64,000 nt of DNA from Myxococcales bacterium (GTDB lineage: Bacteria; Myxococcota; Myxococcia; Myxococcales; JAJYLH01). This document shows, in pieces, positions 1 through 64,000 of this stretch (position 1 is the stretch's first letter; every line of letters starts with the position of its first letter). The position numbers were made by a program, and so were the translations under genes. The notes under the pieces are model-generated. The model was not told where the DNA came from. It saw only the letters and a program-made list of their open reading frames with translations, and searched no databases. The stretch covers positions 1 to 64,000 of the forward strand of contig JAJYLH010000023.1 in the NCBI GenBank assembly GCA_021787845.1. The letters run 5' to 3'.

Positions 1-1
1 T

Positions 2-415
2 GCGACCGCGCCGCCGCGGGCGCGGGTGCCCGCCCGCGCGCGCCCGAGCGCGCTCCTCGACGCGGCCCGCCGCCAGCTCGCGCAGGGCGACACCGCTGCC
101 GCTCGCCAGACTCTCCGGCGGCTCGACCGGGCGCGCCCGGACCGGGCGCAGAAGGCTTCGGGAGCGTTGCTGCTCGCCGACGCGCTGCGCCTGGACGGCC
201 GGCGGCAGGAGGCGGTGGCCGCCTACGCCAAAGTGGCGCGGGAGTATGCGCTGGCGCCCGCGGGAGAGAACGCCTCCTTCCTCGCGGCCGAGGTGCTCTC
301 GGAGAACGGCGAGGCGGCCGAGGCGCGCTCGGCCTTGGAGCGCTACCTCGCGTCCTATCCCGGGGGCCGGTTCGCCGACGAGGCCCGGCGGCGGCTGAAG
401 CTCATCGCCCCATGA
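2..415 (+). CDS. TPR-containing C-terminal part of a larger protein (5' truncated by window)
   Basis: The reading frame is open to the left edge, so this is the 3' part of a gene that starts outside the window. The visible protein is built of amphipathic helix pairs rich in Ala, Leu and Arg (for example ALLLADALRLDGRRQEAVAAY) that read as two to three tetratricopeptide repeats. Such tails occur at the end of FecR-type or outer-membrane assembly proteins in Myxococcota, where they mediate protein-protein contacts. The parent family cannot be named from this fragment. Its stop overlaps the next start (ATGA at 412-415), so the two genes are probably translated together. Confidence 0.6.
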   Translation, partial: ATAPPRARVPARARPSALLDAARRQLAQGDTAAARQTLRRLDRARPDRAQKASGALLLADALRLDGRRQEAVAAYAKVAREYALAPAGENASFLAAEVLSENGEAAEARSALERYLASYPGGRFADEARRRLKLIAP

Positions 416-1587
416 GGCCCGTCGCGCTGGCGGTCCTGCTGGCCGTGGCCGCCTGCAACCTCCGAGTCGAGCTGCTGCCCTGCCCGCCGGCGGCGGACGG
501 GGGCATTCCGGCCTGCGCCACCGGCACCGGTCCCCCGATCCGCTTTCGGACCTCGCAGGGGGACGAGTGCACCGGCGCCATCGCGTCCCGGGTCGCGCGC
601 TACGCCTTGTGCGCCTGCGACCCGCTCTCGCTTTCGGTGGCACTGACGAGCGACGCGGTCGACTCGCGCACGGTCGCCACCCCGGCGTCGCACGGATCGT
701 CCGTCGGGACCAACGGCGAGCTCACCGTCCTCGGACCCCTGGAGGTCGGCGGGAGCCTGACCGCGGCGGGCACGGGCGGCGTCGACCTCAAGCAAGCTTC
801 CAGCGTCGCGCAGAACCTCCGCAGCGGCGGGTCGCTCCGGGCGGCGCAGGCTTTGAGCATCGGCGGGGACGCCTGGGTCGCGGGAAGCGTCCACGGCCCG
901 ATCACCGTCGGAGGCACCCTGCACCTGCCTTCGGGCGCGGACACCGACGACGCCACCATCAACGCGAGCGCCATCCTGCGCGACTCGCCCCGCATCGACC
1001 CGCCCTGCGGCTGTGACGCCCCGGTGGTGAGCGCGAGCGCTCTCGTTCAGCAGGCAGCCGGAGCGAACGACGACGGCCTCATCGGCCTCGACCGCGCCGC
1101 GCTCAACGGCCTCGAGGACCCGGACGAGCTCGACCTGCCGGCGGGCAGCTACTACCTCTCGGCCATCCGCACCGGTCCCGCTGCCAGCTTGCGCTTACGG
1201 ATAGAGGGACGGGTAGCGCTCTTCGTCGGCGGCGCCGTTCAGCTCGGCGCGCCCTTGAAGGTGGTGGTCGACCCGGATGCCGAGCTGGACTTCGTGGTCG
1301 GCGGCGACCTGACCTTCGCCGGGGGAACCCTGGGGGCGCTCGACGCCGCGGCCCGGGTGCGGATGTGGCTCGCCTCTTCCCGGATGCAGCTCACCGACAC
1401 GACGAGCCTCGGCGCCATCGTGTACGGCCCGGACACGACCGTGTCGGCGGCGGGCGACCTGACGGTCACCGGCGCGCTCGAGGTCCGCGCGCTGACAGCG
1501 CAGGGCGCGGTCACCCTCCACTATGACGTGGCGAACCTTTCGGCGGGCACCGAATGCGGCGCGCCAGCCGAGCTCCCCTTAGATTAG
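412..1587 (+). CDS. Predicted lipoprotein with beta-helix-like repeats
   Basis: The 391-residue product begins with a short hydrophobic signal and a lipobox (LAVAACN), so it should be lipidated and held in the cell envelope. From about residue 85 to 190 it has short Gly/Val-rich strands (LEVGGSLTAAG, ALSIGGDAWVAG, ITVGGTLHLP) that look like rungs of a beta-helix. The C-terminal part repeats the style (DLTVTGALEVRALTAQGAVTL). Repetitive envelope proteins of this kind are common in myxobacteria; their roles are mostly unknown. The start overlaps the preceding stop by 4 nt, which supports both the start and an operon with the TPR protein. Confidence 0.6.
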   Translation: MRPVALAVLLAVAACNLRVELLPCPPAADGGIPACATGTGPPIRFRTSQGDECTGAIASRVARYALCACDPLSLSVALTSDAVDSRTVATPASHGSSVGTNGELTVLGPLEVGGSLTAAGTGGVDLKQASSVAQNLRSGGSLRAAQALSIGGDAWVAGSVHGPITVGGTLHLPSGADTDDATINASAILRDSPRIDPPCGCDAPVVSASALVQQAAGANDDGLIGLDRAALNGLEDPDELDLPAGSYYLSAIRTGPAASLRLRIEGRVALFVGGAVQLGAPLKVVVDPDAELDFVVGGDLTFAGGTLGALDAAARVRMWLASSRMQLTDTTSLGAIVYGPDTTVSAAGDLTVTGALEVRALTAQGAVTLHYDVANLSAGTECGAPAELPLD

Positions 1588-1710
1588 TCGCGTTTGTCCT
1601 CTCGCCCGCTCGGTGCGCAACAAATCACCGCCTCCTCCGGTTTCAACGCCGGGCGCCGACGCGGAACAGGCGACCGTCGAGAGCGGGCCGTCAAAGAAGG
1701 GAGCCTCCCC

Positions 1711-2931
1711 TTGCTCGCCATCATCTCGCTCGTCCTCTTCGCTGCGGCCCTGGTCGGATTCGTGCTGCTCTTCATCCAGGTCGGGTCGCTCGCGCGGCAC
1801 GAGCGGGAAGAGAGGAAAGTGCCGACCGCCTTTCCCCGCGTCTCGATCTTGAAGCCGCTGTGCGGGGTCGACGACGGGCTCCAAGAGAGCCTCGAGCGAT
1901 TCACGACCCTCGACTACCCGAGCTACGAGATGCTCCTCGGCGTGGAGGCCGAGAGCGATCCCGCCTACCTCGTCGCCCGCCGGGTGGAGGCGCGCCATCG
2001 CGGCAAGGTCCGGGTGATCGTCCAGCGCGACGAGCCCGGCTCGAACCCCAAGGTGAACCAGCTCATCGGCCTGGCGCGAGCCTCGACGGGAGCGCTCCTG
2101 GTCATCAGCGACTCGAACAGCCGCGCCCATCCGGGCTTCCTCCGGGAAATCGCGGCGCACCTTTCGGACCCGGCGGTGGGGATGGTCGCGCATCCGGTGG
2201 TCGGTAGCGGGGAAGAGGACCTCGGCGCCGCGCTGGACAACCTGCACATCTCCTCCTTGGGGATGGGCGTCGTCGGCGCGAAGCGGGTGGCGGGAAAGGA
2301 CTTCGCCATCGGCAAGACGATGACGCTGCGCAAGAGCGATCTCGAGAAGCTCGGCGGGTTCGAGGCGGTCCAGGACATCCTCGCGGAAGACTTCGTCCTC
2401 TGCCGCCTGGTGACCGGCCGGCTGGGCCTGAAGATGGCGATGGCGCAAACGCCGGTCGAGAGCGTCGTCGCGCGCCGGCCGGTCCGCCAGTTCTACGCCC
2501 GCTACTGCCGCTGGTCGGTGATGCACCGGCTGATGGTGCCCAAGACCACCTATCTCGCCGAGCTGCTCTTGAACCCGTTCCTCCTCGCGGCGCTGGGGTT
2601 CGTCCTGTGGCCGAGTCGATGGACCGCGCTCGCCGCTCTGGGGTCCGCGGCCGTGCGCACTTCGGTCGACGCGCTCACCGTCCGGCTGATGCGGCGCCAG
2701 GCGGTACCGCTGCGCCTCCTCGTCTTGTCGCCGCTCAAGGACCTCCTGGTGGGCGCGGCCTGGCTGCACGGCCTGACGCACGACCGGGTGAGCTGGCGAG
2801 GTCATCCGCTGCGGCTGACGCGAGGCACGCGGCTCCTCCGGGAGGCGGCACCGCTGGCGCCCGCCCGCGCCGCCAACGAGTCGGACGAGCCCGCCCTCCC
2901 CCTCGCCGCCGGCGCCAGGAGAACATCCTAG
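1711..2931 (+). CDS. hpnI: GT21 ceramide glucosyltransferase-like / HpnI-type glycosyltransferase
   Basis: A family 2/21 glycosyltransferase of about 406 residues, anchored by an N-terminal membrane helix (LLAIISLVLFAAAL). It shows the GT21 signature: PRVSILKPLCG near the nucleotide-sugar site, acidic motifs in SDSN and AEDFVL, and the (Q/R)xxRW motif as RYCRW. Two further hydrophobic segments lie near the C-terminus. The frame is open from 1594, but the TTG at 1711 is the likelier start because it is preceded by a purine-rich ribosome site (agaaggga) and begins directly with the membrane helix. In hopanoid clusters HpnI adds N-acetylglucosamine to bacteriohopanetetrol; the RND exporter downstream fits that setting, but no other hopanoid gene is visible, so the symbol is tentative. 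Confidence 0.65.
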   Translation: MLAIISLVLFAAALVGFVLLFIQVGSLARHEREERKVPTAFPRVSILKPLCGVDDGLQESLERFTTLDYPSYEMLLGVEAESDPAYLVARRVEARHRGKVRVIVQRDEPGSNPKVNQLIGLARASTGALLVISDSNSRAHPGFLREIAAHLSDPAVGMVAHPVVGSGEEDLGAALDNLHISSLGMGVVGAKRVAGKDFAIGKTMTLRKSDLEKLGGFEAVQDILAEDFVLCRLVTGRLGLKMAMAQTPVESVVARRPVRQFYARYCRWSVMHRLMVPKTTYLAELLLNPFLLAALGFVLWPSRWTALAALGSAAVRTSVDALTVRLMRRQAVPLRLLVLSPLKDLLVGAAWLHGLTHDRVSWRGHPLRLTRGTRLLREAAPLAPARAANESDEPALPLAAGARRTS

Positions 2932-2954
2932 GACCCGGATAGAGTGTCCCCCCG

Positions 2955-5540
2955 ATGAGCAGCCCCGCGCCCGGCGAGAAGCACAAGCTCTGGAACCGTG
3001 CGCTGCGCGCCTACGCGCGGCTGGTCGTGAGCCATCCGGGACGGGTGCTGCTCACCTTGGTGGTGGTGGCGGCCGCCTCGACCTTTGCGACGACCCGGCT
3101 GCGCATCAACTCGAACCAGCTCGACCTGATTCGCCAGGACTTGCCGGAGGTCCAACGAGTCAAGCGCATCATCGACATGGTGGGTGGCGCGGGCTTCTTG
3201 ACCATCGGCTTGCGCTCGAACGACCGCCAGACCTTGCACCGGGTGGCCGACGACGTGGACGCGATGCTCGTCCGGGACAAGAAGGACGTCCGCAGCGTTT
3301 CCTACCGGCTGCCGATCGAGTTCATCCAGAAGAACATCGGCCTGTTCATCCACACCGAGGACCTCCTGAGCGCGAAGGCGCGCATCGACGCCTACCTGCA
3401 GGACCGGATGCGGCGGGCGAGCCCGTTCTTCTTCGAAATCAAGCCGACCCCGCCGGTGAAGCTCGACCTCTCCGACCTCTACGCGAAATACGACCACATC
3501 GGGCAGAAGGAGATTTCGGACGACTACTACGTCTCCCGCGACGGCAAGCTGCTGGTGCTCTTCGTCAAGCCGATGTGGGATTCGGACGACCTCGGGAAGA
3601 CCCACGCCTACGTCGCGAAGCTGAAGGCCGAGCTCGCCCGCTACTCGAAGACCAACGACCGGGGAATCAAGCTCCAGGAGAGCTACAGCCCGGCGACACC
3701 GCCGAAGGGGACCGTCACCTATGGCCTGACCGGCGCGTACAAGATGATGGTCGACGACCAGTACGCGATCATCGACTCGCTGGCGCCGGTCTCGCTCCTG
3801 GCGTTCGCCCTGATCCTCCTCATCACCTTCGTCTTCTTCCGGCGCCCGGCGCCGACCGCCATCGTCGTCAGCGGGATGGTGGTCGGCACCATCATCGCCA
3901 TGGGTTTCGCCTGGCTCGTCTTCCGCGAGCTGAACATGATCACGAGCATTCTCGGCGGAATCCTGATGGGGTTCGGGGTCGACTACGGCATCCAGTTCAT
4001 CTATCGCGCCCGCATCGAGCTCGGAGCCGGGAAGGGCTACCGCCAAGCGTTGGAAGACGCCATCGCCAACGCCGGGCGGCCGGCGAGCATCGCGGCGGTG
4101 GTGACCGGCGGCTCGTTCCTGATTCTCCTGGTCTCCCAGTTCCGCGGCTTCTCGCAGTTCGGCCTCCTCGCGGGCTGCGGCACCCTGATCATCGGGTTCA
4201 CCCTCTTCTGCTGGAGCCCGGCGATTCTCGCGCTGGTCGGGAAGCACAACCCCTCCTGGCCGGCGAAGCTCGTCGGGGTGACGCCTCCGCCGAAGGAGCG
4301 CAACGAGAAGGGCGAACGACGGATACCGAATCCGCTCCGGATCCTCGGAATCGCTTCCGGGGTCGTCGCGATTCTGTGCGCCGCCGCGATTCCCTGGAGG
4401 CCGCCCCCCAAGAACGGCGCCCACACCTTTCGAGAGCGCCTGTTCCGAGGCGTGCGGTTCAACTTCAACACCCGGGCGCTCCTGCCGGCCCGGGAAGTCT
4501 CAGTGAAGATGGAAGACGAGATCGACCGGCGCTTCCAGAGCTCTTCCGACGAGGTCGCGGTCTACACGAAGACCCTCGCCCAGGCGAAGGAGGTCTACGA
4601 CGAGATCACGAACCACCCGCAGAAGTACCCGATGGTCCGGCAGCCGGTGTTCTCGCCGTACACGTTCGTGCCCCCGTACGCCCAGGCGGTGCGAAACGCG
4701 AAGATTCTCGCCCAGTGGAAAGCGGAGCTGTCGAACATCGACGTGAACGTGCTGCCGCCCGCCGCGCAACAGAAGGCGCACCTGTTCCTCCAGGCGCTCT
4801 CGGCGAAGCCCTACACCGTCACCCAGGTGCCCCAGGTCTACACCGCGCAGTTCCGGGAGCTTCCGACCAGCCATTACCATGGCTACCTGACGCTCCTCTA
4901 CGCGAACGCGGACCTGCGCAACGACAAGGCGATGCAGGAGTTCGCGCGCGAAGTCGGAACGATCCGCGCCGACGGACAGGACTATCACGCGGCCGGTCCC
5001 GCCATCCTCTACGCGAGGCTCGCCCGCACCGTCCTGCGCGATGGCTACCTGACCGTGCTTCTCGCCGCGCTGTGGATTCTCACCATGCACTACCTCGACT
5101 TCCGGTCGGTCAAGCTCGCCGCCGCCTCGGTGCTGCCGCTCCTGCTCGGCCTGGTGACGATGCTCGGGATCATGGCGCTGACCGGCGTCGAGCTGAACTT
5201 CATGAACATCATCATCCTCCCGATTCTCTTGGGCTTCGGCGTCAGCCACGGCCTCTACCTCTTGCACCGGTTCCTCGAAGGGACCTCGCCCGTGGTGGCG
5301 TTGCAGTCGGTCGGCGCGGCGGTCGCCTCCTCGACCCTGACGGCAATCGCGGGGTTCGGCGCGCTCCTCGTCGCCAGCCACAAGGGATTGCAGTCGATGG
5401 GCCTCGTCGCGACGATGGGCCTGGCGACGACGCTCCTGGTCTCCTTCACCGTCCTCGCCGCCGTGCTCCAGCTCTTGCACGACAAGCGCGCGAAGGACGG
5501 CGTGGCCGAGCATCCCGCACCCTCTGAGCGCGCCGCCTAG
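2955..5540 (+). CDS. RND-superfamily (MMPL/HpnN-like) lipid exporter
   Basis: The 861-residue protein has the duplicated RND layout. One membrane helix near the N-terminus (VLLTLVVVAAAS) and a long periplasmic domain come first. A bundle of five helices follows around residues 275-425 with the typical GGILMGFGVDYGIQF motif. A second periplasmic domain and a second bundle (residues 690-845) carry the matching ILPILLGFGVSHGLYLL motif. The family moves lipids or hydrophobic compounds out of the inner membrane; HpnN shuttles hopanoids to the outer membrane. It starts 24 nt after the glycosyltransferase, so the two probably form an operon that makes and exports a glycolipid. The substrate is not determined by sequence. 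Confidence 0.8.
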   Translation: MSSPAPGEKHKLWNRALRAYARLVVSHPGRVLLTLVVVAAASTFATTRLRINSNQLDLIRQDLPEVQRVKRIIDMVGGAGFLTIGLRSNDRQTLHRVADDVDAMLVRDKKDVRSVSYRLPIEFIQKNIGLFIHTEDLLSAKARIDAYLQDRMRRASPFFFEIKPTPPVKLDLSDLYAKYDHIGQKEISDDYYVSRDGKLLVLFVKPMWDSDDLGKTHAYVAKLKAELARYSKTNDRGIKLQESYSPATPPKGTVTYGLTGAYKMMVDDQYAIIDSLAPVSLLAFALILLITFVFFRRPAPTAIVVSGMVVGTIIAMGFAWLVFRELNMITSILGGILMGFGVDYGIQFIYRARIELGAGKGYRQALEDAIANAGRPASIAAVVTGGSFLILLVSQFRGFSQFGLLAGCGTLIIGFTLFCWSPAILALVGKHNPSWPAKLVGVTPPPKERNEKGERRIPNPLRILGIASGVVAILCAAAIPWRPPPKNGAHTFRERLFRGVRFNFNTRALLPAREVSVKMEDEIDRRFQSSSDEVAVYTKTLAQAKEVYDEITNHPQKYPMVRQPVFSPYTFVPPYAQAVRNAKILAQWKAELSNIDVNVLPPAAQQKAHLFLQALSAKPYTVTQVPQVYTAQFRELPTSHYHGYLTLLYANADLRNDKAMQEFAREVGTIRADGQDYHAAGPAILYARLARTVLRDGYLTVLLAALWILTMHYLDFRSVKLAAASVLPLLLGLVTMLGIMALTGVELNFMNIIILPILLGFGVSHGLYLLHRFLEGTSPVVALQSVGAAVASSTLTAIAGFGALLVASHKGLQSMGLVATMGLATTLLVSFTVLAAVLQLLHDKRAKDGVAEHPAPSERAA

Positions 5541-5652
5541 CGGCTTCGCTGGCCCGTGGCGGACCTCGGCGTCCCCGCTGTTCTCGTTTCGCCGGCGCGG
5601 CTGGAGAGGAGCCCTCCCTGCAGATCAGCCAGGCAGGAGCGCTTTCGGCGAC

Positions 5653-6627
5653 CTATGGCAGCAGAAGGCACGAACCGGTGATCTTGCGCCCCTCCAGTGC
5701 CCGGTGTGCGTCGGCGGCGCGTTCGAGGGGATAGCTGTGCTGGACGTCGACCGTCACGTGGCCCGACTCGATCTGCTCGAACAGGGCAGCAGCGCTTTCG
5801 AGGAGGTCTTCGCGCCGGCTGTTGTAGGCGAAGAGCGACGGCCGGGTCAGGTAGGTGGAGCCCTTCTGGAGCACCGCCGGGTCGACAGGCGGCACCGGTC
5901 CCGAAGATTGCCCGAAGAGAACCAGCATCCCCCGCGGCGCCAGGCATTGCAGCGACTTCGCGAAGGTGTCCTTCCCGACCGAGTCGTACACCACCGGCAC
6001 CCCGCGGCCACCCGTCACCTCGCGCACCCGGTCGACGAAGTCCTCGCGGGAGGTGACGACCACGTGGTCGCAGCCGAGCTTGCGCGCGAGCGCGGCTTTC
6101 TGGTCGGTGGAGACCGTGCCGACCACCGTCGCGCCGAGCGCCTTCGCCCACTGAATCGCGAGGAGCCCCACCCCGCCGGCCGCCGCATGGAAGAGAATCG
6201 TCTGCCCGGGTCGGACAGGGAAGGTGCGGCGCAGCAGGTACTCGGCAGTCATCCCCTTGAGCATCACCGCTGCCGCTACCTTCTCGCCGACGTCGCGCGG
6301 GAGCTTCACCACCCGGTCCGCCGGAACGACCCGCACCTCGGCATACGACCCGACCGGCGCAGTGCCATACGCGACCCGGTCGCCGACCTGGAATTCGCGG
6401 ACGCCGGGCCCGACCGCCTCCACCCGACCCGCCGCTTCGTTGCCGGGCACGAACGGCAGTGGGTTCGAATAGAGCCCGGCGCGCTGGTAGACCTCGATGA
6501 AGTTGAGGCCGATCGCCGTGTGGCGGACGAGGAGCTCGCCTGGTCCCGGATCCGGCACCTCGACCTCTTCCCAGCGCAGGACTTCCGGGCCGCCGAAATC
6601 ATGGACGCGGATCGCTTTGGCGGGCAA
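5653..6627 (-). CDS. NADPH:quinone oxidoreductase-like (zinc-independent medium-chain reductase)
   Basis: A 324-residue member of the medium-chain dehydrogenase/reductase family of the quinone oxidoreductase branch. The N-terminal catalytic domain starts MPAKAIRVHDFGGPEVL and the nucleotide-binding motif AAGGVGLLAIQWAKALGA lies around residue 150. The cysteine and histidine zinc ligands of alcohol dehydrogenases are absent, as expected for quinone or alkenal reductases that use NADPH. The gene converges on the RND gene with a 112-bp gap. It marks the left chromosomal edge before the integrase relic. The precise substrate is unknown. Confidence 0.85.
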   Translation of the reverse strand: MPAKAIRVHDFGGPEVLRWEEVEVPDPGPGELLVRHTAIGLNFIEVYQRAGLYSNPLPFVPGNEAAGRVEAVGPGVREFQVGDRVAYGTAPVGSYAEVRVVPADRVVKLPRDVGEKVAAAVMLKGMTAEYLLRRTFPVRPGQTILFHAAAGGVGLLAIQWAKALGATVVGTVSTDQKAALARKLGCDHVVVTSREDFVDRVREVTGGRGVPVVYDSVGKDTFAKSLQCLAPRGMLVLFGQSSGPVPPVDPAVLQKGSTYLTRPSLFAYNSRREDLLESAAALFEQIESGHVTVDVQHSYPLERAADAHRALEGRKITGSCLLLP

Positions 6628-6808
6628 GGCTCCTCCGACCGACGGGGCCGACAGATAGGCCGTCCTCGGCCGTCAGGCAAGCACTAGATGGTCTTGAGAC
6701 GGCGCCGGGGCCCGGCGCGACAAGCGGCGTCCGAGAAAACGAAAACCCCGAGCACGCCCAGATCCCACCCTCATCACCGCTGCCGCTTCTCGCTCGGAGT
6801 GCCCCCTC

Positions 6809-7925
6809 GTGCGGGTGGCTCTACCGTTGAGCAGGAATGGCAAGGCCCACTCCATGCCGCGCTTGGCCGCGACGCTCTGCAAGCTGAAGAGCCCGACGAC
6901 CGAGGGCGTCGTGAAAAAGCACCTCCACCCCTCCCTGGGAGCGCTGCCGCTGACCGACGTGACGCCGGGTCGCATCGAGGCGATGCTCAACCGCAAAGCC
7001 GAAGCGCTGTCGCCCCGCTCGCAGAACGGCTTGCGCGCGCTCATCCACCGCGTGTTCGAGCTGGCCATCCTCCACGACAAGTGGCACGGCGTGGACCCGG
7101 CCAAGCGCGTGAAGCGCCGCAAGGTGCCGAAACGCCTGCCGACGTACCTCAAGGCCGACGAGGTGCCGCCGTTCCTCGCGATGCTCGACCCCGACTGGCG
7201 ACCGCTGTTCGCGACGGCGGTGTACACGGGCCTTTGGCGCGGCGAGCTGCTCGCGCTCCGGAAGGAAGACGTGGACCTCGCCGATCGGACGATCCAGGTC
7301 GTGCGCTCGACGGGGAACGACACCACCAAGGGCGGGCACGCGGACCTCATCCCGATCGCGGACGGCCTGTTGCCGTACCTCAAAGCGGCGATCGCCGCCT
7401 CACCGTCCGACCTCGTGTTCCCGGGCGAGAAAGGAAAGCCGCGCCCCCGAGACGAAGCTCGACCGCGTACTCCGACGAGCACTGGGCCGCGCGGGCATCG
7501 TGAACGGCTACGTCCACCGCTGCCGGCGGTGCGGGTACAATGAGAGCGCTCCTGACTCAGAGCTGCGCCGCTGCCCCAAGTGCAAGATGAAGCTCTGGCC
7601 GAAAGCGGTGCCGAGGCACGTGCGGTTTCACGACCTCCGACACACGACCGCGACCTTGCTTCTAAAGGCAGGAGTGCCGCTCGCCACCGTGCAGCGGCTG
7701 TTGCGTCACACCTCCCCCGAGATCACGGCCGAGGTCTACGGCCACCTCGACCTCGAAGACATGCGGATCGGGGCCAACCACTTGGCCTTCCCGCACGTCG
7801 GCGAAAGGCCGGCGAGCGACGCTGAATCCGATTCATTTGCTGCGCCGGTGCTGCGCCGCGGTGCGTCATCGAAAAAAGAAGAGCCTGGACCCCTTCGGAA
7901 ACCTCAGGAAATCCAGGCTCTTTCG
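6809..7925 (+). pseudogene. Inactivated tyrosine integrase with zinc-ribbon insertion (relic of an older tRNA-Pro insertion)
   Basis: Two overlapping frames together give most of a phage-type integrase: part of the core-binding domain (LHPSLGALPLTDVTP), then the catalytic domain with HDLRHT, LLRHTS and EVYGHLD. Three defects are visible. The N-terminal arm-binding domain is missing. A run of five C at 7444-7448 shifts the frame; four C would restore PRPETKLDRVL. The first catalytic arginine, expected in TGLRxGE, is Trp in TGLWRGE (TGG at 7234-7236). A CxxC...CxxC ribbon (CRRCGYNE, CPKC) is inserted before the HxxR motif. After a terminator the frame runs into a copy of the tRNA-Pro 3' end at 7927, so this element used the same target as the present island. 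Confidence 0.8.
7881..7923 (+). terminator. Rho-independent terminator after the integrase relic
   Basis: A 9-bp perfect stem, GAGCCTGGA (7881-7889) pairing with TCCAGGCTC (7912-7920), is followed by TTT. It lies between the integrase relic and the tRNA-derived repeat, exactly as the terminator of the intact integrase does at 50215-50241. Confidence 0.7.
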
Positions 7926-7926
7926 A

Positions 7927-7949
7927 TGGTCGGGGAGACAGGATTTGAA
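7927..7949. repeat. Left attachment site (attL), copy of the tRNA-Pro 3' end
   Basis: These 23 bases are identical to 50247-50269 and comprise the CCA end, acceptor strand and part of the T arm of the tRNA. Identity stops abruptly at 7950, where the rest of the tRNA is absent. The five bases before it (TTTCG, then an extra A) also resemble the right-hand flank. Confidence 0.85.
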
Positions 7950-8083
7950 GACGTTCCGCGGGGTTCACCGACAACGCGGCGGCGCACGCCCGAAACGCCA
8001 AACCATCGGTGGCTACAGCGGATTTCGTCATCAGGTCCAGTCCACAGGAGTCCACCCGGATCCCCCCGATTCGACCCAAGTTC

Positions 8084-8103
8084 TGGAGACATGTTGGAGA
8101 CGC
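8084..8103 (+). repeat. Candidate integrase arm-type site, left copy
   Basis: The 20-bp sequence tggagacatgttggagacgc recurs with one mismatch at 50183-50202. Each copy contains two TGGAGAC units spaced 11 bp apart. One copy lies 134 bp inside the left end of the island and the other 44 bp inside the right end, as expected for arm-type sites of a lambda-like integrase. Confidence 0.5.
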
Positions 8104-8397
8104 GGTCGGCCACCTCCGGCCGGCCGCGCCCCCTGTTCTCGGCCGGTTCCGACCGCGTCACCGCGTGGGAGGCGCCGAAATTTCTGGTATCCAGGAGGGC
8201 TGCCGTCCACCTTGAGCCGCCGAGGCGAACCTGGTGACGTGATCGGCAGGCAGGCATACGAGCGCTCTAACGGATGGCAGCCGACCACCACACGACGGTG
8301 TCGTCATGCACGCCGATCCGCGCATGCAAGACGTGAATCGCAAGCTTGACTTTTTCGTCAAGCACCACTAACCTCGCACGCCGGGAAGGAGGTCGCG

Positions 8398-8931
8398 ATG
8401 GTGACCATCAGCTCGCTCGGCTGCGACGGCACGTGCGGGACCTGTCTTTGCGTGCGTGAGAAGAATGAGGGACGGCGTCGCGCGGTGCTGACGCTGGTAC
8501 GTCCCGACCAGGTGCGCCGCCTGTTTCGAAGCAAGTTCCCATGGGAGCCGGTGACGCCCGCGCCCGCGATGGTGGCGTCGTGGCTTCGGCGCTCGTTCGC
8601 GAACGGAACTCTGCGCTACATCCCCGATCCACCCGACTGCGATCGCTGGTGCTCGCCGGCAGCGACGCTCGAACTCGGCGGCGGCGACTGTGATGACCTC
8701 GCCATCCTGGGGGCGTCGATGCTCGTCGCAGCGGGAGAGTTGCCGGCGGTCGTGATCGGGCGCCACTGCGCCGGCCTCACCTGTGCGGGGCACGCGTGGA
8801 TCGAAGGACGTGACGCGCGGGGCGGCTACCTGCTCGAACCGACGACCGGCGAGCTGCACCGCGGGCGCCGACCGTTGGCGTACAAGGCCGATCTGGCGGT
8901 GATCCCGAATCCCCTGAGGAGAGTCGCGTGA
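8398..8931 (+). CDS. Transglutaminase-like cysteine protease
   Basis: The 177-residue protein shows the papain-like transglutaminase core in order: Cys in GGGDCDDLAI (about residue 99), His in CAGHAWIEG (about 125) and an acidic residue in YLLEPTTGE (about 143). This gives a complete catalytic triad, so a protease or amidase activity is likely; the substrate is unknown. A Cys-rich N-terminal stretch (CDGTCGTCLC) may bind metal. The ATG at 8398 has a strong ribosome site (aaggaggt). The stop overlaps the GTG start of the next gene, so it heads a three-gene operon with the DUF6932/XRE pair. It has no signal peptide and should act in the cytoplasm. Confidence 0.65.
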   Translation: MVTISSLGCDGTCGTCLCVREKNEGRRRAVLTLVRPDQVRRLFRSKFPWEPVTPAPAMVASWLRRSFANGTLRYIPDPPDCDRWCSPAATLELGGGDCDDLAILGASMLVAAGELPAVVIGRHCAGLTCAGHAWIEGRDARGGYLLEPTTGELHRGRRPLAYKADLAVIPNPLRRVA

Positions 8932-9488
8932 ACCTACCCGAACACTTCACCGACGCCGGCCTTCTGCCGCCCGGCGACTACCCGTTGACGATCCCGGAGT
9001 TGCGCGAGTCGCTCTTGGTCTACGGCCCGGATGATCGGCCGCCGACGTGGGACTCCGAGTGGCGCGGACACCTCGTCGACAACCTCGCCATCCTCACGGA
9101 CCAACTCTTCGCGACGGGCATCACCGAGATTTTCATCGACGGCTCGTTCGTCGAGGACAAAGACCATCCGAACGACATCGACGGCTACTTCGAGTGCGAC
9201 CTCGTGGCGCTGGCAAGCGGCGAGCTGGAGCGCTCGCTGAATCGGCTCGACCCGCGCAAGTGCTGGACCTGGGAACCACGGTCGCGGCGACCGTACCGTG
9301 GCTACCCCAAGCTCCAACTGCCGATGTGGCACATCTATCGCGTCGAGTTCTACCCGCACGTCGGCCAGCTTTCCGGCATCCGTGACGGTTTCGGAAACGA
9401 GCTCGAGTTCCCGTCCGCGTTTCGGCTGTCGCGCCGCGATGGCGCGCAGCGAGGCATCGTGAAGATCCTCAGGGCGAGGGCCGCATGA
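8928..9488 (+). CDS. DUF6932-type nucleotidyltransferase-fold protein, probable toxin
   Basis: The 186-residue protein carries a nucleotidyltransferase-like core: G-S-F followed by the acidic pair in PNDIDGYF (IDGSFVEDKDHPNDIDGY, about residues 67-84). This matches the DUF6932 family, which often stands next to small helix-turn-helix genes and is considered toxin-like. It uses a GTG start overlapping the preceding stop, and its own stop overlaps the ATG of the XRE gene (ATGA at 9485-9488). The tight coupling to an XRE protein supports a toxin-antitoxin-like module. The target molecule and the nucleotide used are unknown. Confidence 0.55.
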   Translation: MNLPEHFTDAGLLPPGDYPLTIPELRESLLVYGPDDRPPTWDSEWRGHLVDNLAILTDQLFATGITEIFIDGSFVEDKDHPNDIDGYFECDLVALASGELERSLNRLDPRKCWTWEPRSRRPYRGYPKLQLPMWHIYRVEFYPHVGQLSGIRDGFGNELEFPSAFRLSRRDGAQRGIVKILRARAA

Positions 9489-9955
9489 TCCGCAACGAGG
9501 CAGAGTACCAGCAAGCGCGCGAACGGCTGGCCGCCGAAAAGAAGCGCCTGGATGAGCTCGCGGACCGCCTTGCGGCGGCGGGTCTCGGCGCCGACGAGCG
9601 AAAGCGCGTACTCGATCCCGTCGTCTCGTTCCACCAGCAGCTCGAAGAAGAGGTCGCGAGCTACGAGCGTCTGGTGCGTGGCGACTTCGGCGAAGTCGAG
9701 AACCTGCACGGGCTCGGTCAGATGCTCATCGGGCTCCGAATCGCGCTCGGCCTCTCGCAACGGCAACTCGCCGAACGGCTCGGCGTCCACGAGTCGCAGG
9801 TGTCGCGCGACGAGCGCAACGACTACCACGGGGCGACCATCGAACGAGTCAGCCGGCTGCTCGATGCGCTCGGGGTCACGGCGCGCTTGCGCCTGGACTC
9901 GCCCCTGACGCGGGAGCAACCCGAGCGTCGACACCAGCCCAGCGAAAATGGGTAG
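9485..9955 (+). CDS. XRE-family DNA-binding protein with N-terminal coiled coil, probable antitoxin
   Basis: The 156-residue protein begins with a charged coiled coil (about residues 3-75, AAEKKRLDELADRLAAAGL). A helix-turn-helix follows at about 83-137 (GLSQRQLAERLGVHESQVS). This layout is typical of antitoxins that bind both their toxin and the promoter. It overlaps the toxin-like gene by 4 nt and ends the three-gene unit. The stop codon lies inside the first copy of a 24-bp direct repeat (9952-9975). Confidence 0.6.
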   Translation: MIRNEAEYQQARERLAAEKKRLDELADRLAAAGLGADERKRVLDPVVSFHQQLEEEVASYERLVRGDFGEVENLHGLGQMLIGLRIALGLSQRQLAERLGVHESQVSRDERNDYHGATIERVSRLLDALGVTARLRLDSPLTREQPERRHQPSENG

Positions 9956-9975
9956 CAGCTGCGCTGCTGAGTGGC
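9952..9975 (+). repeat. 24-bp module-border direct repeat, copy 1
   Basis: The segment begins gtagcagctgcgctgctgag and matches 15253-15276 at 23 of 24 positions. It covers the last codon and stop of the XRE gene. Between the two copies lie the XRE-ImmA switch, the ubiquitin-like operon and the ArdC-like fragment, so the pair brackets a possible unit of exchange. Confidence 0.6.
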
Positions 9976-10276
9976 GGTAAGGTAACAGGTAAACTGGTGC
10001 CGATCTGGTTCCCTGAAGTGGTCTCGCTCGCCGTGTTGCCATTGACTCGGCATATGAAGTGGGCCAGTAGCGTAATCGTCACTCTGGATCGGTACCGTAA
10101 AGCGGTTAGGGTGCCGCCTTCCTAACGAAGCGGTCGGGGCTCGTCTCGTTCGGCCGGCGGCGAAACTGCCTGCATCGGGTGCGCTTCCCCCTCCCGCCGA
10201 CGCCGACAGTGCACGGCCTCATCGAACACGTCGACCGAAGCCGGACGCGGTGCGGTTCAACGAGCGATGCACCCTG
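9976..10276. other. Intergenic region between convergent genes
   Basis: About 300 bases lie between the end of the XRE antitoxin-like gene and the end of the ImmA gene. The start has short GGTAA-type repeats (ggtaaggtaacaggtaaact). No gene, tRNA or clear terminator was recognised. Confidence 0.5.
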
Positions 10277-10810
10277 TCACTCGACAAGCCGAAGCGCGGT
10301 CAGCCTCACGGTCATGGCCGCGATCGAGACCTGGAAACGTTCGGCGAGCTCCTTGATGTTCTCCTCGTCGAAGGACTCACCGCCCCAACTCCTATCGACC
10401 TCCGCCCGCACGAAGTCCTCGGGCATCAGGAGCGCTGCCGCAAACTGGTTGGCCTCCACCTCGACCGCATCGTCGCCGGCGCTTGACCTCCGGTCGCGGA
10501 ATCGCACCGGAAGGAACTCCTTGTCGACGTGCATCGGCTGCTTCGGATGCAGCACGAGATGGCCAAGCTCATGCGCGATCGTGAAGCGTTGGCGCACCTT
10601 CGGGTGAAGAGAGTTGACCCCGATGACGGCGACCCCGTTGCCCTGCTGGATGATCATGCCTGAGAGCTCGCCCTCGCCGAACGGCGCGAACCTAATCCGG
10701 GCGCCGGCCACCTTCGCCAGTTTCTCCACCGGGACCGGCGGCACCTTGATCCCCGCTTCCTTGAGAAGGTCTCGTGCGGCTCGTCGTGCGAGCGAGTAGC
10801 GGATCGGCAT
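10277..10810 (-). CDS. ImmA/IrrE-family metallopeptidase
   Basis: The 177-residue protein has the zinc-protease motif HELGHL (about residue 76) and a later acidic region (NQFAAALLMPEDFV), typical of ImmA/IrrE peptidases. These cleave or inactivate a partner XRE repressor in response to DNA damage or infection signals. The ATG at 10810 is supported by GAGGTGA six bases upstream, which lies inside the 3' end of the XRE gene, so the two are translationally coupled. By family precedent (ImmA/ImmR; CapP/CapH controlling CBASS) this is probably the sensor of a two-protein switch. Its position next to the ubiquitin-like operon suggests what it controls. Confidence 0.8.
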   Translation of the reverse strand: MPIRYSLARRAARDLLKEAGIKVPPVPVEKLAKVAGARIRFAPFGEGELSGMIIQQGNGVAVIGVNSLHPKVRQRFTIAHELGHLVLHPKQPMHVDKEFLPVRFRDRRSSAGDDAVEVEANQFAAALLMPEDFVRAEVDRSWGGESFDEENIKELAERFQVSIAAMTVRLTALRLVE

Positions 10811-11159
10811 CGGTCACCTCGTTCCCCTGTTCCGGGAGGGGTTCGATGAGCTCGAGGGCAAAACGGCGCAGCGCGGGATCGTCGATCGGCATCGGCAGAG
10901 CATCAGCGCTGCTGCCCACCGGAGAAACCGAAATCAAGTCGTCGGCCGCAACATCGAGAACGCGCACGATTCTCGCGAGGACGTGGACGTGAAGATGCTG
11001 GCGGCCGGCCTCGATGTTAGTGATCGACGTGCGAGTCAGACCGATCGCCTGCGCTAGCTGGGCCTGGGTCATCTTCCTCGACTTCCGTGCGCCACGGATC
11101 CGTCGGCCAAGCTGTGCGTAGTAGTGCCCCACGGCCTCCATCGCCTGGCAGCGTGTCAT
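10692..11159 (-). CDS. XRE-family repressor partnered with ImmA peptidase
   Basis: The 155-residue protein has a clear helix-turn-helix at about residues 17-72 (RKMTQAQLAQAIGLTRTSI). The last 40 residues overlap the ImmA start in another frame and are low-complexity (PGGETGEGGRRPD), so the functional protein may end near residue 115. XRE and ImmA are fused in some relatives; here they are split, with a good ribosome site for the second gene. The gene faces away from the ubiquitin-like operon across a 134-bp gap. It probably represses its own promoter and may repress the divergent one. Confidence 0.75.
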   Translation of the reverse strand: MTRCQAMEAVGHYYAQLGRRIRGARKSRKMTQAQLAQAIGLTRTSITNIEAGRQHLHVHVLARIVRVLDVAADDLISVSPVGSSADALPMPIDDPALRRFALELIEPLPEQGNEVTDADPLLARTTSRTRPSQGSGDQGAAGPGGETGEGGRRPD

Positions 11160-11225
11160 CTCCCACGGGCGAGGTCAAGCCCCCAAACCGTTTGTATCTA
11201 TGACATCCATTAGATGCCGGCTCGC

Positions 11226-11255
11226 TTGACTTTCATCGAGCGCTCGGACTATATC
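11226..11255 (+). promoter_or_regulatory. Sigma-70-type promoter with palindrome for the ubiquitin-like operon
   Basis: TTGACT (11226-11231) and TATATC (11250-11255) are separated by 18 bp, close to sigma-70 consensus. The spacer holds a perfect 10-bp palindrome, CGAGCGCTCG (11237-11246), a candidate operator. The Ubl start lies about 40 bp downstream. A second dyad, CATC...GATG, lies near 11201-11214. Confidence 0.6.
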
Positions 11256-11293
11256 TTGTCCAGCAGCCCAGCGAGGCTGCGGGAGGACGACGG

Positions 11294-11605
11294 ATGGACA
11301 AGCAGAACGTGAACCCAGGGCAAGCAGGGGTGGGACACTCCCACGGGAATGGGCAGGTCATGGAGAGCATCACCGTGGTGGTCAACGGGACGCCGACGGA
11401 GGTGAAGTACAATCTGAACGAGCCGCTCGGTTCGATTATCGGCCGAGCCCTCGAGCAGACAGACACTGCCCACCAGTCACTGGAAGACTGGTACATCAAG
11501 GACGGGGGCGGGAAGAGCCTCGATCTGAAAGAGAAGATCGGTGACTTTCACTTTCCGAGCGATGTCAAGCTCTTCCTCAACAAGCGTGCCGGTCCGCTCG
11601 GCTAA
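11294..11605 (+). CDS. Ubiquitin-like beta-grasp protein (DUF2604/multiubiquitin type)
   Basis: The 103-residue protein has a flexible N-terminus, then a single ubiquitin-like domain at about 24-98. Strand patterns such as SITVVVNGTPTEVKYN and an acidic/aromatic middle (SLEDWYIKDGGG) fit the DUF2604 type. It ends in GPLG, so a C-terminal glycine is available for adenylation without trimming. In the prokaryotic systems described by Iyer, Burroughs and Aravind, such Ubls sit beside E1, JAB and E2-like or metal-binding genes, as here. It is probably the modifier conjugated by the downstream enzymes. A family member with two Ubl domains (BilA-like) would be longer; this one has only one. Confidence 0.75.
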   Translation: MDKQNVNPGQAGVGHSHGNGQVMESITVVVNGTPTEVKYNLNEPLGSIIGRALEQTDTAHQSLEDWYIKDGGGKSLDLKEKIGDFHFPSDVKLFLNKRAGPLG

Positions 11606-11659
11606 CGGTATCGCCCGACAGTTCCGTTGCCCCAGGTTGCCCCGGACAGTGAGGAACTC

Positions 11660-12271
11660 ATGCAGCGGCGTGACGCCGATGTTCAGGTCGTGGACCGCGA
11701 AGTTTCGGTGGCAAAATTCAACCGGGAAGTGGAGCGCTTCCGCGAACTTGCGCGTGACTACGCGAGGCAGGGCGTTCTCCTCCTGAACGCCGAATTCCCG
11801 CGAACCGAATTTCTCTTCGTCGCGCCCCACTTAACGCCGATCCCGGTGTTGTTCGCGGCACGACTAGACTTCACCAACTATGATGTTTGGCCTCCTTCCG
11901 TGCGCCTGATCCATCCGATCACACGCGACATGTTGAGCGCGAAGGAAGTCACGCACCCGTTTCTACGCCGACTACCCCCTCCCGCGAATTTTCCGCGGGA
12001 CCTTCCCCCGATACAGCCCGCATCCCCCTTTCAATGGGAGAGCCCTGAGTCGTTGCCCTACCTGTGCATGCCCGGCGTTCGCGAGTACCACGATCACTCA
12101 GCACACACAAATGATCCCTGGCTCCTCCATCGCAAGCTCGGGGAGGGTACGCTAGCGTTTATCGTTGACAAGCTGTTGTCATACGGAGTTGTGGGCATAG
12201 CGGCGTATCGCGCGGACCTACAGATCAGGATTTCTGGTTTCCAGCTCGACCCGAATCGGATTCCCGAGTGA
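11660..12271 (+). CDS. CEHH-type putative metal-binding protein, possibly a divergent E2
   Basis: The 203-residue protein belongs to the Ubl operon and, as far as I recall, matches the Metal_CEHH family (PF14455) seen in such loci. A Cys, a Glu and clustered His occur in YLCMPGVREYHDHSAHT (C136, E142, H144, H146, H149). Just before lies a stretch resembling the E2/UBC fold (FTNYDVWPPSVRLIHPITRD, compare YPFxPPxVxFxxP). C136 could therefore be either a metal ligand or a transfer cysteine. The ATG at 11660 with upstream GAGGAA is preferred over the TTG at 11627. No other E2 candidate exists in the operon. The stop overlaps the GTG start of the JAMM gene. Confidence 0.6.
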   Translation: MQRRDADVQVVDREVSVAKFNREVERFRELARDYARQGVLLLNAEFPRTEFLFVAPHLTPIPVLFAARLDFTNYDVWPPSVRLIHPITRDMLSAKEVTHPFLRRLPPPANFPRDLPPIQPASPFQWESPESLPYLCMPGVREYHDHSAHTNDPWLLHRKLGEGTLAFIVDKLLSYGVVGIAAYRADLQIRISGFQLDPNRIPE

Positions 12272-12750
12272 GTACCTTCTCGAATGTTTCACGCATACTC
12301 ATCCCAGAAAGCGTCGTTGGCCGTACCATGGACTTCCTCAGAAAGGTTGGCAGCCACCAGTGTGAAGGGATCGTGCTGTGGGTCGGCACGCTGAACGAGC
12401 CGCAGTTCGTTGTTCAGCACGCAGTAGTGCCACGCCAACGCGCCTTTTCCGCTCATGGTGGTGTCTGTGTAATCGCTGACGATGACTCTCTCGCCGACCT
12501 AAATCAATGGCTATACCAATCTGGGGAACGCCTCATCGCTCAAGTCCACAGCCATCCACTGGACGCCTATCACTCTGAAGCGGACGACGCGAACGCCATC
12601 ATCACCACAGTGGGTGGTCTCTCGATCGTTGTCCCGGATTTCGCGAAGCATGACTTCACTATCGAGAACGTCGCTGCATACCGGCTTGCGAAGAGCGGCT
12701 GGAAGCCGCTAACCTGCGACGACCTCGCGACGCTACTAAGACTGGAGTAA
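12268..12750 (+). CDS. JAB1/MPN (JAMM) metalloprotease, probable deconjugase
   Basis: The 160-residue protein has the JAMM zinc site: E33 in CEGIVLWVG, and H94, H96 and D107 in VHSHPLDAYHSEADD, satisfying HxHx10D. The usual serine is displaced by one position (S103), a minor deviation. JAMM enzymes of prokaryotic Ubl operons remove the Ubl from targets or trim its C-terminus; since this Ubl already ends in Gly, deconjugation is the likelier role. It starts with GTG overlapping the previous stop and ends 5 bp before the E1 gene, so the operon is tightly coupled. Confidence 0.85.
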   Translation: MSTFSNVSRILIPESVVGRTMDFLRKVGSHQCEGIVLWVGTLNEPQFVVQHAVVPRQRAFSAHGGVCVIADDDSLADLNQWLYQSGERLIAQVHSHPLDAYHSEADDANAIITTVGGLSIVVPDFAKHDFTIENVAAYRLAKSGWKPLTCDDLATLLRLE

Positions 12751-12755
12751 CAGAC

Positions 12756-14303
12756 ATGGGACTGGCACCGTTTTTTGACAAGGCCGCGCTCGCTGTCGCC
12801 GGCGTCCTCCCGGATCTCGAGTTCGAGGTTTTCAAGAGCCACCTGGAAGCCGTTACCGTTGCGGTCGCTTTTGACGACACTGCTGCGCAATCCTTTGAGG
12901 GCCAGACAACGCTGGAGCTTGCAATCAACCTGCTCTCGCGCCTCTACCCGACTCTCGCGATCGAAGCCCGAGGCACCAACTCGTCCCTGTTTCGTGACCA
13001 TCTCGTTTCCCTCGCGAAAGCGATCAATCCCAACATCGAGGTTGTGGCCGACATCGATCGCGCGAAGATTGCGCTCGCCGTGGGCACAACTCCTATGTCA
13101 TCCAGGTTCCCGGTACTGTACCTCGGTTCGGAGCGGTGGCTTGCGCGACTATCGAGTGCCACGCCGATGCCGAGTGGATCATCGCGCATCCCGTTTGGTG
13201 CTGCCGCTGCGGCGTGTATTGGAGTCGCCAATGTCTTCCGGGAGGTGTTCCACGATCACCTTCCCAATGCACCGCTGGACAAGGAGGTCGCCTTTTCCAC
13301 CTATATGCCAGACGGCTCGGCCGCAGCCGGGTCCGATCTCGCGATCGGTTCGAATCTCGGGACAGGCGCACTAGTCGGCGTCGGAGCCATAGGAAGTGCG
13401 GTCATATGGACCCTCGCGAGGCTTCCAGGAATGAGTGGAACACTACATCTGATCGATCACGAACCCACGGATTCAACGAACCCTCAGCGTTATGTCCTGT
13501 TAATGGCGGAAGATGGCGCGAAGCCCAAGGTTGAACTTGCGTGTCGAGAGTTCGACAACAAGGGCAGCGGTTTGACCGTGATTCCGCATCAGATGTCGTA
13601 TGCGAAGTACTATTCGAGGTTTGGGAATAGTGATCTTAATCGCGTTCTGTCTGCGCTCGACTCGGCCGACGATCGCATTTTGTTGCAGGCGTCACTCCCT
13701 CGACGTGTTCTCAATGCATGGACACAGGATGTCGATGTCGGCCTGTCAAGGCACGATTTCATCGGCAGCGGAGCCTGCTTGGCGTGTCTCTACTGGCCTA
13801 ACGGAACACAGAAGTCTGACGACGCGATTGTTCTCGAAGGTCTACGTCTTCCGGAAACGCGCTTGCGCGAGGTACGACAGCTCCTTGAACTCGACAGTCC
13901 GCTCGATACTAAGTTTCTCGCGGATGTCGCTGGGGCGCTCGGTATCGCGCCTGCGGAGCTGAGCCAGTTTGAAGGTCACACCATTCGCCATCTTTACAAC
14001 GGGTTTGTTTGCAGTGGTCACCTGATGCGCCTGGCGCATGATAGCCACGGCGCGGACATTCAGGTGCCACTCGCGTTTCAGTCGGCTTTTGCTGGTGTGC
14101 TGCTCGCGGCGGATTTCGTCGTTGATGCTCTGGGGCTGCGCACGGATTCGTTCCCGGACGTTACCCGCGTCGACTTGCTTCGGCCACTTGCGCCAATTCC
14201 CTCTGCGCCCGAAGCGAAGCATCCGTCTGGACTCTGTATATGTCACGACGAGGATTTTATAGCGCGCTACAGAGCAAAGTGGCCTGAATCCGTCGCGTCC
14301 TAA
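12756..14303 (+). CDS. E1-like (ThiF-family) activating enzyme with extra N-terminal domain
   Basis: The 515-residue protein has an active ThiF/E1 adenylation domain at about 200-500: GVGAIG (208-213), D234 in LIDHE, R245 in NPQRY and K257, which bind ATP and the Ubl tail. C341xxC344 and C494xC496 probably form the structural zinc site. The first 190 residues have the rhythm of a second Rossmann-like domain lacking the glycine motif (VLYLGSERW, PFGAAAAACIGVANVFREVF), reminiscent of the inactive half of eukaryotic E1s; this is inference. No separate catalytic-cysteine domain is obvious. It should activate the operon's Ubl. Codon use is less GC-rich than in neighbouring genes, indicating transfer. 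Confidence 0.8.
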   Translation: MGLAPFFDKAALAVAGVLPDLEFEVFKSHLEAVTVAVAFDDTAAQSFEGQTTLELAINLLSRLYPTLAIEARGTNSSLFRDHLVSLAKAINPNIEVVADIDRAKIALAVGTTPMSSRFPVLYLGSERWLARLSSATPMPSGSSRIPFGAAAAACIGVANVFREVFHDHLPNAPLDKEVAFSTYMPDGSAAAGSDLAIGSNLGTGALVGVGAIGSAVIWTLARLPGMSGTLHLIDHEPTDSTNPQRYVLLMAEDGAKPKVELACREFDNKGSGLTVIPHQMSYAKYYSRFGNSDLNRVLSALDSADDRILLQASLPRRVLNAWTQDVDVGLSRHDFIGSGACLACLYWPNGTQKSDDAIVLEGLRLPETRLREVRQLLELDSPLDTKFLADVAGALGIAPAELSQFEGHTIRHLYNGFVCSGHLMRLAHDSHGADIQVPLAFQSAFAGVLLAADFVVDALGLRTDSFPDVTRVDLLRPLAPIPSAPEAKHPSGLCICHDEDFIARYRAKWPESVAS

Positions 14304-14360
14304 GTCGCTAATCTCAGGACCAACACAAAAGGGAGCGGCATCAGCCGCTCCCCGTGTCCC

Positions 14361-14651
14361 TCACTTCGCCTGTTCGACTTGGCAGGAGTAGAAGAGGTTG
14401 ATCCGCTTCGGACGCCTCTCCACGACGTTGCCCTCTTCGTCCTTCTTCTCGATCATGATGAAGGAGCGGATCGACTTTTCTCCGGCCTTGACCTGGTAGC
14501 CGAGTGACTGCCACTGCTTGTAGGTCAGGCAGTTGGTGCGGGGGTCGTAAGCCGCGCCGGCCTCCTGTCCCCAGCGGGCGATGATCTGGCTTTTGACCAG
14601 CTCGTACGTGGTGGCCGAGCCCCGCCAGTTGGAAAGCTGCTCTGTGGTCAT
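14361..14651 (-). CDS. ArdC-like N-terminal domain protein (antirestriction type), short
   Basis: The ATG at 14651 gives a 96-residue protein, MTTEQLSNWRG..., with the ArdC/DUF1738-like core: TNCLTYKQWQSLGYQVKAGEKS (about residues 37-58). Full ArdC proteins are about 300 residues with a C-terminal protease-like domain, so this is either a truncated copy or a stand-alone DNA-binding version. ArdC-like proteins protect incoming DNA on mobile elements. It follows a small gene by 4 bp and is convergent with the E1 gene. Function is inferred from the domain only. Confidence 0.5.
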   Translation of the reverse strand: MTTEQLSNWRGSATTYELVKSQIIARWGQEAGAAYDPRTNCLTYKQWQSLGYQVKAGEKSIRSFIMIEKKDEEGNVVERRPKRINLFYSCQVEQAK

Positions 14652-14655
14652 ATGG

Positions 14656-14865
14656 TTAGGAGTTAGCTGAGTTAACGCGGGGAAGCTCGTATTCCTCGGC
14701 AAGGGTCTTGAGCACTTCCCAGAAGTCAAGCATGAGCGCGTCGCCGACCTTGGACGCAAGATGCGCCAGCGTCGCGTCATCGAGTTGGGTGCTGTCCACC
14801 CCGATCTCCTGTAAGTCGGCGCGGTCAAGCGACAGCACCGACAGGTTTTGGATACGAGTATCCAT
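14656..14865 (-). CDS. Small hypothetical protein upstream of ArdC-like gene
   Basis: The 69-residue acidic helical protein (MDTRIQNLSVLSLDRADLQEIG...) lies immediately upstream of the ArdC-like gene on the same strand, so they share a transcript. The frame could start at 14916, but the ATG at 14865 removes a basic stretch unlike the rest. I do not recognise the family; its length, acidity and place suggest an accessory or regulatory protein. Confidence 0.4.
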   Translation of the reverse strand: MDTRIQNLSVLSLDRADLQEIGVDSTQLDDATLAHLASKVGDALMLDFWEVLKTLAEEYELPRVNSANS

Positions 14866-14938
14866 ATAGTTAAGAACACGGCTGTTTACAAAGGTCCGCC
14901 GGCCGGCCGTTGACACCGTCTCGGACGGGCGAGACTAC

Positions 14939-15016
14939 AGCGGCGGATACCTTGCCTTAGTCAAGGTGGAGACCGCAAGGTTCTTACCTTGACGAAGGAT
15001 AAGGTGCCGCTAAAAT
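14939..15016. promoter_or_regulatory. Long imperfect palindrome with outward promoter elements
   Basis: A 73-bp imperfect palindrome (14939-15011) has arms matching in three blocks: AGCGGC/GCCGCT, CCTT/AAGG and TCAAGGT/ACCTTGA. The right arm contains TTGACG (14989-14994), which with TAAAAT (15011-15016) and a 16-bp spacer makes a good promoter toward the restriction operon. The mirrored TTGACT in the left arm points toward the ArdC-like pair. This looks like one operator controlling two divergent units. Confidence 0.55.
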
Positions 15017-15423
15017 ACCGAGCCCTGAGACGGTGACAAAGGCCGCTATACCATGCGGCTATCCACGAACCATGAGGCTGCCAAGTAGCACCGCACGGCC
15101 ACTCGACCTGCGCTATCGAGCGGGCGGCAGAGCGGCCAACCGGATGGCGCGCTCATCGACAACTGGCGCACGGCGCACGGCTACTGTCAGGCGAGAACGA
15201 GCACGACGACCCGCGCCGACACTGGAGCATCGACGCCGACCACTCACACCGAGTAGCGGCTGCGCTGCTGAGTGGCCGCACAACTGGCCCCTGGCCCCTC
15301 TGCCCGTGCCAAGCCAGGAGCGGAGCATTGTGCGCCGCCAACGGCGGGTGCTCGCGAAGTACGTGCAACCGGCTTCGAAAAGTGGCAGGATGCGCTCGCG
15401 TAGCACGACCGACGAGGACATGC
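15017..15423 (+). other. Long untranslated leader of the restriction operon
   Basis: About 400 bases lie between the probable promoter and the first start of the restriction operon. Frames are open by GC bias, but no convincing gene is seen. The second copy of the 24-bp direct repeat is at 15253-15276. The leader may be a recombination seam or may carry regulation not recognisable by eye. Confidence 0.4.
15253..15276 (+). repeat. 24-bp module-border direct repeat, copy 2
   Basis: This copy begins gtagcggctgcgctgctgag and differs from 9952-9975 at one position. It lies in the untranslated leader of the restriction operon, 5.3 kb from the first copy and in the same orientation. Confidence 0.6.
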
Positions 15424-18400
15424 ATGATGATCGAGGCGACATCAGATCTCTTCTTCGAACGGCCGATCCTGAACTCGCCCTACATCTATCCGAGGCGTCA
15501 CTGGGAACTGGACGCGACCGGGCAGCCGACGCAGAAGGTCGTCGAGCAGCGGCGGCGGGTGTCGTTCGTCACGCCGATCCCGAAGCCGAAGAAGCGGGGC
15601 AGCGAGAGCCTCGCCCTCGACCTGGGCGGCGACGAAGGCGTCTCCACCCTCGAGCAGGAGTACGCGACCACCGACACGATCAACCGCCTGCGCGAGCTGG
15701 TCACCGCCTGGCGCAACGTCCCGAGCCCGAGCGGCTGGGGCGTGAGCCCGGAGACCGCGCGACTCCTCGAGCACTGGCGGCACCACAAGTTCAGCGACCT
15801 GCGACCGTTCTTCTGCCAGGTCGAAGCGGTCGAGACGGTCATCTGGCTCACCGAGGTCGCGCCGAACGACAAGCGCGGGAAACAGTTCCTCGACCATCTC
15901 GCCCGGGCGAGCGCGCAGTTCAACCCCGGGCTCGTCCGCCTCGCGCTCAAGCTCGCCACCGGCGCCGGCAAGACGACGGTGATGGCGATGCTGATCGCCT
16001 GGCAGACGGTGAACGCGGTCCGACGCCCGCAGAGCTCCCGGTTCACCCGCGGCTTCCTCGTGGTCACGCCGGGCATCACCATCAAGGACCGGCTGCGAGT
16101 GCTCCAGCCGAACGACCCCGACGCCTACTACGCGAAGCGCGAGTTGGTCCCGGTGGAGATGCTGGGTGACCTCGGGAAGGCGAAGATCGTCATCACGAAC
16201 TACCACGCGTTCAAGCTGCGCGAGCGGCTGGACCTTTCGAAAGGTGGCCGGTCGCTGCTGCAAGGGCGAGGCGACGAGCTGTCCACGCTGGAGACCGAAG
16301 GCCAGATGCTCCAGCGGGTCATGCCGGAGCTGTTGAACCTGAAGAACGTCCTCGTCCTGAACGACGAGGCGCACCACTGCTATCGCGAGAAGAGCGCGGA
16401 CCCGGAAGACGAGCCGCTGACCGGCGACGAGCGGAAGGAAGCGGAGGAGAACCAGGAAGCGGCTCGCGTGTGGATCTCCGGGCTCGAGACCGTTCAGCGC
16501 AAGCTCGGGGTGTCGAAGGTCGTCGATCTCTCGGCGACGCCGTTCTTTCTCGCCGGCTCGGGCTATGCCGAGGGGACGCTGTTTCCCTGGACGCTGAGCG
16601 ACTTCTCGCTGATGGACGCCATCGAGTGCGGCATCGTCAAGCTTCCACGCGTGCCCATCGCCGACAACCTCGTCGGGAACCCGATGCCGATGTACCGGGA
16701 GCTGTGGAAGCACATCGGCAAGAAGATGCCGAAGCGGGTGAGGAAGGACGAGCAGCTCGACCCCCGCAGCCTGCCGACTCCGCTCTTCGCGGCGCTCGAC
16801 GCGCTGTACGGCCACTACGAGAAGACGCACCAAGCCTGGCAGGCCGCGGGCATCGCGGTGCCGCCGTGCTTCATCGTCGTCTGCAACAACACGGCGACCT
16901 CGAAGCTGGTCTACGACTACATCTCCGGCTTTCTGTGGAAGGAGCCGAACGGGCAGGAGAAGCCGGTCTTCGGTCGGCTGGAGCTCTTCCGCAACCACGA
17001 CGACAACGGCGACCCGTTGCCGCGACCGCGAACGTTGCTCATCGACAGCCGCCAGCTCGATTCAGGCGAGGGCCTCGACGACCAGTTCCGCAAGGCGGCG
17101 GCGCCGGAGATCGAGCAGTTCAAGCGCGACATCCTCGAGCGCGGCGGAGCTCTCGCGGCGGAGCTGCACGCGGGCAAGGACCTCGACGACGTCACCATCC
17201 TGAGGGAGGTGATGAACACGGTCGGCAAGCGCGGTCGCCTCGGCGAGCAGATTCGCTGCGTCGTCTCGGTGTCGATGTTGACCGAAGGCTGGGATGCGAA
17301 CACGGTCACGCACGTTCTCGGAGTGCGCGCGTTCGGTACCCAGCTCCTGTGCGAACAGGTGATCGGCCGCGCCCTGCGGCGGCAGTCCTACGACCTGAAC
17401 GAGGAGGGCCTGTTCAACGTCGAGTACGCCGACGTGCTGGGCATCCCGTTCGACTTCACCGCGAAGCCGGTGCCGGTCAAGCCGCAGGTGCCGCGGGAGA
17501 CCGTCAACGTCCGCGCGGTCCGGCCGGAGCGCGACGCCCTCGAAATTTGGTTCCCACGCGTAGTCGGCTACCGCGTCGAGCTGCCGGAGGATCGGCTCAC
17601 CGCCAAGTTTACGGAGGACTCGACGCTCGTGCTGACGCCCGAGCTGGTCGGCGCCACCGAGACGCGCAACTCGGGCATCATCGGAGAGCAGGTCGATCTC
17701 ACCCTGGAGCACACCGAGGACGTCCGCTTCTCCGCCGTGCTCTACGACCTGACCGCGCACCTGCTCGTCCACAAGTGGCGGCCGGAGGGCGAGGAGCCGA
17801 ACTATCACCTCTTCGGCCAGCTCAAGCGCATCGCGCACGAGTGGCTGGATCAGTACCTGAAGTGCGAGGGCGGCACCTACCCGGCGCAGCTCCGCTACCG
17901 CGCCCTCGCCGACATGGCCGCTGAGAAGATCACGCACGCCATCGTTCGGGGCACCGTGGGCCAGAGCCAGATTACAGTGGTGACCGACCCGTACAACTCT
18001 ACCGGCTCGACGGCGGAGGTGAACTTCAACACCTCGAAGCCCACCCGCTGGGAGACGGCCGCCGACCGGTGCCACATCAACTGGGTGGTCCTCGACAGCG
18101 ACTGGGAGGCCGAGCTCTGCCGGGTGGTCGAGGCTCATCCGCGGGTGCGCGCCTACGCGAAGAACCACAACCTCGGGTTCGAGGTGCCCTACGTCCTCGG
18201 CGGCGAGCAGCACCAGTACCGGCCGGACTTCATCGTCCTCGTCGACGACGGGCACGGCGAGGACGACCTCTTGCACCTCGTTATCGAGATCAAGGGCTAC
18301 CGCCGCGAGGACGCGAAAGCGAAGAAGGAGACGATGGAGACGAAGTGGATCCCCGGCGTCAACCACGCGGGCAAGTACGGCCGCTGGGCCTTCGCTGAGC

Positions 18401-18498
18401 TCCGCAACGTCTGGGAGATAGAGGCGGACTTCGCGAAGAAGGTCGCGGTGGAGTTCGAGCGGATTCTAGAGCCGTTCGTGGTCGTGTCCGCGGCGTGA
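15424..18498 (+). CDS. Type III-like restriction endonuclease subunit (DEAD-box helicase plus PD-(D/E)XK nuclease)
   Basis: The product is about 1,024 residues from the ATG at 15424 (ATGATGATCGAG). The helicase half shows Walker A as LATGAGKTT, the DEAH-like box as LNDEAHH, motif III as DLSATPF and motif VI as QVIGRALRRQ. The C-terminus has a PD-(D/E)XK nuclease pattern: YRPDFIVLVDD followed by LVIEIKGYR. Together these fit the Res-like subunit of the BPTD_3080-type restriction family. It is the first of five genes with the methyltransferase, DUF488, unknown and UvrD genes. It probably cleaves DNA lacking the methylation made by the next gene; ATP-driven movement is expected. Confidence 0.8.
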   Translation: MMIEATSDLFFERPILNSPYIYPRRHWELDATGQPTQKVVEQRRRVSFVTPIPKPKKRGSESLALDLGGDEGVSTLEQEYATTDTINRLRELVTAWRNVPSPSGWGVSPETARLLEHWRHHKFSDLRPFFCQVEAVETVIWLTEVAPNDKRGKQFLDHLARASAQFNPGLVRLALKLATGAGKTTVMAMLIAWQTVNAVRRPQSSRFTRGFLVVTPGITIKDRLRVLQPNDPDAYYAKRELVPVEMLGDLGKAKIVITNYHAFKLRERLDLSKGGRSLLQGRGDELSTLETEGQMLQRVMPELLNLKNVLVLNDEAHHCYREKSADPEDEPLTGDERKEAEENQEAARVWISGLETVQRKLGVSKVVDLSATPFFLAGSGYAEGTLFPWTLSDFSLMDAIECGIVKLPRVPIADNLVGNPMPMYRELWKHIGKKMPKRVRKDEQLDPRSLPTPLFAALDALYGHYEKTHQAWQAAGIAVPPCFIVVCNNTATSKLVYDYISGFLWKEPNGQEKPVFGRLELFRNHDDNGDPLPRPRTLLIDSRQLDSGEGLDDQFRKAAAPEIEQFKRDILERGGALAAELHAGKDLDDVTILREVMNTVGKRGRLGEQIRCVVSVSMLTEGWDANTVTHVLGVRAFGTQLLCEQVIGRALRRQSYDLNEEGLFNVEYADVLGIPFDFTAKPVPVKPQVPRETVNVRAVRPERDALEIWFPRVVGYRVELPEDRLTAKFTEDSTLVLTPELVGATETRNSGIIGEQVDLTLEHTEDVRFSAVLYDLTAHLLVHKWRPEGEEPNYHLFGQLKRIAHEWLDQYLKCEGGTYPAQLRYRALADMAAEKITHAIVRGTVGQSQITVVTDPYNSTGSTAEVNFNTSKPTRWETAADRCHINWVVLDSDWEAELCRVVEAHPRVRAYAKNHNLGFEVPYVLGGEQHQYRPDFIVLVDDGHGEDDLLHLVIEIKGYRREDAKAKKETMETKWIPGVNHAGKYGRWAFAELRNVWEIEADFAKKVAVEFERILEPFVVVSAA

Positions 18499-18530
18499 GA
18501 GATGTCCGAGCCGCGTGTTAGGCTCGAGAA

Positions 18531-21449
18531 GTGAGTGAGGAGAGCACCGTGCCGAAGCCTACGCTCAAGCCCAGCAAGCTCGCCACTCCCGCCCGCTCGG
18601 GGGGAGCGGGAGGGCCGAAGAGCGTGGAGTCGCTCACGCACGAGGAGGCCAAGCGGCGGAACATCCCGACGGCGGAGTTCGAGGCGGTGATGGTCCCGGC
18701 CGCACAGGTAGCGGCGAAGGTGAGGTACCCGCGCAACACTGACCTCGACCCGCAGCTCGTCTGGCGCGGCAAGGACGAGCAGGACTGGAGCGACCTCGTC
18801 GTCCAAGCGCCGCCGCTCTACATCCAGGAGAAGGTCCACCCGAAGGCGCTTATCAACGAGCTGCTCCGCGAGTCGAAGGAGCGGCAGGCGGAGACCAGCA
18901 ACGCCATCGGCGACCTGTTCGCCGACTTCAACGGCCTGCCCAAGGGCGTCGACAAGACCGAGTTCTATCAGCACGACCAGAACTGGTCGAACCGGATGAT
19001 CCTCGGCGACTCGCTCCAGGTCATGGCCAGCCTCGCCGAACGCGAGGGCCTGCGCGGAAAAGTGCAGTGCATCTACCTGGACCCGCCCTACGGCATCAAG
19101 TTCAACTCTAACTTCCAGTGGAGCACCACTTCCCGCGACGTGAAGGACGGGAACTTAGAGCACATCACCCGGGAGCCCGAGCAGGTGAAGGCTTTCCGAG
19201 ACACCTGGCGCGATGGGATGCACAGCTACCTTACTTACCTGCGCGACCGGCTGACCGTGGCGAGAGATTTGCTGCACGAGAGCGGGTCGATCTTCGTGCA
19301 GATTGGCGAAGAGAACTCGCACCTGATTCGCGCCCTGCTTGACGAGGTCTTCGGCACGGACAACTTTATCGCGCAGATCATATTCGCAAAGACGGCCAGC
19401 GCGACCTCCGAGTACTTGCCTGGCACGTATGACGTTCTTGTCTTCTATGCGCGATCAAAACCGCGCCTGAAGTACAGGCAGCCGTTCACGCTCAAGCAAA
19501 TCGGCGGTATCGGCGGGACGGCATACCGAAAAGCCCGTCGCCCCGATCTAAGTGAGAGAACACTGACGGCGGAAGAGCTGCGTGGAGCGGGCGAGGTGCC
19601 TAGTACGGATCGTATCTTCCGAATCGACAACCTGACGAGCCAGAGCGTCGGACGCGACAAGGGGGAGGGCGCTGCCTCCTGGTTTCCGGTTGAGTTCGAA
19701 GGCGAGGTTTTTCGTCCGTCGGAGAAGGTGCGCTGGAAGACCAACGAAGCTGGGATGGCGCGTCTCCTCAAGGCGGCACGGTTGAGCGCAACGGCAAAGG
19801 GTCTCTACTACGTGAGGTACTTCGACGACTTCCTTGCCTTCCCGGAGGACAACGTCTGGAGTGACACCGGCATCGCTGGGTTCGCGTCGGAAAAACGGTA
19901 CGTCGTAGAAACTTCGGAGAAGGTCGTGCAGCGTTGCCTGTTGATGGCCACCGATCCTGGCGACCTCGTCCTCGATCCCACTTGTGGCTCGGGCACAACC
20001 GCATTTGTCGCGGAGCAATGGGGCCGTCGCTGGATTACCATCGACACATCCCGGGTGGCGCTGGCACTCGCGCGGGCGCGCGTCATGGGTGCGCGGTATC
20101 CGTACTACCTGCTCGCCGACTCGCGTGAGGGGCAGATGAAGGAGGCGGAGCTGACGCGGACAGCGCCGTCGTCGGCTCCGGCGCACGGGAACATCAGGCA
20201 CGGGTTCGTCTACGAACGGGTGCCGCACGTCACGCTCAAGTCCATCGCGAACAACGCGGAGATCGACGTCATCTGGGAGAAGTGGCAGGCGACCCTCGAG
20301 CCGCTTCGGACGTCGTTGAACAAGGCGCTCAAGCAGAAGTGGGAGGAGTGGGAAATCCCTCGCGAGGCGGAGGGCTCGTGGTCAGCGGAGGCAAAGAGGC
20401 TGCACACGGAGTGGTGGGCAGGGCGCGTCGCGCGACAGGTGCAAATCGACGGCTCCATCGCTGCGAAGGCGGAGTTCGAGAAGCTCCACGACAGGCCGTA
20501 CGTGGACAGCAAGAAGGTGCGGGTCGCGGGGCCATTCACGGTTGAGAGCCTCTCGCCGCATCGGGTGCTCGGGGTGGACGAGAACGATGAGCTGATCGAC
20601 CCGGCCGCTCCTCCCTCGACTGCGCTCGGGATGAGCGGAAAGGGCAAGGGCGGGATGAGCGGAGGCGCTGGCGACGACCGGCCAGGGTTCGTCAGGCTCA
20701 TCCTCGAGAACCTGGCAACCGCCGGTGTCCAGCAACGCGACAAGGAGGACCGCATCGCGTTCGAGTCGCTGGAGCCGTGGCCAGGCTCCTACGTGTGCGC
20801 GTCCGGGACCTATCTGGAAGGCAGCAAGACCAAACGGGCGGCGGTCTTCATCGGCCCAGAGTTTGGGACGGTGAGCCGGGCCGACCTCGCGGCGGCGGCG
20901 CGCGAGGCCGGCGAGGCCGGGTTCGACGTGCTCATCGCCTGCGCGTTCGCCTACGAGGCCCACACGACCGAGTTCGAGAAGATGGGCAAGCTCCAGGTGC
21001 TCAAGGCGCGGATGAACGCCGACCTGCACATGGCGAAGGACCTGCGAAACAACGGCAAGGGGAACCTCTTCGTCATCTTCGGCGAGCCGGACATTGCGGT
21101 CGACACGCTGCGCGACGGGAAGCTCCAAGTGACCGTCCACGGCGTCGACGTTTTCGACCCCTCGACCGGCAAGGTCCGCTCCGACGGCATCGAGGGCATC
21201 GCCTGCTGGTTCATCGACACCGACTACAACGAGGAGAGCTTCTTCGTCCGCCACGCCTACTTTCTCGGAGCGAACGACCCGTACGACGCGCTCAAGCGCA
21301 CGCTGAAGACGGAGATCGACCGCGAGGCATGGGAGTCGCTCCACTCGAACGTCTCGCGGCCGTTCGCCAAGCCCAGGTCCGGCCGCATCGCCGTCAAGGT
21401 CATCAATCACCTCGGCGACGAGGTCATGAAGGTGTTTCAGGTGAGGTAG
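18531..21449 (+). CDS. Beta-class DNA methyltransferase (Mod-like)
   Basis: The 972-residue protein starts with GTG at 18531, 32 bp after the nuclease gene. It has the catalytic motif DPPY (residues 184-187) before the SAM-binding motif DPTCGSGTT (from residue 482), which is the beta order of N6-adenine or N4-cytosine methylases. The region between them probably recognises the target. A C-terminal extension of roughly 350 residues goes beyond a typical type III Mod. It should provide self-protection for the operon. The recognition sequence cannot be read from the protein. Confidence 0.8.
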   Translation: MSEESTVPKPTLKPSKLATPARSGGAGGPKSVESLTHEEAKRRNIPTAEFEAVMVPAAQVAAKVRYPRNTDLDPQLVWRGKDEQDWSDLVVQAPPLYIQEKVHPKALINELLRESKERQAETSNAIGDLFADFNGLPKGVDKTEFYQHDQNWSNRMILGDSLQVMASLAEREGLRGKVQCIYLDPPYGIKFNSNFQWSTTSRDVKDGNLEHITREPEQVKAFRDTWRDGMHSYLTYLRDRLTVARDLLHESGSIFVQIGEENSHLIRALLDEVFGTDNFIAQIIFAKTASATSEYLPGTYDVLVFYARSKPRLKYRQPFTLKQIGGIGGTAYRKARRPDLSERTLTAEELRGAGEVPSTDRIFRIDNLTSQSVGRDKGEGAASWFPVEFEGEVFRPSEKVRWKTNEAGMARLLKAARLSATAKGLYYVRYFDDFLAFPEDNVWSDTGIAGFASEKRYVVETSEKVVQRCLLMATDPGDLVLDPTCGSGTTAFVAEQWGRRWITIDTSRVALALARARVMGARYPYYLLADSREGQMKEAELTRTAPSSAPAHGNIRHGFVYERVPHVTLKSIANNAEIDVIWEKWQATLEPLRTSLNKALKQKWEEWEIPREAEGSWSAEAKRLHTEWWAGRVARQVQIDGSIAAKAEFEKLHDRPYVDSKKVRVAGPFTVESLSPHRVLGVDENDELIDPAAPPSTALGMSGKGKGGMSGGAGDDRPGFVRLILENLATAGVQQRDKEDRIAFESLEPWPGSYVCASGTYLEGSKTKRAAVFIGPEFGTVSRADLAAAAREAGEAGFDVLIACAFAYEAHTTEFEKMGKLQVLKARMNADLHMAKDLRNNGKGNLFVIFGEPDIAVDTLRDGKLQVTVHGVDVFDPSTGKVRSDGIEGIACWFIDTDYNEESFFVRHAYFLGANDPYDALKRTLKTEIDREAWESLHSNVSRPFAKPRSGRIAVKVINHLGDEVMKVFQVR

Positions 21450-21530
21450 AGTGCCCGTGTCCGACCCCTGCGGTACGCTGTGCGCAGGCGCTCGACGGCC
21501 GCGTGATGCTCGACACGCAAGAGGAGAAAG

Positions 21531-22466
21531 ATGCCGACCGCAGGAGGGTTCAAGCCACCGAGGGCAGGCCCGTTCGTCTTCGCGCGGCAGCGGAAGCTGC
21601 TTGGTCTCTTGGCTGCGCTTGGCGGGCGCGTCGGCAATCTGGACTTCCAGAAGTTGCTCTTCCTGCTGTGCCAGGAGCAGCCTGGGGCGGCTGTTGCGTA
21701 TGAGTTCGTACCGTACAAGTTCGGCGCTTTCTCGTTCACCTCCTACGCCGATCGTCGCAAGCTCGTCGAGCGAGGACTGCTCGCGGACGAAGAGAACATG
21801 TGGGAGTTGACCGACGCAGGCAGGGACATCGTCAGCGGGGAGCGTGACTCGCAACTCGTCGCGTTCGCGCACCGCCATCGCGACATCAGGGGCGATGCAC
21901 TTGTTGCCGAGACCTACCGGCGTTTCCCCTACACCGCGATTCGCAGCGAGATTGCAAAGAGGGTCCTCCGGGGCGACGCGAACTCGCTCCGGCAGATTGA
22001 GATGGCACGACCAACGCCAGGCGGACCGGCGTTGTCGACTCTGGGCTACGAAGGGAAGACGCTGGAGAGCTACCTGAACGAGTTGTTGCGAGCCGCTGTG
22101 ACGGTGCTCGCCGACGTGAGACGTAACCCCGTCAGTCGCAAGTACGGGTTCTCGAAGAAGACGCTCGCGAAGGCTTGCTTGGGAGTCGGAATCCGCTACG
22201 AGCATCTGCCTGAGCTGGGGATCGCGTCGGACAAGCGGCGATTCCTGGAGACGCAGGCGGATTATGACGCGCTGTTCGCGGAGTACGAGCGCGACAGCCT
22301 CCCACAACAGGACGAGCCGCTCACGAGGATTCGGGCCTGGATCGAGGCTGGTGAGCATGTCGCCCTCATGTGCTACGAGCTTTCGCCAGCGCAATGTCAT
22401 CGGCACTGCGTGGCGGAAGCCCTGGAGCAGAAGCTCGGAGCCGGGTTCACGGCCCGTCACCTGTGA
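21531..22466 (+). CDS. DUF488 protein with N-terminal Panacea-like winged-helix domain
   Basis: The 311-residue protein has two parts. Residues about 18-120 (NLDFQKLLFLLCQE...) resemble the SocA/Panacea-like domain seen in antitoxins and mobile-element proteins. Residues about 165-305 are DUF488: LSTLGYEGKTLESYLNEL, DVRRNPVSRKYGFSK and the Cys-rich end CYELSPAQCHRHC. DUF488 proteins recur in defence loci, but their activity is not known to me. The ATG at 21531 has AGAGGAGAAAG upstream. The gene ends 6 bp before the next one, so it belongs to the restriction operon. Confidence 0.65.
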   Translation: MPTAGGFKPPRAGPFVFARQRKLLGLLAALGGRVGNLDFQKLLFLLCQEQPGAAVAYEFVPYKFGAFSFTSYADRRKLVERGLLADEENMWELTDAGRDIVSGERDSQLVAFAHRHRDIRGDALVAETYRRFPYTAIRSEIAKRVLRGDANSLRQIEMARPTPGGPALSTLGYEGKTLESYLNELLRAAVTVLADVRRNPVSRKYGFSKKTLAKACLGVGIRYEHLPELGIASDKRRFLETQADYDALFAEYERDSLPQQDEPLTRIRAWIEAGEHVALMCYELSPAQCHRHCVAEALEQKLGAGFTARHL

Positions 22467-22472
22467 GGCACC

Positions 22473-23294
22473 ATGGAGAAGGAACGAATTCTAATCACGG
22501 TGAAGACCTACCCGACCCTCTCGCGGAAGTACGGCGAAACCGTCTGCACGGCAGGCGTCCGGGCAGATGGTTCATGGGTTCGCATCTACCCCGTCCCGTT
22601 TCGGAGACTCGACGAGACGCAGCAATACAGCAAGTTCGACTGGATCGAGTGTGGGCTCTCTCGTAACGCCTCGGATCCACGACCTGAGACTTTTCGTCCC
22701 GTCGACGAGTCGGAGCTGCAGCCGGTCGCTCACATCGACACGGCCGACAACTGGCGCGAGCGGCGGCGATTGATGCTGCGGAAAGCGCGTGTCTATGACC
22801 GACTGGACGAGATTATCGCAGGGGCGAAGGCGAATCAGGTTTCTCTCGCGGTATTCAAGCCGGCGAAGGTCATCGACTTCGTCTGGGAGCAGGAGACGCG
22901 CGATTGGGACCCGGACAGACTGCGCCAGATGCGCGAAGCGACCAACCAATTCGACCTGTTCGCGGACAACGCTTGGCGGGAGACGTTTCAAGTCATCCCG
23001 AAGTTGCCCTACAGCTTCTCCTACCGGTTCGAGGATGCGGAGGGGAAGCGCAGCGAGTTGCAGGTACTCGACTGGGAGACCGGCGCACTCTACTGGAACT
23101 GCCTCCGGCTGACCAACGGCAACGAGCCGATGGCTCTCGAGAAGGTCCGGCAGAAATACTTCGATTCGTTCCTCAAGACCGACCTGCACTTCTTCCTCGG
23201 GACAACACAGCAATACCACTTCGTCGCACCGAACCCGTGGGTCATCATCGGCGTGTTTCCGGTTCCCCACGAACGCCAGCTCGGACTGCTCTGA
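22473..23294 (+). CDS. Conserved hypothetical protein of the restriction operon
   Basis: The 273-residue protein (MEKERILITVKTYPTLSRKYGETV...) has no membrane segment, signal peptide or motif I recognise. The N-terminal part looks like a small beta barrel (CTAGVRADGSWVRIYPVPFR) and the C-terminal part is mixed (HFFLGTTQQYHFVAPNPW). It is embedded between DUF488 (6 bp) and the UvrD-like gene (17 bp) on one transcript. DUF488 genes often have a neighbour of this size, so the two may form a complex; this is inferred from neighbourhood only. Confidence 0.55.
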   Translation: MEKERILITVKTYPTLSRKYGETVCTAGVRADGSWVRIYPVPFRRLDETQQYSKFDWIECGLSRNASDPRPETFRPVDESELQPVAHIDTADNWRERRRLMLRKARVYDRLDEIIAGAKANQVSLAVFKPAKVIDFVWEQETRDWDPDRLRQMREATNQFDLFADNAWRETFQVIPKLPYSFSYRFEDAEGKRSELQVLDWETGALYWNCLRLTNGNEPMALEKVRQKYFDSFLKTDLHFFLGTTQQYHFVAPNPWVIIGVFPVPHERQLGLL

Positions 23295-23311
23295 CGAGAA
23301 CGAGGCACGAC

Positions 23312-25381
23312 ATGGAGCTCCTCATCGCCGACACGTTCACCGACAGCCTCGCGCGGCTGACGAACGCCGAGCAGAAGCTAGCGAAGACAACTGCGTTCGA
23401 CCTCCATGTGAATCTCGCGAGCCCTGGCTTGCAACTTGAACGCATCGACGGGGCGAAGGACAAGAACTTCTGGTCCATCAGGGCAGGACTCGACCTACGG
23501 ATCGTGATCCACAGGAGCGGGACGAGTACCTTGCTCTGCTACGTCGGCCATCACGACGACGCCTATGACTGGGCTGGGCGGCGAAAGGTCGTCACGCACC
23601 CGGCCACCGGTGCCGCGCAGCTCGTCGAAATCCGCGAAACCGTGCAGGAGATTCCAGTTCCAAAGTACGTCGAGGTTCCAACTCCCGCCCCGCCGAAGAA
23701 GAAGCTCCTCGCGCACGTTCCCGAGTCGGAGCTGCTCGGCTACGGCGTTCCGCCAGAATGGCTTGCTGACGTGCGGGAGGTGGCCGACGACGATTCGCTG
23801 CTCGCGCTCGCTCAGCATCTACCTGGAGAGGCCGGCGAGGCATTGCTCACGCTCGCGTACGGCGGGAAGCCGGAGGTTCAGACCGCACCGACAGGCACTG
23901 CTCCCTTCGCCCATCCCGACGCCCAGCGACGCTTCCGCCTGATGCCAAATCTTGAGGCACTCCAGCAGGCTCTCGCCGCGCCGTGGGAGAAGTGGACGGT
24001 CTTCCTCCATCCCGCACAGCGGCAGATGGTCGAACGTGACTACAAGGGACCGGCGCGGGTCTCTGGATCAGCCGGCACCGGGAAGACCATCGTCGCGCTG
24101 CACCGTGCGGTTCACCTTGCCCGCACGAATCCCGATGCCCGGGTGCTTCTCACGACCTTCTCGGCGCCGTTGGCCAACGCTTTGCGCGGAAAGATGGTCC
24201 GTCTCATCGGCGAAGAGCCGCGGCTTGGCGAACGAATCGACGTGACGACGCTTGAAGCGGTCGCTCGGCGGATGTTCACGGCCCTCGTTGGTCCAGCCAA
24301 GATTGCGTCGGCCGATACCATGCGGACCTTCTTGAAATCGGCGGGAGAGGACGCTCCCTCCCACGGTTTCACACTGACCTTCCTCACCTCCGAGTGGGCC
24401 GACGTCATCGACTCCCAGCAGCTCGGCTCGTGGGCAATGTACCGCGAGGCGAAGCGGCCGGGCCGCAAGAGCCGGCTCTCCGAGAAGCAGCGCGCGGCCT
24501 TGTGGAAGGTCATCGAGGGCGTGCGCACCAGGCTCGGGGCGTCGGAGCAGATCACGCTTTCCGAGCTGTTCAACCGGTTGGCCGAAGTCGTGCGCGAGCG
24601 GAACGTCCGGCCGTTCGAGTTCATCGTCGTCGACGAGGCGCAAGACCTCTCGATGTCTCAGCTCCGGCTCCTCGCGGCGCTTGGTGGGGGAACGCCGAAC
24701 AGCCTGTTCTTCGCTGGAGACATCGGGCAGCGGATCTTCCAGCCACCGTTCTCCTGGAAATCGATCGGCATCGACGTGCGCGGCCGGTCGCGGACCTTGA
24801 CGGTGAACTACCGGACCTCGCACCAGATTCGTTCCCAGGCGGATCGACTCCTCGCTCGCGAGCTCTCCGACACCGACGGGAACATCGAGCCGCGTGACAA
24901 GACCGTGTCCCTCTTCGACGGACCGGCGCCCACTTTCCTCATCGCCAAGGCGCACGCTGAGGAGGAGGCAGCAGTCAGCGACTGGATCAAGGCGCGGATA
25001 AGTGCCGGGCTGCGACCCACCGAGATCGGCGTATTCGTCCGGTCTTCAGAGCAACTCGGGCGGGCGAAGGCAGCGTTGACTACAACCGGCGTTCCCTTCG
25101 ACGTGCTCGACGAGCGGATGGACACCAAGCCGGAGCGCATCGCCCTGGGCACCATGCACCTCGCCAAGGGCCTCGAGTTTCCGGCGGTCGTCGTCATGGC
25201 CTGCGATGACGAGGTGATTCCATCCCAGGCCCGCATCGATGCCATCGCTGACGAGGGCGACCTCGAAGAGGTCTACGACACCGAGCGGCACCTGCTCTAT
25301 GTTGCCTGCACCCGTGCCCGCGACCGCCTGCTCGTCACCGCCACTACGCCGGCCTCGGAATTCATCAAGGACATGCGCTAA
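23312..25381 (+). CDS. UvrD/Rep-family helicase with N-terminal RelE/ParE-like domain
   Basis: The ATG at 23312 gives 689 residues. The first 80 residues (MELLIADTFTDSLARLTNAE...WSIRAGLDLRIVIHR) resemble the RelE/ParE toxin fold. The rest is a superfamily 1 helicase: Walker A SGSAGTGKTIVALH (about 253), DEAQDLS (about 443), the YRT motif and the C-terminal VACTRARDRL motif. The protein may act on mRNA or DNA ends as an effector of the operon, or simply dock by the ParE fold. It is the last gene of the five-gene unit; a sparse 104-bp gap follows. Confidence 0.7.
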   Translation: MELLIADTFTDSLARLTNAEQKLAKTTAFDLHVNLASPGLQLERIDGAKDKNFWSIRAGLDLRIVIHRSGTSTLLCYVGHHDDAYDWAGRRKVVTHPATGAAQLVEIRETVQEIPVPKYVEVPTPAPPKKKLLAHVPESELLGYGVPPEWLADVREVADDDSLLALAQHLPGEAGEALLTLAYGGKPEVQTAPTGTAPFAHPDAQRRFRLMPNLEALQQALAAPWEKWTVFLHPAQRQMVERDYKGPARVSGSAGTGKTIVALHRAVHLARTNPDARVLLTTFSAPLANALRGKMVRLIGEEPRLGERIDVTTLEAVARRMFTALVGPAKIASADTMRTFLKSAGEDAPSHGFTLTFLTSEWADVIDSQQLGSWAMYREAKRPGRKSRLSEKQRAALWKVIEGVRTRLGASEQITLSELFNRLAEVVRERNVRPFEFIVVDEAQDLSMSQLRLLAALGGGTPNSLFFAGDIGQRIFQPPFSWKSIGIDVRGRSRTLTVNYRTSHQIRSQADRLLARELSDTDGNIEPRDKTVSLFDGPAPTFLIAKAHAEEEAAVSDWIKARISAGLRPTEIGVFVRSSEQLGRAKAALTTTGVPFDVLDERMDTKPERIALGTMHLAKGLEFPAVVVMACDDEVIPSQARIDAIADEGDLEEVYDTERHLLYVACTRARDRLLVTATTPASEFIKDMR

Positions 25382-25451
25382 CAAACAGGCATCGCCCTGA
25401 CACGCAAGACCTTATGCACAGGTGCTATTCCACCAAGCACCGACGCCGTGG

Positions 25452-25476
25452 TATACTCTTTCTATTAGCCTATTAG
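25452..25476 (+). promoter_or_regulatory. -10 element and tandem CTATTAG repeat before the EcoRI-like pair
   Basis: TATACT (25452-25457) is a good -10 element; its -35 is poor. Two CTATTAG copies (25462-25468 and 25470-25476) lie between it and the ATG at 25486, where a repressor could bind. AT content rises sharply here, marking the border of the inserted restriction pair. Confidence 0.4.
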
Positions 25477-25485
25477 TACACGCAC

Positions 25486-26136
25486 ATGTATCGCGTAGAC
25501 CGCAACAACTTCTATCAACACGAAAAGACTGCAACGGTCTTTACGCCCGACCACGTAAGTGAGTTTCTCTTCTCAATCTTGCAACCAGTCGTCCCGCAGG
25601 TGGGTGTCGTCTTTGATCCCTGTGTGGGCCGTGGCTCATTACTCAAGCCGTGGATGCGGGCGGGCTACCAGGTACACGGCGTCGACATCGAGGACCAGGG
25701 ATTTCCAAACACTACTGTCAAGAATTACCTTGAGGTACGCAAAGGCGAGTTCTCGGAGATCTCGATTGTGATCATGAACCCGCCGTTCAACATCGACGCG
25801 AAGACTAAGGACTACATTAGGAGGAACTACGGAGGACGTCCTCTGCTTCCCGAAGTGTGGTTTCAAAAGGCCATCGAACTCTTTGGGCCGACAGTACCCA
25901 TCGTAATGTTTACACCGTACGGCTTTCGCCTCAATCAGACCGACCAGAGCAAGCGTTGGATGAGATTCGTTACTGGCGCCTATCCAGAGATCACGTCGAT
26001 CGTCTCTCTACCGAAGGACGTATTTCCTGGCGTTCTGTTCCACAGCGAGGTTCTGATCTTTAACCTGCCACGCCTCCGCGCACACTACTTCGTTTCCAAG
26101 GCACCGCCGCCGACCCTGTTTGCATATGTCCACTAG
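25486..26136 (+). CDS. Adenine DNA methyltransferase of the EcoRI-like system
   Basis: The 216-residue class I methyltransferase has a SAM-binding motif VFDPCVGRGSLL (residues 42-53) and the catalytic NPPF motif at 98-101, typical of N6-adenine methylases. It is much shorter than M.EcoRI (about 325 residues) and not obviously similar outside the motifs, so it may be a different lineage recruited to the same nuclease. The stop overlaps the nuclease start. Function is methylation of the host site recognised by the next gene. GC content is clearly below that of the rest of the window, a sign of transfer. Confidence 0.75.
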   Translation: MYRVDRNNFYQHEKTATVFTPDHVSEFLFSILQPVVPQVGVVFDPCVGRGSLLKPWMRAGYQVHGVDIEDQGFPNTTVKNYLEVRKGEFSEISIVIMNPPFNIDAKTKDYIRRNYGGRPLLPEVWFQKAIELFGPTVPIVMFTPYGFRLNQTDQSKRWMRFVTGAYPEITSIVSLPKDVFPGVLFHSEVLIFNLPRLRAHYFVSKAPPPTLFAYVH

Positions 26137-26818
26137 CGAGGAGCTCCGACGCAACGTCGAACAACACAAGCCCAAGAACACTGTCTCAAAGAACGACGAC
26201 AAGACGGTCGCGCTCGTTATGACTCGCGTGGTGTCGTACCTGAACGATCGTTTCCAGCTCAAGGACATGGGGTACTACCTGGAGTATGTCAAGTCCATTC
26301 GGCTCGGAGACTTGATCGGAATTATCAAGGGATACGACAAGCGAGTCGAGTTCGCAGTCCTCGCGAAGGACACATCGGCAATGAAGCCGGATGGCGGCAT
26401 CCTCGTTCTACGCAAAAGTGACGATGACAAGTACCGCCGAATCGCTCTCGCAGTCGAGATGAAGCACCAAGGCACGAACGACAAGCGCCTACTCGAAGGG
26501 AAGAAGAAGCAGGCACAGGGCAATGCGATCGAGCGCTTGGGTAAGAACCTGATCGGCGTTCGCGCGACACTCCAGTACGAGAAGGTGACGCCGTTCGTCT
26601 GCTTCGGATGGGGCGTCGACTTCGCTGAGGGGTCATCGATACGCGACCGCGTCATAACCATGAACGAATTCTACCCGCTGAACCGCATCTTCGTGCACAA
26701 GCGTGACGGCTATGCTCCCGTGTCGATGTACTTTCGCGAAACCGAGTGGCAGGAGGATGAACTCTTCTCAGTGATGAAAGAGATTGCTGAAGCAAGCATA
26801 ACTACCTACATCTACTAG
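26126..26818 (+). CDS. EcoRI-like type II restriction endonuclease
   Basis: The 230-residue protein aligns with EcoRI through its active site and recognition region. MKPDGGILVLRK with D89, and VEMKHQG with E111 and K113, match the EcoRI residues D91, E111 and K113. GNAIER (132-137) followed by LGKN matches the EcoRI GNAIERSHKN segment, whose Asn and Arg contact GAATTC. It is shorter than EcoRI (277 residues), mainly at the ends. The likely cut site is therefore GAATTC or close to it; that is inference from conserved contacts. The ATG at 26126 overlaps the methyltransferase stop. Confidence 0.85.
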   Translation: MSTSEELRRNVEQHKPKNTVSKNDDKTVALVMTRVVSYLNDRFQLKDMGYYLEYVKSIRLGDLIGIIKGYDKRVEFAVLAKDTSAMKPDGGILVLRKSDDDKYRRIALAVEMKHQGTNDKRLLEGKKKQAQGNAIERLGKNLIGVRATLQYEKVTPFVCFGWGVDFAEGSSIRDRVITMNEFYPLNRIFVHKRDGYAPVSMYFRETEWQEDELFSVMKEIAEASITTYIY

Positions 26819-26842
26819 CGCGGTTTCTCCAACGGGCACGCG

Positions 26843-28432
26843 TTACAAGTGAGGTGGCTTCGGTGAGTGAGCCTGAGCGGACGACTCCGTTCTGGTCGAT
26901 CCGGATAACGGAACACGGTCACGTCGCCTGGCAAAGGTTCTAACGTGGGACCGCCAGGCCGACAATGTGGGAAACCCTCTCCACGCAGCGAGGAGCGCGA
27001 ACGGTTCCTTGGCTAAGATTCGAAGTGACTTGCTCTCGAGGGTGAGGTTCCACGTCATCGCTTCCGCAAGCTCCCGTTTTTCCTGCGGCGTTCCATCGGT
27101 CAGCCGCTTGTTTGCTAACCTCAGCCATCGTACGGCTTCCTCCACGGGTTCTACGTCAGCTACGGAAGGTGGCGCCGTACCGGCCGCACCTAGGCGTTGC
27201 TCGTTTTCGAGCAAGGCCGTGTTGCTTTTTGTGTAGTCCTCTTCGGTGATTACACACCGAACCAGAAGGTCACGGAGACGCTCACGCTGCCTCTCAAGGT
27301 CGGCGCGCTGCCGCTCACGTTCCTTCTCGACGCGAGCTTGGTCTAAGGAGCGCAGTTTGTCTTCGGTGTGGAGCAACTCAAGGGTGGCTTTTATCCAGGG
27401 TTCGGGCGGCAAGGCTGTTTCGGCGAAGGCGGCAAGGGTGTTGCCGATCGTTCTTTCCTGCACCGCTCCTTCCGGGCAGTACTGGTAGCGCCGCTCCTTC
27501 CGGCAGCAGTAGTAGTGCGTGTACGTCTTCCCGTAGCGGTTGATCGTGATCTTGGCGGTCACGGCCGCACCGCATCGACCACAGCGAAGGAGCCCCCGGT
27601 AGGCGAAGAAGCGTTCCTTCGGCTTGGTCATCGGCCGCGTGCGGCCGTCGAGGACGGCTTGCGCCTGGTCGAACTCCGCCATCGTGATCATCGGCGGGTG
27701 CGTGCCGGGGAAGGCCTCTCCGCGCACCATCATGAGTCCCGCGTAGAAGGGATCGTGAAAGAGACGGTAGAGCGCCGACTTGCCGACAACGGCTCCCCCG
27801 GTCCTCCCGCGCGCCGGAGTGGTGAGGCGCAGCTCTCGAGCCAGGGCCAGGAGATCAAGCGGACGGCGGCCATCCAGCAGGGCTCGCCAGAGCCGAACGA
27901 CGATGGAGAAGCGAGCGGGATCGGGAATGAGCGCCTTGCTCTCGTGGTCCCGCAGGTAGCCGAGCTTCGGTCTGCCCGGCCAGCGGCCGTTCCTGAGAGC
28001 CTCGCGATTCCCGCGGCGCACGTTGTCCGAGAGGTCGTCCGAGTATTTCGTCGCCATGCCGAAGATGATGCTCATGAGGAGCTTGTCGTCCGCAGTGCCG
28101 GAGTAGGTGCGCTCGGGTGTCGTGATCGTCTTGATGCGCCCCTTGCCGAGCGCGTACATGAGGCTGCCACCGTCAACAGGATTGCGGGCGAGGCGATCGA
28201 GCTTCCAACAGAGCAGGCCGTCAGCTTCGCCGGCCATAATCTTCGTGATGACGGCGTTGAAGACCGGACGACCCGGTTCCTTCGCCGACATCGCTTCCTC
28301 AAAGGGCTCACCGATCACGGTGAGCTGTTTGCGTTGCGCGAAGGCCACAAGTTCTGTCTTTTGGGCGGGCATCGAGAGTTCCTGACGCTCCTCAGACTCG
28401 CTGGACTTGCGCACGTACATGAACAGTTTCAT
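26843..28432 (-). CDS. Large serine recombinase
   Basis: The 529-residue protein has the resolvase catalytic domain: YVRKSSESEE, with S10 as the nucleophile in the YxRxS pattern, and the arginine-rich LLCWKLDRLARN around residue 80. A recombinase domain follows, then a zinc ribbon (LLRCGRCGAAV...YYCCRKERRYQYC, about residues 285-322) and a long coiled coil (about 355-410). This is the architecture of phage-type serine integrases. It converges on the nuclease gene with a 24-bp gap. It may have moved the adjacent cargo, but its own attachment sites were not recognised. A small gene lies 20 bp upstream on the same strand. Confidence 0.85.
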   Translation of the reverse strand: MKLFMYVRKSSESEERQELSMPAQKTELVAFAQRKQLTVIGEPFEEAMSAKEPGRPVFNAVITKIMAGEADGLLCWKLDRLARNPVDGGSLMYALGKGRIKTITTPERTYSGTADDKLLMSIIFGMATKYSDDLSDNVRRGNREALRNGRWPGRPKLGYLRDHESKALIPDPARFSIVVRLWRALLDGRRPLDLLALARELRLTTPARGRTGGAVVGKSALYRLFHDPFYAGLMMVRGEAFPGTHPPMITMAEFDQAQAVLDGRTRPMTKPKERFFAYRGLLRCGRCGAAVTAKITINRYGKTYTHYYCCRKERRYQYCPEGAVQERTIGNTLAAFAETALPPEPWIKATLELLHTEDKLRSLDQARVEKERERQRADLERQRERLRDLLVRCVITEEDYTKSNTALLENEQRLGAAGTAPPSVADVEPVEEAVRWLRLANKRLTDGTPQEKRELAEAMTWNLTLESKSLRILAKEPFALLAAWRGFPTLSAWRSHVRTFARRRDRVPLSGSTRTESSAQAHSPKPPHL

Positions 28433-28452
28433 AGAACAAAGGTGATTACACG

Positions 28453-28671
28453 TTAGACTTGCTGCCCACCTTCTGCGCGCGCGAGGCGGCGCGCAACGCG
28501 AAGGAGGTGCAGCGTGTTGACAATCATTTCCCGCAGTTCATCGTCCGAGACGCCGCGGTCGTCCCCGACCGACGCGACGAGGGCAGCGCGGAAGCGGTCG
28601 AGGTCGTCGGAGGCGAGCGTGACACTGGGCTGCATGGGCACAGTTGACTGCGATGGAGTGTGGGGTTGCAT
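28453..28671 (-). CDS. Small helical protein upstream of the serine recombinase
   Basis: The ATG at 28671 gives 72 residues; the C-terminal half (DDLDRFRAALVASVGDDRG... LLRVARRLARAEGG) is helical and charged. I do not recognise the family. It is co-oriented with the recombinase and separated by 20 bp. Its start codon lies inside a perfect palindrome (28668-28686), suggesting autoregulation. It could be a regulator or directionality factor for the recombinase. Confidence 0.45.
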   Translation of the reverse strand: MQPHTPSQSTVPMQPSVTLASDDLDRFRAALVASVGDDRGVSDDELREMIVNTLHLLRVARRLARAEGGQQV

Positions 28672-28686
28672 ATCCGTAGGATATGC
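28668..28686. promoter_or_regulatory. Perfect palindrome over a start codon
   Basis: GCATATCC-GTA-GGATATGC is a 19-bp perfect dyad. The minus-strand ATG of the small gene (28669-28671) lies within the dyad, so a bound protein would block both transcription and the start region. Confidence 0.55.
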
Positions 28687-28846
28687 CGACCGAGTATTGT
28701 GGAGTAGTGAGCGCGAAAGTCGTTTCTCTGCCAGTTCTGGGGACAGTTCGAGGGCTTGGTTCTCTTGACGAAGCACTTCGCTGCTCGGCTTTCTTGGGCG
28801 ATGTTGCATGCCTGAAGAAGTCTGCGTGCTCCGGCCCACGTCCAAA

Positions 28847-28887
28847 AACACACAAGCCCCGTAGAACCCTACGGAGCTTGTTGTGTT
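28847..28887 (-). terminator. Strong stem-loop, terminator-like on the minus strand
   Basis: An 18-bp stem with one mismatch and one bulge (arms at 28847-28864 and 28869-28887, loop AACC) is followed on the minus strand by TTTTTGG. It would stop minus-strand transcription before the recombinase operon. No gene lies directly upstream on that strand. Confidence 0.5.
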
Positions 28888-28987
28888 GCTTGTCTCAATT
28901 CATCGTGCCCCCGGGGTTATCCCCAGAAGTGACATCAATCCGCCGCTCGCGCTCACTTACTCAGTGTCTTGACAGTCGGTATACTGG

Positions 28988-29061
28988 TGTCAACGCGGCA
29001 GCGGGGGAACAGACGCCCGCACGATGATTTAATCGTCTTGTCACCCCCGGCTGCCGCGACA
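28988..29061. other. Nested long inverted repeat (cruciform-like)
   Basis: The outer arms GCGGCAGC-GGGGG (28995-29007) and CCCCCGGCTGCCGCG (29044-29058), extended by TGTC/GACA, enclose an inner hairpin ACGAT...ATCGT (29021-29036). A TATACT element lies just upstream (28980-28985) and a DnaA-box-like TTATCCCCA is at 28917-28925. It could be an origin, a transfer site or a structured 5' leader. Confidence 0.45.
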
Positions 29062-29120
29062 AGTCTTTGTTCTCCGATCAGGGAACGAACGCTAACTCAC
29101 GCAGAGAGGAGGTGACAAGA

Positions 29121-29160
29121 GTACCCTACACAGGTTCTATGAACTCTGTCAATAGGGTAC
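29121..29160. promoter_or_regulatory. 40-bp hyphenated palindrome, probable XRE operator
   Basis: GTACCCTA (29121-29128) and TAGGGTAC (29153-29160) form perfect outer arms, and inside them ACAGGTTC and GAACTCTGT form a second near-perfect pair. It lies directly before the ATG at 29166 of an XRE gene. Confidence 0.55.
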
Positions 29161-29165
29161 ACCCT

Positions 29166-29552
29166 ATGCAACAACCAACAAGCTTCGAGACTACCGGCGA
29201 TCCGGTGGAATGGGGCCCGCTCGTCTTCGAGCTGCGCCGACTTCGGCTGTACGCCGAGAACGGCGCCGGCCTGACCCAGGCCGAACTCGCGGGGATGGCC
29301 GGCGTTTCACCACGCCTGCTCCGCTCCTACGAGAACTGCCGGAGTCTGCCGGTCAGCGTCCAGGCGCTCCTGGCGCTTTCCGCTGCCCTCAAGGTTCCGG
29401 TCGAGTGGCTCGTGGAGCCGGCGCTACTCGCCGAGATCCACGGCGCCGTTGAGAGCCGGCGCGCCGTGAGGGAGGCGCGTACGCGCGCCTGCCACGGAAC
29501 GAGATTCTCGCAGAGACCGCGCGATGCCGAGGACAACCCGTCTGACGGCTAG
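29166..29552 (+). CDS. XRE-family transcriptional regulator
   Basis: The 128-residue protein (from MQQPTSF) has one helix-turn-helix at about residues 34-85 (GLTQAELAGMAGVSPRLLRSYEN). The ATG at 29166 is chosen because the palindrome 29121-29160 lies just upstream; an ATG at 29139 is possible but lies inside the dyad. A strong GGAGGTGA at 29108-29115 has no start codon at the proper distance. The gene opens the backbone half of the island and overlaps the next gene, so it probably regulates that unit. Confidence 0.65.
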   Translation: MQQPTSFETTGDPVEWGPLVFELRRLRLYAENGAGLTQAELAGMAGVSPRLLRSYENCRSLPVSVQALLALSAALKVPVEWLVEPALLAEIHGAVESRRAVREARTRACHGTRFSQRPRDAEDNPSDG

Positions 29553-30003
29553 GCCGGCGTGTCGCCTGGCTCTCGTTCGCCGGTCCCGACACCTGGGGCT
29601 GGCCGTGCTGCGCAGCTCGACGCTTCTCTTCCTGGAGACGCGCCGGGTGCGGCAGCCGAAGGACATCCGCCGGGTAATCGGCCCGCTCGTCTCGGCGTAC
29701 GCCGTGGACGAGATCGTGCTTGAGACCGGGGGGAGGCTGCCGGCGCCGGCCGGAGACCTCAGGCCCGCCGGTCGCCCGGTCGCCGTCGTGCGCCGGAGTA
29801 TCGCTCGGGCCAAGGATACGCTCCTGCCCCCGGCATTCCCGCACACGCACCGGCACCTGTTCGCCGAGCTGTTTCGGCGGTTCCCGGCGCTCCATCGGCC
29901 GAGTCCGCGCGGCGCGCTGTCGCGCGACCGCGTGACCCAGCTTCTCGCCGTGGCACTGGCCCTCTGCGGTGCCGATGAGAAGGGCAACGCCACCAACTAC
30001 TAA
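29524..30003 (+). CDS. Hypothetical protein, possible RNase H-like fold
   Basis: The 159-residue basic protein overlaps the XRE stop by 29 bp. The order of strands and helices in LGLAVLRSSTLLFLETRRVRQPKD...YAVDEIVLE recalls RuvC/YqgF-type folds, but the catalytic acids are not clear, so no function is claimed. It is followed closely by a small winged-helix gene. Confidence 0.45.
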   Translation: MPRTTRLTARPACRLALVRRSRHLGLAVLRSSTLLFLETRRVRQPKDIRRVIGPLVSAYAVDEIVLETGGRLPAPAGDLRPAGRPVAVVRRSIARAKDTLLPPAFPHTHRHLFAELFRRFPALHRPSPRGALSRDRVTQLLAVALALCGADEKGNATNY

Positions 30004-30013
30004 CCACAGATAT

Positions 30014-30244
30014 ATGTTTCTAAAGCCACCCAACCTTGACCAACCGCTCCGCCGCGATCTGCTCCGGCGGGCTCTTTCCGACGGGAACTGGCACTCCACC
30101 AAGGAACTCGCTCGTCGCGTCGGCCACACCTTCGGCGGCGCCGTGTATCAGCTCCGCTCCCGCGGCCACGATGTTGAGCGGCGCTCCCATCCGGGCGGTG
30201 GGCGCCAGCACCAGTACCGCCTGACCCGCTACGAACGCCGCTGA
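30014..30244 (+). CDS. Small winged-helix protein
   Basis: The 76-residue protein from the ATG at 30014 (MFLKPPNLDQPLRRDLLRRAL...) has a winged-helix pattern: DGNWHSTKELARRVGHTFGGAVYQLRSRGHDVERR, ending in a basic tail. It has the size of small regulatory or accessory DNA-binding proteins. It lies directly before the repeat-rich region 30245-30660, to which it might bind. No specific family recognised. Confidence 0.5.
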   Translation: MFLKPPNLDQPLRRDLLRRALSDGNWHSTKELARRVGHTFGGAVYQLRSRGHDVERRSHPGGGRQHQYRLTRYERR

Positions 30245-30660
30245 ACGGGCTACCCGTCCTGTTCGCCCGCTCTGTTCGAGTAAGATACGAACAGCTTCGC
30301 CGCCCGCCAACAACGGTCGAACGGTCTACTTACGGCTTAACTAACGGGTTAAAGAGCACGGGTCGTCGGGGGGCTTCGCCTGCGGCTCGCACCCCGACTC
30401 CTTTGTTCGGATCGGGTGGGTGCCCGGCAGACGACGCGGCTTAACCAGCACGCGCGTCTAGCCACCCTTCCTCGACCTCCCAAAGGAGTCGGGGTGGCCA
30501 AAGTGCCGGCCACACCCGACGACACCATGCGGCGGGTTCCCGCGAACGGGACAGGCCAGACCGTGCCGCCCCTTACCAGGGTCGTCACGGCAGCCTGCCC
30601 GCCACTGCGGGACTACGTTCTAACGGGTGAACGGGTTGATCACGGTGAACGGGCGATCCC
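30245..30660. other. Repeat-rich candidate origin or transfer site
   Basis: The region holds an inverted repeat CTGTTCG/CGAACAG (30272-30294) and a perfect 16-bp inverted repeat (30390-30405 with 30481-30496). A second inverted pair is interleaved with it (30412-30429 with 30504-30519). AACGGG recurs as an iteron-like unit, twice within GTGAACGGG (30627-30655). It lies between a small DNA-binding protein and a replication-relaxation gene. The right part overlaps the predicted N-terminus of the latter. Confidence 0.45.
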
Positions 30661-31714
30661 TTTTTCAAACACTACAACTTCAACGCTTACGAAAGAGAAC
30701 AACACTATCAGACCAACTTCCGGCTTCCGACTGGAGCCACGCGACCGAGCGATCCTCGCGAGTCTCGCGCGGTTCCGCTTTCTGACCGCCGAGCACATTC
30801 GCTGGCTCTTCTTCAGGGGGCGGACGCTGCGCGCCTGCCAGGCGCGGGTGAAACGCCTACTCAGCGCAGGGCTCATCGAGAAGACGCTCCTGGCGCTCCG
30901 CCTGACGGCACTGACCCAGGAACGGAGTGGTCCGGTCTACGCCGTGTCCCGCGCCGGTGCCGAGATCGCCCGCGAGGACACCGGCACGCTCCCGATCCAC
31001 GGCTTCCCGTGGAAAGGGGTCGGGCCGGCGGCTCTCCTCCACCACCTGGTCGCCGTGGACGTGTTGGTCTCCCTTACTGTCGCGCTCCAAGGTCATCCGG
31101 GGGTCGGCGTCGAGGCCCTACCGGAGCTCGTGTTCCGGCAGGCGATCGCGACCCGCTCCCTGGCGCGTTCCCTGCCGAGGCAGGTGCTCGTGCCGGACGG
31201 CGGCGCCACCATCGCGACGCCCGCCGGCGAACGGCTGTCCTACTACCTGGAGGTCGTCCGGAGCGACGTGAAGGGAGGCACCGGCTACCTCATCCGCAAG
31301 CTCAAACGGTACGTGGAACTCCACCGCGCCGGCATTCTCACGGACTTGTTCGGCACGGAGCGTCTCCGAGCCGTCATCCTGCTCACGAGCAGCCCAGGAC
31401 GAGCCGAGTTTCTCCGGCAGCGGGCGGACGAACTCGTCCATGGCCGGCAGCTCTTCTGGTTCGGCAGCTACAGCGAGCGCCGGGAGGGGCGCATCGTGCG
31501 GACCCTCAGGCCCGACACCATCCTGACTCCGCGCTTTCGGACGCTTGATGGCGCGGCCGTTTCGCTCCTGCCGCCCGAGTCTTTTCCTCAATCACTCACC
31601 CATGCACCACCTCCACCCTTCGCGTCAGCCGCCATCCTCAGCCGCCCCCCTGCTCATCCTCGGGGAGACCACGTGGCGCAGTCAGTTCCGCCGGTTCGGC
31701 TTGTTTCCGGATGA
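30527..31714 (+). CDS. Replication-relaxation family protein
   Basis: The protein is about 395 residues; the start is uncertain. From FRLEPRDRAILASLARFRFLTAEHI it has the winged-helix domain typical of replication-relaxation (PF13814-like) proteins, followed by a nuclease-like core (LSYYLEVVRSDVKGGTGYLIRKLKRYVEL). These proteins accompany mobile-element ATPases and are thought to act on DNA at origins or relaxosomes. The last 113 bp overlap the ATPase gene in another frame. A second member of the family is encoded at 47819-48772 and a weaker one at 40019-40795. Confidence 0.65.
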   Translation: MRRVPANGTGQTVPPLTRVVTAACPPLRDYVLTGERVDHGERAIPFSNTTTSTLTKENNTIRPTSGFRLEPRDRAILASLARFRFLTAEHIRWLFFRGRTLRACQARVKRLLSAGLIEKTLLALRLTALTQERSGPVYAVSRAGAEIAREDTGTLPIHGFPWKGVGPAALLHHLVAVDVLVSLTVALQGHPGVGVEALPELVFRQAIATRSLARSLPRQVLVPDGGATIATPAGERLSYYLEVVRSDVKGGTGYLIRKLKRYVELHRAGILTDLFGTERLRAVILLTSSPGRAEFLRQRADELVHGRQLFWFGSYSERREGRIVRTLRPDTILTPRFRTLDGAAVSLLPPESFPQSLTHAPPPPFASAAILSRPPAHPRGDHVAQSVPPVRLVSG

Positions 31715-32912
31715 CCGACTCCGGCACGTGTACCTGGTCGGCAAGACCGGTTCCGGCAAGTCCACCCTTATCCAGCACCTGGTGCTGCAGGACCTCGTGG
31801 CCGGGCGCGGTGTGGCGCTCCTCGATCCGCACGGCGATCTGGTCAGGGCGGTACTCCCGTCGGTGCCGACGGAGCGCACGAACGAGGTGCTACTCATCGC
31901 CCCGGATGATCGCGAGTTCCCGGTCTCTTTCAACATCTTTCGGAGAGGCCGAGAACTCCACGACGATCCGGCTCTTCTCACGGGTCAGCTCTTGTCCCTC
32001 ATGAAAAAGCTCTGGAGCGAGTCGTGGGGACCGCGGCTCGAGCATGTGCTTCGGAACGCGCTTCTGGCAGTGGCTTCCGACCAGCGGGCCACGTTCCTGT
32101 TTCTCTACCGCTTCCTGACCGAAGAGAGACTCCGGAGCCAGGTGGTCGAGAGGCTGACCGACCCGGTGGTGCGCGCGTTCTGGTCCACCGAGTTCGCCGG
32201 CTACAGCCGGGCGCTCCAAGGCGAGGCCTTGTCGCCGGTCCTGAACAAGCTCGGCGCGTTCGTGGCGAACCCACTCCTTCGGAACCTGCTCGGCCAAGAA
32301 CGCTCGCGCGTGGACATCCTGTCCCTCATCCAAGGCAAGGGTATCCTCTTGGCCGACCTCGCCACCGGCCGGATCGGCGAGGACGCCAGCCACCTGCTCG
32401 GAGGCCTGCTCGTCACGGCCTTGCAACTTGCCGCGATGGAGCGGCCAGCGGGAGGGCCACCGGTCTACGTGTACCTGGACGAGTTCCAGCATTTCACGAC
32501 CGACGCCCTGTCTACCGTCCTGTCCGAGGCCCGGAAGTTCGGTCTGGCATTGACCCTGGCGCACCAGTACCTCGGACAGCTACCGGAAAGAATCCGGGAC
32601 GCCATCGTCGGGAACGTCGGGACGCTCCTCATCTTCCGGGTGGGCGGAGCGGATGCCCAGACCTTTGCGGCGGAGCTGGCGCCGGTCTTTGCCGAGAACG
32701 ATCTCATGAGCCTGCCCCGCGGTCACCTGGTGGCCCGGATCATGGCCCACGGCGAGGCCCTGACTCCCTTCAGCGCCCGGACATTGCCGCCGGGCAAGAG
32801 TGCCGAGGACACGTCTGACCGCGCCGCCGCCATCCGCGAGCAGTCGAGGCAACGGTTCACGAGGCCGCGGACGGAAGTAGAAGCGGCCATCGCCGAGAAC
32901 TTCGGGGCGTAA
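31602..32912 (+). CDS. VirD4/HerA-like coupling ATPase (first copy)
   Basis: The 436-residue protein has Walker A VGKTGSGKSTLIQH (about residue 48), Walker B VYVYLDEFQH (about 290) and the AHQYLGQLPERIRDAIVGNVGT segment of TraG/VirD4-like ATPases. No N-terminal membrane helices are present, so it is a soluble or peripherally attached form. Such ATPases pump DNA during conjugation or plasmid segregation. It follows a replication-relaxation protein, as in many elements of Gram-positive and myxobacterial genomes. No VirB4 or relaxase is found nearby. Confidence 0.75.
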   Translation: MHHLHPSRQPPSSAAPLLILGETTWRSQFRRFGLFPDDRLRHVYLVGKTGSGKSTLIQHLVLQDLVAGRGVALLDPHGDLVRAVLPSVPTERTNEVLLIAPDDREFPVSFNIFRRGRELHDDPALLTGQLLSLMKKLWSESWGPRLEHVLRNALLAVASDQRATFLFLYRFLTEERLRSQVVERLTDPVVRAFWSTEFAGYSRALQGEALSPVLNKLGAFVANPLLRNLLGQERSRVDILSLIQGKGILLADLATGRIGEDASHLLGGLLVTALQLAAMERPAGGPPVYVYLDEFQHFTTDALSTVLSEARKFGLALTLAHQYLGQLPERIRDAIVGNVGTLLIFRVGGADAQTFAAELAPVFAENDLMSLPRGHLVARIMAHGEALTPFSARTLPPGKSAEDTSDRAAAIREQSRQRFTRPRTEVEAAIAENFGA

Positions 32913-33074
32913 AAACCGACCGCGCCCGCTGACACGAGAGCGTACCAACCACTTTCGTGGTGCGTCACCCACGCCGGTTCGTGGAGCGCACGCAGCACCC
33001 TGGACAACCGGGTCCCCGGTGCTGGCCAGCGGGGGCGGCCGCATGGAGCAGCCGTTCCTTCCCCGGAGCCACCG
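32913..33074 (+). other. Intergenic region with small stem-loops
   Basis: The gap carries the hairpin ACCAC-TTTC-GTGGT and the inverted repeat CAGCACC...GGTGCTG. No T-run follows either, so they are not clear terminators. No gene recognised. Confidence 0.4.
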
Positions 33075-33314
33075 ATGCCCGAAACGTACGAGACCTTTGC
33101 CGATTGGAGGCGGGCCGTGAACCGCCTCATGCTGAAGCACCTCGGTCTCACGCTCGACGACCTGCCCGACCTCACCTTCCCCCGCGACGCCTTCGAGGCC
33201 GGCACGACACCCGAGACCTTTTTTCACGGCCAGGTGCGTGACGTCTGCCTGGAGGAGTTCGGCGCGGACGTGGCCGAGCTGTGGCCCGAGCCGTCCGAGG
33301 ACGGCCGCAAGTAG
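33075..33314 (+). CDS. Small protein homologous to the primase N-terminal domain
   Basis: The 79-residue protein (MPETYETFADWRRAVNRLML...) has the same pattern as residues 8-65 of the primase encoded 34 bp downstream: W-x(5)-V near the start, LGLxxxDLP in the middle, and TPExxF before the end. The two are therefore paralogous, one free and one fused. It is acidic, helical and without metal ligands. Function unknown; association with the primase or its regulation is plausible. Confidence 0.55.
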   Translation: MPETYETFADWRRAVNRLMLKHLGLTLDDLPDLTFPRDAFEAGTTPETFFHGQVRDVCLEEFGADVAELWPEPSEDGRK

Positions 33315-33347
33315 TTCACCTCACCCCTACGCCTGAGGAGGCGTCCC

Positions 33348-34856
33348 ATGGAGCATCCCGCTTCTACGGACGACGCCTTCCGGGCGTGGTCCGAGAAAGT
33401 CTCCGAGCTGTACCACCGCGAGCTCGGGCTCAAGGTCACCGACCTGCCCGAGTTTGATCTCGACGAGGCCTTTGCCCTTCGGCTGACGCCGGAGAGCACC
33501 TTCGACGAGCTGGTCCTGGCGAGCCTCCGGCTCGGCCGGGCCCGCGCCCACTTTCGCCTGTTCGGCGGGCCGACGTCCTACCGACCGCTCTCGGCCGGGG
33601 AACTCGACGCAGACACCGCCGTCTTCACGTTGCGGGACTCCGCAGCCGAAACCTTTCATTCACCCTCACTCACGGAGACCCCTATGCCCAACTGGGTAGA
33701 TTTCACCGAGATCCGGCGACGGGTCTCCCTCGAAGACGTGCTCTTTCGCTTCTACGGCATCACCACCCTGAAGCGGGAAGGAGACAAGCTCATCGGGCCG
33801 TGCCCGGTGCATGGGGGCGATAGCCCCCGGGCGTTCCACGCCGACCTTGGCAAGAACGTCTGGCACTGCTTTTCCAAGTGCCAGGGCGGCGGCAACCAGC
33901 TCGACTTCGTGGCCAAGAAGGAAGGTATCAACATTAGGGAGGCGGCGCTCAAGCTCCAGGCGTTCTTTCAGACCGAAAGGAGCCACGGTGCCGGAACGCC
34001 GGCCGGTGTTTCGACACCGAAGACGACGACATCGGCGTCTACGCCGACCGACTCCCGGCCGGCAACCACCCGGCCTCCTCCAGTCGCGACGCCCGCAACC
34101 ACAGCCGCGCCATCGGTAACGGCGACCATGGTGTCGCCGACGCCAGCCCCGGTCGTGCCGGCAGCTCCACCTTCCCGGGCGACCGAGAGCGGCGAATCCA
34201 ACCCACCGCTGAACTTCACGCTCCAGCTCAAGGCCGACCACCCGCACCTCACGACCGACCGCGGCCTCAAGCCCGAGACGATCGCGGCGTTCGGCGTCGG
34301 CTACTGCCCGCGCGGAACACTGCGCGGTCAGATCGCGATCCCTATTCACGACGAGGACGGCGACCTGGTGGCGTACGCCGGCCGGCGACTGAAGCCCGCC
34401 GACATCCGCGAGCACGGCAAGTACACGTTCCCCAAGGGCTTCAAGAAGGCCAGGGTGCTCTACCGCTACCACGCCGCCAAGGCGAAGAAGGCCGAGGCCG
34501 GGCTCATCCTGGTCGAAGGTTTCTTCGCCGCGATGAAGCTCTACGAGGCTGGTCTCACCCAGACGCTGGCATCCATGGGTGTCGAGGTCTCGCCGTACCA
34601 GGCGAACCTCATCGCCGGTGCGAAGGACCTCACCGTCATCTTCGACGGCGACGAGGCCGGCTACGCCGGGGCGGACAAGATCCGAGAGCAACTCGGCAGC
34701 GTCCTGCCCGTCCGCATCATCCGGCTCCCCGCCGGCGTGAAACCCGACGACTGCCCACCGCGACTCATGCGCTGGCTCGTCAACGGGGTGCGCCAGCTCG
34801 ACCTCAGCGAGGTCAGCTACTCGCCGAGATTGTCAACCAGTACCGCTAGCGAATAG
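33348..34856 (+). CDS. CHC2-Toprim DNA primase with N-terminal accessory domain
   Basis: The 502-residue protein has three parts. Residues 8-65 match the preceding small protein. Residues 115-205 contain a CHC2 zinc finger (C152, H155, C174, C178). A Thr/Pro-rich linker (about 210-285) leads to a Toprim domain with LILVEGFFAAMKL (about 386) and VIFDGDEAG (about 430), the catalytic Glu and Asp-x-Asp. It should make primers for element replication or for the complementary strand after transfer. SD in a small hairpin (ACGCCT-GAGG-AGGCGT) precedes the ATG at 33348. An internal ATG at 33684 has its own ribosome site, so a shorter form could exist. Confidence 0.8.
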   Translation: MEHPASTDDAFRAWSEKVSELYHRELGLKVTDLPEFDLDEAFALRLTPESTFDELVLASLRLGRARAHFRLFGGPTSYRPLSAGELDADTAVFTLRDSAAETFHSPSLTETPMPNWVDFTEIRRRVSLEDVLFRFYGITTLKREGDKLIGPCPVHGGDSPRAFHADLGKNVWHCFSKCQGGGNQLDFVAKKEGINIREAALKLQAFFQTERSHGAGTPAGVSTPKTTTSASTPTDSRPATTRPPPVATPATTAAPSVTATMVSPTPAPVVPAAPPSRATESGESNPPLNFTLQLKADHPHLTTDRGLKPETIAAFGVGYCPRGTLRGQIAIPIHDEDGDLVAYAGRRLKPADIREHGKYTFPKGFKKARVLYRYHAAKAKKAEAGLILVEGFFAAMKLYEAGLTQTLASMGVEVSPYQANLIAGAKDLTVIFDGDEAGYAGADKIREQLGSVLPVRIIRLPAGVKPDDCPPRLMRWLVNGVRQLDLSEVSYSPRLSTSTASE

Positions 34857-34892
34857 CACTACCGCACCCGGTCGACATGGCGGACAGACGAG

Positions 34893-34911
34893 TCCCGACG
34901 TGAAGTCGGGA
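34893..34911 (+). promoter_or_regulatory. Stem-loop TCCCGAC...GTCGGGA
   Basis: A 7-bp perfect stem with loop GTGAA downstream of the primase. It could attenuate transcription, but no T-run follows. The stem matches those at 34992-35009 and 43516-43534. Confidence 0.45.
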
Positions 34912-34991
34912 TCTCGTCTGTCGGCCGTTGCATGTTCAGCAAGAGCCCTTCCGCCCACCACCCTGCTCGGCACGGCGCCGAGCGCATCGCC

Positions 34992-35009
34992 CCCCGACGT
35001 ATGTCGGGG
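34992..35009 (+). promoter_or_regulatory. Stem-loop CCCCGAC...GTCGGGG before a ribosome site
   Basis: A 7-bp perfect stem with loop GTAT lies 4 bp before AAGGAGG and 16 bp before the methyltransferase ATG. A similar stem precedes the ribosome site of the gene at 43548, so it may be a shared translational control element. Confidence 0.5.
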
Positions 35010-35025
35010 AAAAAGGAGGCACGTC

Positions 35026-35694
35026 ATGCAGTCGATCCTGTCGTTTCCGGAGCGCGGCCCCTGGGGCAAGGCCAGCTACCCGGGCAACTGCTCGGGCTAC
35101 GTTGTCAAGGAGCTGATCCAGTACTTTCGTCCGAAGAGCGTCGCCGACCCCTGTGAAGGGTCGGGCACCACGAAGGACGTGTGTGCCACTCTCCGGGTGC
35201 CCTACTGGGGGGCCGACCTCCGGGAGGGATTCGACCTCACGTCGACGCCCGTGTTCCAGGTCTGTCCGTTCGCTCCCGACCTCGTCATCCTGCACCCGCC
35301 CTACTTCCGCATCGTCCGCTACTCGGGCAAGGTGTGGGGAACCGCTCCTAACCCTCGCGACCTCTCGCAGGTGAACGAGTGGGAGGAGTACCTGTCCGGC
35401 CTCTTCAAGATGGTCGGGAACTGCGTCGGCTCGGTCGCGCCCGGCGGGAGGGTGGCGCTCATCATCGGGGACGTGAGGCAGCGCGGGAGCTACTACAGCG
35501 CTGCCGCCGAGGTGATCCACGCCTACCAGCCGGACCACGTGGAGGCGGTGCTTATCAAGGAGGAGCACCACGTCCGGTCGGACAAGACCACGTACACCGG
35601 CAACTTCATCCGCATCATGCACGAGTACGTCATCGTGCTCAGGGGGCGCCCGCTCACGGACGACGAGCGGCACGAGGCCGGCGATGGCCGCTGA
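35026..35694 (+). CDS. Orphan DNA methyltransferase-like protein
   Basis: The 222-residue class I methyltransferase has SAM motif ADPCEGSGTT (residues 40-49) and a catalytic motif HPPYF (90-94), in which His replaces the Asn or Asp of NPPY/DPPY. The rest (VNEWEEYLSGLFKMVG, GGRVALIIGD) resembles phage and mobile-element DNA adenine or cytosine methylases. There is no partner nuclease, so an antirestriction or regulatory role is plausible. The His substitution makes the modified base uncertain. The ATG at 35026 has a perfect AAGGAGG ribosome site. The stop overlaps the SprT-like start. Confidence 0.65.
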   Translation: MQSILSFPERGPWGKASYPGNCSGYVVKELIQYFRPKSVADPCEGSGTTKDVCATLRVPYWGADLREGFDLTSTPVFQVCPFAPDLVILHPPYFRIVRYSGKVWGTAPNPRDLSQVNEWEEYLSGLFKMVGNCVGSVAPGGRVALIIGDVRQRGSYYSAAAEVIHAYQPDHVEAVLIKEEHHVRSDKTTYTGNFIRIMHEYVIVLRGRPLTDDERHEAGDGR

Positions 35695-36370
35695 CGAAGC
35701 GGTCTCCCTCATCCTCGCTCTCGCGCGGATCTGGAAAGCCATCCAGGCGCGGCACCCCGGCGTCCCCGATGTGGTGCTCCTGCCGGCGCCGTCGCCGCAC
35801 CGCGATCACGCCGTGCTCGGCCACTTCGCTCCCCTCCGGTGGCGAACCGTCGAGGAGGACAGCCGGCGACGCCACGAAGTCGTGGTGGTCGCCGAACACC
35901 TGAACCGGAAGCCGGAGGACATCGTCGAGACCCTGCTCCACGAGGCGAGTCACGCCTTGAACTGCGAGAGGGGTATCAAGGACGCTTCTGCTAACCAGTA
36001 CCACAACCGCTCGTTCAAGGCCGCGGCCGAAGAGCTGGGGCTCACCGTCACGCAGGTGCCGAACTACGGCTTCGCCCTGACGACACTCCCGCCCGAGACC
36101 GCGAACCTCTACAAGGAGGAAACCGAGGACTTGAGGAAGGTCCTCATCCACCGCATCAGCCCGAAGCCGATGCCGCCAGGGGCCCCGACCGGGGTCCTGC
36201 CGGGCGGTTCGGCACCAACACTTCCCCCCGACCCCGGAGGAGGTGGCACGTCGCGTAGCCGTAAGGCCACGTGCCGGTGCCCGTTCATCATCCGGGTGTC
36301 GAAGTCGGTGATCGAGGCGACTGAGATCCGCTGCATGACCTGCGGCGAGATCTTCCGCCTCCCTGACTGA
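35684..36370 (+). CDS. SprT-like zinc metalloprotease with C-terminal zinc ribbon
   Basis: The 228-residue protein has LLHEASHALN (HExxH type, about residue 85) in a SprT-like domain (DIVETLLHEASHALNC). After a Pro-rich linker a C-terminal ribbon follows (CRCPFII...IRCMTCGEIF). SprT/Spartan proteins degrade proteins crosslinked to DNA, and mobile elements often carry small versions, possibly to remove relaxase-type adducts. It overlaps the methyltransferase by 11 bp. A strong stem-loop follows 8 bp after the stop. Confidence 0.65.
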   Translation: MAADEAVSLILALARIWKAIQARHPGVPDVVLLPAPSPHRDHAVLGHFAPLRWRTVEEDSRRRHEVVVVAEHLNRKPEDIVETLLHEASHALNCERGIKDASANQYHNRSFKAAAEELGLTVTQVPNYGFALTTLPPETANLYKEETEDLRKVLIHRISPKPMPPGAPTGVLPGGSAPTLPPDPGGGGTSRSRKATCRCPFIIRVSKSVIEATEIRCMTCGEIFRLPD

Positions 36371-36378
36371 ACCCTTGC

Positions 36379-36402
36379 CGGGAGCTACGAGAGTAGCTCC
36401 CG
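36379..36402 (+). terminator. Stem-loop after the SprT-like gene
   Basis: A 10-bp perfect stem, CGGGAGCTAC / GTAGCTCCCG with loop GAGA, is followed by cttctgtt. It is a likely terminator of the primase-methyltransferase-SprT unit. Confidence 0.6.
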
Positions 36403-36643
36403 CTTCTGTTCCTGCCCACCGAAAGGCATGCTGACCACCACCGCTGGCCATGTTGCTTACCGGCACCGGTACTACTCACCATACAAATGCGCACGACGGT
36501 TAATAGCACCGCTTGCGCTCACCACCTGCACTCGAACCCACTGCCTGACGCCGGTCAAGAACCGCCTCAGCCGCTCGGTGTCCAAACACCGAAGCGGCTG
36601 TGCTGCTGCCCGTCTCGGGAAAAACATCAGTCTTTTTCGGGTA
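36403..36643. other. Non-coding region with hairpin before the Xer element
   Basis: No gene seen. The main structure is a 13-bp stem with one bulge around AGCCGCT...AGCGGCT (36568-36600), loop CCAA. The left inverted repeat of the Xer-type element follows at 36644. Confidence 0.45.
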
Positions 36644-36657
36644 ATGCGCGTTTCACG
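36644..36657 (+). repeat. Left 14-bp inverted repeat of the Xer-type element
   Basis: ATGCGCGTTTCACG is the exact reverse complement of 37713-37726. It contains the stop codon of the recombinase gene (36653-36655). Flanking bases also match partly (GT before, AA after). Confidence 0.75.
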
Positions 36658-37663
36658 AAATCTCCGCCGCCGGCCCATCCGGCGGCTTTTTTGCTGAGAC
36701 GTGCGGTTTCCCTTCCCTTCGTGGCGATCGCCCCTTCGCCGCCTCCTGCCACGCCTGCCCGAACCGCTCGACGGCGAGCTTCCGCTCGGTGGTCGGCAGG
36801 TGGACGTAGCGCTCGGTCGTCGCGAGGGAGGCGTGCCCGAGCTGCTCCTGGACCACGGGGAGCGGGGTCGCGAGCTCGACGTACTCCGTCGCGCTCGAGT
36901 GCCGGAGGTCGTGAGGCGTGATCCGGCGGGACAGCCCCGCCAGCGTCGCGTACCGCGAAACCAGGTACTCGACCGTCCTGACCCGGAGCTGCTTACCTCT
37001 CGCCGAGAGGAAGAGATGCTGCTCGCCGGTAGGGACGCTGAGCTGCTTCCGCACGCTGAGCCACTGCTCGAGAGCTTCGGCCACCACGTCGTTGAAGTAG
37101 ACCGACAGGCGCTGGTCGCCCTTCGTCCTCACGGCGACGAACGCACGGCTGCCGAAGTCCACCTGCGGCACCGTGAGCGACACCACTTCCGCGACCCGGA
37201 GGGAGCAGTGCAGGAACACCTGGAGAATGGCCTTGTTGCGCGCAATCTGGCGCACCGGCGAGAACTTCTCGGCGGCCTCGACCAAGGCGAGCATCTCGCA
37301 GAGCGAGAGCGGTAGCCTCTCTCTCGTGGGCAACCGCCTCCTTTCGATGCCGTTCGTCGGGTTCGCGGTCACGACCTCCTCCTCAGCGAGGTACTGGAAG
37401 AAGGTGTGGAGCCCGGCCAGCCGCTGGTTCCACATCGCCTTCGACGCTGTCTCTTCGCTCGCCGCCCGCGACCGCAGGAAGTGAACCACGGTCTCGCGCC
37501 CTACCGCCGGCAGGTCGACACGCTCCTCCCGGAGGTAGGCGGCGAACTCGTGAGCGGTGTGCTCGTACCGGTCGGCTGTGGCCGGCGCGAGCATGAGCTC
37601 CAGGCGGAGGAAGTCTCTGAAGCCCGAGAGGTAGTCCGAAGGCATAGCGTGTGACGTGTCCAT
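36653..37663 (-). CDS. Xer-type tyrosine recombinase between inverted repeats
   Basis: The 336-residue recombinase has all catalytic residues: Arg in HCSLRVAEVVSL, Lys region in VRTKGDQ, HDLRHS, QLGHAS and the Tyr in TTERYVHL. The N-terminal SAM-like core-binding domain (FLRLELMLAPATADRYEH...) is complete, and size and form resemble XerC/D. The gene lies almost exactly between two perfect 14-bp inverted repeats (36644-36657 and 37713-37726), which suggests that it acts on them. The repeats contain (T)TATGCGC, similar to half of a dif site. It is not the island integrase, which lies at 49011. Confidence 0.85.
   Translation of the reverse strand: MDTSHAMPSDYLSGFRDFLRLELMLAPATADRYEHTAHEFAAYLREERVDLPAVGRETVVHFLRSRAASEETASKAMWNQRLAGLHTFFQYLAEEEVVTANPTNGIERRRLPTRERLPLSLCEMLALVEAAEKFSPVRQIARNKAILQVFLHCSLRVAEVVSLTVPQVDFGSRAFVAVRTKGDQRLSVYFNDVVAEALEQWLSVRKQLSVPTGEQHLFLSARGKQLRVRTVEYLVSRYATLAGLSRRITPHDLRHSSATEYVELATPLPVVQEQLGHASLATTERYVHLPTTERKLAVERFGQAWQEAAKGRSPRREGKPHVSAKKPPDGPAAEIS
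36666..36692 (+). terminator. Terminator inside the 3' end of the Xer gene (opposite strand)
   Basis: An 8-bp perfect stem, GCCGCCGG / CCGGCGGC with loop CCCAT, followed by six T. It would stop plus-strand transcription from running antisense into the recombinase gene. Confidence 0.6.
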
Positions 37664-37712
37664 GACGGTCGGAACCTAAGCAGGCTCGTGACGACCGGTC
37701 AACGGTATTTTA

Positions 37713-37726
37713 CGTGAAACGCGCAT
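37713..37726 (-). repeat. Right 14-bp inverted repeat of the Xer-type element
   Basis: CGTGAAACGCGCAT, exact reverse complement of 36644-36657, 50 bp upstream of the recombinase ATG. On the minus strand it reads TTATGCGCG, resembling a Xer half-site. Confidence 0.75.
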
Positions 37727-37780
37727 AACACGCAATGCGAAATGGGGACAAGTCCTCAGTCTTCGCAACGGAGACGGGCA

Positions 37781-38143
37781 ATGGCGATGGAGTGGACAGC
37801 GGAAGATCAGGAGAACTGGGACTACCTCGACAGCAAGTCCTACTCGGAGCGCTCGGCCGAGGAGGAGCTGGCCTACAAGGGTCTCTCGTCGAAACGGAAT
37901 TACCTCCATCAGACCATGATGGCCAAGAAGAAGGCGGCCATGGAAAAGGCCGGCCCCCTTCGCAAGCCGGCGATCGTCTGCATTCTGCTCGGCCTTGGAT
38001 CCTGCGTCGGCGGCGGCATGGCCTTCTCCAACAACGACAACGGCAGTGGCGGTTGGTTCATCCTGCTTGGGATCGGGCTGGTCATCCTGTCCGGCATCCT
38101 CAACGGCTTGAACCAGAAGATCATGGGTACCGACGAGGACTAG
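37781..38143 (+). CDS. Small two-helix membrane protein
   Basis: From the ATG at 37781 the 120-residue protein has an acidic N-terminus (MAMEWTAEDQENWDYLDSKSYSERSAEEELAYKG) and two hydrophobic helices: PAIVCILLGLGSCVGGGMAF and GWFILLGIGLVILSGIL. I do not recognise the family. It is the first of a run of small envelope-type genes (37.8-39.2 kb) and may belong to the element's surface or entry-exclusion functions; that is speculation. Confidence 0.5.
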   Translation: MAMEWTAEDQENWDYLDSKSYSERSAEEELAYKGLSSKRNYLHQTMMAKKKAAMEKAGPLRKPAIVCILLGLGSCVGGGMAFSNNDNGSGGWFILLGIGLVILSGILNGLNQKIMGTDED

Positions 38144-38149
38144 CGAGTC

Positions 38150-38308
38150 ATGGCTACCATTTGCTGTGAAGCCTCGGGGTGCTCACACACGAACGCCTCG
38201 GGACTCATGTTCTTTCAGTGCTCCCACTGCCGACGCTGGTGGTGTTCCCGCCACGGCCGGCAAGGCCAAAGGTGTCCGGGATGTCGGAAGGGATTTCTGT
38301 CGCGCTAG
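38150..38308 (+). CDS. 52-residue zinc-ribbon/treble-clef protein
   Basis: This short frame starts 6 bp after the preceding stop. It encodes a Cys/His-rich protein with C5, C6, C11, H13, C24, H26, C27, C32, H35, C42 and C45, ending with RCPGCRKGF. Two or more zinc sites are possible, as in AN1 or RING-like treble clefs. The dense, regularly placed metal ligands make chance unlikely. Function unknown; a DNA- or protein-binding role is plausible. Confidence 0.55.
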   Translation: MATICCEASGCSHTNASGLMFFQCSHCRRWWCSRHGRQGQRCPGCRKGFLSR

Positions 38309-38386
38309 AGCGATTCCACAGCGTCTCACCCTGGCCGTCATGGCGGCGGCCGTTTCCAGTGCGCCCGAGGGGCGCGGAGTAGCACC

Positions 38387-38860
38387 ATGAGCAGCGTACG
38401 TTCGTCTCTTCTTCTCGGCCTGGCCGTGGTTCTCACGGCCTGTGCCACCACGACCGGCGGCGCCAGCAGCACCCCGGCGTCTTCGTGTCCGCCGTCTGGC
38501 ACCGAGGTGTCCTTCGCCAAGATCATGAATCCGGGCTTTGCCGAGGACTACGTCGGGTGCAGCGTGACGACCAAGGCTGCCTTCGTCGCGACCGGTGCCG
38601 GCGCGTGGACCTTCCCCTTCTCGACGGACGACAAGGTGATCATCCGCGTCCTGCCGCCGGGCGTCGCCGGCTCGAAGAATCCGCTCTCCGGCGAGGTGCA
38701 GGCCAACTACGTGGCCCTGCCGAAGGAGGGGTCCGACGCCGTCTTCAACCTGAAGCCGGGCGACCTTGTGGAGCTGACCGGCGGCACCTACGTCAAGGAC
38801 TACGGCAACTTCAAGAACATCACCTTCATGGCGACGAGCATCGCGCCGGCGAACCAGTAG
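38387..38860 (+). CDS. Lipoprotein of unknown function
   Basis: The 157-residue protein has a lipoprotein signal (SSLLLGLAVVLTACAT) with the lipobox Cys at 19. The mature part starts with a low-complexity Ser/Thr stretch and continues with a small beta-rich domain (VSFAKIMNPGFAEDYVGCSVTTKAAFVATG... LKPGDLVELTGGTYVKDYGNFKNITFMA) resembling an OB-like fold. The family is not recognised. It is followed by another lipoprotein gene after 26 bp. Confidence 0.6.
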   Translation: MSSVRSSLLLGLAVVLTACATTTGGASSTPASSCPPSGTEVSFAKIMNPGFAEDYVGCSVTTKAAFVATGAGAWTFPFSTDDKVIIRVLPPGVAGSKNPLSGEVQANYVALPKEGSDAVFNLKPGDLVELTGGTYVKDYGNFKNITFMATSIAPANQ

Positions 38861-38886
38861 CCGAGCCCGGCGAGGAGGAGTGACCC

Positions 38887-39168
38887 ATGCGCAAGGCTCT
38901 GTTCAGCCTGGCAGCAGCTCTCATGTTCGGCCTCTCCGCCTGCGGGGGCAGTGGAGGCGGGGGTGGAGGAAGCGGCGGCGGCGGGAGCTCGACCAGCAGC
39001 GGCAGCGGCTCCGGCAGCGGCACGAGTTCGACGTGTGCTGAAGTGGTGGCCCGTTGCGGCAAGAGCTCGAACTGCGGCCAGATGGCCCAGGGTGGCATTG
39101 ACTCGAACCAGAGCGAGTCGTGGTGCGACCAGCTCAACCAGCAGTGCGCCACGGATTGCAGCCAGTAG
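38887..39168 (+). CDS. Small Gly/Ser-rich lipoprotein with Cys-rich tail
   Basis: The 93-residue protein has a signal with lipobox (LMFGLSACGG), then a Gly/Ser linker of about 30 residues, then a small domain with five Cys (TCAEVVARCGKSSNCGQMA...WCDQLNQQCATDCSQ), probably disulfide-bonded outside the cytoplasm. The ribosome site GAGGAGGAGTG is strong. Similar short lipoproteins are frequent in Myxococcota. Role unknown. Confidence 0.65.
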   Translation: MRKALFSLAAALMFGLSACGGSGGGGGGSGGGGSSTSSGSGSGSGTSSTCAEVVARCGKSSNCGQMAQGGIDSNQSESWCDQLNQQCATDCSQ

Positions 39169-39463
39169 CTACCCCCCCCCCGAACAGCGACGACGCCCGA
39201 CCGCTGACCATCGGCGGCCGGGCGCCAGCGCCTTTTCCCTCCCCCTCTCGCTCACTTCGCCCGGTGAATCGGGCACCTCGCAGCGCACGCGGGTGCCCAC
39301 CGGCGTTTAGCCGAAGTTGCGCTCGTGTTGACGACGTTATCGGCGTGTAAAATAACTCTCCCTGGTTAACCGTCTGCCTACGCCGCAATTAACAGTTGCC
39401 TTCGGCCGCTTGTCCCCGCGACCATGCCTCCTGGTTGGTGTTTGACCCCCGAGGAGGCGCGCC
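39169..39463. other. Intergenic region
   Basis: About 295 bases with a C-run after the lipoprotein stop, a GC-rich stretch and then an AT-richer part (gtaaaataactctccctgg) that probably contains the promoter of the next gene. No gene, RNA or clear terminator recognised. Confidence 0.4.
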
Positions 39464-39970
39464 ATGGCCCGAAAAGCGAAGACAGCGTATCCGCCGCTCC
39501 TCCGCGCGCGCAAGACACAAGTGGACGGTGACCGGCGCGACGACCGGGCGGAGGCGTTGACGGTCGTTCCTCGGGCGGCACCCGGCCTCGTGGCCGTCCG
39601 CGTCGGGTTTCCACCCGGCTTCCGGCTCAGCGGTGCCTCCGAACAGCTTTTTGACACCAGCCTGGCCGTGGCCGTTCGCGGCATCGGCCGCGTGATCGGC
39701 AAGCACGGCACGCCCGCCACTCGCTCAGGTGAACTCGTCTCTTTGAATGACCGGCCGGTGTTGGTCGTGGACTTCGTCGTCACGGATCTGGACGTCTTCC
39801 GCCGGCGAGTTTCGGACCTCGCCTTTGTGCTCGCCTGTGATGCCCTCATCCTCGAGGCGCCGACACGCTTCCTAGCCGAGAGCATCAGGCCCACGGACTA
39901 CGGCCCGGTCTCGCGGGATACGACCGAGGCGTATGAGTGGGTAGACGACTGCCTGCCGGAGGAACAGTGA
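39464..39970 (+). CDS. Hypothetical protein
   Basis: The 168-residue soluble protein starts at an ATG with a good ribosome site (GAGGAGG). It has a basic N-terminus (MARKAKTAYPPLLRARKTQ) and a mixed alpha/beta body (LVAVRVGFPPGFRLSGASEQLF...LVVDFVVTDLDVFRRRVSDLAFVL) without motifs I know. It is followed by the wHTH gene at 40019 and probably shares its transcript. Confidence 0.5.
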   Translation: MARKAKTAYPPLLRARKTQVDGDRRDDRAEALTVVPRAAPGLVAVRVGFPPGFRLSGASEQLFDTSLAVAVRGIGRVIGKHGTPATRSGELVSLNDRPVLVVDFVVTDLDVFRRRVSDLAFVLACDALILEAPTRFLAESIRPTDYGPVSRDTTEAYEWVDDCLPEEQ

Positions 39971-40018
39971 TGGAGACCTTGCTGGACCTACGGTGCCCCG
40001 TCGCCAAGGAGCCGCGCC

Positions 40019-40795
40019 ATGACAGCTAATCGACCGTTCACCTACCACCTCGGGCCGCGTCCACCGGGAATCCCTGAATTGTCGCTTGTCGACGTGGAGA
40101 CGATGGTGTTTGTTGCTCGTCATCCGTATGCGCTAGAGCGGCAGGTCGCGCGGGCTGTGCCGGCGGTCGGGAAAGAACGGATTCGGGAACTCGTGAGCCT
40201 TCGCCTTCTAGCGCCTGCCCAGATTGAGGGAAGTGCTGACCCGCTGTTTCATCTCACCGGCCACGGGCTGACTGCGCTGGGGTATCGTCTGCCGGAAACC
40301 GCCGCCCACTGCCCCCTCCATCCCCTAGCGCCCGACCCGAAGCGGCTCCTACGACACCTCACCAGAATTGACGCGAACCTCTACTGCCAGGAGTACGGTG
40401 AGAGGCACAAGACACCGCTCGTGGTCTGGTGGACACAGCCAGCCGACCTGCGGATGGCCTTCAACTTCCCGGCCAAGTTTGCGTTGCCGCTGGCGGTGGC
40501 GACGTTCTGGATGGGCGAGGAGCGGGAGTCCGTCGCGATCGACCTCCTACCACAGGACGAGTCGGCGCCGCGCGTCGTCTCCGGCCGACTGAAGACCTAC
40601 CGGGACTTGCTTGATCGGGGCAACCTCAGCGGACTCTGGCTCGTTTGCGAAAACAAAAAAACCCGCGAGGAAGTGCAGTCGCTCGCGGCTCACCACGGTC
40701 CCTCGCAGGGCCGGCTGCGGCTGCTTACGCTCGGCGAGCTGGCAGTGCTGGCGACAGGCGATTCAGCGGCGACGCGGACGAGGCGGCACGGGTGA
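40019..40795 (+). CDS. Winged-helix protein, weakly replication-relaxation-like
   Basis: The 258-residue protein has an N-terminal winged-helix region (ELSLVDVETMVFVARHPYALERQVARAV...LVSLRLLAPAQIEG) and a C-terminal alpha/beta domain ending LWLVCENKKTREEVQSLAAHHG. The order resembles the two replication-relaxation proteins of the island, but similarity is low. AAGGAG precedes the ATG. The 3' end overlaps the convergent gene by 33 bp. Confidence 0.45.
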   Translation: MTANRPFTYHLGPRPPGIPELSLVDVETMVFVARHPYALERQVARAVPAVGKERIRELVSLRLLAPAQIEGSADPLFHLTGHGLTALGYRLPETAAHCPLHPLAPDPKRLLRHLTRIDANLYCQEYGERHKTPLVVWWTQPADLRMAFNFPAKFALPLAVATFWMGEERESVAIDLLPQDESAPRVVSGRLKTYRDLLDRGNLSGLWLVCENKKTREEVQSLAAHHGPSQGRLRLLTLGELAVLATGDSAATRTRRHG

Positions 40796-42106
40796 CCGAG
40801 ACGGCTTCTTCTTGACCGGCCTGACTGCCTTCCTTGTCGTCTTCGTCGGCGCAGATTGCGGCTTCCGCCCGGACGCTGTGGCCTTCCGGAGCTTGGTTCT
40901 TCGGGCGTCACGCCAACGCATGCGAATATCCCGAGCGTAGTACGAAAACCCGCCCGCCAGTCCATCCACCTTTTTGAAGGTAAAAAAGAGAGAATCCTCA
41001 GTTCTCTCCGAATACAGTGACAGCGGCTCCATCCTAATGATCCCCTTTTCGTCGGCCGGCGACCCGCGGACCGCTTCCACGTCGCCGTCCACCATGATGG
41101 CCGAAAAGGGAACCGCCTCGCGCAAGAAACGCAGCTCGAACTTGTTGTGTTCCTTCAAGAGCCCTTGTTCCGTGATGTGCCGAATGACTGCCTTAACTCG
41201 GCGCTTGGCATCTTCGGCGACAATACTGGTGTAGGTCGAAGTGATCTCGGCAGCATCCGGATCAACGATGGCGACCTTCACCTTCACGCCTTGCCCCAGC
41301 TTCCGCCACAACGTCGGCAGGTTGAGAACGATGCTGGCATGCCCGGTGGTAGCGTAGATCAGGATTTCTTTCTCGGCCTGCTCGTAAAGGTCGGCAGCGT
41401 GAACGCGCCCCGGATCCCCGCGGTGCTCAACACCAACCAAGCCGATCGCGGTACAGCGCGGCAGGTGCGGGCACTGGTCCACCAATACGGCCGGTCCGTT
41501 GCTTCGGCCGGCGGCCTGATGATTTGCCGGGGTTGCCAAGAGCGGCGCGGCCGGCCGTGGCTGAGCGAGTGGGCGTTCGTACACGAATTTCTCTGGGTTC
41601 ACGCCGAGCCACTCACAAAGGGCGCGCCACTCGTCGGCCGACAGCGCCCGCCCGGACTCGTCCGCAACGATGCCAACCGACAGATTGGCGTTTAGTAGGT
41701 AGATCCCACGACGGTACTCGCTCAAGAGCCGGTTCTTCGCGCAGAAGTTACTAAAGTGGGTGTTGCAAGATGACGGCTTGAGGGACTTGGCGTTCAGCTT
41801 GTCCGTCCACAAGACCAAGTCACCGAGCACGTCACGAGACACAGGCTGGACGCCATCAATATCAAAAGACTCGAGGGCGATGCGAAGGAGCAAGGAATAA
41901 CCAAGGTCGTTGATTCGGGCGTGGGGGCCAAAAATCTGTTTGACCAGCGCATAGTCCGGTGAGCTGGGCCCCGACGGATTCTCAAACTTGATCGTCAGCG
42001 GAAGCGCATCGGCATCAGCCCCCCGGGCCCTGGCCGAAAGCGTGACGTGAAACAGGCGAGTGGATGGATCGCAGACGAAGAGCACGTCGTGAGTGTCGGC
42101 CGTCAT
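40763..42106 (-). CDS. Protein with C-terminal PLD-like (DUF5919-type) sensor domain
   Basis: The 447-residue protein starts at the ATG at 42106 after GGAGGAGAGG. The N-terminal half is a globular domain with a helix-turn-helix-like stretch (VSRDVLGDLVLWTDKLNAKSLKPS). The C-terminal half (about 250-400: YEQAEKEILIYATTG...VKVKVAIVDPDAAEI...LREAVPFSAIMVDGD) resembles the phospholipase D-like fold called DUF5919, which lacks a full HKD motif and is thought to bind ligands. The end is a basic tail (KKKPSRSPVPPRPRRR). It is one of few minus-strand genes in the right half of the island. A ligand-responsive regulator or effector is possible; this is inference. Confidence 0.45.
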   Translation of the reverse strand: MTADTHDVLFVCDPSTRLFHVTLSARARGADADALPLTIKFENPSGPSSPDYALVKQIFGPHARINDLGYSLLLRIALESFDIDGVQPVSRDVLGDLVLWTDKLNAKSLKPSSCNTHFSNFCAKNRLLSEYRRGIYLLNANLSVGIVADESGRALSADEWRALCEWLGVNPEKFVYERPLAQPRPAAPLLATPANHQAAGRSNGPAVLVDQCPHLPRCTAIGLVGVEHRGDPGRVHAADLYEQAEKEILIYATTGHASIVLNLPTLWRKLGQGVKVKVAIVDPDAAEITSTYTSIVAEDAKRRVKAVIRHITEQGLLKEHNKFELRFLREAVPFSAIMVDGDVEAVRGSPADEKGIIRMEPLSLYSERTEDSLFFTFKKVDGLAGGFSYYARDIRMRWRDARRTKLRKATASGRKPQSAPTKTTRKAVRPVKKKPSRSPVPPRPRRR

Positions 42107-42580
42107 GCCTCTCCTCCCCGCGCGTGGCGCGGTCTGCGCAAGGCGTTTACGCGCTCTAAAGCGTGGTGTCAAATTCCGGTCGACACCGAGTTGACGAACG
42201 GTTCCGCGTGACAGCACCGCATAAACTAGTTGTAGAAATAATGGCGGGGAGGGTTAAGAGCAACCGCGAGATTTTCACGGTAGTCACACTGGGCACGGCC
42301 GGACGTAAATGGCGGTGTTGCTGTAAAGAAGTCTTTTACACCGGCACTCATGCCTTGACGGGGGCTCGCCGCCGCCTACACTCGGGGTCGTTCGCTGCCT
42401 GACCGTCTAGCGCGAAGAACGGACATCCACCCGAACCGCGGACGCGCTCCAACCCCGACCGCGCGCGGACGCGAAAAAGCACTGGAGTCGTCCAGTGCTT
42501 CGTCAGGAAGTGCAGGTCGGGGAAACCAGCACGGATAGCCGCGCCAACGGCGATCCATGCGTAGTCACATGGAGACACCC
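42107..42580. other. Intergenic region between divergent genes
   Basis: About 470 bases without a convincing gene. It includes an AT-richer promoter-like area near 42215-42245 and the stem-loop at 42477-42500. Small open frames exist but look like GC-driven noise. Confidence 0.4.
42477..42500 (-). terminator. Perfect stem-loop with T-run on the minus strand
   Basis: AAGCACTGGA / TCCAGTGCTT with loop GTCG forms a 10-bp perfect stem, followed on the minus strand by TTTTTCGC. It would stop minus-strand transcription before the PLD-like gene. No annotated minus-strand gene lies directly upstream. Confidence 0.55.
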
Positions 42581-42907
42581 ATGCAACAGACTCGTTTTCC
42601 CCCCGACCTGCCGGCGGCGTACGACTCGGCTTCGCGCGTCAACGGCAGGGAGCTTCAGTCAGCCGACCAAGCTCTAACCACACAGTATAGGCACGAATCC
42701 CCTACGAACGCAAGGGTTTCGCTGGGGATAAGTCCGGATTTTGGCCAAGTCAAGCGCCGTTTGCCGGAGGCGTGGCGATTCGTTTCGCCCGAGGAACGCC
42801 GCGCCACGCGCCGGTTCGTGCGGCACGTGTCCCGCACCGCGCTCACCGCTCTCTTGGCCGAGATCCGGGCCGGGGTGGCCGCGAACAGCGACGAGGAGGT
42901 GTCGTGA
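42581..42907 (+). CDS. Small hypothetical protein
   Basis: The 108-residue protein from the ATG at 42581 (MQQTRFPPDLPAAYDSASRV...) has a helical, basic C-terminal half (AWRFVSPEERRATRRFVRHVSRTALTALLAEIRAG). GGAG lies 6 bp upstream. Its stop overlaps the start of the next gene. Family not recognised. Confidence 0.45.
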   Translation: MQQTRFPPDLPAAYDSASRVNGRELQSADQALTTQYRHESPTNARVSLGISPDFGQVKRRLPEAWRFVSPEERRATRRFVRHVSRTALTALLAEIRAGVAANSDEEVS

Positions 42908-43404
42908 TGAACCTCTTTTCGGGCGTTCGGGCCTTTCTGTCGCTGGCGCCGTTGGCGATGGACGCCGGTGCCACGCCGGTCCCGGGCGTGCTGCATCCTC
43001 CTATCGGCGTGCGCGTTTTCGTGCCGGTGACCACGGCGGAGGGCGACCAGATTCCGCGCGGTGTTCTGGCCGAACTCTGGCTGGACTTGACGGCGTTCGA
43101 CCGGGAAGTCGCGGCGCGCGAGGTGCTCAGCCTGTCGCGAGATGGCGATCACCCCACGGTTCGATCGGCCATCGAGTTCGACGTTCGGACGTCGAACCTC
43201 CCGGTCCTGCTGGCCAGGCTCGGCGAGTGGAGCTCGGCCCTCAAGGTCCCTGGGCTGGTTTGGGAAACGGCGTCCGGCGATCAAGGAGTGGTCCCGGCTG
43301 CGGAGCACGGCCCCGCCGGCGTTCGCTACGAGCGCGTCGGGGAACCTCCCTACAGAACGATCCGTGACGCCTGGCCCGGCACGGCTGAGCCGTCCAGTCG
43401 CTAG
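42907..43404 (+). CDS. Hypothetical protein
   Basis: The 165-residue protein (MNLFSGVRAFLSLAPLAMDAGATPVPGVL...) starts at the ATG overlapping the preceding stop. It is mainly beta (IGVRVFVPVTTAEGDQIPRGVLAELWLDL). The first 20 residues are hydrophobic but not a typical signal. Family not recognised. A stem-loop at 43412-43452 follows directly. Confidence 0.45.
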   Translation: MNLFSGVRAFLSLAPLAMDAGATPVPGVLHPPIGVRVFVPVTTAEGDQIPRGVLAELWLDLTAFDREVAAREVLSLSRDGDHPTVRSAIEFDVRTSNLPVLLARLGEWSSALKVPGLVWETASGDQGVVPAAEHGPAGVRYERVGEPPYRTIRDAWPGTAEPSSR

Positions 43405-43411
43405 CAAGTGC

Positions 43412-43534
43412 GGCGGAAACTGACCGCCCCCGCTACGGGTCGGGTTTCCGCCCTCAACTCTCGGCCGCCATGGCGGCGGCCCAAACCACGGCGGCGAATG
43501 TTTCGCCGCCGAGCGTCCCGAACGTACATCGGGA
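43412..43534 (+). promoter_or_regulatory. Four consecutive stem-loops before the gene at 43548
   Basis: In order: GGCGGAAAC/GTTTCCGCC (43412-43452), GGCCGCC/GGCGGCC (43463-43481), a 10-bp perfect CGGCGGCGAA/TTCGCCGCCG (43489-43511) and TCCCGA/TCGGGA (43516-43534). The last ends next to the ribosome site GAAGAAGGAAG. The first may be a terminator; the others may control translation. Confidence 0.5.
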
Positions 43535-43547
43535 AGAAGGAAGACCC

Positions 43548-45515
43548 ATGAAAGCATTTCTTCCGCACGTCGAGTCCAGCACGATCCTCTTGGCCGCCCG
43601 CGATTTGCCGCCAGGAGACCGCATCATCGTGGCCCGCGTTGCGCTCGGCAGCGGCGCCGTGGACGACGTCACGAGCGAGGTCAAGCGCTCAGCCGAAGCC
43701 GAGTACGCCGCCGCTCCGGGGCCGGAGCTCCCGCGGCCGTTCTTTTTGTCACCGGACGAGAAGGCCGGCTATGACGCGGCGGTTTGGCACACCGTTCGTT
43801 CGATGAAAGCCGGCCAGCCACCGCCGCCCGTCGCCGGGACGCTGCCGGCGCTGGCTACCCGCGCGACCCGCCTCAGCCGGGAGGGCGGCAACGCCATCGG
43901 TCAGAACACCAAGCGCGTCGCCAGCGCCAAAGAGGAACTGACCGACCACGAACGGCGGGAAGAGCTCGCGCGCGCCAAGTACGAGAGCGCCGGCGCCCTC
44001 GAACAGCAATCCTTCGTTCTGCGTGTCATCGAAGTGGTCGCGACGCTCATCGAGATCGGCCTCAACGTCCTGGTCGTGAAGAGCTACCTCGGGGGCTTCT
44101 CCGGAGCAGCCGGAACGAACCGGCTGCTCCAGGTCTTCGGCATCGCGATCATGATGTCCGCCGGCAGCTATCTGGCCGGCCGGCTTATCGCCCACTTCTT
44201 CCCGGAGATTGCGAAACGCCGGTGGCTCGTGACGGTGCTCGGGGTGCTCGGCCTCCTCGGGATCGTGAGTCTCCTCTTCGCCGTGGTCGGCCTCCGGTAC
44301 GCGGCTACCGACGGCTACGGTGCCGAGAGCGCCCTGATCGGATCCTGGTCCCTGACCGTGTTGGCGGGTGCCAGCGCTGCCGCCTACCTCCTGATGATCG
44401 CCTGGATCCACAGCCGGCGGCGCGAGCTGGAGCCGGCGCTCCGGGAAGCTATCAAGCGCGAGGACGCCGCCGCCGCCAAAGGTCAGCGTCTCGGCAAGGA
44501 GCACACCAAGGCCGGTGAGGAGCTGGCGCGGGCGCAGCAAAATGCGGTCGCTCTCGAGTCGCTGGGCACGACCTTTGAAACGGCCACGCGGCTGGCGGCG
44601 GAACACGAGCGGAAGGTCGCCACCGCTATCGACCACCGCGTCAGCCGCGCCAAGAGTGTCCTCGAACTGCTGCTCCAGCTTGACCGGCCGAGTCGGGAAG
44701 CCGTGGTGTCAGAACTGTGGGAACTGGTACCGGCAACCGGCGTGCCGGGCGTCACTCCGAAGGCGCTCCTCTTGCTCATCGCCCTCCTCGGAACCCTGCC
44801 GGTTTTGCACGGCTGCACCGCGCCGACACCGGCCGTCACCGTGACGGTCTGCGACACAACCGGCGCCAGCCCCGAAAGCGTCTGCACCCATGGGATGCTC
44901 AAGCGCGCCTACTTTGCTCTTTCAACCGACCATCCGGCGGCCGAGAGCCACTTCATCGTGCTCCGGCCGAACAACTCCTACGCCACGACCAGAGTCTTGG
45001 CCGATCTGTCCCTGCCGGACGGCGACGGCGCGGCGGCGGAGGCGTTCATCGTCAAGTCGCTCGCGACCCTTGACCGCGTTGACCTCAGCGTCCATCCGAA
45101 GCGCAACGAGTCCGATCTCATCGACGCCCTCTTCGATGCCGAGGAACGGACGGCGCCCTTCCGCGCTCGCCACATCCAGCGGACCCTCCTCTTCGCGTCG
45201 GACGGCCTGACCATTAGCCCTATGTATGGCATCAACGCGGATCGAGGGCCGGTGCCGACGGGCAGCGCCGTGGTGTCGGCCCTCCGGCGGCTTGGCCTCA
45301 CGCTCGACCTCTCCGCTTTCCGGGTTGAGGTCTGCGGCTTCGGTAACGCCGGCCTGACGGCCGCGAAGGCGGCCGCCCGTGACCGGCTGTGGGAAGAGCT
45401 GATCGAAGCCTTCGGCGGTCCGATGATCAACCCGGCCCCGACGTGCGCCGACCTCTATCCGCCGCTGCCGAAGAACGTGGCCGCCGCCGTCACGCGGTTC
45501 GAGGGGAGGCAGTAG
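43548..45515 (+). CDS. Multidomain membrane protein with coiled coil and vWA-like C-terminus
   Basis: The ATG at 43548 gives 655 residues. Four membrane helices (about 158-178, 194-216, 227-250, 266-286) are followed by a long Ala/Glu/Lys-rich coiled coil (about 287-390). A hydrophobic segment then ends in a lipobox-like LPVLHGC (about 423). The C-terminal 220 residues, starting VTVTVCDTTGAS, have the rhythm of a vWA-like fold. The internal lipobox suggests fusion of a membrane protein with a former lipoprotein. It may be part of an envelope channel encoded with the small membrane protein and ATPase downstream. No family recognised. Confidence 0.5.
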   Translation: MKAFLPHVESSTILLAARDLPPGDRIIVARVALGSGAVDDVTSEVKRSAEAEYAAAPGPELPRPFFLSPDEKAGYDAAVWHTVRSMKAGQPPPPVAGTLPALATRATRLSREGGNAIGQNTKRVASAKEELTDHERREELARAKYESAGALEQQSFVLRVIEVVATLIEIGLNVLVVKSYLGGFSGAAGTNRLLQVFGIAIMMSAGSYLAGRLIAHFFPEIAKRRWLVTVLGVLGLLGIVSLLFAVVGLRYAATDGYGAESALIGSWSLTVLAGASAAAYLLMIAWIHSRRRELEPALREAIKREDAAAAKGQRLGKEHTKAGEELARAQQNAVALESLGTTFETATRLAAEHERKVATAIDHRVSRAKSVLELLLQLDRPSREAVVSELWELVPATGVPGVTPKALLLLIALLGTLPVLHGCTAPTPAVTVTVCDTTGASPESVCTHGMLKRAYFALSTDHPAAESHFIVLRPNNSYATTRVLADLSLPDGDGAAAEAFIVKSLATLDRVDLSVHPKRNESDLIDALFDAEERTAPFRARHIQRTLLFASDGLTISPMYGINADRGPVPTGSAVVSALRRLGLTLDLSAFRVEVCGFGNAGLTAAKAAARDRLWEELIEAFGGPMINPAPTCADLYPPLPKNVAAAVTRFEGRQ

Positions 45516-45809
45516 ATGCTCGCCCTCATCCTCGCCGCAATCGCGATCTTGATCATCTTCGGCCAGACCGACCTCGCGAAGCAGGTCTTCGGCAAGCTCA
45601 TCTACGTCATCGTGGTGGGCGGGGTTGTGCTCGCCGTTCTCATGGTGGCCGCTCAGTTCGTGGGGCAGCACATCGTGGCGGTCACGCTGCTCGTGCTCGG
45701 GTTGGCCGTCCCCGTCGCGCTGTTCAAGTTCGCGACCGACCGGAACAGCCTCGCGAAGCGCCGGAAGCCGAAGAAGCCCACCTCGCGCAAGCTCCGGATC
45801 GACAGGTAG
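45516..45809 (+). CDS. Small membrane protein with basic tail
   Basis: The 97-residue protein has three hydrophobic segments (LALILAAIAILIIFG, LIYVIVVGGVVLAVLMVAA, IVAVTLLVLGLAVPVALF) and a strongly basic tail (AKRRKPKKPTSRKLRIDR). It starts directly after the preceding stop and 6 bp before the ATPase gene, so all three probably form one complex. Small membrane proteins often anchor soluble coupling ATPases. Confidence 0.55.
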   Translation: MLALILAAIAILIIFGQTDLAKQVFGKLIYVIVVGGVVLAVLMVAAQFVGQHIVAVTLLVLGLAVPVALFKFATDRNSLAKRRKPKKPTSRKLRIDR

Positions 45810-45815
45810 GGCCGG

Positions 45816-47459
45816 ATGATTGACCTATCCGCCCTCGGAATCTGGCGCCACCGCCGAGGACGGGGGGCAGCAGCGCTGTCGCCTTCAGCAGAAGCGCAAG
45901 GCACCCTGCTGGGGGAGACCCCTGCCGGTGAGCGTGTGACGCTCCGGCCGCCGACCCTGGAGGCGTCGAGTAGCTCCCTGGTCTTCGGCGCGAGCGGCGT
46001 CGGCAAAAGCGTGGCGCTCGCCGCGTCGATAGTGGATGAGTACCTCGCGGCGGCGTTGCCCGGCGAGGGGGTGGTCATCGTCGACGTTAAGAACGACTTG
46101 ATAAACGGCGTCTGCTCGGCCCTTCTCGCGGCTCAGCCCGAGCGAGCTGCTGGAGCTGGTGAGGTTGCCGACAAGGTCAGGTGGATCGATCCGTTCGCCG
46201 GCGGCTTCCCCCTCAACCTCAACAAACTCCCGGCAGGAGCGGTGCCGCTCGACATCCGCGCCGGGAGCATCGCCAACCTGATCTCCACGTTATCAACGGG
46301 GACTGGCGGCCAGGCCCACCTGACCGCGGGGTCCAGACAGATCGACCTCCTCACGAACGTCCTGCTCGGTGCGTTCACGATACGCCACCCAGCAGCGCAC
46401 CCGCTCCTCGCCATCGACGCCCTCCAAATGAAAGATGGCTTGGGTTGGCTTGGGGCCAACACGACCAGCGACCGCGTCAAGCAGTTCTGCTCATCGACCG
46501 TGCTTTCGGAAGAGCTGAGAGTAAGCACTGCTGCTCGGCTCAGGGCCAGCTTCGCGGCCACGGAGGCGCTGGAGCAGATCGTGACCGCTTCTGCTTGCCT
46601 GGACTTCGACGAACTCATCAGCCCGGGGGTCACCGTCATCGTGCTCGGCGCGCCCATCGCGGGGCTCACGAGTTTGTCCGTCTTCTGGGCCAACCTTCTC
46701 GTCCGCCTCATCGCCGAGAGACTACTAGCCCGAAAGAGTAACGACCCGGCGAACCACCACGTACGTCTATGTATAGATGAAGCCCACCTTGTCGTCCCCG
46801 CGCTCCAGGATCTCGCCGAGGTCCTGATCACCACCGGCCGCTCAAGAAATCTGTCACTCGTGCTCGCCACCCAGTCGCCGGTCGGCATCGAGCACGCGGC
46901 GCCGGACTTGTGGCGGCTCCTGCTCACCAACACCCCTACCAAGATCCTTGGCCGTTTGTCGGCCCCGGATGCAGAACTGCTCAGCCGGGAACGTGCGCCC
47001 AAGCTCGGGAGTGACGCCACGGCCGGCGCGGTACGCGGCCGGCTCGTGTCCACCCTGACCTCCCTGCCCGACCGCGAGTTTATTTTACTCAAAGAGGGTT
47101 CATCGACCGCCTTCCGCTCCCGCGACGTGGACGTGGCGGGCTGGCGTGATGCGCTCGACCGACACGCCGACACCGTCCAGGCTATCCAGGAGCGCTACGC
47201 CTTACCTAAGACGACCAGCCGGCGCCTCTACCTTTCTGACCTCACCCCGCCGCCGAAGCGGCGTTCGAGCCGCGGATGGGGCCGTGGGGCGTCCGGTGTT
47301 CAGACGCCGAGCAGTACCGCTCCCGACTATCCAGGCCCGGCAGGGGCACTGCCGGGGCACCCATCCTCGGGCGCGGATGGCGAGTCAGGCTCGGCAGAAC
47401 CGTTGGCGACTGCCGCTCAGGCACCCGCGCCGAAGAAGCCGCGCTCGCGGTGGGGCTAG
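45816..47459 (+). CDS. VirD4/HerA-like coupling ATPase (second copy)
   Basis: The 547-residue protein has Walker A FGASGVGKSVALAAS (about 58-72), a motif VVIVDVKND (about 90), Walker B VRLCIDEAHLV (about 325) and VLATQSPVGIEHAA of the VirD4/TraG ATPase group. The Pro/Ser-rich C-terminus is disordered. It is distinct in sequence from the ATPase at 31602. It follows two membrane proteins and precedes a zinc-ribbon membrane protein and a replication-relaxation protein, a second transfer-like set. Confidence 0.7.
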   Translation: MIDLSALGIWRHRRGRGAAALSPSAEAQGTLLGETPAGERVTLRPPTLEASSSSLVFGASGVGKSVALAASIVDEYLAAALPGEGVVIVDVKNDLINGVCSALLAAQPERAAGAGEVADKVRWIDPFAGGFPLNLNKLPAGAVPLDIRAGSIANLISTLSTGTGGQAHLTAGSRQIDLLTNVLLGAFTIRHPAAHPLLAIDALQMKDGLGWLGANTTSDRVKQFCSSTVLSEELRVSTAARLRASFAATEALEQIVTASACLDFDELISPGVTVIVLGAPIAGLTSLSVFWANLLVRLIAERLLARKSNDPANHHVRLCIDEAHLVVPALQDLAEVLITTGRSRNLSLVLATQSPVGIEHAAPDLWRLLLTNTPTKILGRLSAPDAELLSRERAPKLGSDATAGAVRGRLVSTLTSLPDREFILLKEGSSTAFRSRDVDVAGWRDALDRHADTVQAIQERYALPKTTSRRLYLSDLTPPPKRRSSRGWGRGASGVQTPSSTAPDYPGPAGALPGHPSSGADGESGSAEPLATAAQAPAPKKPRSRWG

Positions 47460-47462
47460 ACC

Positions 47463-47822
47463 ATGCGCACCGTCATCCGCCTCATCCTGTCGTTGTCCCG
47501 CCTCCTCTTCGGCCTCCTGGTCCGGGGGATCGAGGGTCTTCTATTTGTAGCTGTTGGGCTGGTTCGCGGCGGTCGCGTCGTCCACGACGCCGTGAAGGCG
47601 TTCCCGAGCTGGTCGACCGGAGTGCTCCATTGCCCGCAGGGGCACGTGATCGAGCTGGACGACGATACGTTGTGGCGGTGCGAGGCGTGCAAGTTCCAGT
47701 GGCGCGGACGGGCGCCGTTCAGGTGCCCGAACGTCGAGTGCCCGGCACCGGACACGGCTTTCTTAGATTGCCGTATTTGTGGGGCATCAACACGAAATCC
47801 TCTTCGCTGGGGTCGGCCATGA
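47463..47822 (+). CDS. Membrane-anchored zinc-ribbon protein
   Basis: The 119-residue protein has an N-terminal hydrophobic region (VIRLILSLSRLLFGLLV and GLLFVAVGLV) and a C-terminal zinc-ribbon part with CPQGH, CEAC, CPNVEC and CRIC motifs. It starts 4 bp after the ATPase stop and overlaps the next start (ATGA). It may connect the ATPase to the membrane or to DNA. Not recognised as a named family. Confidence 0.55.
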   Translation: MRTVIRLILSLSRLLFGLLVRGIEGLLFVAVGLVRGGRVVHDAVKAFPSWSTGVLHCPQGHVIELDDDTLWRCEACKFQWRGRAPFRCPNVECPAPDTAFLDCRICGASTRNPLRWGRP

Positions 47823-48772
47823 TCCGGCGCCCCCGCCCCGGCCGCACCGAGAGGCGAAAGACAACGGCGGCGCTCCAGCTCACCGAGCGTGACCTCGCGG
47901 TCCTCACGCTGATCGGGCGGGTTCGCTACCTCTCGACGGCGCAGATCACCTGGACGTTCTTTCCGTCGGCCGACCGTGCTCTCCGTCGGCTTCGGCAGCT
48001 CTTCGACGCGAAGCTCGTCGCCTTCACCCTGCTGTCCTCAAGGCATCCGACGCTCGTGTCGCTCACGAGGCACGGCGTGGCCGAGGTTGCCAAGCGCGAA
48101 CCCGAGCTCGCCGAGTCGCTCGGCCTCGCCGGCCCGATCCGGGCGAGCGGCGTCCGCCACCACCTGATGGTCGTGGACGCCCGGCTCTACGCCGCCGAGG
48201 TGGCCCCGCTTCGGGGAGCTGAGCTCGCCCGATGGAGCAACCCCGGCGGCGGTCTCCACCGCGAGCTCGGCGTGAGCGCTTTCGGTCTGGCGCCGGACGG
48301 CCTCGCCGAGTTCCAGGCCAACACGAGCGGCGGCGACGCGCCGGAGCGGTCGATCGTCGCCGTCGAGGTAGACGCCCACACGGAGTCCGTCGGGCCGAAG
48401 GGGCCGCTCGCGAAGAAGGCCGAACGGTACGCGCGGCTCGCTGACGCCGATGAGGTGGACGCGCTCTGGATCGTCGCGACCGGTGGGGCGGAGCGACTCC
48501 GCGCGATCGAGGGCGTGTTCGACGCCGCGGGTCTCGGCGAGTGGTCGCGGGTCATCGCCCACGCACACGTCACGGAGAGGCCGGTCCGCGATCTGCCGAC
48601 GCGGGCGGCGGCAGGATACGGGGTCGGACAAGCCGACCCTAGAAATCCACTTACGCCGGAGCACCGCAACCAGCGTGATTTGCGGGGTTTCGGAGATCGT
48701 GGCCCACCGGCGATCGGAGGGGTCGATTGGGGGGTCAGCGGCTGGGGTACCGGTTGGAGGCAGGGCCGATGA
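47819..48772 (+). CDS. Replication-relaxation family protein (second copy)
   Basis: The 317-residue protein from the ATG at 47819 has a winged-helix domain (LQLTERDLAVLTLIGRVRYLSTAQI...) followed by an alpha/beta core (RSIVAVEVDAHTESVGPKGPLAKKAERYARL) like the protein at 30527. The end is Gly/Trp-rich. It overlaps the zinc-ribbon gene and the excisionase gene by 4 bp each, so the set 45516-49014 is a tight operon running into the integrase. Predicted role: DNA processing at origin or att. Confidence 0.7.
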   Translation: MIRRPRPGRTERRKTTAALQLTERDLAVLTLIGRVRYLSTAQITWTFFPSADRALRRLRQLFDAKLVAFTLLSSRHPTLVSLTRHGVAEVAKREPELAESLGLAGPIRASGVRHHLMVVDARLYAAEVAPLRGAELARWSNPGGGLHRELGVSAFGLAPDGLAEFQANTSGGDAPERSIVAVEVDAHTESVGPKGPLAKKAERYARLADADEVDALWIVATGGAERLRAIEGVFDAAGLGEWSRVIAHAHVTERPVRDLPTRAAAGYGVGQADPRNPLTPEHRNQRDLRGFGDRGPPAIGGVDWGVSGWGTGWRQGR

Positions 48773-49014
48773 CCTTCGACGAGACGAACACGACGCCGAG
48801 GGGAAGTGAGACCGTGCCAGTCTCGCCGCTCCAAATGCTCACCGTCGACGAGGTCGCGGTCATCCTCCGCAAGACGCGGAAGGCGACCTACGCGATGATC
48901 GAGCGTGGGCAGCTCCCCGGCATCGTGCGCCTCGGCCGGTCGGTCCGAGTGCGTCAGTCCGCCCTGCTAGACTTCCTATCCGGGCGTGCGCCGTCGCCGA
49001 GAGGTCGGCGATGA
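48769..49014 (+). CDS. Excisionase-like helix-turn-helix protein
   Basis: The 81-residue protein from the ATG at 48769 has a MerR-type HTH_17 domain (MLTVDEVAVILRKTRKATYAMIERGQLPGIVRLGRSVRV), the usual form of excisionases on integrative elements. It overlaps the preceding stop and the integrase start by 4 bp each. It should direct the integrase toward excision and probably links excision to expression of the upstream transfer-like genes. Confidence 0.8.
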   Translation: MTFDETNTTPRGSETVPVSPLQMLTVDEVAVILRKTRKATYAMIERGQLPGIVRLGRSVRVRQSALLDFLSGRAPSPRGRR

Positions 49015-50222
49015 GCGTGCGAGTCCGGCACTACCGCAAGCGTGGGAAGGACGGCTGGGAAGTGGATATTCGCGTGCGCTACCCGAGCGGCGAGGAGTAT
49101 CGCGAGCGCGTGAAGGCCCCGGTCAGCGGCAAGGCTGCCGCTCTGCGCTGGGGCCAGGATCGCGAAGCGTTCCTCTTCACGTCCGGTAAGCCGCCCGAGA
49201 AGAGGCAGGTGCACGAGCGTGAGGTGCCGACGTTCCAGGCGTTCGCACCGCGCTACATCGACGAGTACGCGAGGGCGAACCGGCAGAAGCCCTCGACCAT
49301 CATCCAGAAGGAGCGGATGATCGCGTTCTACCTCATGCCCCGGTTCGGGAAGCTCCGCCTCGACGAGGTTTCCGACGCCGAGGTCTCCCGGCTCAAGGCG
49401 GACCTGTCCGACCTCAACGTGAAGACGGTCAACAACGTCCTCATCGTGATCCGGACGATGTTCAAGGCCGCCGTCGAGTGGGGCGTCATCGGGAAGTGGC
49501 CGGCGACGGTCAAGCTCCTCAAGGCACCGCGCATCGAGGAGCCGAAGTTCTACGAGCCGTACGAGTACGAGCGGCTCGTGGCGGCGGCCGAAGCGATCGA
49601 TCCGCGCATCCACCTGCTCGTGCTCCTCGGTGGCGATGCCGGACTGCGTCTCGGGGAAATCATCGCGCTCGAGCAGACGGACGTGGATCTTCGGCGCGGC
49701 CTGCTCACGGTTCGGCAGAGCGAGTGGGAAGGGTTCCTGACGGCGCCGAAGTCCGGCCGGTCACGGAAGGTCGTCCTGACCGAGCGCTTGAAGAAGGCTC
49801 TCGCCGCGAACCGGCACCTCCGGGGAGCGCGCGTCCTGTGGCGCGACGACGGCTTCCCGAAAGTGACGCAGGTGCTCATCGCGAAGTGGATGCGCCGAGC
49901 GCAGCGCCGGGCCGGGCTCAGGGAGACCGGTGCCGTCCACATCCTCCGGCACACGTTCTGCTCGCGGCTCGCGATGGCCGGGGCATCGACGAAGGCGATC
50001 CAGGAGCTGGCCGGTCACCAGGAGATCACGACGACCCAGCGCTACATGCACTTGTCGCCGTCGGCGAAGTCGGCGGCCATCGCCCTGCTCGACGCCGGCG
50101 CGGACCTGGCCGCGGTCGGTCCCGAGGACGAGAAGGCAGGACTCCGCTCGGCTGCTCAGCCGGCGGCCGGCGCCCAGAATCTTGGAGACATGCTGGAGAC
50201 GCCGGGAAGCAAAACCCCCTGA
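49011..50222 (+). CDS. int: Island integrase (tyrosine recombinase)
   Basis: The 403-residue integrase has an N-terminal arm-binding region (VRVRHYRKRGKDGWEVDIRV), a core-binding domain (about 75-170) and a full catalytic set: Arg in GDAGLRLGEII, Lys in APKSGRSRK, HILRHTF, LAGHQE and Tyr in TTQRYMHLS. It is intact and lies 24 bp from the tRNA-Pro 3' end, so it is the enzyme that inserted the island. It lacks the zinc ribbon found in the relic at 6809, so the two are from different lineages that use the same tRNA. Confidence 0.9.
   Translation: MSVRVRHYRKRGKDGWEVDIRVRYPSGEEYRERVKAPVSGKAAALRWGQDREAFLFTSGKPPEKRQVHEREVPTFQAFAPRYIDEYARANRQKPSTIIQKERMIAFYLMPRFGKLRLDEVSDAEVSRLKADLSDLNVKTVNNVLIVIRTMFKAAVEWGVIGKWPATVKLLKAPRIEEPKFYEPYEYERLVAAAEAIDPRIHLLVLLGGDAGLRLGEIIALEQTDVDLRRGLLTVRQSEWEGFLTAPKSGRSRKVVLTERLKKALAANRHLRGARVLWRDDGFPKVTQVLIAKWMRRAQRRAGLRETGAVHILRHTFCSRLAMAGASTKAIQELAGHQEITTTQRYMHLSPSAKSAAIALLDAGADLAAVGPEDEKAGLRSAAQPAAGAQNLGDMLETPGSKTP
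50183..50202 (+). repeat. Candidate integrase arm-type site, right copy
   Basis: Matches 8084-8103 at 19 of 20 positions. It overlaps the last codons of the integrase gene, 44 bp from the tRNA 3' end. Confidence 0.5.
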
Positions 50223-50241
50223 ACCCTTAGGATCCAGGGGG
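50215..50241 (+). terminator. Terminator of the island integrase
   Basis: CCCCCTG (50215-50221) and CAGGGGG (50235-50241) form a stem followed by TTTCG. It lies between the integrase stop and the tRNA-derived att core, as in the relic at the left end. Confidence 0.65.
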
Positions 50242-50246
50242 TTTCG

Positions 50247-50269
50247 TGGTCGGGGAGACAGGATTTGAA
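50247..50269. repeat. Right attachment site (attR) within tRNA-Pro
   Basis: These 23 bases are identical to 7927-7949 and form the 3' end of the intact tRNA-Pro gene. Confidence 0.85.
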
Positions 50270-50323
50270 CCTGCGACCCCTTGGTCCCGAACCAAGTGCT
50301 CTACCAGGCTGAGCCACTCCCCG
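50247..50323 (-). tRNA. tRNA-Pro (anticodon CGG)
   Basis: The 77-nt gene folds as a standard cloverleaf: acceptor CGGGGAG/CTCCCCG, anticodon stem around loop TTCGGGA (anticodon CGG, reading CCG), a TTCAAAT T-loop and an encoded CCA end. It is complete despite integration because the island carries a replacement 3' end. Confidence 0.95.
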
Positions 50324-50564
50324 AGAAGTTCGTCGGGACAGCGCCTTCGCCACATCAGCGAACGCGCTGTTTGTCGCTGCCGACCGCGCGGCGACAGGAA
50401 GCGACCTTCTAGTCGGTCGAGAGCGGCGCGTCAATCGAAAAGCGCTCTCCCGTCGCGCCCGCCCGGCGCGGCAACCTCGACCCCTTGCCCGGCATCCAAG
50501 CCGTCGCTAACGCGTCTCACGCGGGCGATCGCCCGGTCGCCGGGAGAGGAGCGGGGAAAAAACG

Positions 50565-51458
50565 GTGGCGTCTCGAGCACCCAGCCCTGTCGCGCTCGCC
50601 GCGATTCCGGCGCGGCTCTCCGACTTCGTCCAGCTCGGCAAGCCGCGGCTGAGCGCGCTGGTCCTCGTCACCGCGGCCGGCGGGATGTGGCTCGCCCCCG
50701 GCCACCTGGCCCCGGTGAAGGCGGCCATCGCCCTGGCGATGACGACGCTGGCGGTCGCGGCGGCGAACGCCCTCAACGCCTACCTGGAGCGCGACACCGA
50801 CGCCCTGATGCACCGGACGCGCACGCGGCCTTTGCCAGCGGGGCGCCTCGAGCCCCGCGCCGCCCTGGTCTTCGGGGTCACCCTCGCCGCCGCGAGCGTC
50901 GCGAGCCTCGTCTTTTCGGTGAACCCGCTCTGCGGCGCGCTCGCCGCCGTGGCCATCGTCTCCTACGTCGCGGTCTACACGCCGATGAAATACCAGAGCC
51001 CCCACGCGGTAATCGTCGGGGCGCTGCCGGGGGCGATACCGCCGCTACTCGGCTGGACCGCTGTCACCGGGCGCATCGGCCCGGGCGGTCTCGCGCTGGC
51101 GGCGATTCTCTTCGTCTGGCAACTCCCGCACTTTCTCGCCATCGCGCTGTACCTGAAGGACGACTACGCCCGGGCCGGCATCCGGGTGCTTCCGCTGACC
51201 CACGGTGACCGGGCGACGCGCGCCTGCATCGCCCTCTACTCGCTCCTGCTCGTGCCGGTGACGCTCGCCCTGCCCCGGCTGCACGTGGCGGGACCGAAGT
51301 ACTTCTTCGCCGCCGCGGTGCTCGGCGCGGGCTTTCTCGGCTGGTCGGCGACGGGGCTCCAGGCCGGCGCCGGCAAACGCTGGGCGAGAGGGTTGATGCT
51401 CGCCTCGGTGGCCTACCTGACCCTGCTCTTCGCCGCGCTGGCGCTCGACGTGGCGTAA
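50565..51458 (+). CDS. ctaB: Protoheme IX farnesyltransferase (heme O synthase)
   Basis: The 297-residue UbiA-family enzyme has about nine membrane helices and the CtaB/CyoE signature NAYLERDTDALMHRTRTRPLPAG (about 67-89), whose Asp residues bind Mg-diphosphate. It attaches a farnesyl group to heme b to make heme O, needed for heme-copper oxidases. The start is the GTG at 50565. The next gene is Sco1, then DUF420 and a subunit III-like gene: an oxidase assembly operon. The 240 bp upstream to the tRNA probably carries its promoter. Confidence 0.9.
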   Translation: MASRAPSPVALAAIPARLSDFVQLGKPRLSALVLVTAAGGMWLAPGHLAPVKAAIALAMTTLAVAAANALNAYLERDTDALMHRTRTRPLPAGRLEPRAALVFGVTLAAASVASLVFSVNPLCGALAAVAIVSYVAVYTPMKYQSPHAVIVGALPGAIPPLLGWTAVTGRIGPGGLALAAILFVWQLPHFLAIALYLKDDYARAGIRVLPLTHGDRATRACIALYSLLLVPVTLALPRLHVAGPKYFFAAAVLGAGFLGWSATGLQAGAGKRWARGLMLASVAYLTLLFAALALDVA

Positions 51459-51471
51459 GGAGACGGACCGA

Positions 51472-52125
51472 ATGTCCGACGCGACACGCACTCGGAAGGG
51501 CTCGCTCCTCCGACGGACCGCGACTCACCCCCTCCCGTGGGCGATCGTCCTCGGCGCGGCGCTCCTCTTGGGGCTCCCCGCCCTCCACCGCGCCCTCGCT
51601 CGACCCCCGCTACCGGTCCTGGGCAGCGTGCCTTCGTTCTCGCTCGTCGATCAGGACGGCAAGCCTTTCGGGAAGGCGCAGATGAAGGGCCATCCGACGG
51701 TGGTCGACTTTTTCTTCACCTCCTGCCGCTCGCTCTGCCCGCTGCTCTCGGCGAAGATGGAAAGACTCCAGCAGCGCTTTCGTGGGACAGACGTGAGGCT
51801 GCTCTCGATCTCGGTCGACCCGAGGAACGACACGCCAGCGGTGCTCCTCGGCTACGGCGCTCGATACCACCGGGACCCCTCCCGCTGGACGATGATCACC
51901 GGCGACCCGGGCGCGGTCGAACGCACGGTGGTCGCCGGCTTCAAGATCGAGCTGGAGCGGGCGGGAAAGAACGCGGCCGTCCCGGCGGACACCGTCATCC
52001 ACGGCGGGAACCTGGTGCTGGTCGACGGCGCGGGGCGCATTCGCGGCTACTACCAGGCGGGCCAGGACGACCTCGCGCGCCTCGTCCAGGACGCCCGGCG
52101 GCTCGCGGCAGGAGGCGACGCGTGA
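51472..52125 (+). CDS. SCO1/SenC copper chaperone
   Basis: The 217-residue protein has an N-terminal membrane anchor (LPWAIVLGAALLLGLPAL) and a thioredoxin-like domain with the copper site: CRSLC (about 81-85) and the His in DTVIHGGN (about 171). It delivers copper to the CuA or CuB site of cytochrome oxidase outside the cytoplasmic membrane. It starts 13 bp after ctaB and overlaps the next gene's GTG start, confirming an operon. Confidence 0.9.
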   Translation: MSDATRTRKGSLLRRTATHPLPWAIVLGAALLLGLPALHRALARPPLPVLGSVPSFSLVDQDGKPFGKAQMKGHPTVVDFFFTSCRSLCPLLSAKMERLQQRFRGTDVRLLSISVDPRNDTPAVLLGYGARYHRDPSRWTMITGDPGAVERTVVAGFKIELERAGKNAAVPADTVIHGGNLVLVDGAGRIRGYYQAGQDDLARLVQDARRLAAGGDA

Positions 52126-52580
52126 CCGGGAGCAGCCTCGCGGCGGTCAACGCCACCTTGAACGGAGTCAGCTTCTTTCTGCTCCTCGGCGGCTACCTTG
52201 CGGTGCGCGCGCGCCGGCCAGAGCTCCACCGCAAGCTGATGGTCGCCGCGTTCGTCGCGGCGGCGCTGTTCTTCCTGACCTACGCGGTGCGCTGGCTCGT
52301 CACGGGCACCGTCTACTTCCCCGGGCACGGCTGGCTCAAGGCGGTGTACCTGACCATTCTCTTCACCCACATGCCGCTCGCGATCCTGGTGGTGCCGCTC
52401 GCCCTCCGCGCGCTCTACCTCGCGCTGAAGGGTCGTTTCGCGGCGCACCGGCGAGTGACGCGCTGGCTCTACCCCCTCTGGACCTACGTCTCGGTCACCG
52501 GCGTCATCGTCTACCTGATGCTCTATCACCTGCCGGGGACCAGCGGCCCTCTCGTCCACCTCGCGAGCCGGGGCCTCTAG
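52122..52580 (+). CDS. DUF420 membrane protein (CtaM-like)
   Basis: The 152-residue protein has four membrane helices (VSFFLLLGGYLAVRA, LMVAAFVAAALFFLTYAV, LTILFTHMPLAILVVPLALRALYL, WLYPLWTYVSVTGVIVYLMLYH) with conserved His in HRKLM and FTHM. DUF420 proteins assist assembly of heme-copper oxidases. The GTG start overlaps the Sco1 stop. Its place between Sco1 and subunit III supports that role. Confidence 0.85.
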   Translation: MTGSSLAAVNATLNGVSFFLLLGGYLAVRARRPELHRKLMVAAFVAAALFFLTYAVRWLVTGTVYFPGHGWLKAVYLTILFTHMPLAILVVPLALRALYLALKGRFAAHRRVTRWLYPLWTYVSVTGVIVYLMLYHLPGTSGPLVHLASRGL

Positions 52581-52586
52581 CCGCGC

Positions 52587-53189
52587 TTGGCCGACGTCAT
52601 TCCGATCCATCGAGGCGCGAGAGCGGCGCAGCTTGCCTCGTCGGGGATGAGGCTCTTCCTCCTCTCCTGGGCCGGCACGTTCGTCACGCTCTTCGTCGCG
52701 TTCTTCTGGATTCGGGCGCGGCTCCCGCCGAGCACCTCGGCCGCGCTGCCGAAGTTCCCGTTGACGCTGCCGCTCATCGACACCGGCGTCGCCCTCCTGG
52801 GAAGCCTCGCCGGCCATCTCACCCTCCGCGATCTGCGCCGGGGGAATCGGCGGGCGGCCGGGGTTTTCCTCCTGGCGACGCTGCTTTCGGGCGGCCTCTT
52901 TCTTTCGCTTCAGCTCCTCTACTGGGCTCACGCCTGGCGGCAGGGCTTTCGGATCCTGGGGCCGGGTCGTGCCGACACCGCCGCCTTCGCGGGCTGCTTC
53001 TACGCGCTGACCGGCTTCCACGCCCTCCACGTCGTGGCCGCTCTCGTCGTGCTGGGCTGGATGGCCCCCGGAGTGCTGAGGGGCCGCTACTCGGCAAGCC
53101 GGCAGCATCCGGTGCGCCTGGCGATGGGGTTCTGGCACTTCGTCACCGGCGTCTGGCTCGCGGTGCTCCTGGCCCTGGTCGTCGCGTGA
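52587..53189 (+). CDS. Cytochrome c oxidase subunit III-like protein
   Basis: The 200-residue protein has five hydrophobic helices and conserved features of heme-copper oxidase subunit III (ALTGFHALHVVAALVVLGW and FWHFVTGVWLAVLLALV). The TTG at 52587 follows DUF420 by 6 bp. It would stabilise the oxidase and its proton path. Genes for subunits I and II are not in the window. It could also be a stand-alone assembly protein of the same fold. Confidence 0.8.
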   Translation: MADVIPIHRGARAAQLASSGMRLFLLSWAGTFVTLFVAFFWIRARLPPSTSAALPKFPLTLPLIDTGVALLGSLAGHLTLRDLRRGNRRAAGVFLLATLLSGGLFLSLQLLYWAHAWRQGFRILGPGRADTAAFAGCFYALTGFHALHVVAALVVLGWMAPGVLRGRYSASRQHPVRLAMGFWHFVTGVWLAVLLALVVA

Positions 53190-53449
53190 CCCAAGCGGCC
53201 GGCCCCGGACCGGACGCGACAGCCGCCACCTGGCTGGAGGGCACCGAGAGAATCGATCTCCGCAATTCTTGCGCCGCGAGAAGCCCGGCGCGCGCGGGTT
53301 TTGCGCCATAGCGCAATCTTTTCGCGGCATCGGGAAGCCTCTGTCCCCCGGGAACCCCTGGCGCGCAAACAATGCGCCGGCCGGGCACCGGAGAGGGAGA
53401 AGCGGCCTGTCCGCCGGGCGAAGGTCGTGCTACACGAATCCCGAACGTC
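53190..53449. other. Intergenic region
   Basis: About 260 bases with a small stem TTGCGC-CATA-GCGCAA near 53305. No gene recognised; it probably carries the promoter of the gene at 53450. Confidence 0.4.
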
Positions 53450-55450
53450 ATGCCGCCCCTCGATTCGCAACCGGCATCCGCGGCAGCCGACGGACGCCTT
53501 TCCGATCTGTTCGCTCGCGTCGAGCTGCGGCTCGGCGCGCTCGAGCGGGTGCAGGTGCTCGCGCTGCACCGGCTCGCAAGCGAGCTCGAGCACCCGGTGA
53601 CGCTGTCGGACCTGTGGCAGGCCGACTTCGGAGAGCTGGTGGCGGCCCCGGGGTTCGGCCCGGTCACCCTCGACGCGATCGAATCGTTGCGCGCCCGGAC
53701 GCGCGTCGATCTGAAGGGGGTAGGAGCCCTCCTGGAGCCTGCCGCGGCGCATGAGGCGGACGCGCTCGCCGGCGAGCCGCGGCTCGGGCTCGGGCGCTCG
53801 GTTCTCCCGCTCGGGAAGCTCCCGGACGAGGCGGCGCTCGTCTTCACGGGCGAGTTGAAAGGCGCCCCGGACCAGGTCGGCCGGTATCTCTTGGGGGAGC
53901 TCGACCGCTGTCTGGTCCACGCGCGTCCGGTCGAGGTCACCGTCTTCCGGCACCGCTTGAGCTTGGGGGAAGCGCTGGAGACCTACCGGGAGCTGGGCGC
54001 CCAGATCGGCCTCGCGCACGAGCGAGCGCGGCAGCTCGAGGCGGAGTGCGTCGAGAAGCTCAAGCACGCGCTGCCGCTCGCGCCCGCCGCGGTGGCCGGC
54101 TACCTCCAGCGTTGCCCGGCGGAAACGCTCCTGGCCTCCTGCGCCGAGATGCGGGAGCGTTTCACCACCGAGCGGGGCGCGCTCAAGTTCCTGGAGGTCG
54201 TCGCCGGGCTTCGCCCGGGTACGCTGGTGCACGAGCACGACGGCGCGCTCTTGCACGGCCGGGACGCCTTCGACGAGTACTTCGCGCTCACCCCGGGACC
54301 GGTGCGGCTCGCCGAGGTGCTCCCCTATTTCGCGCGCCGGTGGGCGATGGACGCCGCCACCGCCCGCCGCCGGGTGGACGCCTTTGTCCGGGCCGGCGTC
54401 GTCGCGCTCCGGGGCGACGAGATGTTCCCGCGCGCCCTGAGCTCTCGCGCCGCCATCGCCCATGTCCTCGCCCGCGAAGAGCACCGCGGGGGCCGGCCGA
54501 TGACTGACATCCTCAAGATTGTTCAAAAGGAGGGGCTGACCGCGCAGCCGCTCCCGAGGAGGCAGGACCGCTCCCGCAACCCTTGGATCTACCGGGTCGG
54601 ACCGGGGCGCTACGCGCATCGGCGGTTCATCTTGGAGGGCGAGCAGCACCGGGAGCGGGTGCTGCAGAAGCTCGCCGAGGCATTGGAAGCGCACGGCGGC
54701 GAGGCGAACCTGGTGGAGCTCAAGCCGGTGATCGACCCGGACCATCGCCTGTCGTACGCGCTGGTGCGGCACCTGGCCCGGACCTTTGGCCGGGAGCACG
54801 GAATCCACTTCGTCGGCGTCAGCTCCATCGACACCGTGTCGCTCACCCCCGGCCACGGGCGGCGGTCGCTGCGCGAGGTGCTGGCGAGCGCGTTGGAGGA
54901 GGCGGAAGGGCCGCTGCCCTTCGAGACCCTTCAAGCCAGGCTCGGCGGCCGCTCGCGGCAGCACACCTACGAGCTATTGCGGGAGCTGAGGCAGGAGGGC
55001 CGGGTCCTCAGGGTCGGGCGGCACCAGTACTGGAGCGCGCGGCGGATGGTGCGGCCGGCGGAGGTGGAGGCGCTGCGGGAGCTGGTCGAAGAGGAGCGCG
55101 CGGCGGACCCGCGGCCGATGACGCTCCATTGGCTCGCGGCGCAGGCGCGGCGGCGGCTCGGGCCGAGGTGGACCGAACCGGTGACGCGGGCGGCGGCGTC
55201 CATCGCGGGGCGCGAGGCGGGCTGGCGGCTGCACGGGAGCCTCCTGGGGGGGCCGCAGGCGCCCGACGCGAGCCTCCCGGCGATTCTCCACCGCCACCAG
55301 GCGGGCGACGATTCGGCCGAGGCGCAAGCACAGCTCCTCGAAGCGCTGGTCCGGGCGACGCCGCGCGAAATCCGGATCGCGATCCGCGGCCGAAAGCGCG
55401 GCGCCGGCCGCCAGCAGCACGCCCAGGCGTCGCCGTCGACCGCGCTCTAG
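53450..55450 (+). CDS. Large protein with sigma region 4-like and tandem winged-helix domains
   Basis: The ATG at 53450 gives about 666 residues. The N-terminus (TLSDLWQADFGELVAAPGFGPVTLDAIESL) resembles the helix-hairpin-helix of RNA polymerase alpha C-terminal domains. Residues about 170-200 (ETYRELGAQIGLAHERARQLE) resemble sigma region 4. At least two HARE-HTH-like winged helices follow (LREVLASALEEAEGPLPFETLQARLGG). It has no catalytic motif I can see. A regulator or nucleoid-type DNA-binding protein is likely. It lies outside the island and is transcribed alone. Confidence 0.55.
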   Translation: MPPLDSQPASAAADGRLSDLFARVELRLGALERVQVLALHRLASELEHPVTLSDLWQADFGELVAAPGFGPVTLDAIESLRARTRVDLKGVGALLEPAAAHEADALAGEPRLGLGRSVLPLGKLPDEAALVFTGELKGAPDQVGRYLLGELDRCLVHARPVEVTVFRHRLSLGEALETYRELGAQIGLAHERARQLEAECVEKLKHALPLAPAAVAGYLQRCPAETLLASCAEMRERFTTERGALKFLEVVAGLRPGTLVHEHDGALLHGRDAFDEYFALTPGPVRLAEVLPYFARRWAMDAATARRRVDAFVRAGVVALRGDEMFPRALSSRAAIAHVLAREEHRGGRPMTDILKIVQKEGLTAQPLPRRQDRSRNPWIYRVGPGRYAHRRFILEGEQHRERVLQKLAEALEAHGGEANLVELKPVIDPDHRLSYALVRHLARTFGREHGIHFVGVSSIDTVSLTPGHGRRSLREVLASALEEAEGPLPFETLQARLGGRSRQHTYELLRELRQEGRVLRVGRHQYWSARRMVRPAEVEALRELVEEERAADPRPMTLHWLAAQARRRLGPRWTEPVTRAAASIAGREAGWRLHGSLLGGPQAPDASLPAILHRHQAGDDSAEAQAQLLEALVRATPREIRIAIRGRKRGAGRQQHAQASPSTAL

Positions 55451-55618
55451 AAGCGTTCCCGTCGAGCGCGCTGGCGCGGGCCTTCGGCGGCCGACCTCAG
55501 AGCGGGAGAGGTCGGTCGAGCGCGAGCGACCGTGCGCGCCGACGCGCCGACGCCTGGCTTGCCGAAGGACCGACTTCGCGCGAGAGTAGCGGAAACCTCT
55601 CTGGCCGAGGAGCCGCAA

Positions 55619-56776
55619 ATGCCCGCGCACAACCCGTTCACGCCGGAGCACGACCTGTTTCGCCAGTCGGTCCGTTCGTTCGTGGAGAGGGAGCTGGCGC
55701 CCCACGCGCAGGAGTGGGACGAGGCCGGCCTCTTCCCCCGCGAGGTGTTCAAGAAGCTCGGCGACATGGGCTTCTTCGGAATGCGCCATCCGGTCGACGC
55801 GGGTGGCCAGGGCTTGGACTACTGGTACGTCGTCGCCTTCGCGGAGGAGATCGTCCGCTCGCGCAACGCCGGCCTCAACATGGCGATGCTGGTCCAGTGC
55901 GAGATGGCGACGCCGGTGATCAGCGAAATCGGTACCGCCGAGCAGAAGCAGGAGTTCGTCGCGCCCGCGCTCGCCGGCGACAAGATCGCCGCCCTCGGCA
56001 TCAGCGAGCCCGACGCCGGCAGCGACGTGGCGAACTTGAGGACCACCGCCAAGAAGGACGGCGGCGACTACGTGATCAACGGTTCGAAGATGTGGATCAC
56101 GAACGGCACCCGCGCCGACTTCATCACCCTCGCCGCGCGCACCGGCGGGCCGGGTTTCGAAGGCATCTCGCTCTTCACCTTCCCCACCGACACCAAAGGG
56201 TTCTCGGTCTCGAAGAAGCTGCACAAGGTGGGGAACCTGTCGAGCGACACCGCTCTCCTCTATTTCGAGGATTGTCGGATACCGGCCCGGTACCTGCTCG
56301 GCGAGGAGGACCAGGGTTTTTATTACATCATGATGAATTTCCAGGGCGAGCGGCTGGTGGCGGCGGTGAGCGCGGTGGCGGGGGCGGAGCAGATGGTGCG
56401 GGACGCCATCGCCTACGGGAACGAGCGGCAGGCGTTCGGGCGGCCGCTGGTGAAGTTCCAGGTGTGGCGGCACAAGTTCGTCGAGCACCTGACGGCGATC
56501 GAAGCGGCGAAACGGCTGGCGTACCGGGCGGTGGAGCTGTTCGACGACCCGGAGACGCGGCCCGGCGCGGTGAAGGAAATCAGCATGTCGAAGCTCTTCG
56601 CCGGCGACCTGGTGCAAAAGGTGGCCTACGACTGCATGCAGTTCCACGGGGGGATGGGATACGTGACGGAGACCGACATCGCCCGCGCCTGGCGGGACTC
56701 GCGGCTCGTGACCATCGGCGGCGGCACGAGCGAGGTGATGAAGGAGATCCTGACGAAGCTGGTTCCGGGGCTGTGA
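55619..56776 (+). CDS. Acyl-CoA dehydrogenase
   Basis: The 385-residue flavoprotein shows all family blocks: N-terminal helices (FTPEHDLFRQSVRSFVERELAPH), the substrate signature LGISEPDAGSDVANLRT, WITNG, and the C-terminal MQFHGGMGYVTETDIARAWRD with IGGGTSEVMKEIL. It oxidises an acyl-CoA, passing electrons to ETF; the chain length or branch is unknown. The ATG at 55619 has an upstream CGAGGAG. The gene stands alone between the HTH protein and a small lipoprotein. Confidence 0.9.
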   Translation: MPAHNPFTPEHDLFRQSVRSFVERELAPHAQEWDEAGLFPREVFKKLGDMGFFGMRHPVDAGGQGLDYWYVVAFAEEIVRSRNAGLNMAMLVQCEMATPVISEIGTAEQKQEFVAPALAGDKIAALGISEPDAGSDVANLRTTAKKDGGDYVINGSKMWITNGTRADFITLAARTGGPGFEGISLFTFPTDTKGFSVSKKLHKVGNLSSDTALLYFEDCRIPARYLLGEEDQGFYYIMMNFQGERLVAAVSAVAGAEQMVRDAIAYGNERQAFGRPLVKFQVWRHKFVEHLTAIEAAKRLAYRAVELFDDPETRPGAVKEISMSKLFAGDLVQKVAYDCMQFHGGMGYVTETDIARAWRDSRLVTIGGGTSEVMKEILTKLVPGL

Positions 56777-56791
56777 GGCGGGGAGGCTCGA

Positions 56792-57034
56792 ATGCGCATC
56801 CTCCTCGAGCTGTTGGCGGCAGCGGTGCTGCTCGGCGGATGTGGTAAAGCAGGGCTTGGCGAGAGCTGCACCCAGCCCGGACACACGGACGAATGCCAGT
56901 CGAGCCTCGTCTGCGCCACCGAGCCGGCCGGTCCGGTCGTCTGCCTGAAGCTCTGCACCGACCAATCGCAGTGCGCCACCAACGAGAACTGCAACGGCAC
57001 GCCGACGACGCTGAAGGCGTGCGAGCCCAAGTAG
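56792..57034 (+). CDS. Small Cys-rich lipoprotein
   Basis: The 80-residue protein has a lipoprotein signal (LLELLAAAVLLGGCGK) and about eight further Cys in a compact domain (SCTQPGHTDECQSSLVCATEP...CLKLCTDQSQCATNENCNG), typical of disulfide-rich myxobacterial lipoproteins. Function unknown. It follows the acyl-CoA dehydrogenase by 15 bp but is probably unrelated to it. Confidence 0.65.
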   Translation: MRILLELLAAAVLLGGCGKAGLGESCTQPGHTDECQSSLVCATEPAGPVVCLKLCTDQSQCATNENCNGTPTTLKACEPK

Positions 57035-57347
57035 CGTTGGGGGCGCAGCCTCGGGCCCGTGGCTGGAAGGCAACGACCCGTTGGAGTCGTGCTGCCCTGG
57101 ACCGCTCACCCTGAGCTACGGAGCCGCGAGATCTTCCTGGTGCCCGCAGCTTCTCGACCCCGGGCGCCAACTCGTGGGATGGGAGGAGCAAGAGCGAAAC
57201 CCATCATCGCGCGCTCGCCGATGGGCTGCGCTCCGCTTCACCCATCCTACGGTTTGGGTTGGGGTGTCGCCCGCGCGACGCGTAGTCGAAGGTCGAGCGG
57301 CACCGGGGATTCTGGCTTCGTCTCCTTCGATGCGCTTCCGGCTGGCG
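57035..57347. other. Intergenic region between convergent genes
   Basis: About 310 bases between the end of the lipoprotein and the end of the DUF3108 gene. No gene, repeat or clear terminator recognised. Confidence 0.4.
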
Positions 57348-58154
57348 CTAGCGCTCCTGTTCGGCGGTGAGGCCGCCGGGGCGGTACGAGACCAGGTCGA
57401 GCTTCATCGTGCCAACGAAGAAGTCGGCGGCGATCTGCACGGGCAGCCGTCGATCGTCGTCGGAGATCCACAGCGTCAGGTCGCGATGGGCGTCGAACTT
57501 GCCTCCGAAATGGGTGCGCAGCCGGACCACCTTGGTCTGGAAGGTGCCCGCTTGGGTCTTGAGCTGCTGCCGGCCGACGACGGTGCCGGTCAGCCGCCAG
57601 CTCTTGCGGCCGCACCAGACGGGGACGCTGAAGCGGCTGCCGACCGCCAGCGGCCGGCCGCGCAGCTCGAAGAAGGCGGCGAGGAGGTCCTGCGCGCCGG
57701 GGAGCATCGGGTGCGCGCTCTCGACGGTGCGGCCGTCCTTCGTCTCCTGCACCAGCGCTTTCGCCCCCTGGTAGCGCACCCGCTCAACACGGTTCTCCTT
57801 GCCGACGCGGGATTCGAGAAGCGTTCCGATCGACCGGTCGTGACGGGGTTCGAACTCCGAAACGAAGTGCTGGCGGATGCGGTACATCAGCCAGGCGAGC
57901 CCCTGCGTCTTCGCGTGGACGTCGATGGGCCAGACGGCTCTTCCGTCGCTCCGGTCGCGCTCGACCTGGACGGTGATCTTGCCGGCGTCGAAGTTGAGGT
58001 AGCTCGCGCGAAAGAGCAGCTCCTCGCCGGGCTGAAAGGGGGGCGTGTTGGCGCGAGCGGGTGCGATCCCGACGAGAAGCGACAGCGCCGCCGCCCCCCA
58101 TGCGAGCCATCGGCCGATCGAGCGACGGGTGGCGCCGGTGGCGGGACGCTTCAT
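57348..58154 (-). CDS. DUF3108 secreted protein
   Basis: The ATG at 58154 gives 268 residues with a signal peptide (WLAWGAAALSLLVGIAPARA) and a DUF3108 domain (FQPGEELLFRASYLNFDAGKITVQV... LWISDDDRRLPVQIAADFFVGTMKLDLV). Proteins of this family are beta-rich, exported and of unknown function. It lies 104 bp downstream of the zinc-ribbon gene on the same strand; a direct repeat lies between them. Confidence 0.75.
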   Translation of the reverse strand: MKRPATGATRRSIGRWLAWGAAALSLLVGIAPARANTPPFQPGEELLFRASYLNFDAGKITVQVERDRSDGRAVWPIDVHAKTQGLAWLMYRIRQHFVSEFEPRHDRSIGTLLESRVGKENRVERVRYQGAKALVQETKDGRTVESAHPMLPGAQDLLAAFFELRGRPLAVGSRFSVPVWCGRKSWRLTGTVVGRQQLKTQAGTFQTKVVRLRTHFGGKFDAHRDLTLWISDDDRRLPVQIAADFFVGTMKLDLVSYRPGGLTAEQER

Positions 58155-58198
58155 GGAAAGGTCGAACAACCTCGCGCCAGCGTCATTCCGCCTCGCCA

Positions 58199-58233
58199 GA
58201 TCGGACCGATCGGTCGGATCGGACCGATCGGTC
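58199..58233. repeat. Tandem 17-bp repeat with ACCGATCGGT palindromes
   Basis: The unit gatcggaccgatcggtc occurs at 58199-58215 and 58217-58233. Each copy contains the 10-bp palindrome ACCGATCGGT. It lies 45 bp upstream of the DUF3108 start and could be an operator. Confidence 0.5.
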
Positions 58234-58257
58234 TGATGGATTCCGAGGCACCGCGGA

Positions 58258-58629
58258 CTAGTGCTTGAAGAGCTTGTCGAACGCGGCAGCGCTGGACGTC
58301 GGCTCGTCGGTCGGGCGCTTGCCACCGAAGAGCGCGTCGAACGCGGCCTTCGCCTGCTCCCCACTAGCACCGGTCTCCCTCTCCAGCAGCCCACGGCGGT
58401 GCTCGAACCAGGCGCAGAAGTTGGCGCGGGCCGGGTCGCGGATGGTCTCCTCGGCGAGCGCTTGCGGTTCCCGGCAGGGGCGGGAGAGGCGCGGGTCGTA
58501 GTTGCGGCACTGGACGCAGGCGTGCAGCTCGGCCCCGCAACGCGGGCACTCCTCGCGACGCCCGGCCTTCTGGTCGAGCGCCAGCGGCTCGCGGCAGGCG
58601 GCGCAGTAGAGGCGGGAATCGTCGTTCAT
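58258..58629 (-). CDS. Zinc-ribbon protein
   Basis: The ATG at 58629, after GGAGGAG, gives 123 residues with a ribbon near the N-terminus (YCAAC, CPRCGAEL, CVQCRNYD) and a C-terminal acidic helix (AKAAFDALFGGKRPTDEPTSSAAAFDKLFKH) that repeats the motif AFDxLF. Function unknown; it is probably cytoplasmic. Confidence 0.65.
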   Translation of the reverse strand: MNDDSRLYCAACREPLALDQKAGRREECPRCGAELHACVQCRNYDPRLSRPCREPQALAEETIRDPARANFCAWFEHRRGLLERETGASGEQAKAAFDALFGGKRPTDEPTSSAAAFDKLFKH

Positions 58630-59066
58630 CGCACTTCTCCTCCGGCGAGCGGGGCGCCGGCGCGTGCGGCGTGCACCGCGCTGACCCGCGGGACCGGCCG
58701 GTGACCGCTCGCGAACGTTCGGAAGGGGCGAACGCGTACTCCTGCGACAACATGCCGCAGGCCGGACCCCGCTTGCGTCCATAACACGTGTTCGCGGCGG
58801 ACCAGCGTCCAGGCGACCGGATCGCGGAGGCCGGTCCCCGACGTCGTGCCCGCGGCCCAACCGACACCTGGCGTCGCTCGCGCGACGCAGGGGCAGAGCG
58901 CTCTCGTACTTTAGGTCCGGTTCAACTGTCCAGAAGGGCGACGAATGGCCTTCTGGGCGGGGGCGGAGCGCTGTCGTTGGGGAAGAGCGAAGCGTCTCGG
59001 CGGCCGCGGCATCGAAAAGCACGTCCGCGGGCACGTTCGTCCCGACTGGAGCCGAAGGATCACCAC
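58630..59066. other. Intergenic region upstream of the alternative complex III operon
   Basis: About 440 bases between divergent genes. It contains a palindrome AACACGTGTT (58784-58793), which could be an operator, but I cannot identify the promoter with confidence. No gene recognised. Confidence 0.4.
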
Positions 59067-59723
59067 GTGGCGCGTTTCTTGTTTCCCCGGTGGGCCAACT
59101 GGATTCCGACGATCGTGGTCTTCGGCATCCTGGGGCCGCTCCTGCTCGCGACGGTCGCGGGCCTCTGGTACTATGGGTCGGACAAGTACCTCTCGGTCGG
59201 CTACACGCCGAAGCAGCCCATCGCGTTCAGCCACAAGCTGCACGCGGGGGACATGGGCATCGACTGCCGCTACTGCCACAACACGGTGGAGAGGAGCGCT
59301 TTCGCTGCCGTCCCTTCCACGCAGATCTGCATGAACTGCCACTGGAAGGTGAAAACCGAGAGCGTCGCTCTTCTCCCGCTTCGCCGCTCCTGGGCGACAG
59401 GGGAGCCGATCCCCTGGGTGCGGATTCACCGGCTGCCGGACTACGTCTACTTCGACCACTCGGCGCATCTGGCGGCGGGGGTCGGCTGCTCGACCTGTCA
59501 CGGGCGGGTCGACGAGATGGTGCGGGTCGGCCAGGAGGCGCCGCTGACGATGGGCTGGTGCCTGGAGTGCCACCGCAATCCAGCACCGTACCTGAGGCCC
59601 TTGGACCAGGTGACCGACATGGCGTGGAAGCCGAGCCTCGGCGCGGTGCCGCACGGCGTGTTGCGCAACTCGGTGGGGCGGGCGCTCCAGCCGCCGACCC
59701 ACTGCTCGGGGTGCCATCGATGA
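59067..59723 (+). CDS. actA: Alternative complex III pentaheme cytochrome c (ActA)
   Basis: The 218-residue protein has an N-terminal membrane anchor (IPTIVVFGILGPLLLATVAG) and five CxxCH heme sites: CRYCH, CMNCH, CSTCH, CLECH and CSGCH. That count and the next two genes identify ActA of alternative complex III, which oxidises quinol and passes electrons to cytochrome c or directly to an oxidase. The start is the GTG at 59067. The stop overlaps the actB start. Confidence 0.9.
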   Translation: MARFLFPRWANWIPTIVVFGILGPLLLATVAGLWYYGSDKYLSVGYTPKQPIAFSHKLHAGDMGIDCRYCHNTVERSAFAAVPSTQICMNCHWKVKTESVALLPLRRSWATGEPIPWVRIHRLPDYVYFDHSAHLAAGVGCSTCHGRVDEMVRVGQEAPLTMGWCLECHRNPAPYLRPLDQVTDMAWKPSLGAVPHGVLRNSVGRALQPPTHCSGCHR

Positions 59724-62700
59724 GCGAGCGCGCGGCGTTTCAGTACGGCACCGATCGGCCGGCGAAGAAGCAGTGGCGAAGCCTCGAGGAGTACGCGGAG
59801 ACCGAGGCGTTCCAGGAGGCGGTGAAGAACGAGTTCCCGGAAGGCGCGGCGGACCTCGTCGACCCGGTGGGGCGGCGTTCGTTCATCGGGCTGATGGGCG
59901 CGTCGCTCGGGCTCGCGGGGTTGACCGGCTGCCGGCGGCCGCTGGAGCACATCCTTCCCTACCAGAAGCGGCCGCCGGACCTGATCCCGGGCCGGCCGAT
60001 GTACTTTGCGACGGCGTTTCCGTTCGCCGGGACCGCTATCGGTCTGCTCGTCGAGTCCAACGAGGGGCGGCCGACCAAGATCGAGGGCAACCCGGCGCAT
60101 CCGGACTCGCTGGGAAGCGCCAACCACTTTGCGCAAGGCTCGATTCTCGACCTCTACGACCCGGACCGTTCGCCGGAGCCGCTGGAAAGGTTCCAGAAGC
60201 GCTCCTGGGACCAGGCAGCGGCGCTGCTCACAGCGCGAGGCGCCCTCGCGGCGAAGGCGCAGGGCGCAGGGCTGTGGATTCTGACCGAGGCTCACCGGTC
60301 GCCGACGCTGGCGCGCAAGCTCCTCGAGCTCACGCGAAAATGGCCGAAGGCGCGCGTCATCCGCTACGACCCGCTGACGCGCCGAAACGGCCGCGAAGGC
60401 GCGCATCTCGCGTTCGGCCGGCGGCTGGAGCTCGTGCCCGCGGTCGAGAAGGCGAAGATGATCGTCTCGCTCGACTCGGACTTCCTCTTCTCCGACGGCA
60501 GCCCGGTGAAGAACGCGCGCGGGTTCGCGAACGGCCGCCGCATCAGCGGGCCCAAGGCCGACCTGAACCGGCTCTACGTCGCCGAGGCGGGCTTTTCCGT
60601 GACCGGCGCGAACGCCGATCACCGGCTGCGGCTGCGGAACCGGGAGATTCCGCTCGTCGCGTTCGCGCTCGCGCGCGCGGTGCAGCAGCGCGGAGTCGAC
60701 CTGGGGCCAGGCCTCGCGGCGCAGCTCAACGTGCCGGTCGAGCTTTCGGAGCCGACCGCGCCGAAGTGGATCGCCGCGGTGGCAGACGAGCTGGTTCAGC
60801 GGCGGGCGGAAGGGGTGCTGGTCCTCGCCGGGCAGCGGCAGCCGCCGGAGGTCCACGCGGTCGCGCAGCTCCTCGACATCGCTCTCGGTCAGCTCGGCCG
60901 CACCGTCCGCTACGTACAGGCCTTCGACGAGACCGACGACGGACCCGAGTCGCTGTTGGCGCTCGCCTCGGCGATGCACGCGGGCGAGGTCCAGACGCTC
61001 CTGGTTCTCGGCGGCAACCCGGTGCACGACGCGCCGGCGGACGCGCGCTTCCAGGACGCTCTCGCGAAGGTGCCGGTCTCGATTCACCTCGCGCCGCTCC
61101 TCGACGAGACGAGCCGCTACGCGACCTGGCACCTCAACCAGGCGCACTACTTGGAGCAGTGGAGCGACGTGCGAGCCGAGGATGGCACCGCGAGCATCGT
61201 CCAGCCGCTGATCGCGCCGCTCTTCGATGGGCGGACCGACGCGGAGGTGGTGGAGCTGCTGCTCGGCGGCAGCGCGCGCGCCTACGAGCTGGTGCAGGGC
61301 ACCTGGTCGGCACAAGCGCCGCCGGGGCCCTTCGAGGCGGGCTGGCGGCGGTCGTTGAACGACGGGGTGATTTCCGAGACCGCGTTTCCGCTGGAGACGC
61401 CGGCGATCGACCCGGCGGGGCTCGTGCAGGCGCTGGTGGCGTTCACGGCGGCGCCGAAAGCCGGGTTCGAGCTGGTCTTCTTCCCCGACGCGCACCGGTG
61501 GGACGGGCGCTTCGCCAACAACGGGTGGCTGACCGAGATGGCCGACCCGATGACGACCATCACCTGGGACAACGCGGCACTCCTGTCCCCCAAGACCGCC
61601 GCCGCTCTGGGCATCCGACTCTCGGGCACGACGTACGAGACGCCGACCGGCGGCGCGCGGCCGGACCGGCTGAACTACGACCACTTCGCGACCGAGATGC
61701 TGGACCTCACGCTGGCGGACGGGACCAAGCTCTCGATGCCGGCGTTCATCCAGCCGGGGCTCGCCGACGACACCATCGCGGTTACCATCGGCTGGGGTCG
61801 AACGAACGCCGGGAAGATCGGCAGCGGCAAGGGTTTCGACGTCGGCCCGCTGCGGCGGTCGACCGATTTCTGGGCCGTCCAGAACGTGCGCGCGGTCAAG
61901 GGAAGCGGCCTGTACAAGCTCGCCCGGACCCAAGAGCACAACGTGATGGAGCACCGGCCGCTGGCGGTCGAGGCGAACGTCGCCGAGTTCGAGAAGAACC
62001 CGCGCTTCGTCGACGAGGAAGTCGAAAAGCTCAAGCTGGTTCCTTTGAACCTCTTCTCGCCCAAGGACGCGATGAAATACGAGGGCCAGAAGTGGGGAAT
62101 GGTCATCGACCTCGGCACCTGCATCGGCTGCCAGGCGTGCACCATCGCCTGCCAGGCGGAAAACAACATTCCCATCGTCGGCAAGGAGGGCGTGCTCTTC
62201 GGCCGCGAAATGCACTGGATTCGCATCGACCGCTACTACACCGGCGAGCCGGAGGAAGCGGAAGCGATCTACCAGCCCGTTCCCTGCATGCAATGCGAGA
62301 ACGCGCCGTGCGAGCTGGTGTGCCCGGTGGCGGCGACGCAGCACTCGGAAGAGGGCCTCAATGAGATGGTCTACAACCGCTGCGTCGGCACCCGCTACTG
62401 CATGAACAACTGCCCCTACAAGGTCCGGCGGTTCAACTGGTTCAACTTCAACCGCGACGTGCCCGAGCTCAAGCGGATGCAGTTCAACCCGGAAGTGACG
62501 GTGCGCTCCCGCGGCGTTATGGAGAAGTGCACCTACTGCGTCCAGCGCATCGAAGAAGCGCGCATCGCCGCCAAGCGCGAGCAGCGCAACGAAATCCGCG
62601 AGGGCGAGGTGATTCCGGCCTGCGCGCAGAGTTGTCCGACCAACGCCATCGTCTTCGGCGATTACAACGATCCAAACAGCATGGTTTCCAAGCAGACGGC

Positions 62701-62803
62701 GCAGCCGCGTATGTACAAACTGTTGAACGAGCTCAACACCCAGCCGCGCACCCGGTACCTGGCGCGCATCAAGAACCCGAACCCGGCCCTGGAGAGCGCA
62801 TGA
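59720..62803 (+). CDS. actB: Alternative complex III subunit B (molybdopterin-like plus iron-sulfur domains)
   Basis: The 1,027-residue protein has a Tat-like motif ([12 protein letters not shown], about 53-64). A large domain of the molybdopterin oxidoreductase fold follows (about 75-740), which lacks cofactor in this family. The C-terminal ferredoxin-like domain (about 790-980) has Cys clusters [42 protein letters not shown] and CAQSCP, binding up to four Fe-S clusters. It transfers electrons within the complex. It overlaps actA and actC by 4 bp each. Confidence 0.92.
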
Positions 62804-64000
62804 GCGCGAGCCCCGCGCAGGCCGAGCTCGCGCCCGGCGCTTACGAGTACGATCAGTCGTTGACCCTCGACGAGAGCCCGGCGACCCGTCCGCCGCTGGT
62901 CTTGGGCGCTAAGAACTTCCACGACATCACCGAGCAGGTTTCGGACATCGTCGAGCGGCGCACGCCGCGGCCATGGGTGCTGCTCCTGGTCGCGGCGATC
63001 AGCCTCTTTCTGGTGCTCCAGGGCTCGCTCTATCGCCTGGTGACGACGGGCATCGGCGAGTGGGGCAACAACTCGCCGGTCGGCTGGGCCTGGGACATCA
63101 CCGGCTTCGTGTTCTGGATCGGCATCGGGCATGCGGGCACGCTGATCAGCGCCATCCTCTTCCTTTTCCGGCAGAAGTGGCGCACCTCCATCAACCGCGC
63201 GGCGGAGGCGATGACCCTCTTCGCGGTCGCCTGCGCTCTGATCTACCCGGTCTTCCACGTCGGCCGACCGTGGCTCGCGTACTGGCTCTTCCCGCTGCCC
63301 AATCAGATGACGATGTGGGTGAACTTCCGTTCGCCCTTGATGTGGGACGTCTTCGCGGTCAACACCTACGGCACGGTGTCGCTGCTCTTCTGGTTCACCG
63401 GCCTCGTGCCGGACGTCGCGATGCTGCGCGACCGCGCGGTCACCCGCGGCCGGCAGATCGTCTATGGCATCCTCTCCTTCGGTTGGCGCGGGAGCCATCG
63501 CAACTGGCTCAACTACGAAAAGGCATACCTGATTCTCGCCGGCATCTCTACGCCGCTGGTGCTCTCGGTCCATACGGTGGTCTCGATGGACTTCGCGACC
63601 AGCGTCATCCCCGGCTGGCACACCACGATCTTCCCGCCCTACTTCGTCGCCGGCGCCGTCTACTCCGGGTTCGCGATGGTCATGACCCTGATGCTGATGG
63701 CCCGCCGCGCCTACCGCTTGGACAACCTGATCACCATCCGCCACATCGAGAACATGAACAAGATCATCCTCGCCACCGGCGCCATGGTCTCCTACTCGTA
63801 CATCATGGAGTTCTTCATCGCCTACTACTCGAACGACCCGTACGAGCGGTTCCACTTCATCAACCGCGAGTTCGGTCCCATGTGGTGGGCCGGTTGGACG
63901 ATGTTCACCTGCAATGCGCTCATCCCCCACCTCTTCTGGTTCAAACGCATCCGCCGGAGCATCCTCGCCTCGTTCATCATCTCGATTTTCGTCAACATCG
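62800..64000 (+). CDS. actC: Alternative complex III subunit C (NrfD-like), truncated by window
   Basis: The frame starts ATGAGCGCGAGC, overlapping the actB stop, and stays open to the window end (400 residues visible). It is an NrfD/PsrC-like membrane protein with many helices ([59 protein letters not shown]), including GHAG and SVHTVVS motifs near the quinol site. It should form the quinol-oxidising membrane core. Further act genes are expected just outside the window. Confidence 0.92.

What the first reader, a model, noticed from the sequence alone, without database searches (positions are those of the whole stretch)
11226..14303. Four-gene ubiquitin-like conjugation operon without a canonical E2
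Seen: a one-domain Ubl ending in Gly, a CEHH-type protein, a JAMM protease (HxHx10D) and an E1 with GxGxxG, in overlapping or near-touching order behind one strong promoter. Known: prokaryotic Ubl operons exist, and the BilABCD systems (Ubl, E2, E1, JAB) protect against phage. Inference: here the E2 slot is taken by the CEHH protein, whose PPSVRLIHP strand pair and C136 suggest a divergent E2 or a metal-dependent transferase. It lies in a defence island, so an antiphage role is likely, possibly with new transfer chemistry.
Basis: partly seen in the sequence, partly recalled or inferred. Interest (0 to 1): 0.88.

Follow-up and report, generated by a model that had tools for sequence, protein, structure and literature searches.

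The report
A BilABCD ubiquitin-like antiphage operon
This is a bacterial version of the ubiquitin-tagging machinery (modifier, E1, E2 and a tag-removing protease) of the already described BilABCD antiphage type; the supposedly mysterious 'CEHH' protein is its known E2 enzyme, so the operon is a normal, if distant, member of the family.

Summary
The four genes are real and intact: Ubl 11294-11605, CEHH protein 11660-12271, JAMM protease 12268-12750, E1 12756-14303. All four match the solved BilABCD proteins: BilA 1e-18, BilB 7e-45, BilC 6e-36, BilD 1.6e-112. The 'CEHH protein' is BilB, the E2: 43% identical to the crystallised BilB. Its C136/E142/H144/H149 match the published BilB CEHH motif C138/E144/H146/H151, where the Cys is catalytic (PMC11354881). 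An AlphaFold2 model matches BilB (TM 0.92 by target length) and then, weakly, eukaryotic E2s. So 'without a canonical E2' is wrong in substance: the slot holds this family's ordinary E2, which databases still label 'putative metal-binding'. The order A-B-C-D holds in all 53 loci fetched from other genomes, and catalytic residues are conserved. The defence-island claim is confirmed; the 'strong promoter' claim is not. One mildly unusual feature is a divergent CapH/CapP-like repressor-protease pair sharing the intergenic region. It suggests DNA-damage control of this Bil operon, an arrangement not seen next to any other Bil locus fetched here. New member of a known kind; low interest.

The parts
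11294..11605 (+). bilA: single-domain ubiquitin-like modifier, 103 aa, C-terminal Gly with no tail
   Evidence: Pfam DUF2604 1.1e-17; PDB 8tyz_B Ubl(BilA) 1e-18
11660..12271 (+). bilB: E2 (UBC fold) with CEHH motif C136/E142/H144/H149, 203 aa (a TTG start at 11627 is also possible)
   Evidence: Pfam Metal_CEHH 2.2e-49; PDB 8tyz_C E2(BilB) 7e-45; AF2 model pLDDT 80, Foldseek 8tz0_C 1.1e-16, TM 0.92 by target length
12268..12750 (+). bilC: JAB/JAMM deubiquitinase-like protease, 160 aa, E33/H94/H96/S103/D106, GTG start overlapping the bilB stop
   Evidence: PDB 8tyx_B DUB(BilC) 6e-36; PADLOC BilC 3.9e-15; catalytic residues invariant in 27 distinct sequences
12756..14303 (+). bilD: E1, 515 aa; N-terminal part (Pfam Prok-E2_C region, the inactive adenylation half by alignment to BilD), active ThiF/adenylation domain with GVGAIG at 208, CxxC 341/344, catalytic Cys419
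   Evidence: PDB 8tyz_A E1(BilD) 1.6e-112, C419 aligned with Cys417; PADLOC BilD 3.9e-19
11226..11255 (+). possible promoter TTGACT-18-TATATC containing the perfect palindrome CGAGCGCTCG (11237-11246), a candidate repressor site
   Evidence: read by eye; not found by the consensus scan, so weak
   Evidence: PADLOC capH 1.5e-11; Pfam HTH_31 1.2e-13
10277..10810 (-). M78/IrrE-type metallopeptidase, CapP-like (HELGH)
   Evidence: PADLOC capP 1.2e-36; Pfam Peptidase_M78 5.4e-26; PDB 7t5t CapP 3.1e-5

Best explanation
It is a BilABCD (bacterial ISG15-like) antiphage operon. BilD (E1) adenylates the C-terminal Gly of BilA and takes it onto Cys419. BilA then passes to Cys136 of BilB (E2), with His149 assisting, and BilB conjugates it to a target protein. 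BilC (JAMM protease) removes it; BilA here already ends in Gly, so trimming a tail appears unnecessary. By analogy with the tested Bil systems the target is probably a phage virion protein (the central tail fibre there), giving poorly infectious progeny. Shown here: family membership and intact catalytic residues in all enzymes. Inferred from the literature on relatives: the chemistry, the target and the antiphage effect. Inferred from neighbours: CapH/CapP-like control by DNA damage.
For: Solved-structure matches for all four proteins to one system: 8tyz/8tz0 (E1-E2-Ubl complex) and 8tyx (Ubl-DUB). E2 Cys136, E1 Cys419 and BilC E33 fall on known catalytic positions. The CEHH Cys and both His are invariant in 30 distinct BilB sequences, the Glu in 29; the JAMM residues are invariant in 27 BilC; the E1 Cys is in all 32 BilD sequences without a gap there. 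Order A-B-C-D in 53 of 53 loci from other genomes. AF2 model of BilB superposes on solved BilB, then weakly on Ube2k, PEX4 and UFC1. Defence-island setting with type III R-M, an EcoRI-like enzyme and PDC-M19 genes. The Bil mechanism is summarised in PMC11354881 and PMC12948488.
Against: No activity was or could be tested. PADLOC's BilA and BilB models do not hit these proteins even at E 1, and the window's E1 is at most 43% identical to any fetched relative, so the target or phage range may differ. Relatives mostly carry one residue after the Gly (GVAGA), absent here.
Confidence: 0.95

Rival explanations
1. The CEHH protein is not an E2 but a metal-dependent transferase or accessory factor that replaces the E2.
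For: Pfam's family name 'Predicted metal binding domain' and plasmid annotations 'putative metal-binding protein'.
Against: 7e-45 match and 43% identity to crystallised BilB, an E2 with the same CEHH positions; E2-like model. The published reading is that Glu and the first His hydrogen-bond to nearby amide and carbonyl groups in a structural role (PMC11354881).
Confidence: 0.02
2. A Bub (bacterial ubiquitination-like) or 6A-type CBASS-related conjugation operon rather than Bil.
For: The E1 domain weakly resembles E1-E2 CBASS proteins and 6A-MBL cap2_3; CapW or CapH/CapP regulators are common next to Bub operons (PMC13373217).
Against: Best matches of all four proteins are to Bil by a wide margin; no cyclase or MBL gene was seen next to it.
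Confidence: 0.03

Closest known systems
BilABCD system of PDB 8tyx/8tyy/8tyz/8tz0 (bacterial ISG15-like; an Ensifer system by my own recollection, organism not checked here)
   Same: Same four proteins, one-domain BilA, same CEHH E2, same E1 Cys, same JAMM residues
   Different: About 43% identity in BilB; BilA has no residue after the terminal Gly, whereas most relatives have one; a divergent CapH/CapP-like pair shares the promoter region; a different, non-rhizobial host
Mesorhizobium, Rhizobium and Sinorhizobium Bil operons, also on large plasmids
   Same: All fetched genome loci have A-B-C-D; these are the nearest sequences, about 39-48% in BilB
   Different: No adjacent HTH plus M78 peptidase found by similarity and motif search
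CapH/CapP controller modules of CBASS, Pycsar, DISARM and Bub operons
   Same: HTH repressor plus M78/IrrE peptidase beside an immune operon (PMC13373217)
   Different: Here next to a Bil operon; cleavage of the HTH by the peptidase is not tested

Membership tests
BilABCD | Four genes Ubl, E2, JAB, E1 in this order | tested here: met
BilABCD | Each protein homologous to a characterised Bil protein | tested here: met
   BilA 1e-18, BilB 7e-45, BilC 6e-36, BilD 1.6e-112
BilABCD | E2 with catalytic Cys and CEHH motif, UBC fold | tested here: met
   C136/E142/H144/H149 aligned to BilB; AF2 and Foldseek
BilABCD | E1 with adenylation motif and catalytic Cys | tested here: met
   GVGAIG 208, C419 aligned with Cys417
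BilABCD | JAMM protease with E and HxH...S..D | tested here: met
   E33, H94, H96, S103, D106
BilABCD | Ubl offers a C-terminal Gly for activation | tested here: met
   ...RAGPLG*
BilABCD | Conjugates BilA to phage proteins and reduces infectivity | not testable with these tools
   needs experiment
CapH/CapP controller | HTH repressor and M78/IrrE peptidase genes together beside an immune operon | tested here: met
   capH 1.5e-11, capP 1.2e-36, divergent from bilA
CapH/CapP controller | ssDNA-activated cleavage of the repressor that induces the operon | not testable with these tools
   needs experiment

The most novel reading that the evidence does not exclude
This Bil operon is switched on by DNA damage through the divergent CapH/CapP-like pair, a regulator pairing not found beside any of the other Bil loci fetched here; the Bil controllers reported in the one paper read are CapK+CapS (five cases, PMC13373217).
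Probability: 0.6. Interest if true: 0.25.

Novelty: new member of a known kind. Interest (0 to 1): 0.14.

Why it matters
It shows that the Pfam and RefSeq label 'Metal_CEHH / putative metal-binding protein' hides an established E2, so readers and pipelines can mistake ordinary Bil operons for E2-less systems. It adds a divergent Bil operon outside rhizobia and Bacteroidota, and a testable case of DNA-damage control of Bil.

Tried and rejected
New transfer chemistry or an E2-less pathway: rejected by the BilB match. HPN-like motif in 'RLIHP': rejected, the His is not conserved. Strong sigma-70 promoter: not supported. Family libraries alone would not have settled it: PADLOC identified only BilC and BilD here, NCBIfam gave no hit for A, B or C, and Pfam still calls B metal-binding. 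The primary papers on Bil are not in hand: Chambers 2024 is not held, and the DOI I tried for Hor 2024 was wrong (the reference list gives 10.1038/s41586-024-07616-5, which I did not look up), so their content is taken from reviews. A literature search for the bare word CEHH gave only unrelated papers. The E1 tree leaves the window unresolved outside the main rhizobial group, with long branches; not used further.

Full report
Observation. Motifs as described: C136/E142/H144/H149 in B, E33 plus HSHPLDAYHSEAD in C, GVGAIG and C419 in D. Pfam calls them DUF2604, Metal_CEHH, Prok-JAB and Prok-E2_C plus ThiF. The operon's G+C (56-59%) is below the window's 66%, consistent with an acquired island.

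Identity. Against all solved structures, the best match of each protein belongs to one published system: Ubl(BilA) 8tyz_B 1e-18, E2(BilB) 8tyz_C 7e-45, DUB(BilC) 8tyx_B 6e-36, E1(BilD) 8tyz_A 1.6e-112. BilB aligns end to end at 43% identity, with CMPGVREYHDHSAH against CMAGVREYHDNPAH. A review (PMC11354881) states that BilB is an E2 with Cys138, Glu144, His146 and His151 as the 'CEHH motif', Cys138 and His151 catalytic and the other two structural. The spacing in the window (0, +6, +8, +13) is identical. The E1 Cys417 of that review falls on C419 here, and the BilC residue mutated in 8tyx (E33) falls on E33 here. An AlphaFold2 model on 23 BilB sequences (pLDDT 80, pTM 0.76) has solved BilB as its top three matches (E 1e-16 to 4e-14, TM 0.92-0.93 by target length), followed at much weaker E by Ube2k, PEX4 and UFC1. 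It follows that there is no missing E2 and no sign of new chemistry.

Conservation. A scan of 84,980 prokaryote genomes with two conserved BilB peptides gave 53 loci, mostly Mesorhizobium, Rhizobium and Sinorhizobium, a few Bacteroidota (Hymenobacter, Cyclobacteriaceae, Sediminibacterium), one Rubellimicrobium and one Dormiibacterota. Because of the patterns used this is a lower bound and biased to close relatives. All 53 have A-B-C-D in that order. In 30 distinct BilB sequences the Cys and both His of CEHH are invariant and the Glu is in 29; in 27 BilC all JAMM residues are invariant; in BilD the catalytic Cys is present in all 32 sequences without a gap there. The His of 'RLIHP' is Asp in 27 of 30. 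Twelve plasmids (nine conjugative) carry relatives and no phage record does. In the host's own phylum 3 of 195 genomes, the window's own included, have the family. One of the others (L057) has bilC on the opposite strand after bilD, and the second (L058) has B-C-D with bilA not found.

Mechanism. From homology: E1 adenylation of BilA's Gly, E1 C419 thioester, transfer to BilB C136, conjugation to a target, removal by BilC. In tested systems the Ubl is attached to the phage central tail fibre, which disrupts assembly and lowers infectivity (PMC12948488). The review also says BilC trims BilA to expose the Gly; here, as in a minority of relatives, BilA ends in Gly with no tail, so trimming should be unnecessary. 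None of these steps was tested here.

Surroundings. Defence island confirmed: an integrase broken into two frames (6809-8237), a resolvase-type recombinase (26843-28432), a type III R-M system (15328-21449), PDC-M19A/B (21531-23294), a UvrD-type helicase (22904-25381), an EcoRI-like endonuclease (26120-26818), ArdC-N, and replication-relaxation and primase genes. Directly upstream and divergent lie an XRE repressor and an M78 peptidase that match CapH (1.5e-11) and CapP (1.2e-36). CapP cleaves CapH on ssDNA binding and thereby induces the neighbouring immune operon; CapW or CapH/CapP occur beside 219 of 544 Bub operons, and CapK/CapS beside five Bil operons (PMC13373217). By similarity and HExxH search none of the other fetched Bil loci has such a pair adjacent; L043 has one about 4.5 kb away and L058 an M78 gene nearby. 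Several loci are cut short upstream and most are close Mesorhizobium relatives, so the count of independent cases is small. A perfect 10-bp palindrome (CGAGCGCTCG, 11237-11246) lies between the candidate -35 and -10, a possible operator; about 0.1 such palindromes are expected by chance in 134 bp (my estimate).

Verdict. Observation confirmed; interpretation right about the system type and wrong about its novelty. A new, fairly divergent member of BilABCD. Interest 0.14.

Noticed in passing
10277-11159 (-): CapH-like HTH and CapP-like M78 peptidase divergent from bilA; likely DNA-damage switch for the Bil operon. The two ORFs as listed overlap by 119 bp, so one boundary may differ.
   Followed up: partly
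6809-8237 (+): Tyrosine integrase split over two frames (Phage_integrase positions 3-107 and 125-169), with a zinc-ribbon-like insert; a frameshift or a pseudogene.
   Followed up: no
11294-12271 (+): PADLOC-DB 2.0.0 misses BilA and BilB here, and plasmid annotations call BilB 'putative metal-binding protein'; automated calls would report an incomplete system.
   Followed up: yes
L057:4900-8110: Second Bil-type locus in the same order of bacteria (G115) with A-B-D in line and bilC inverted behind bilD; BilA ends GGGG.
   Followed up: partly
21531-28432: DUF488/PDC-M19A and PDC-M19B pair, UvrD-type helicase, partial N6-methylase, EcoRI-like endonuclease and resolvase-type recombinase: rest of the defence island.
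   Followed up: partly
8398-9955 (+): Three tightly packed small genes: transglutaminase-like, DUF6932 (PADLOC PDC-M63A weak match) and an XRE-type HTH protein; looks like a further small module.
   Followed up: no
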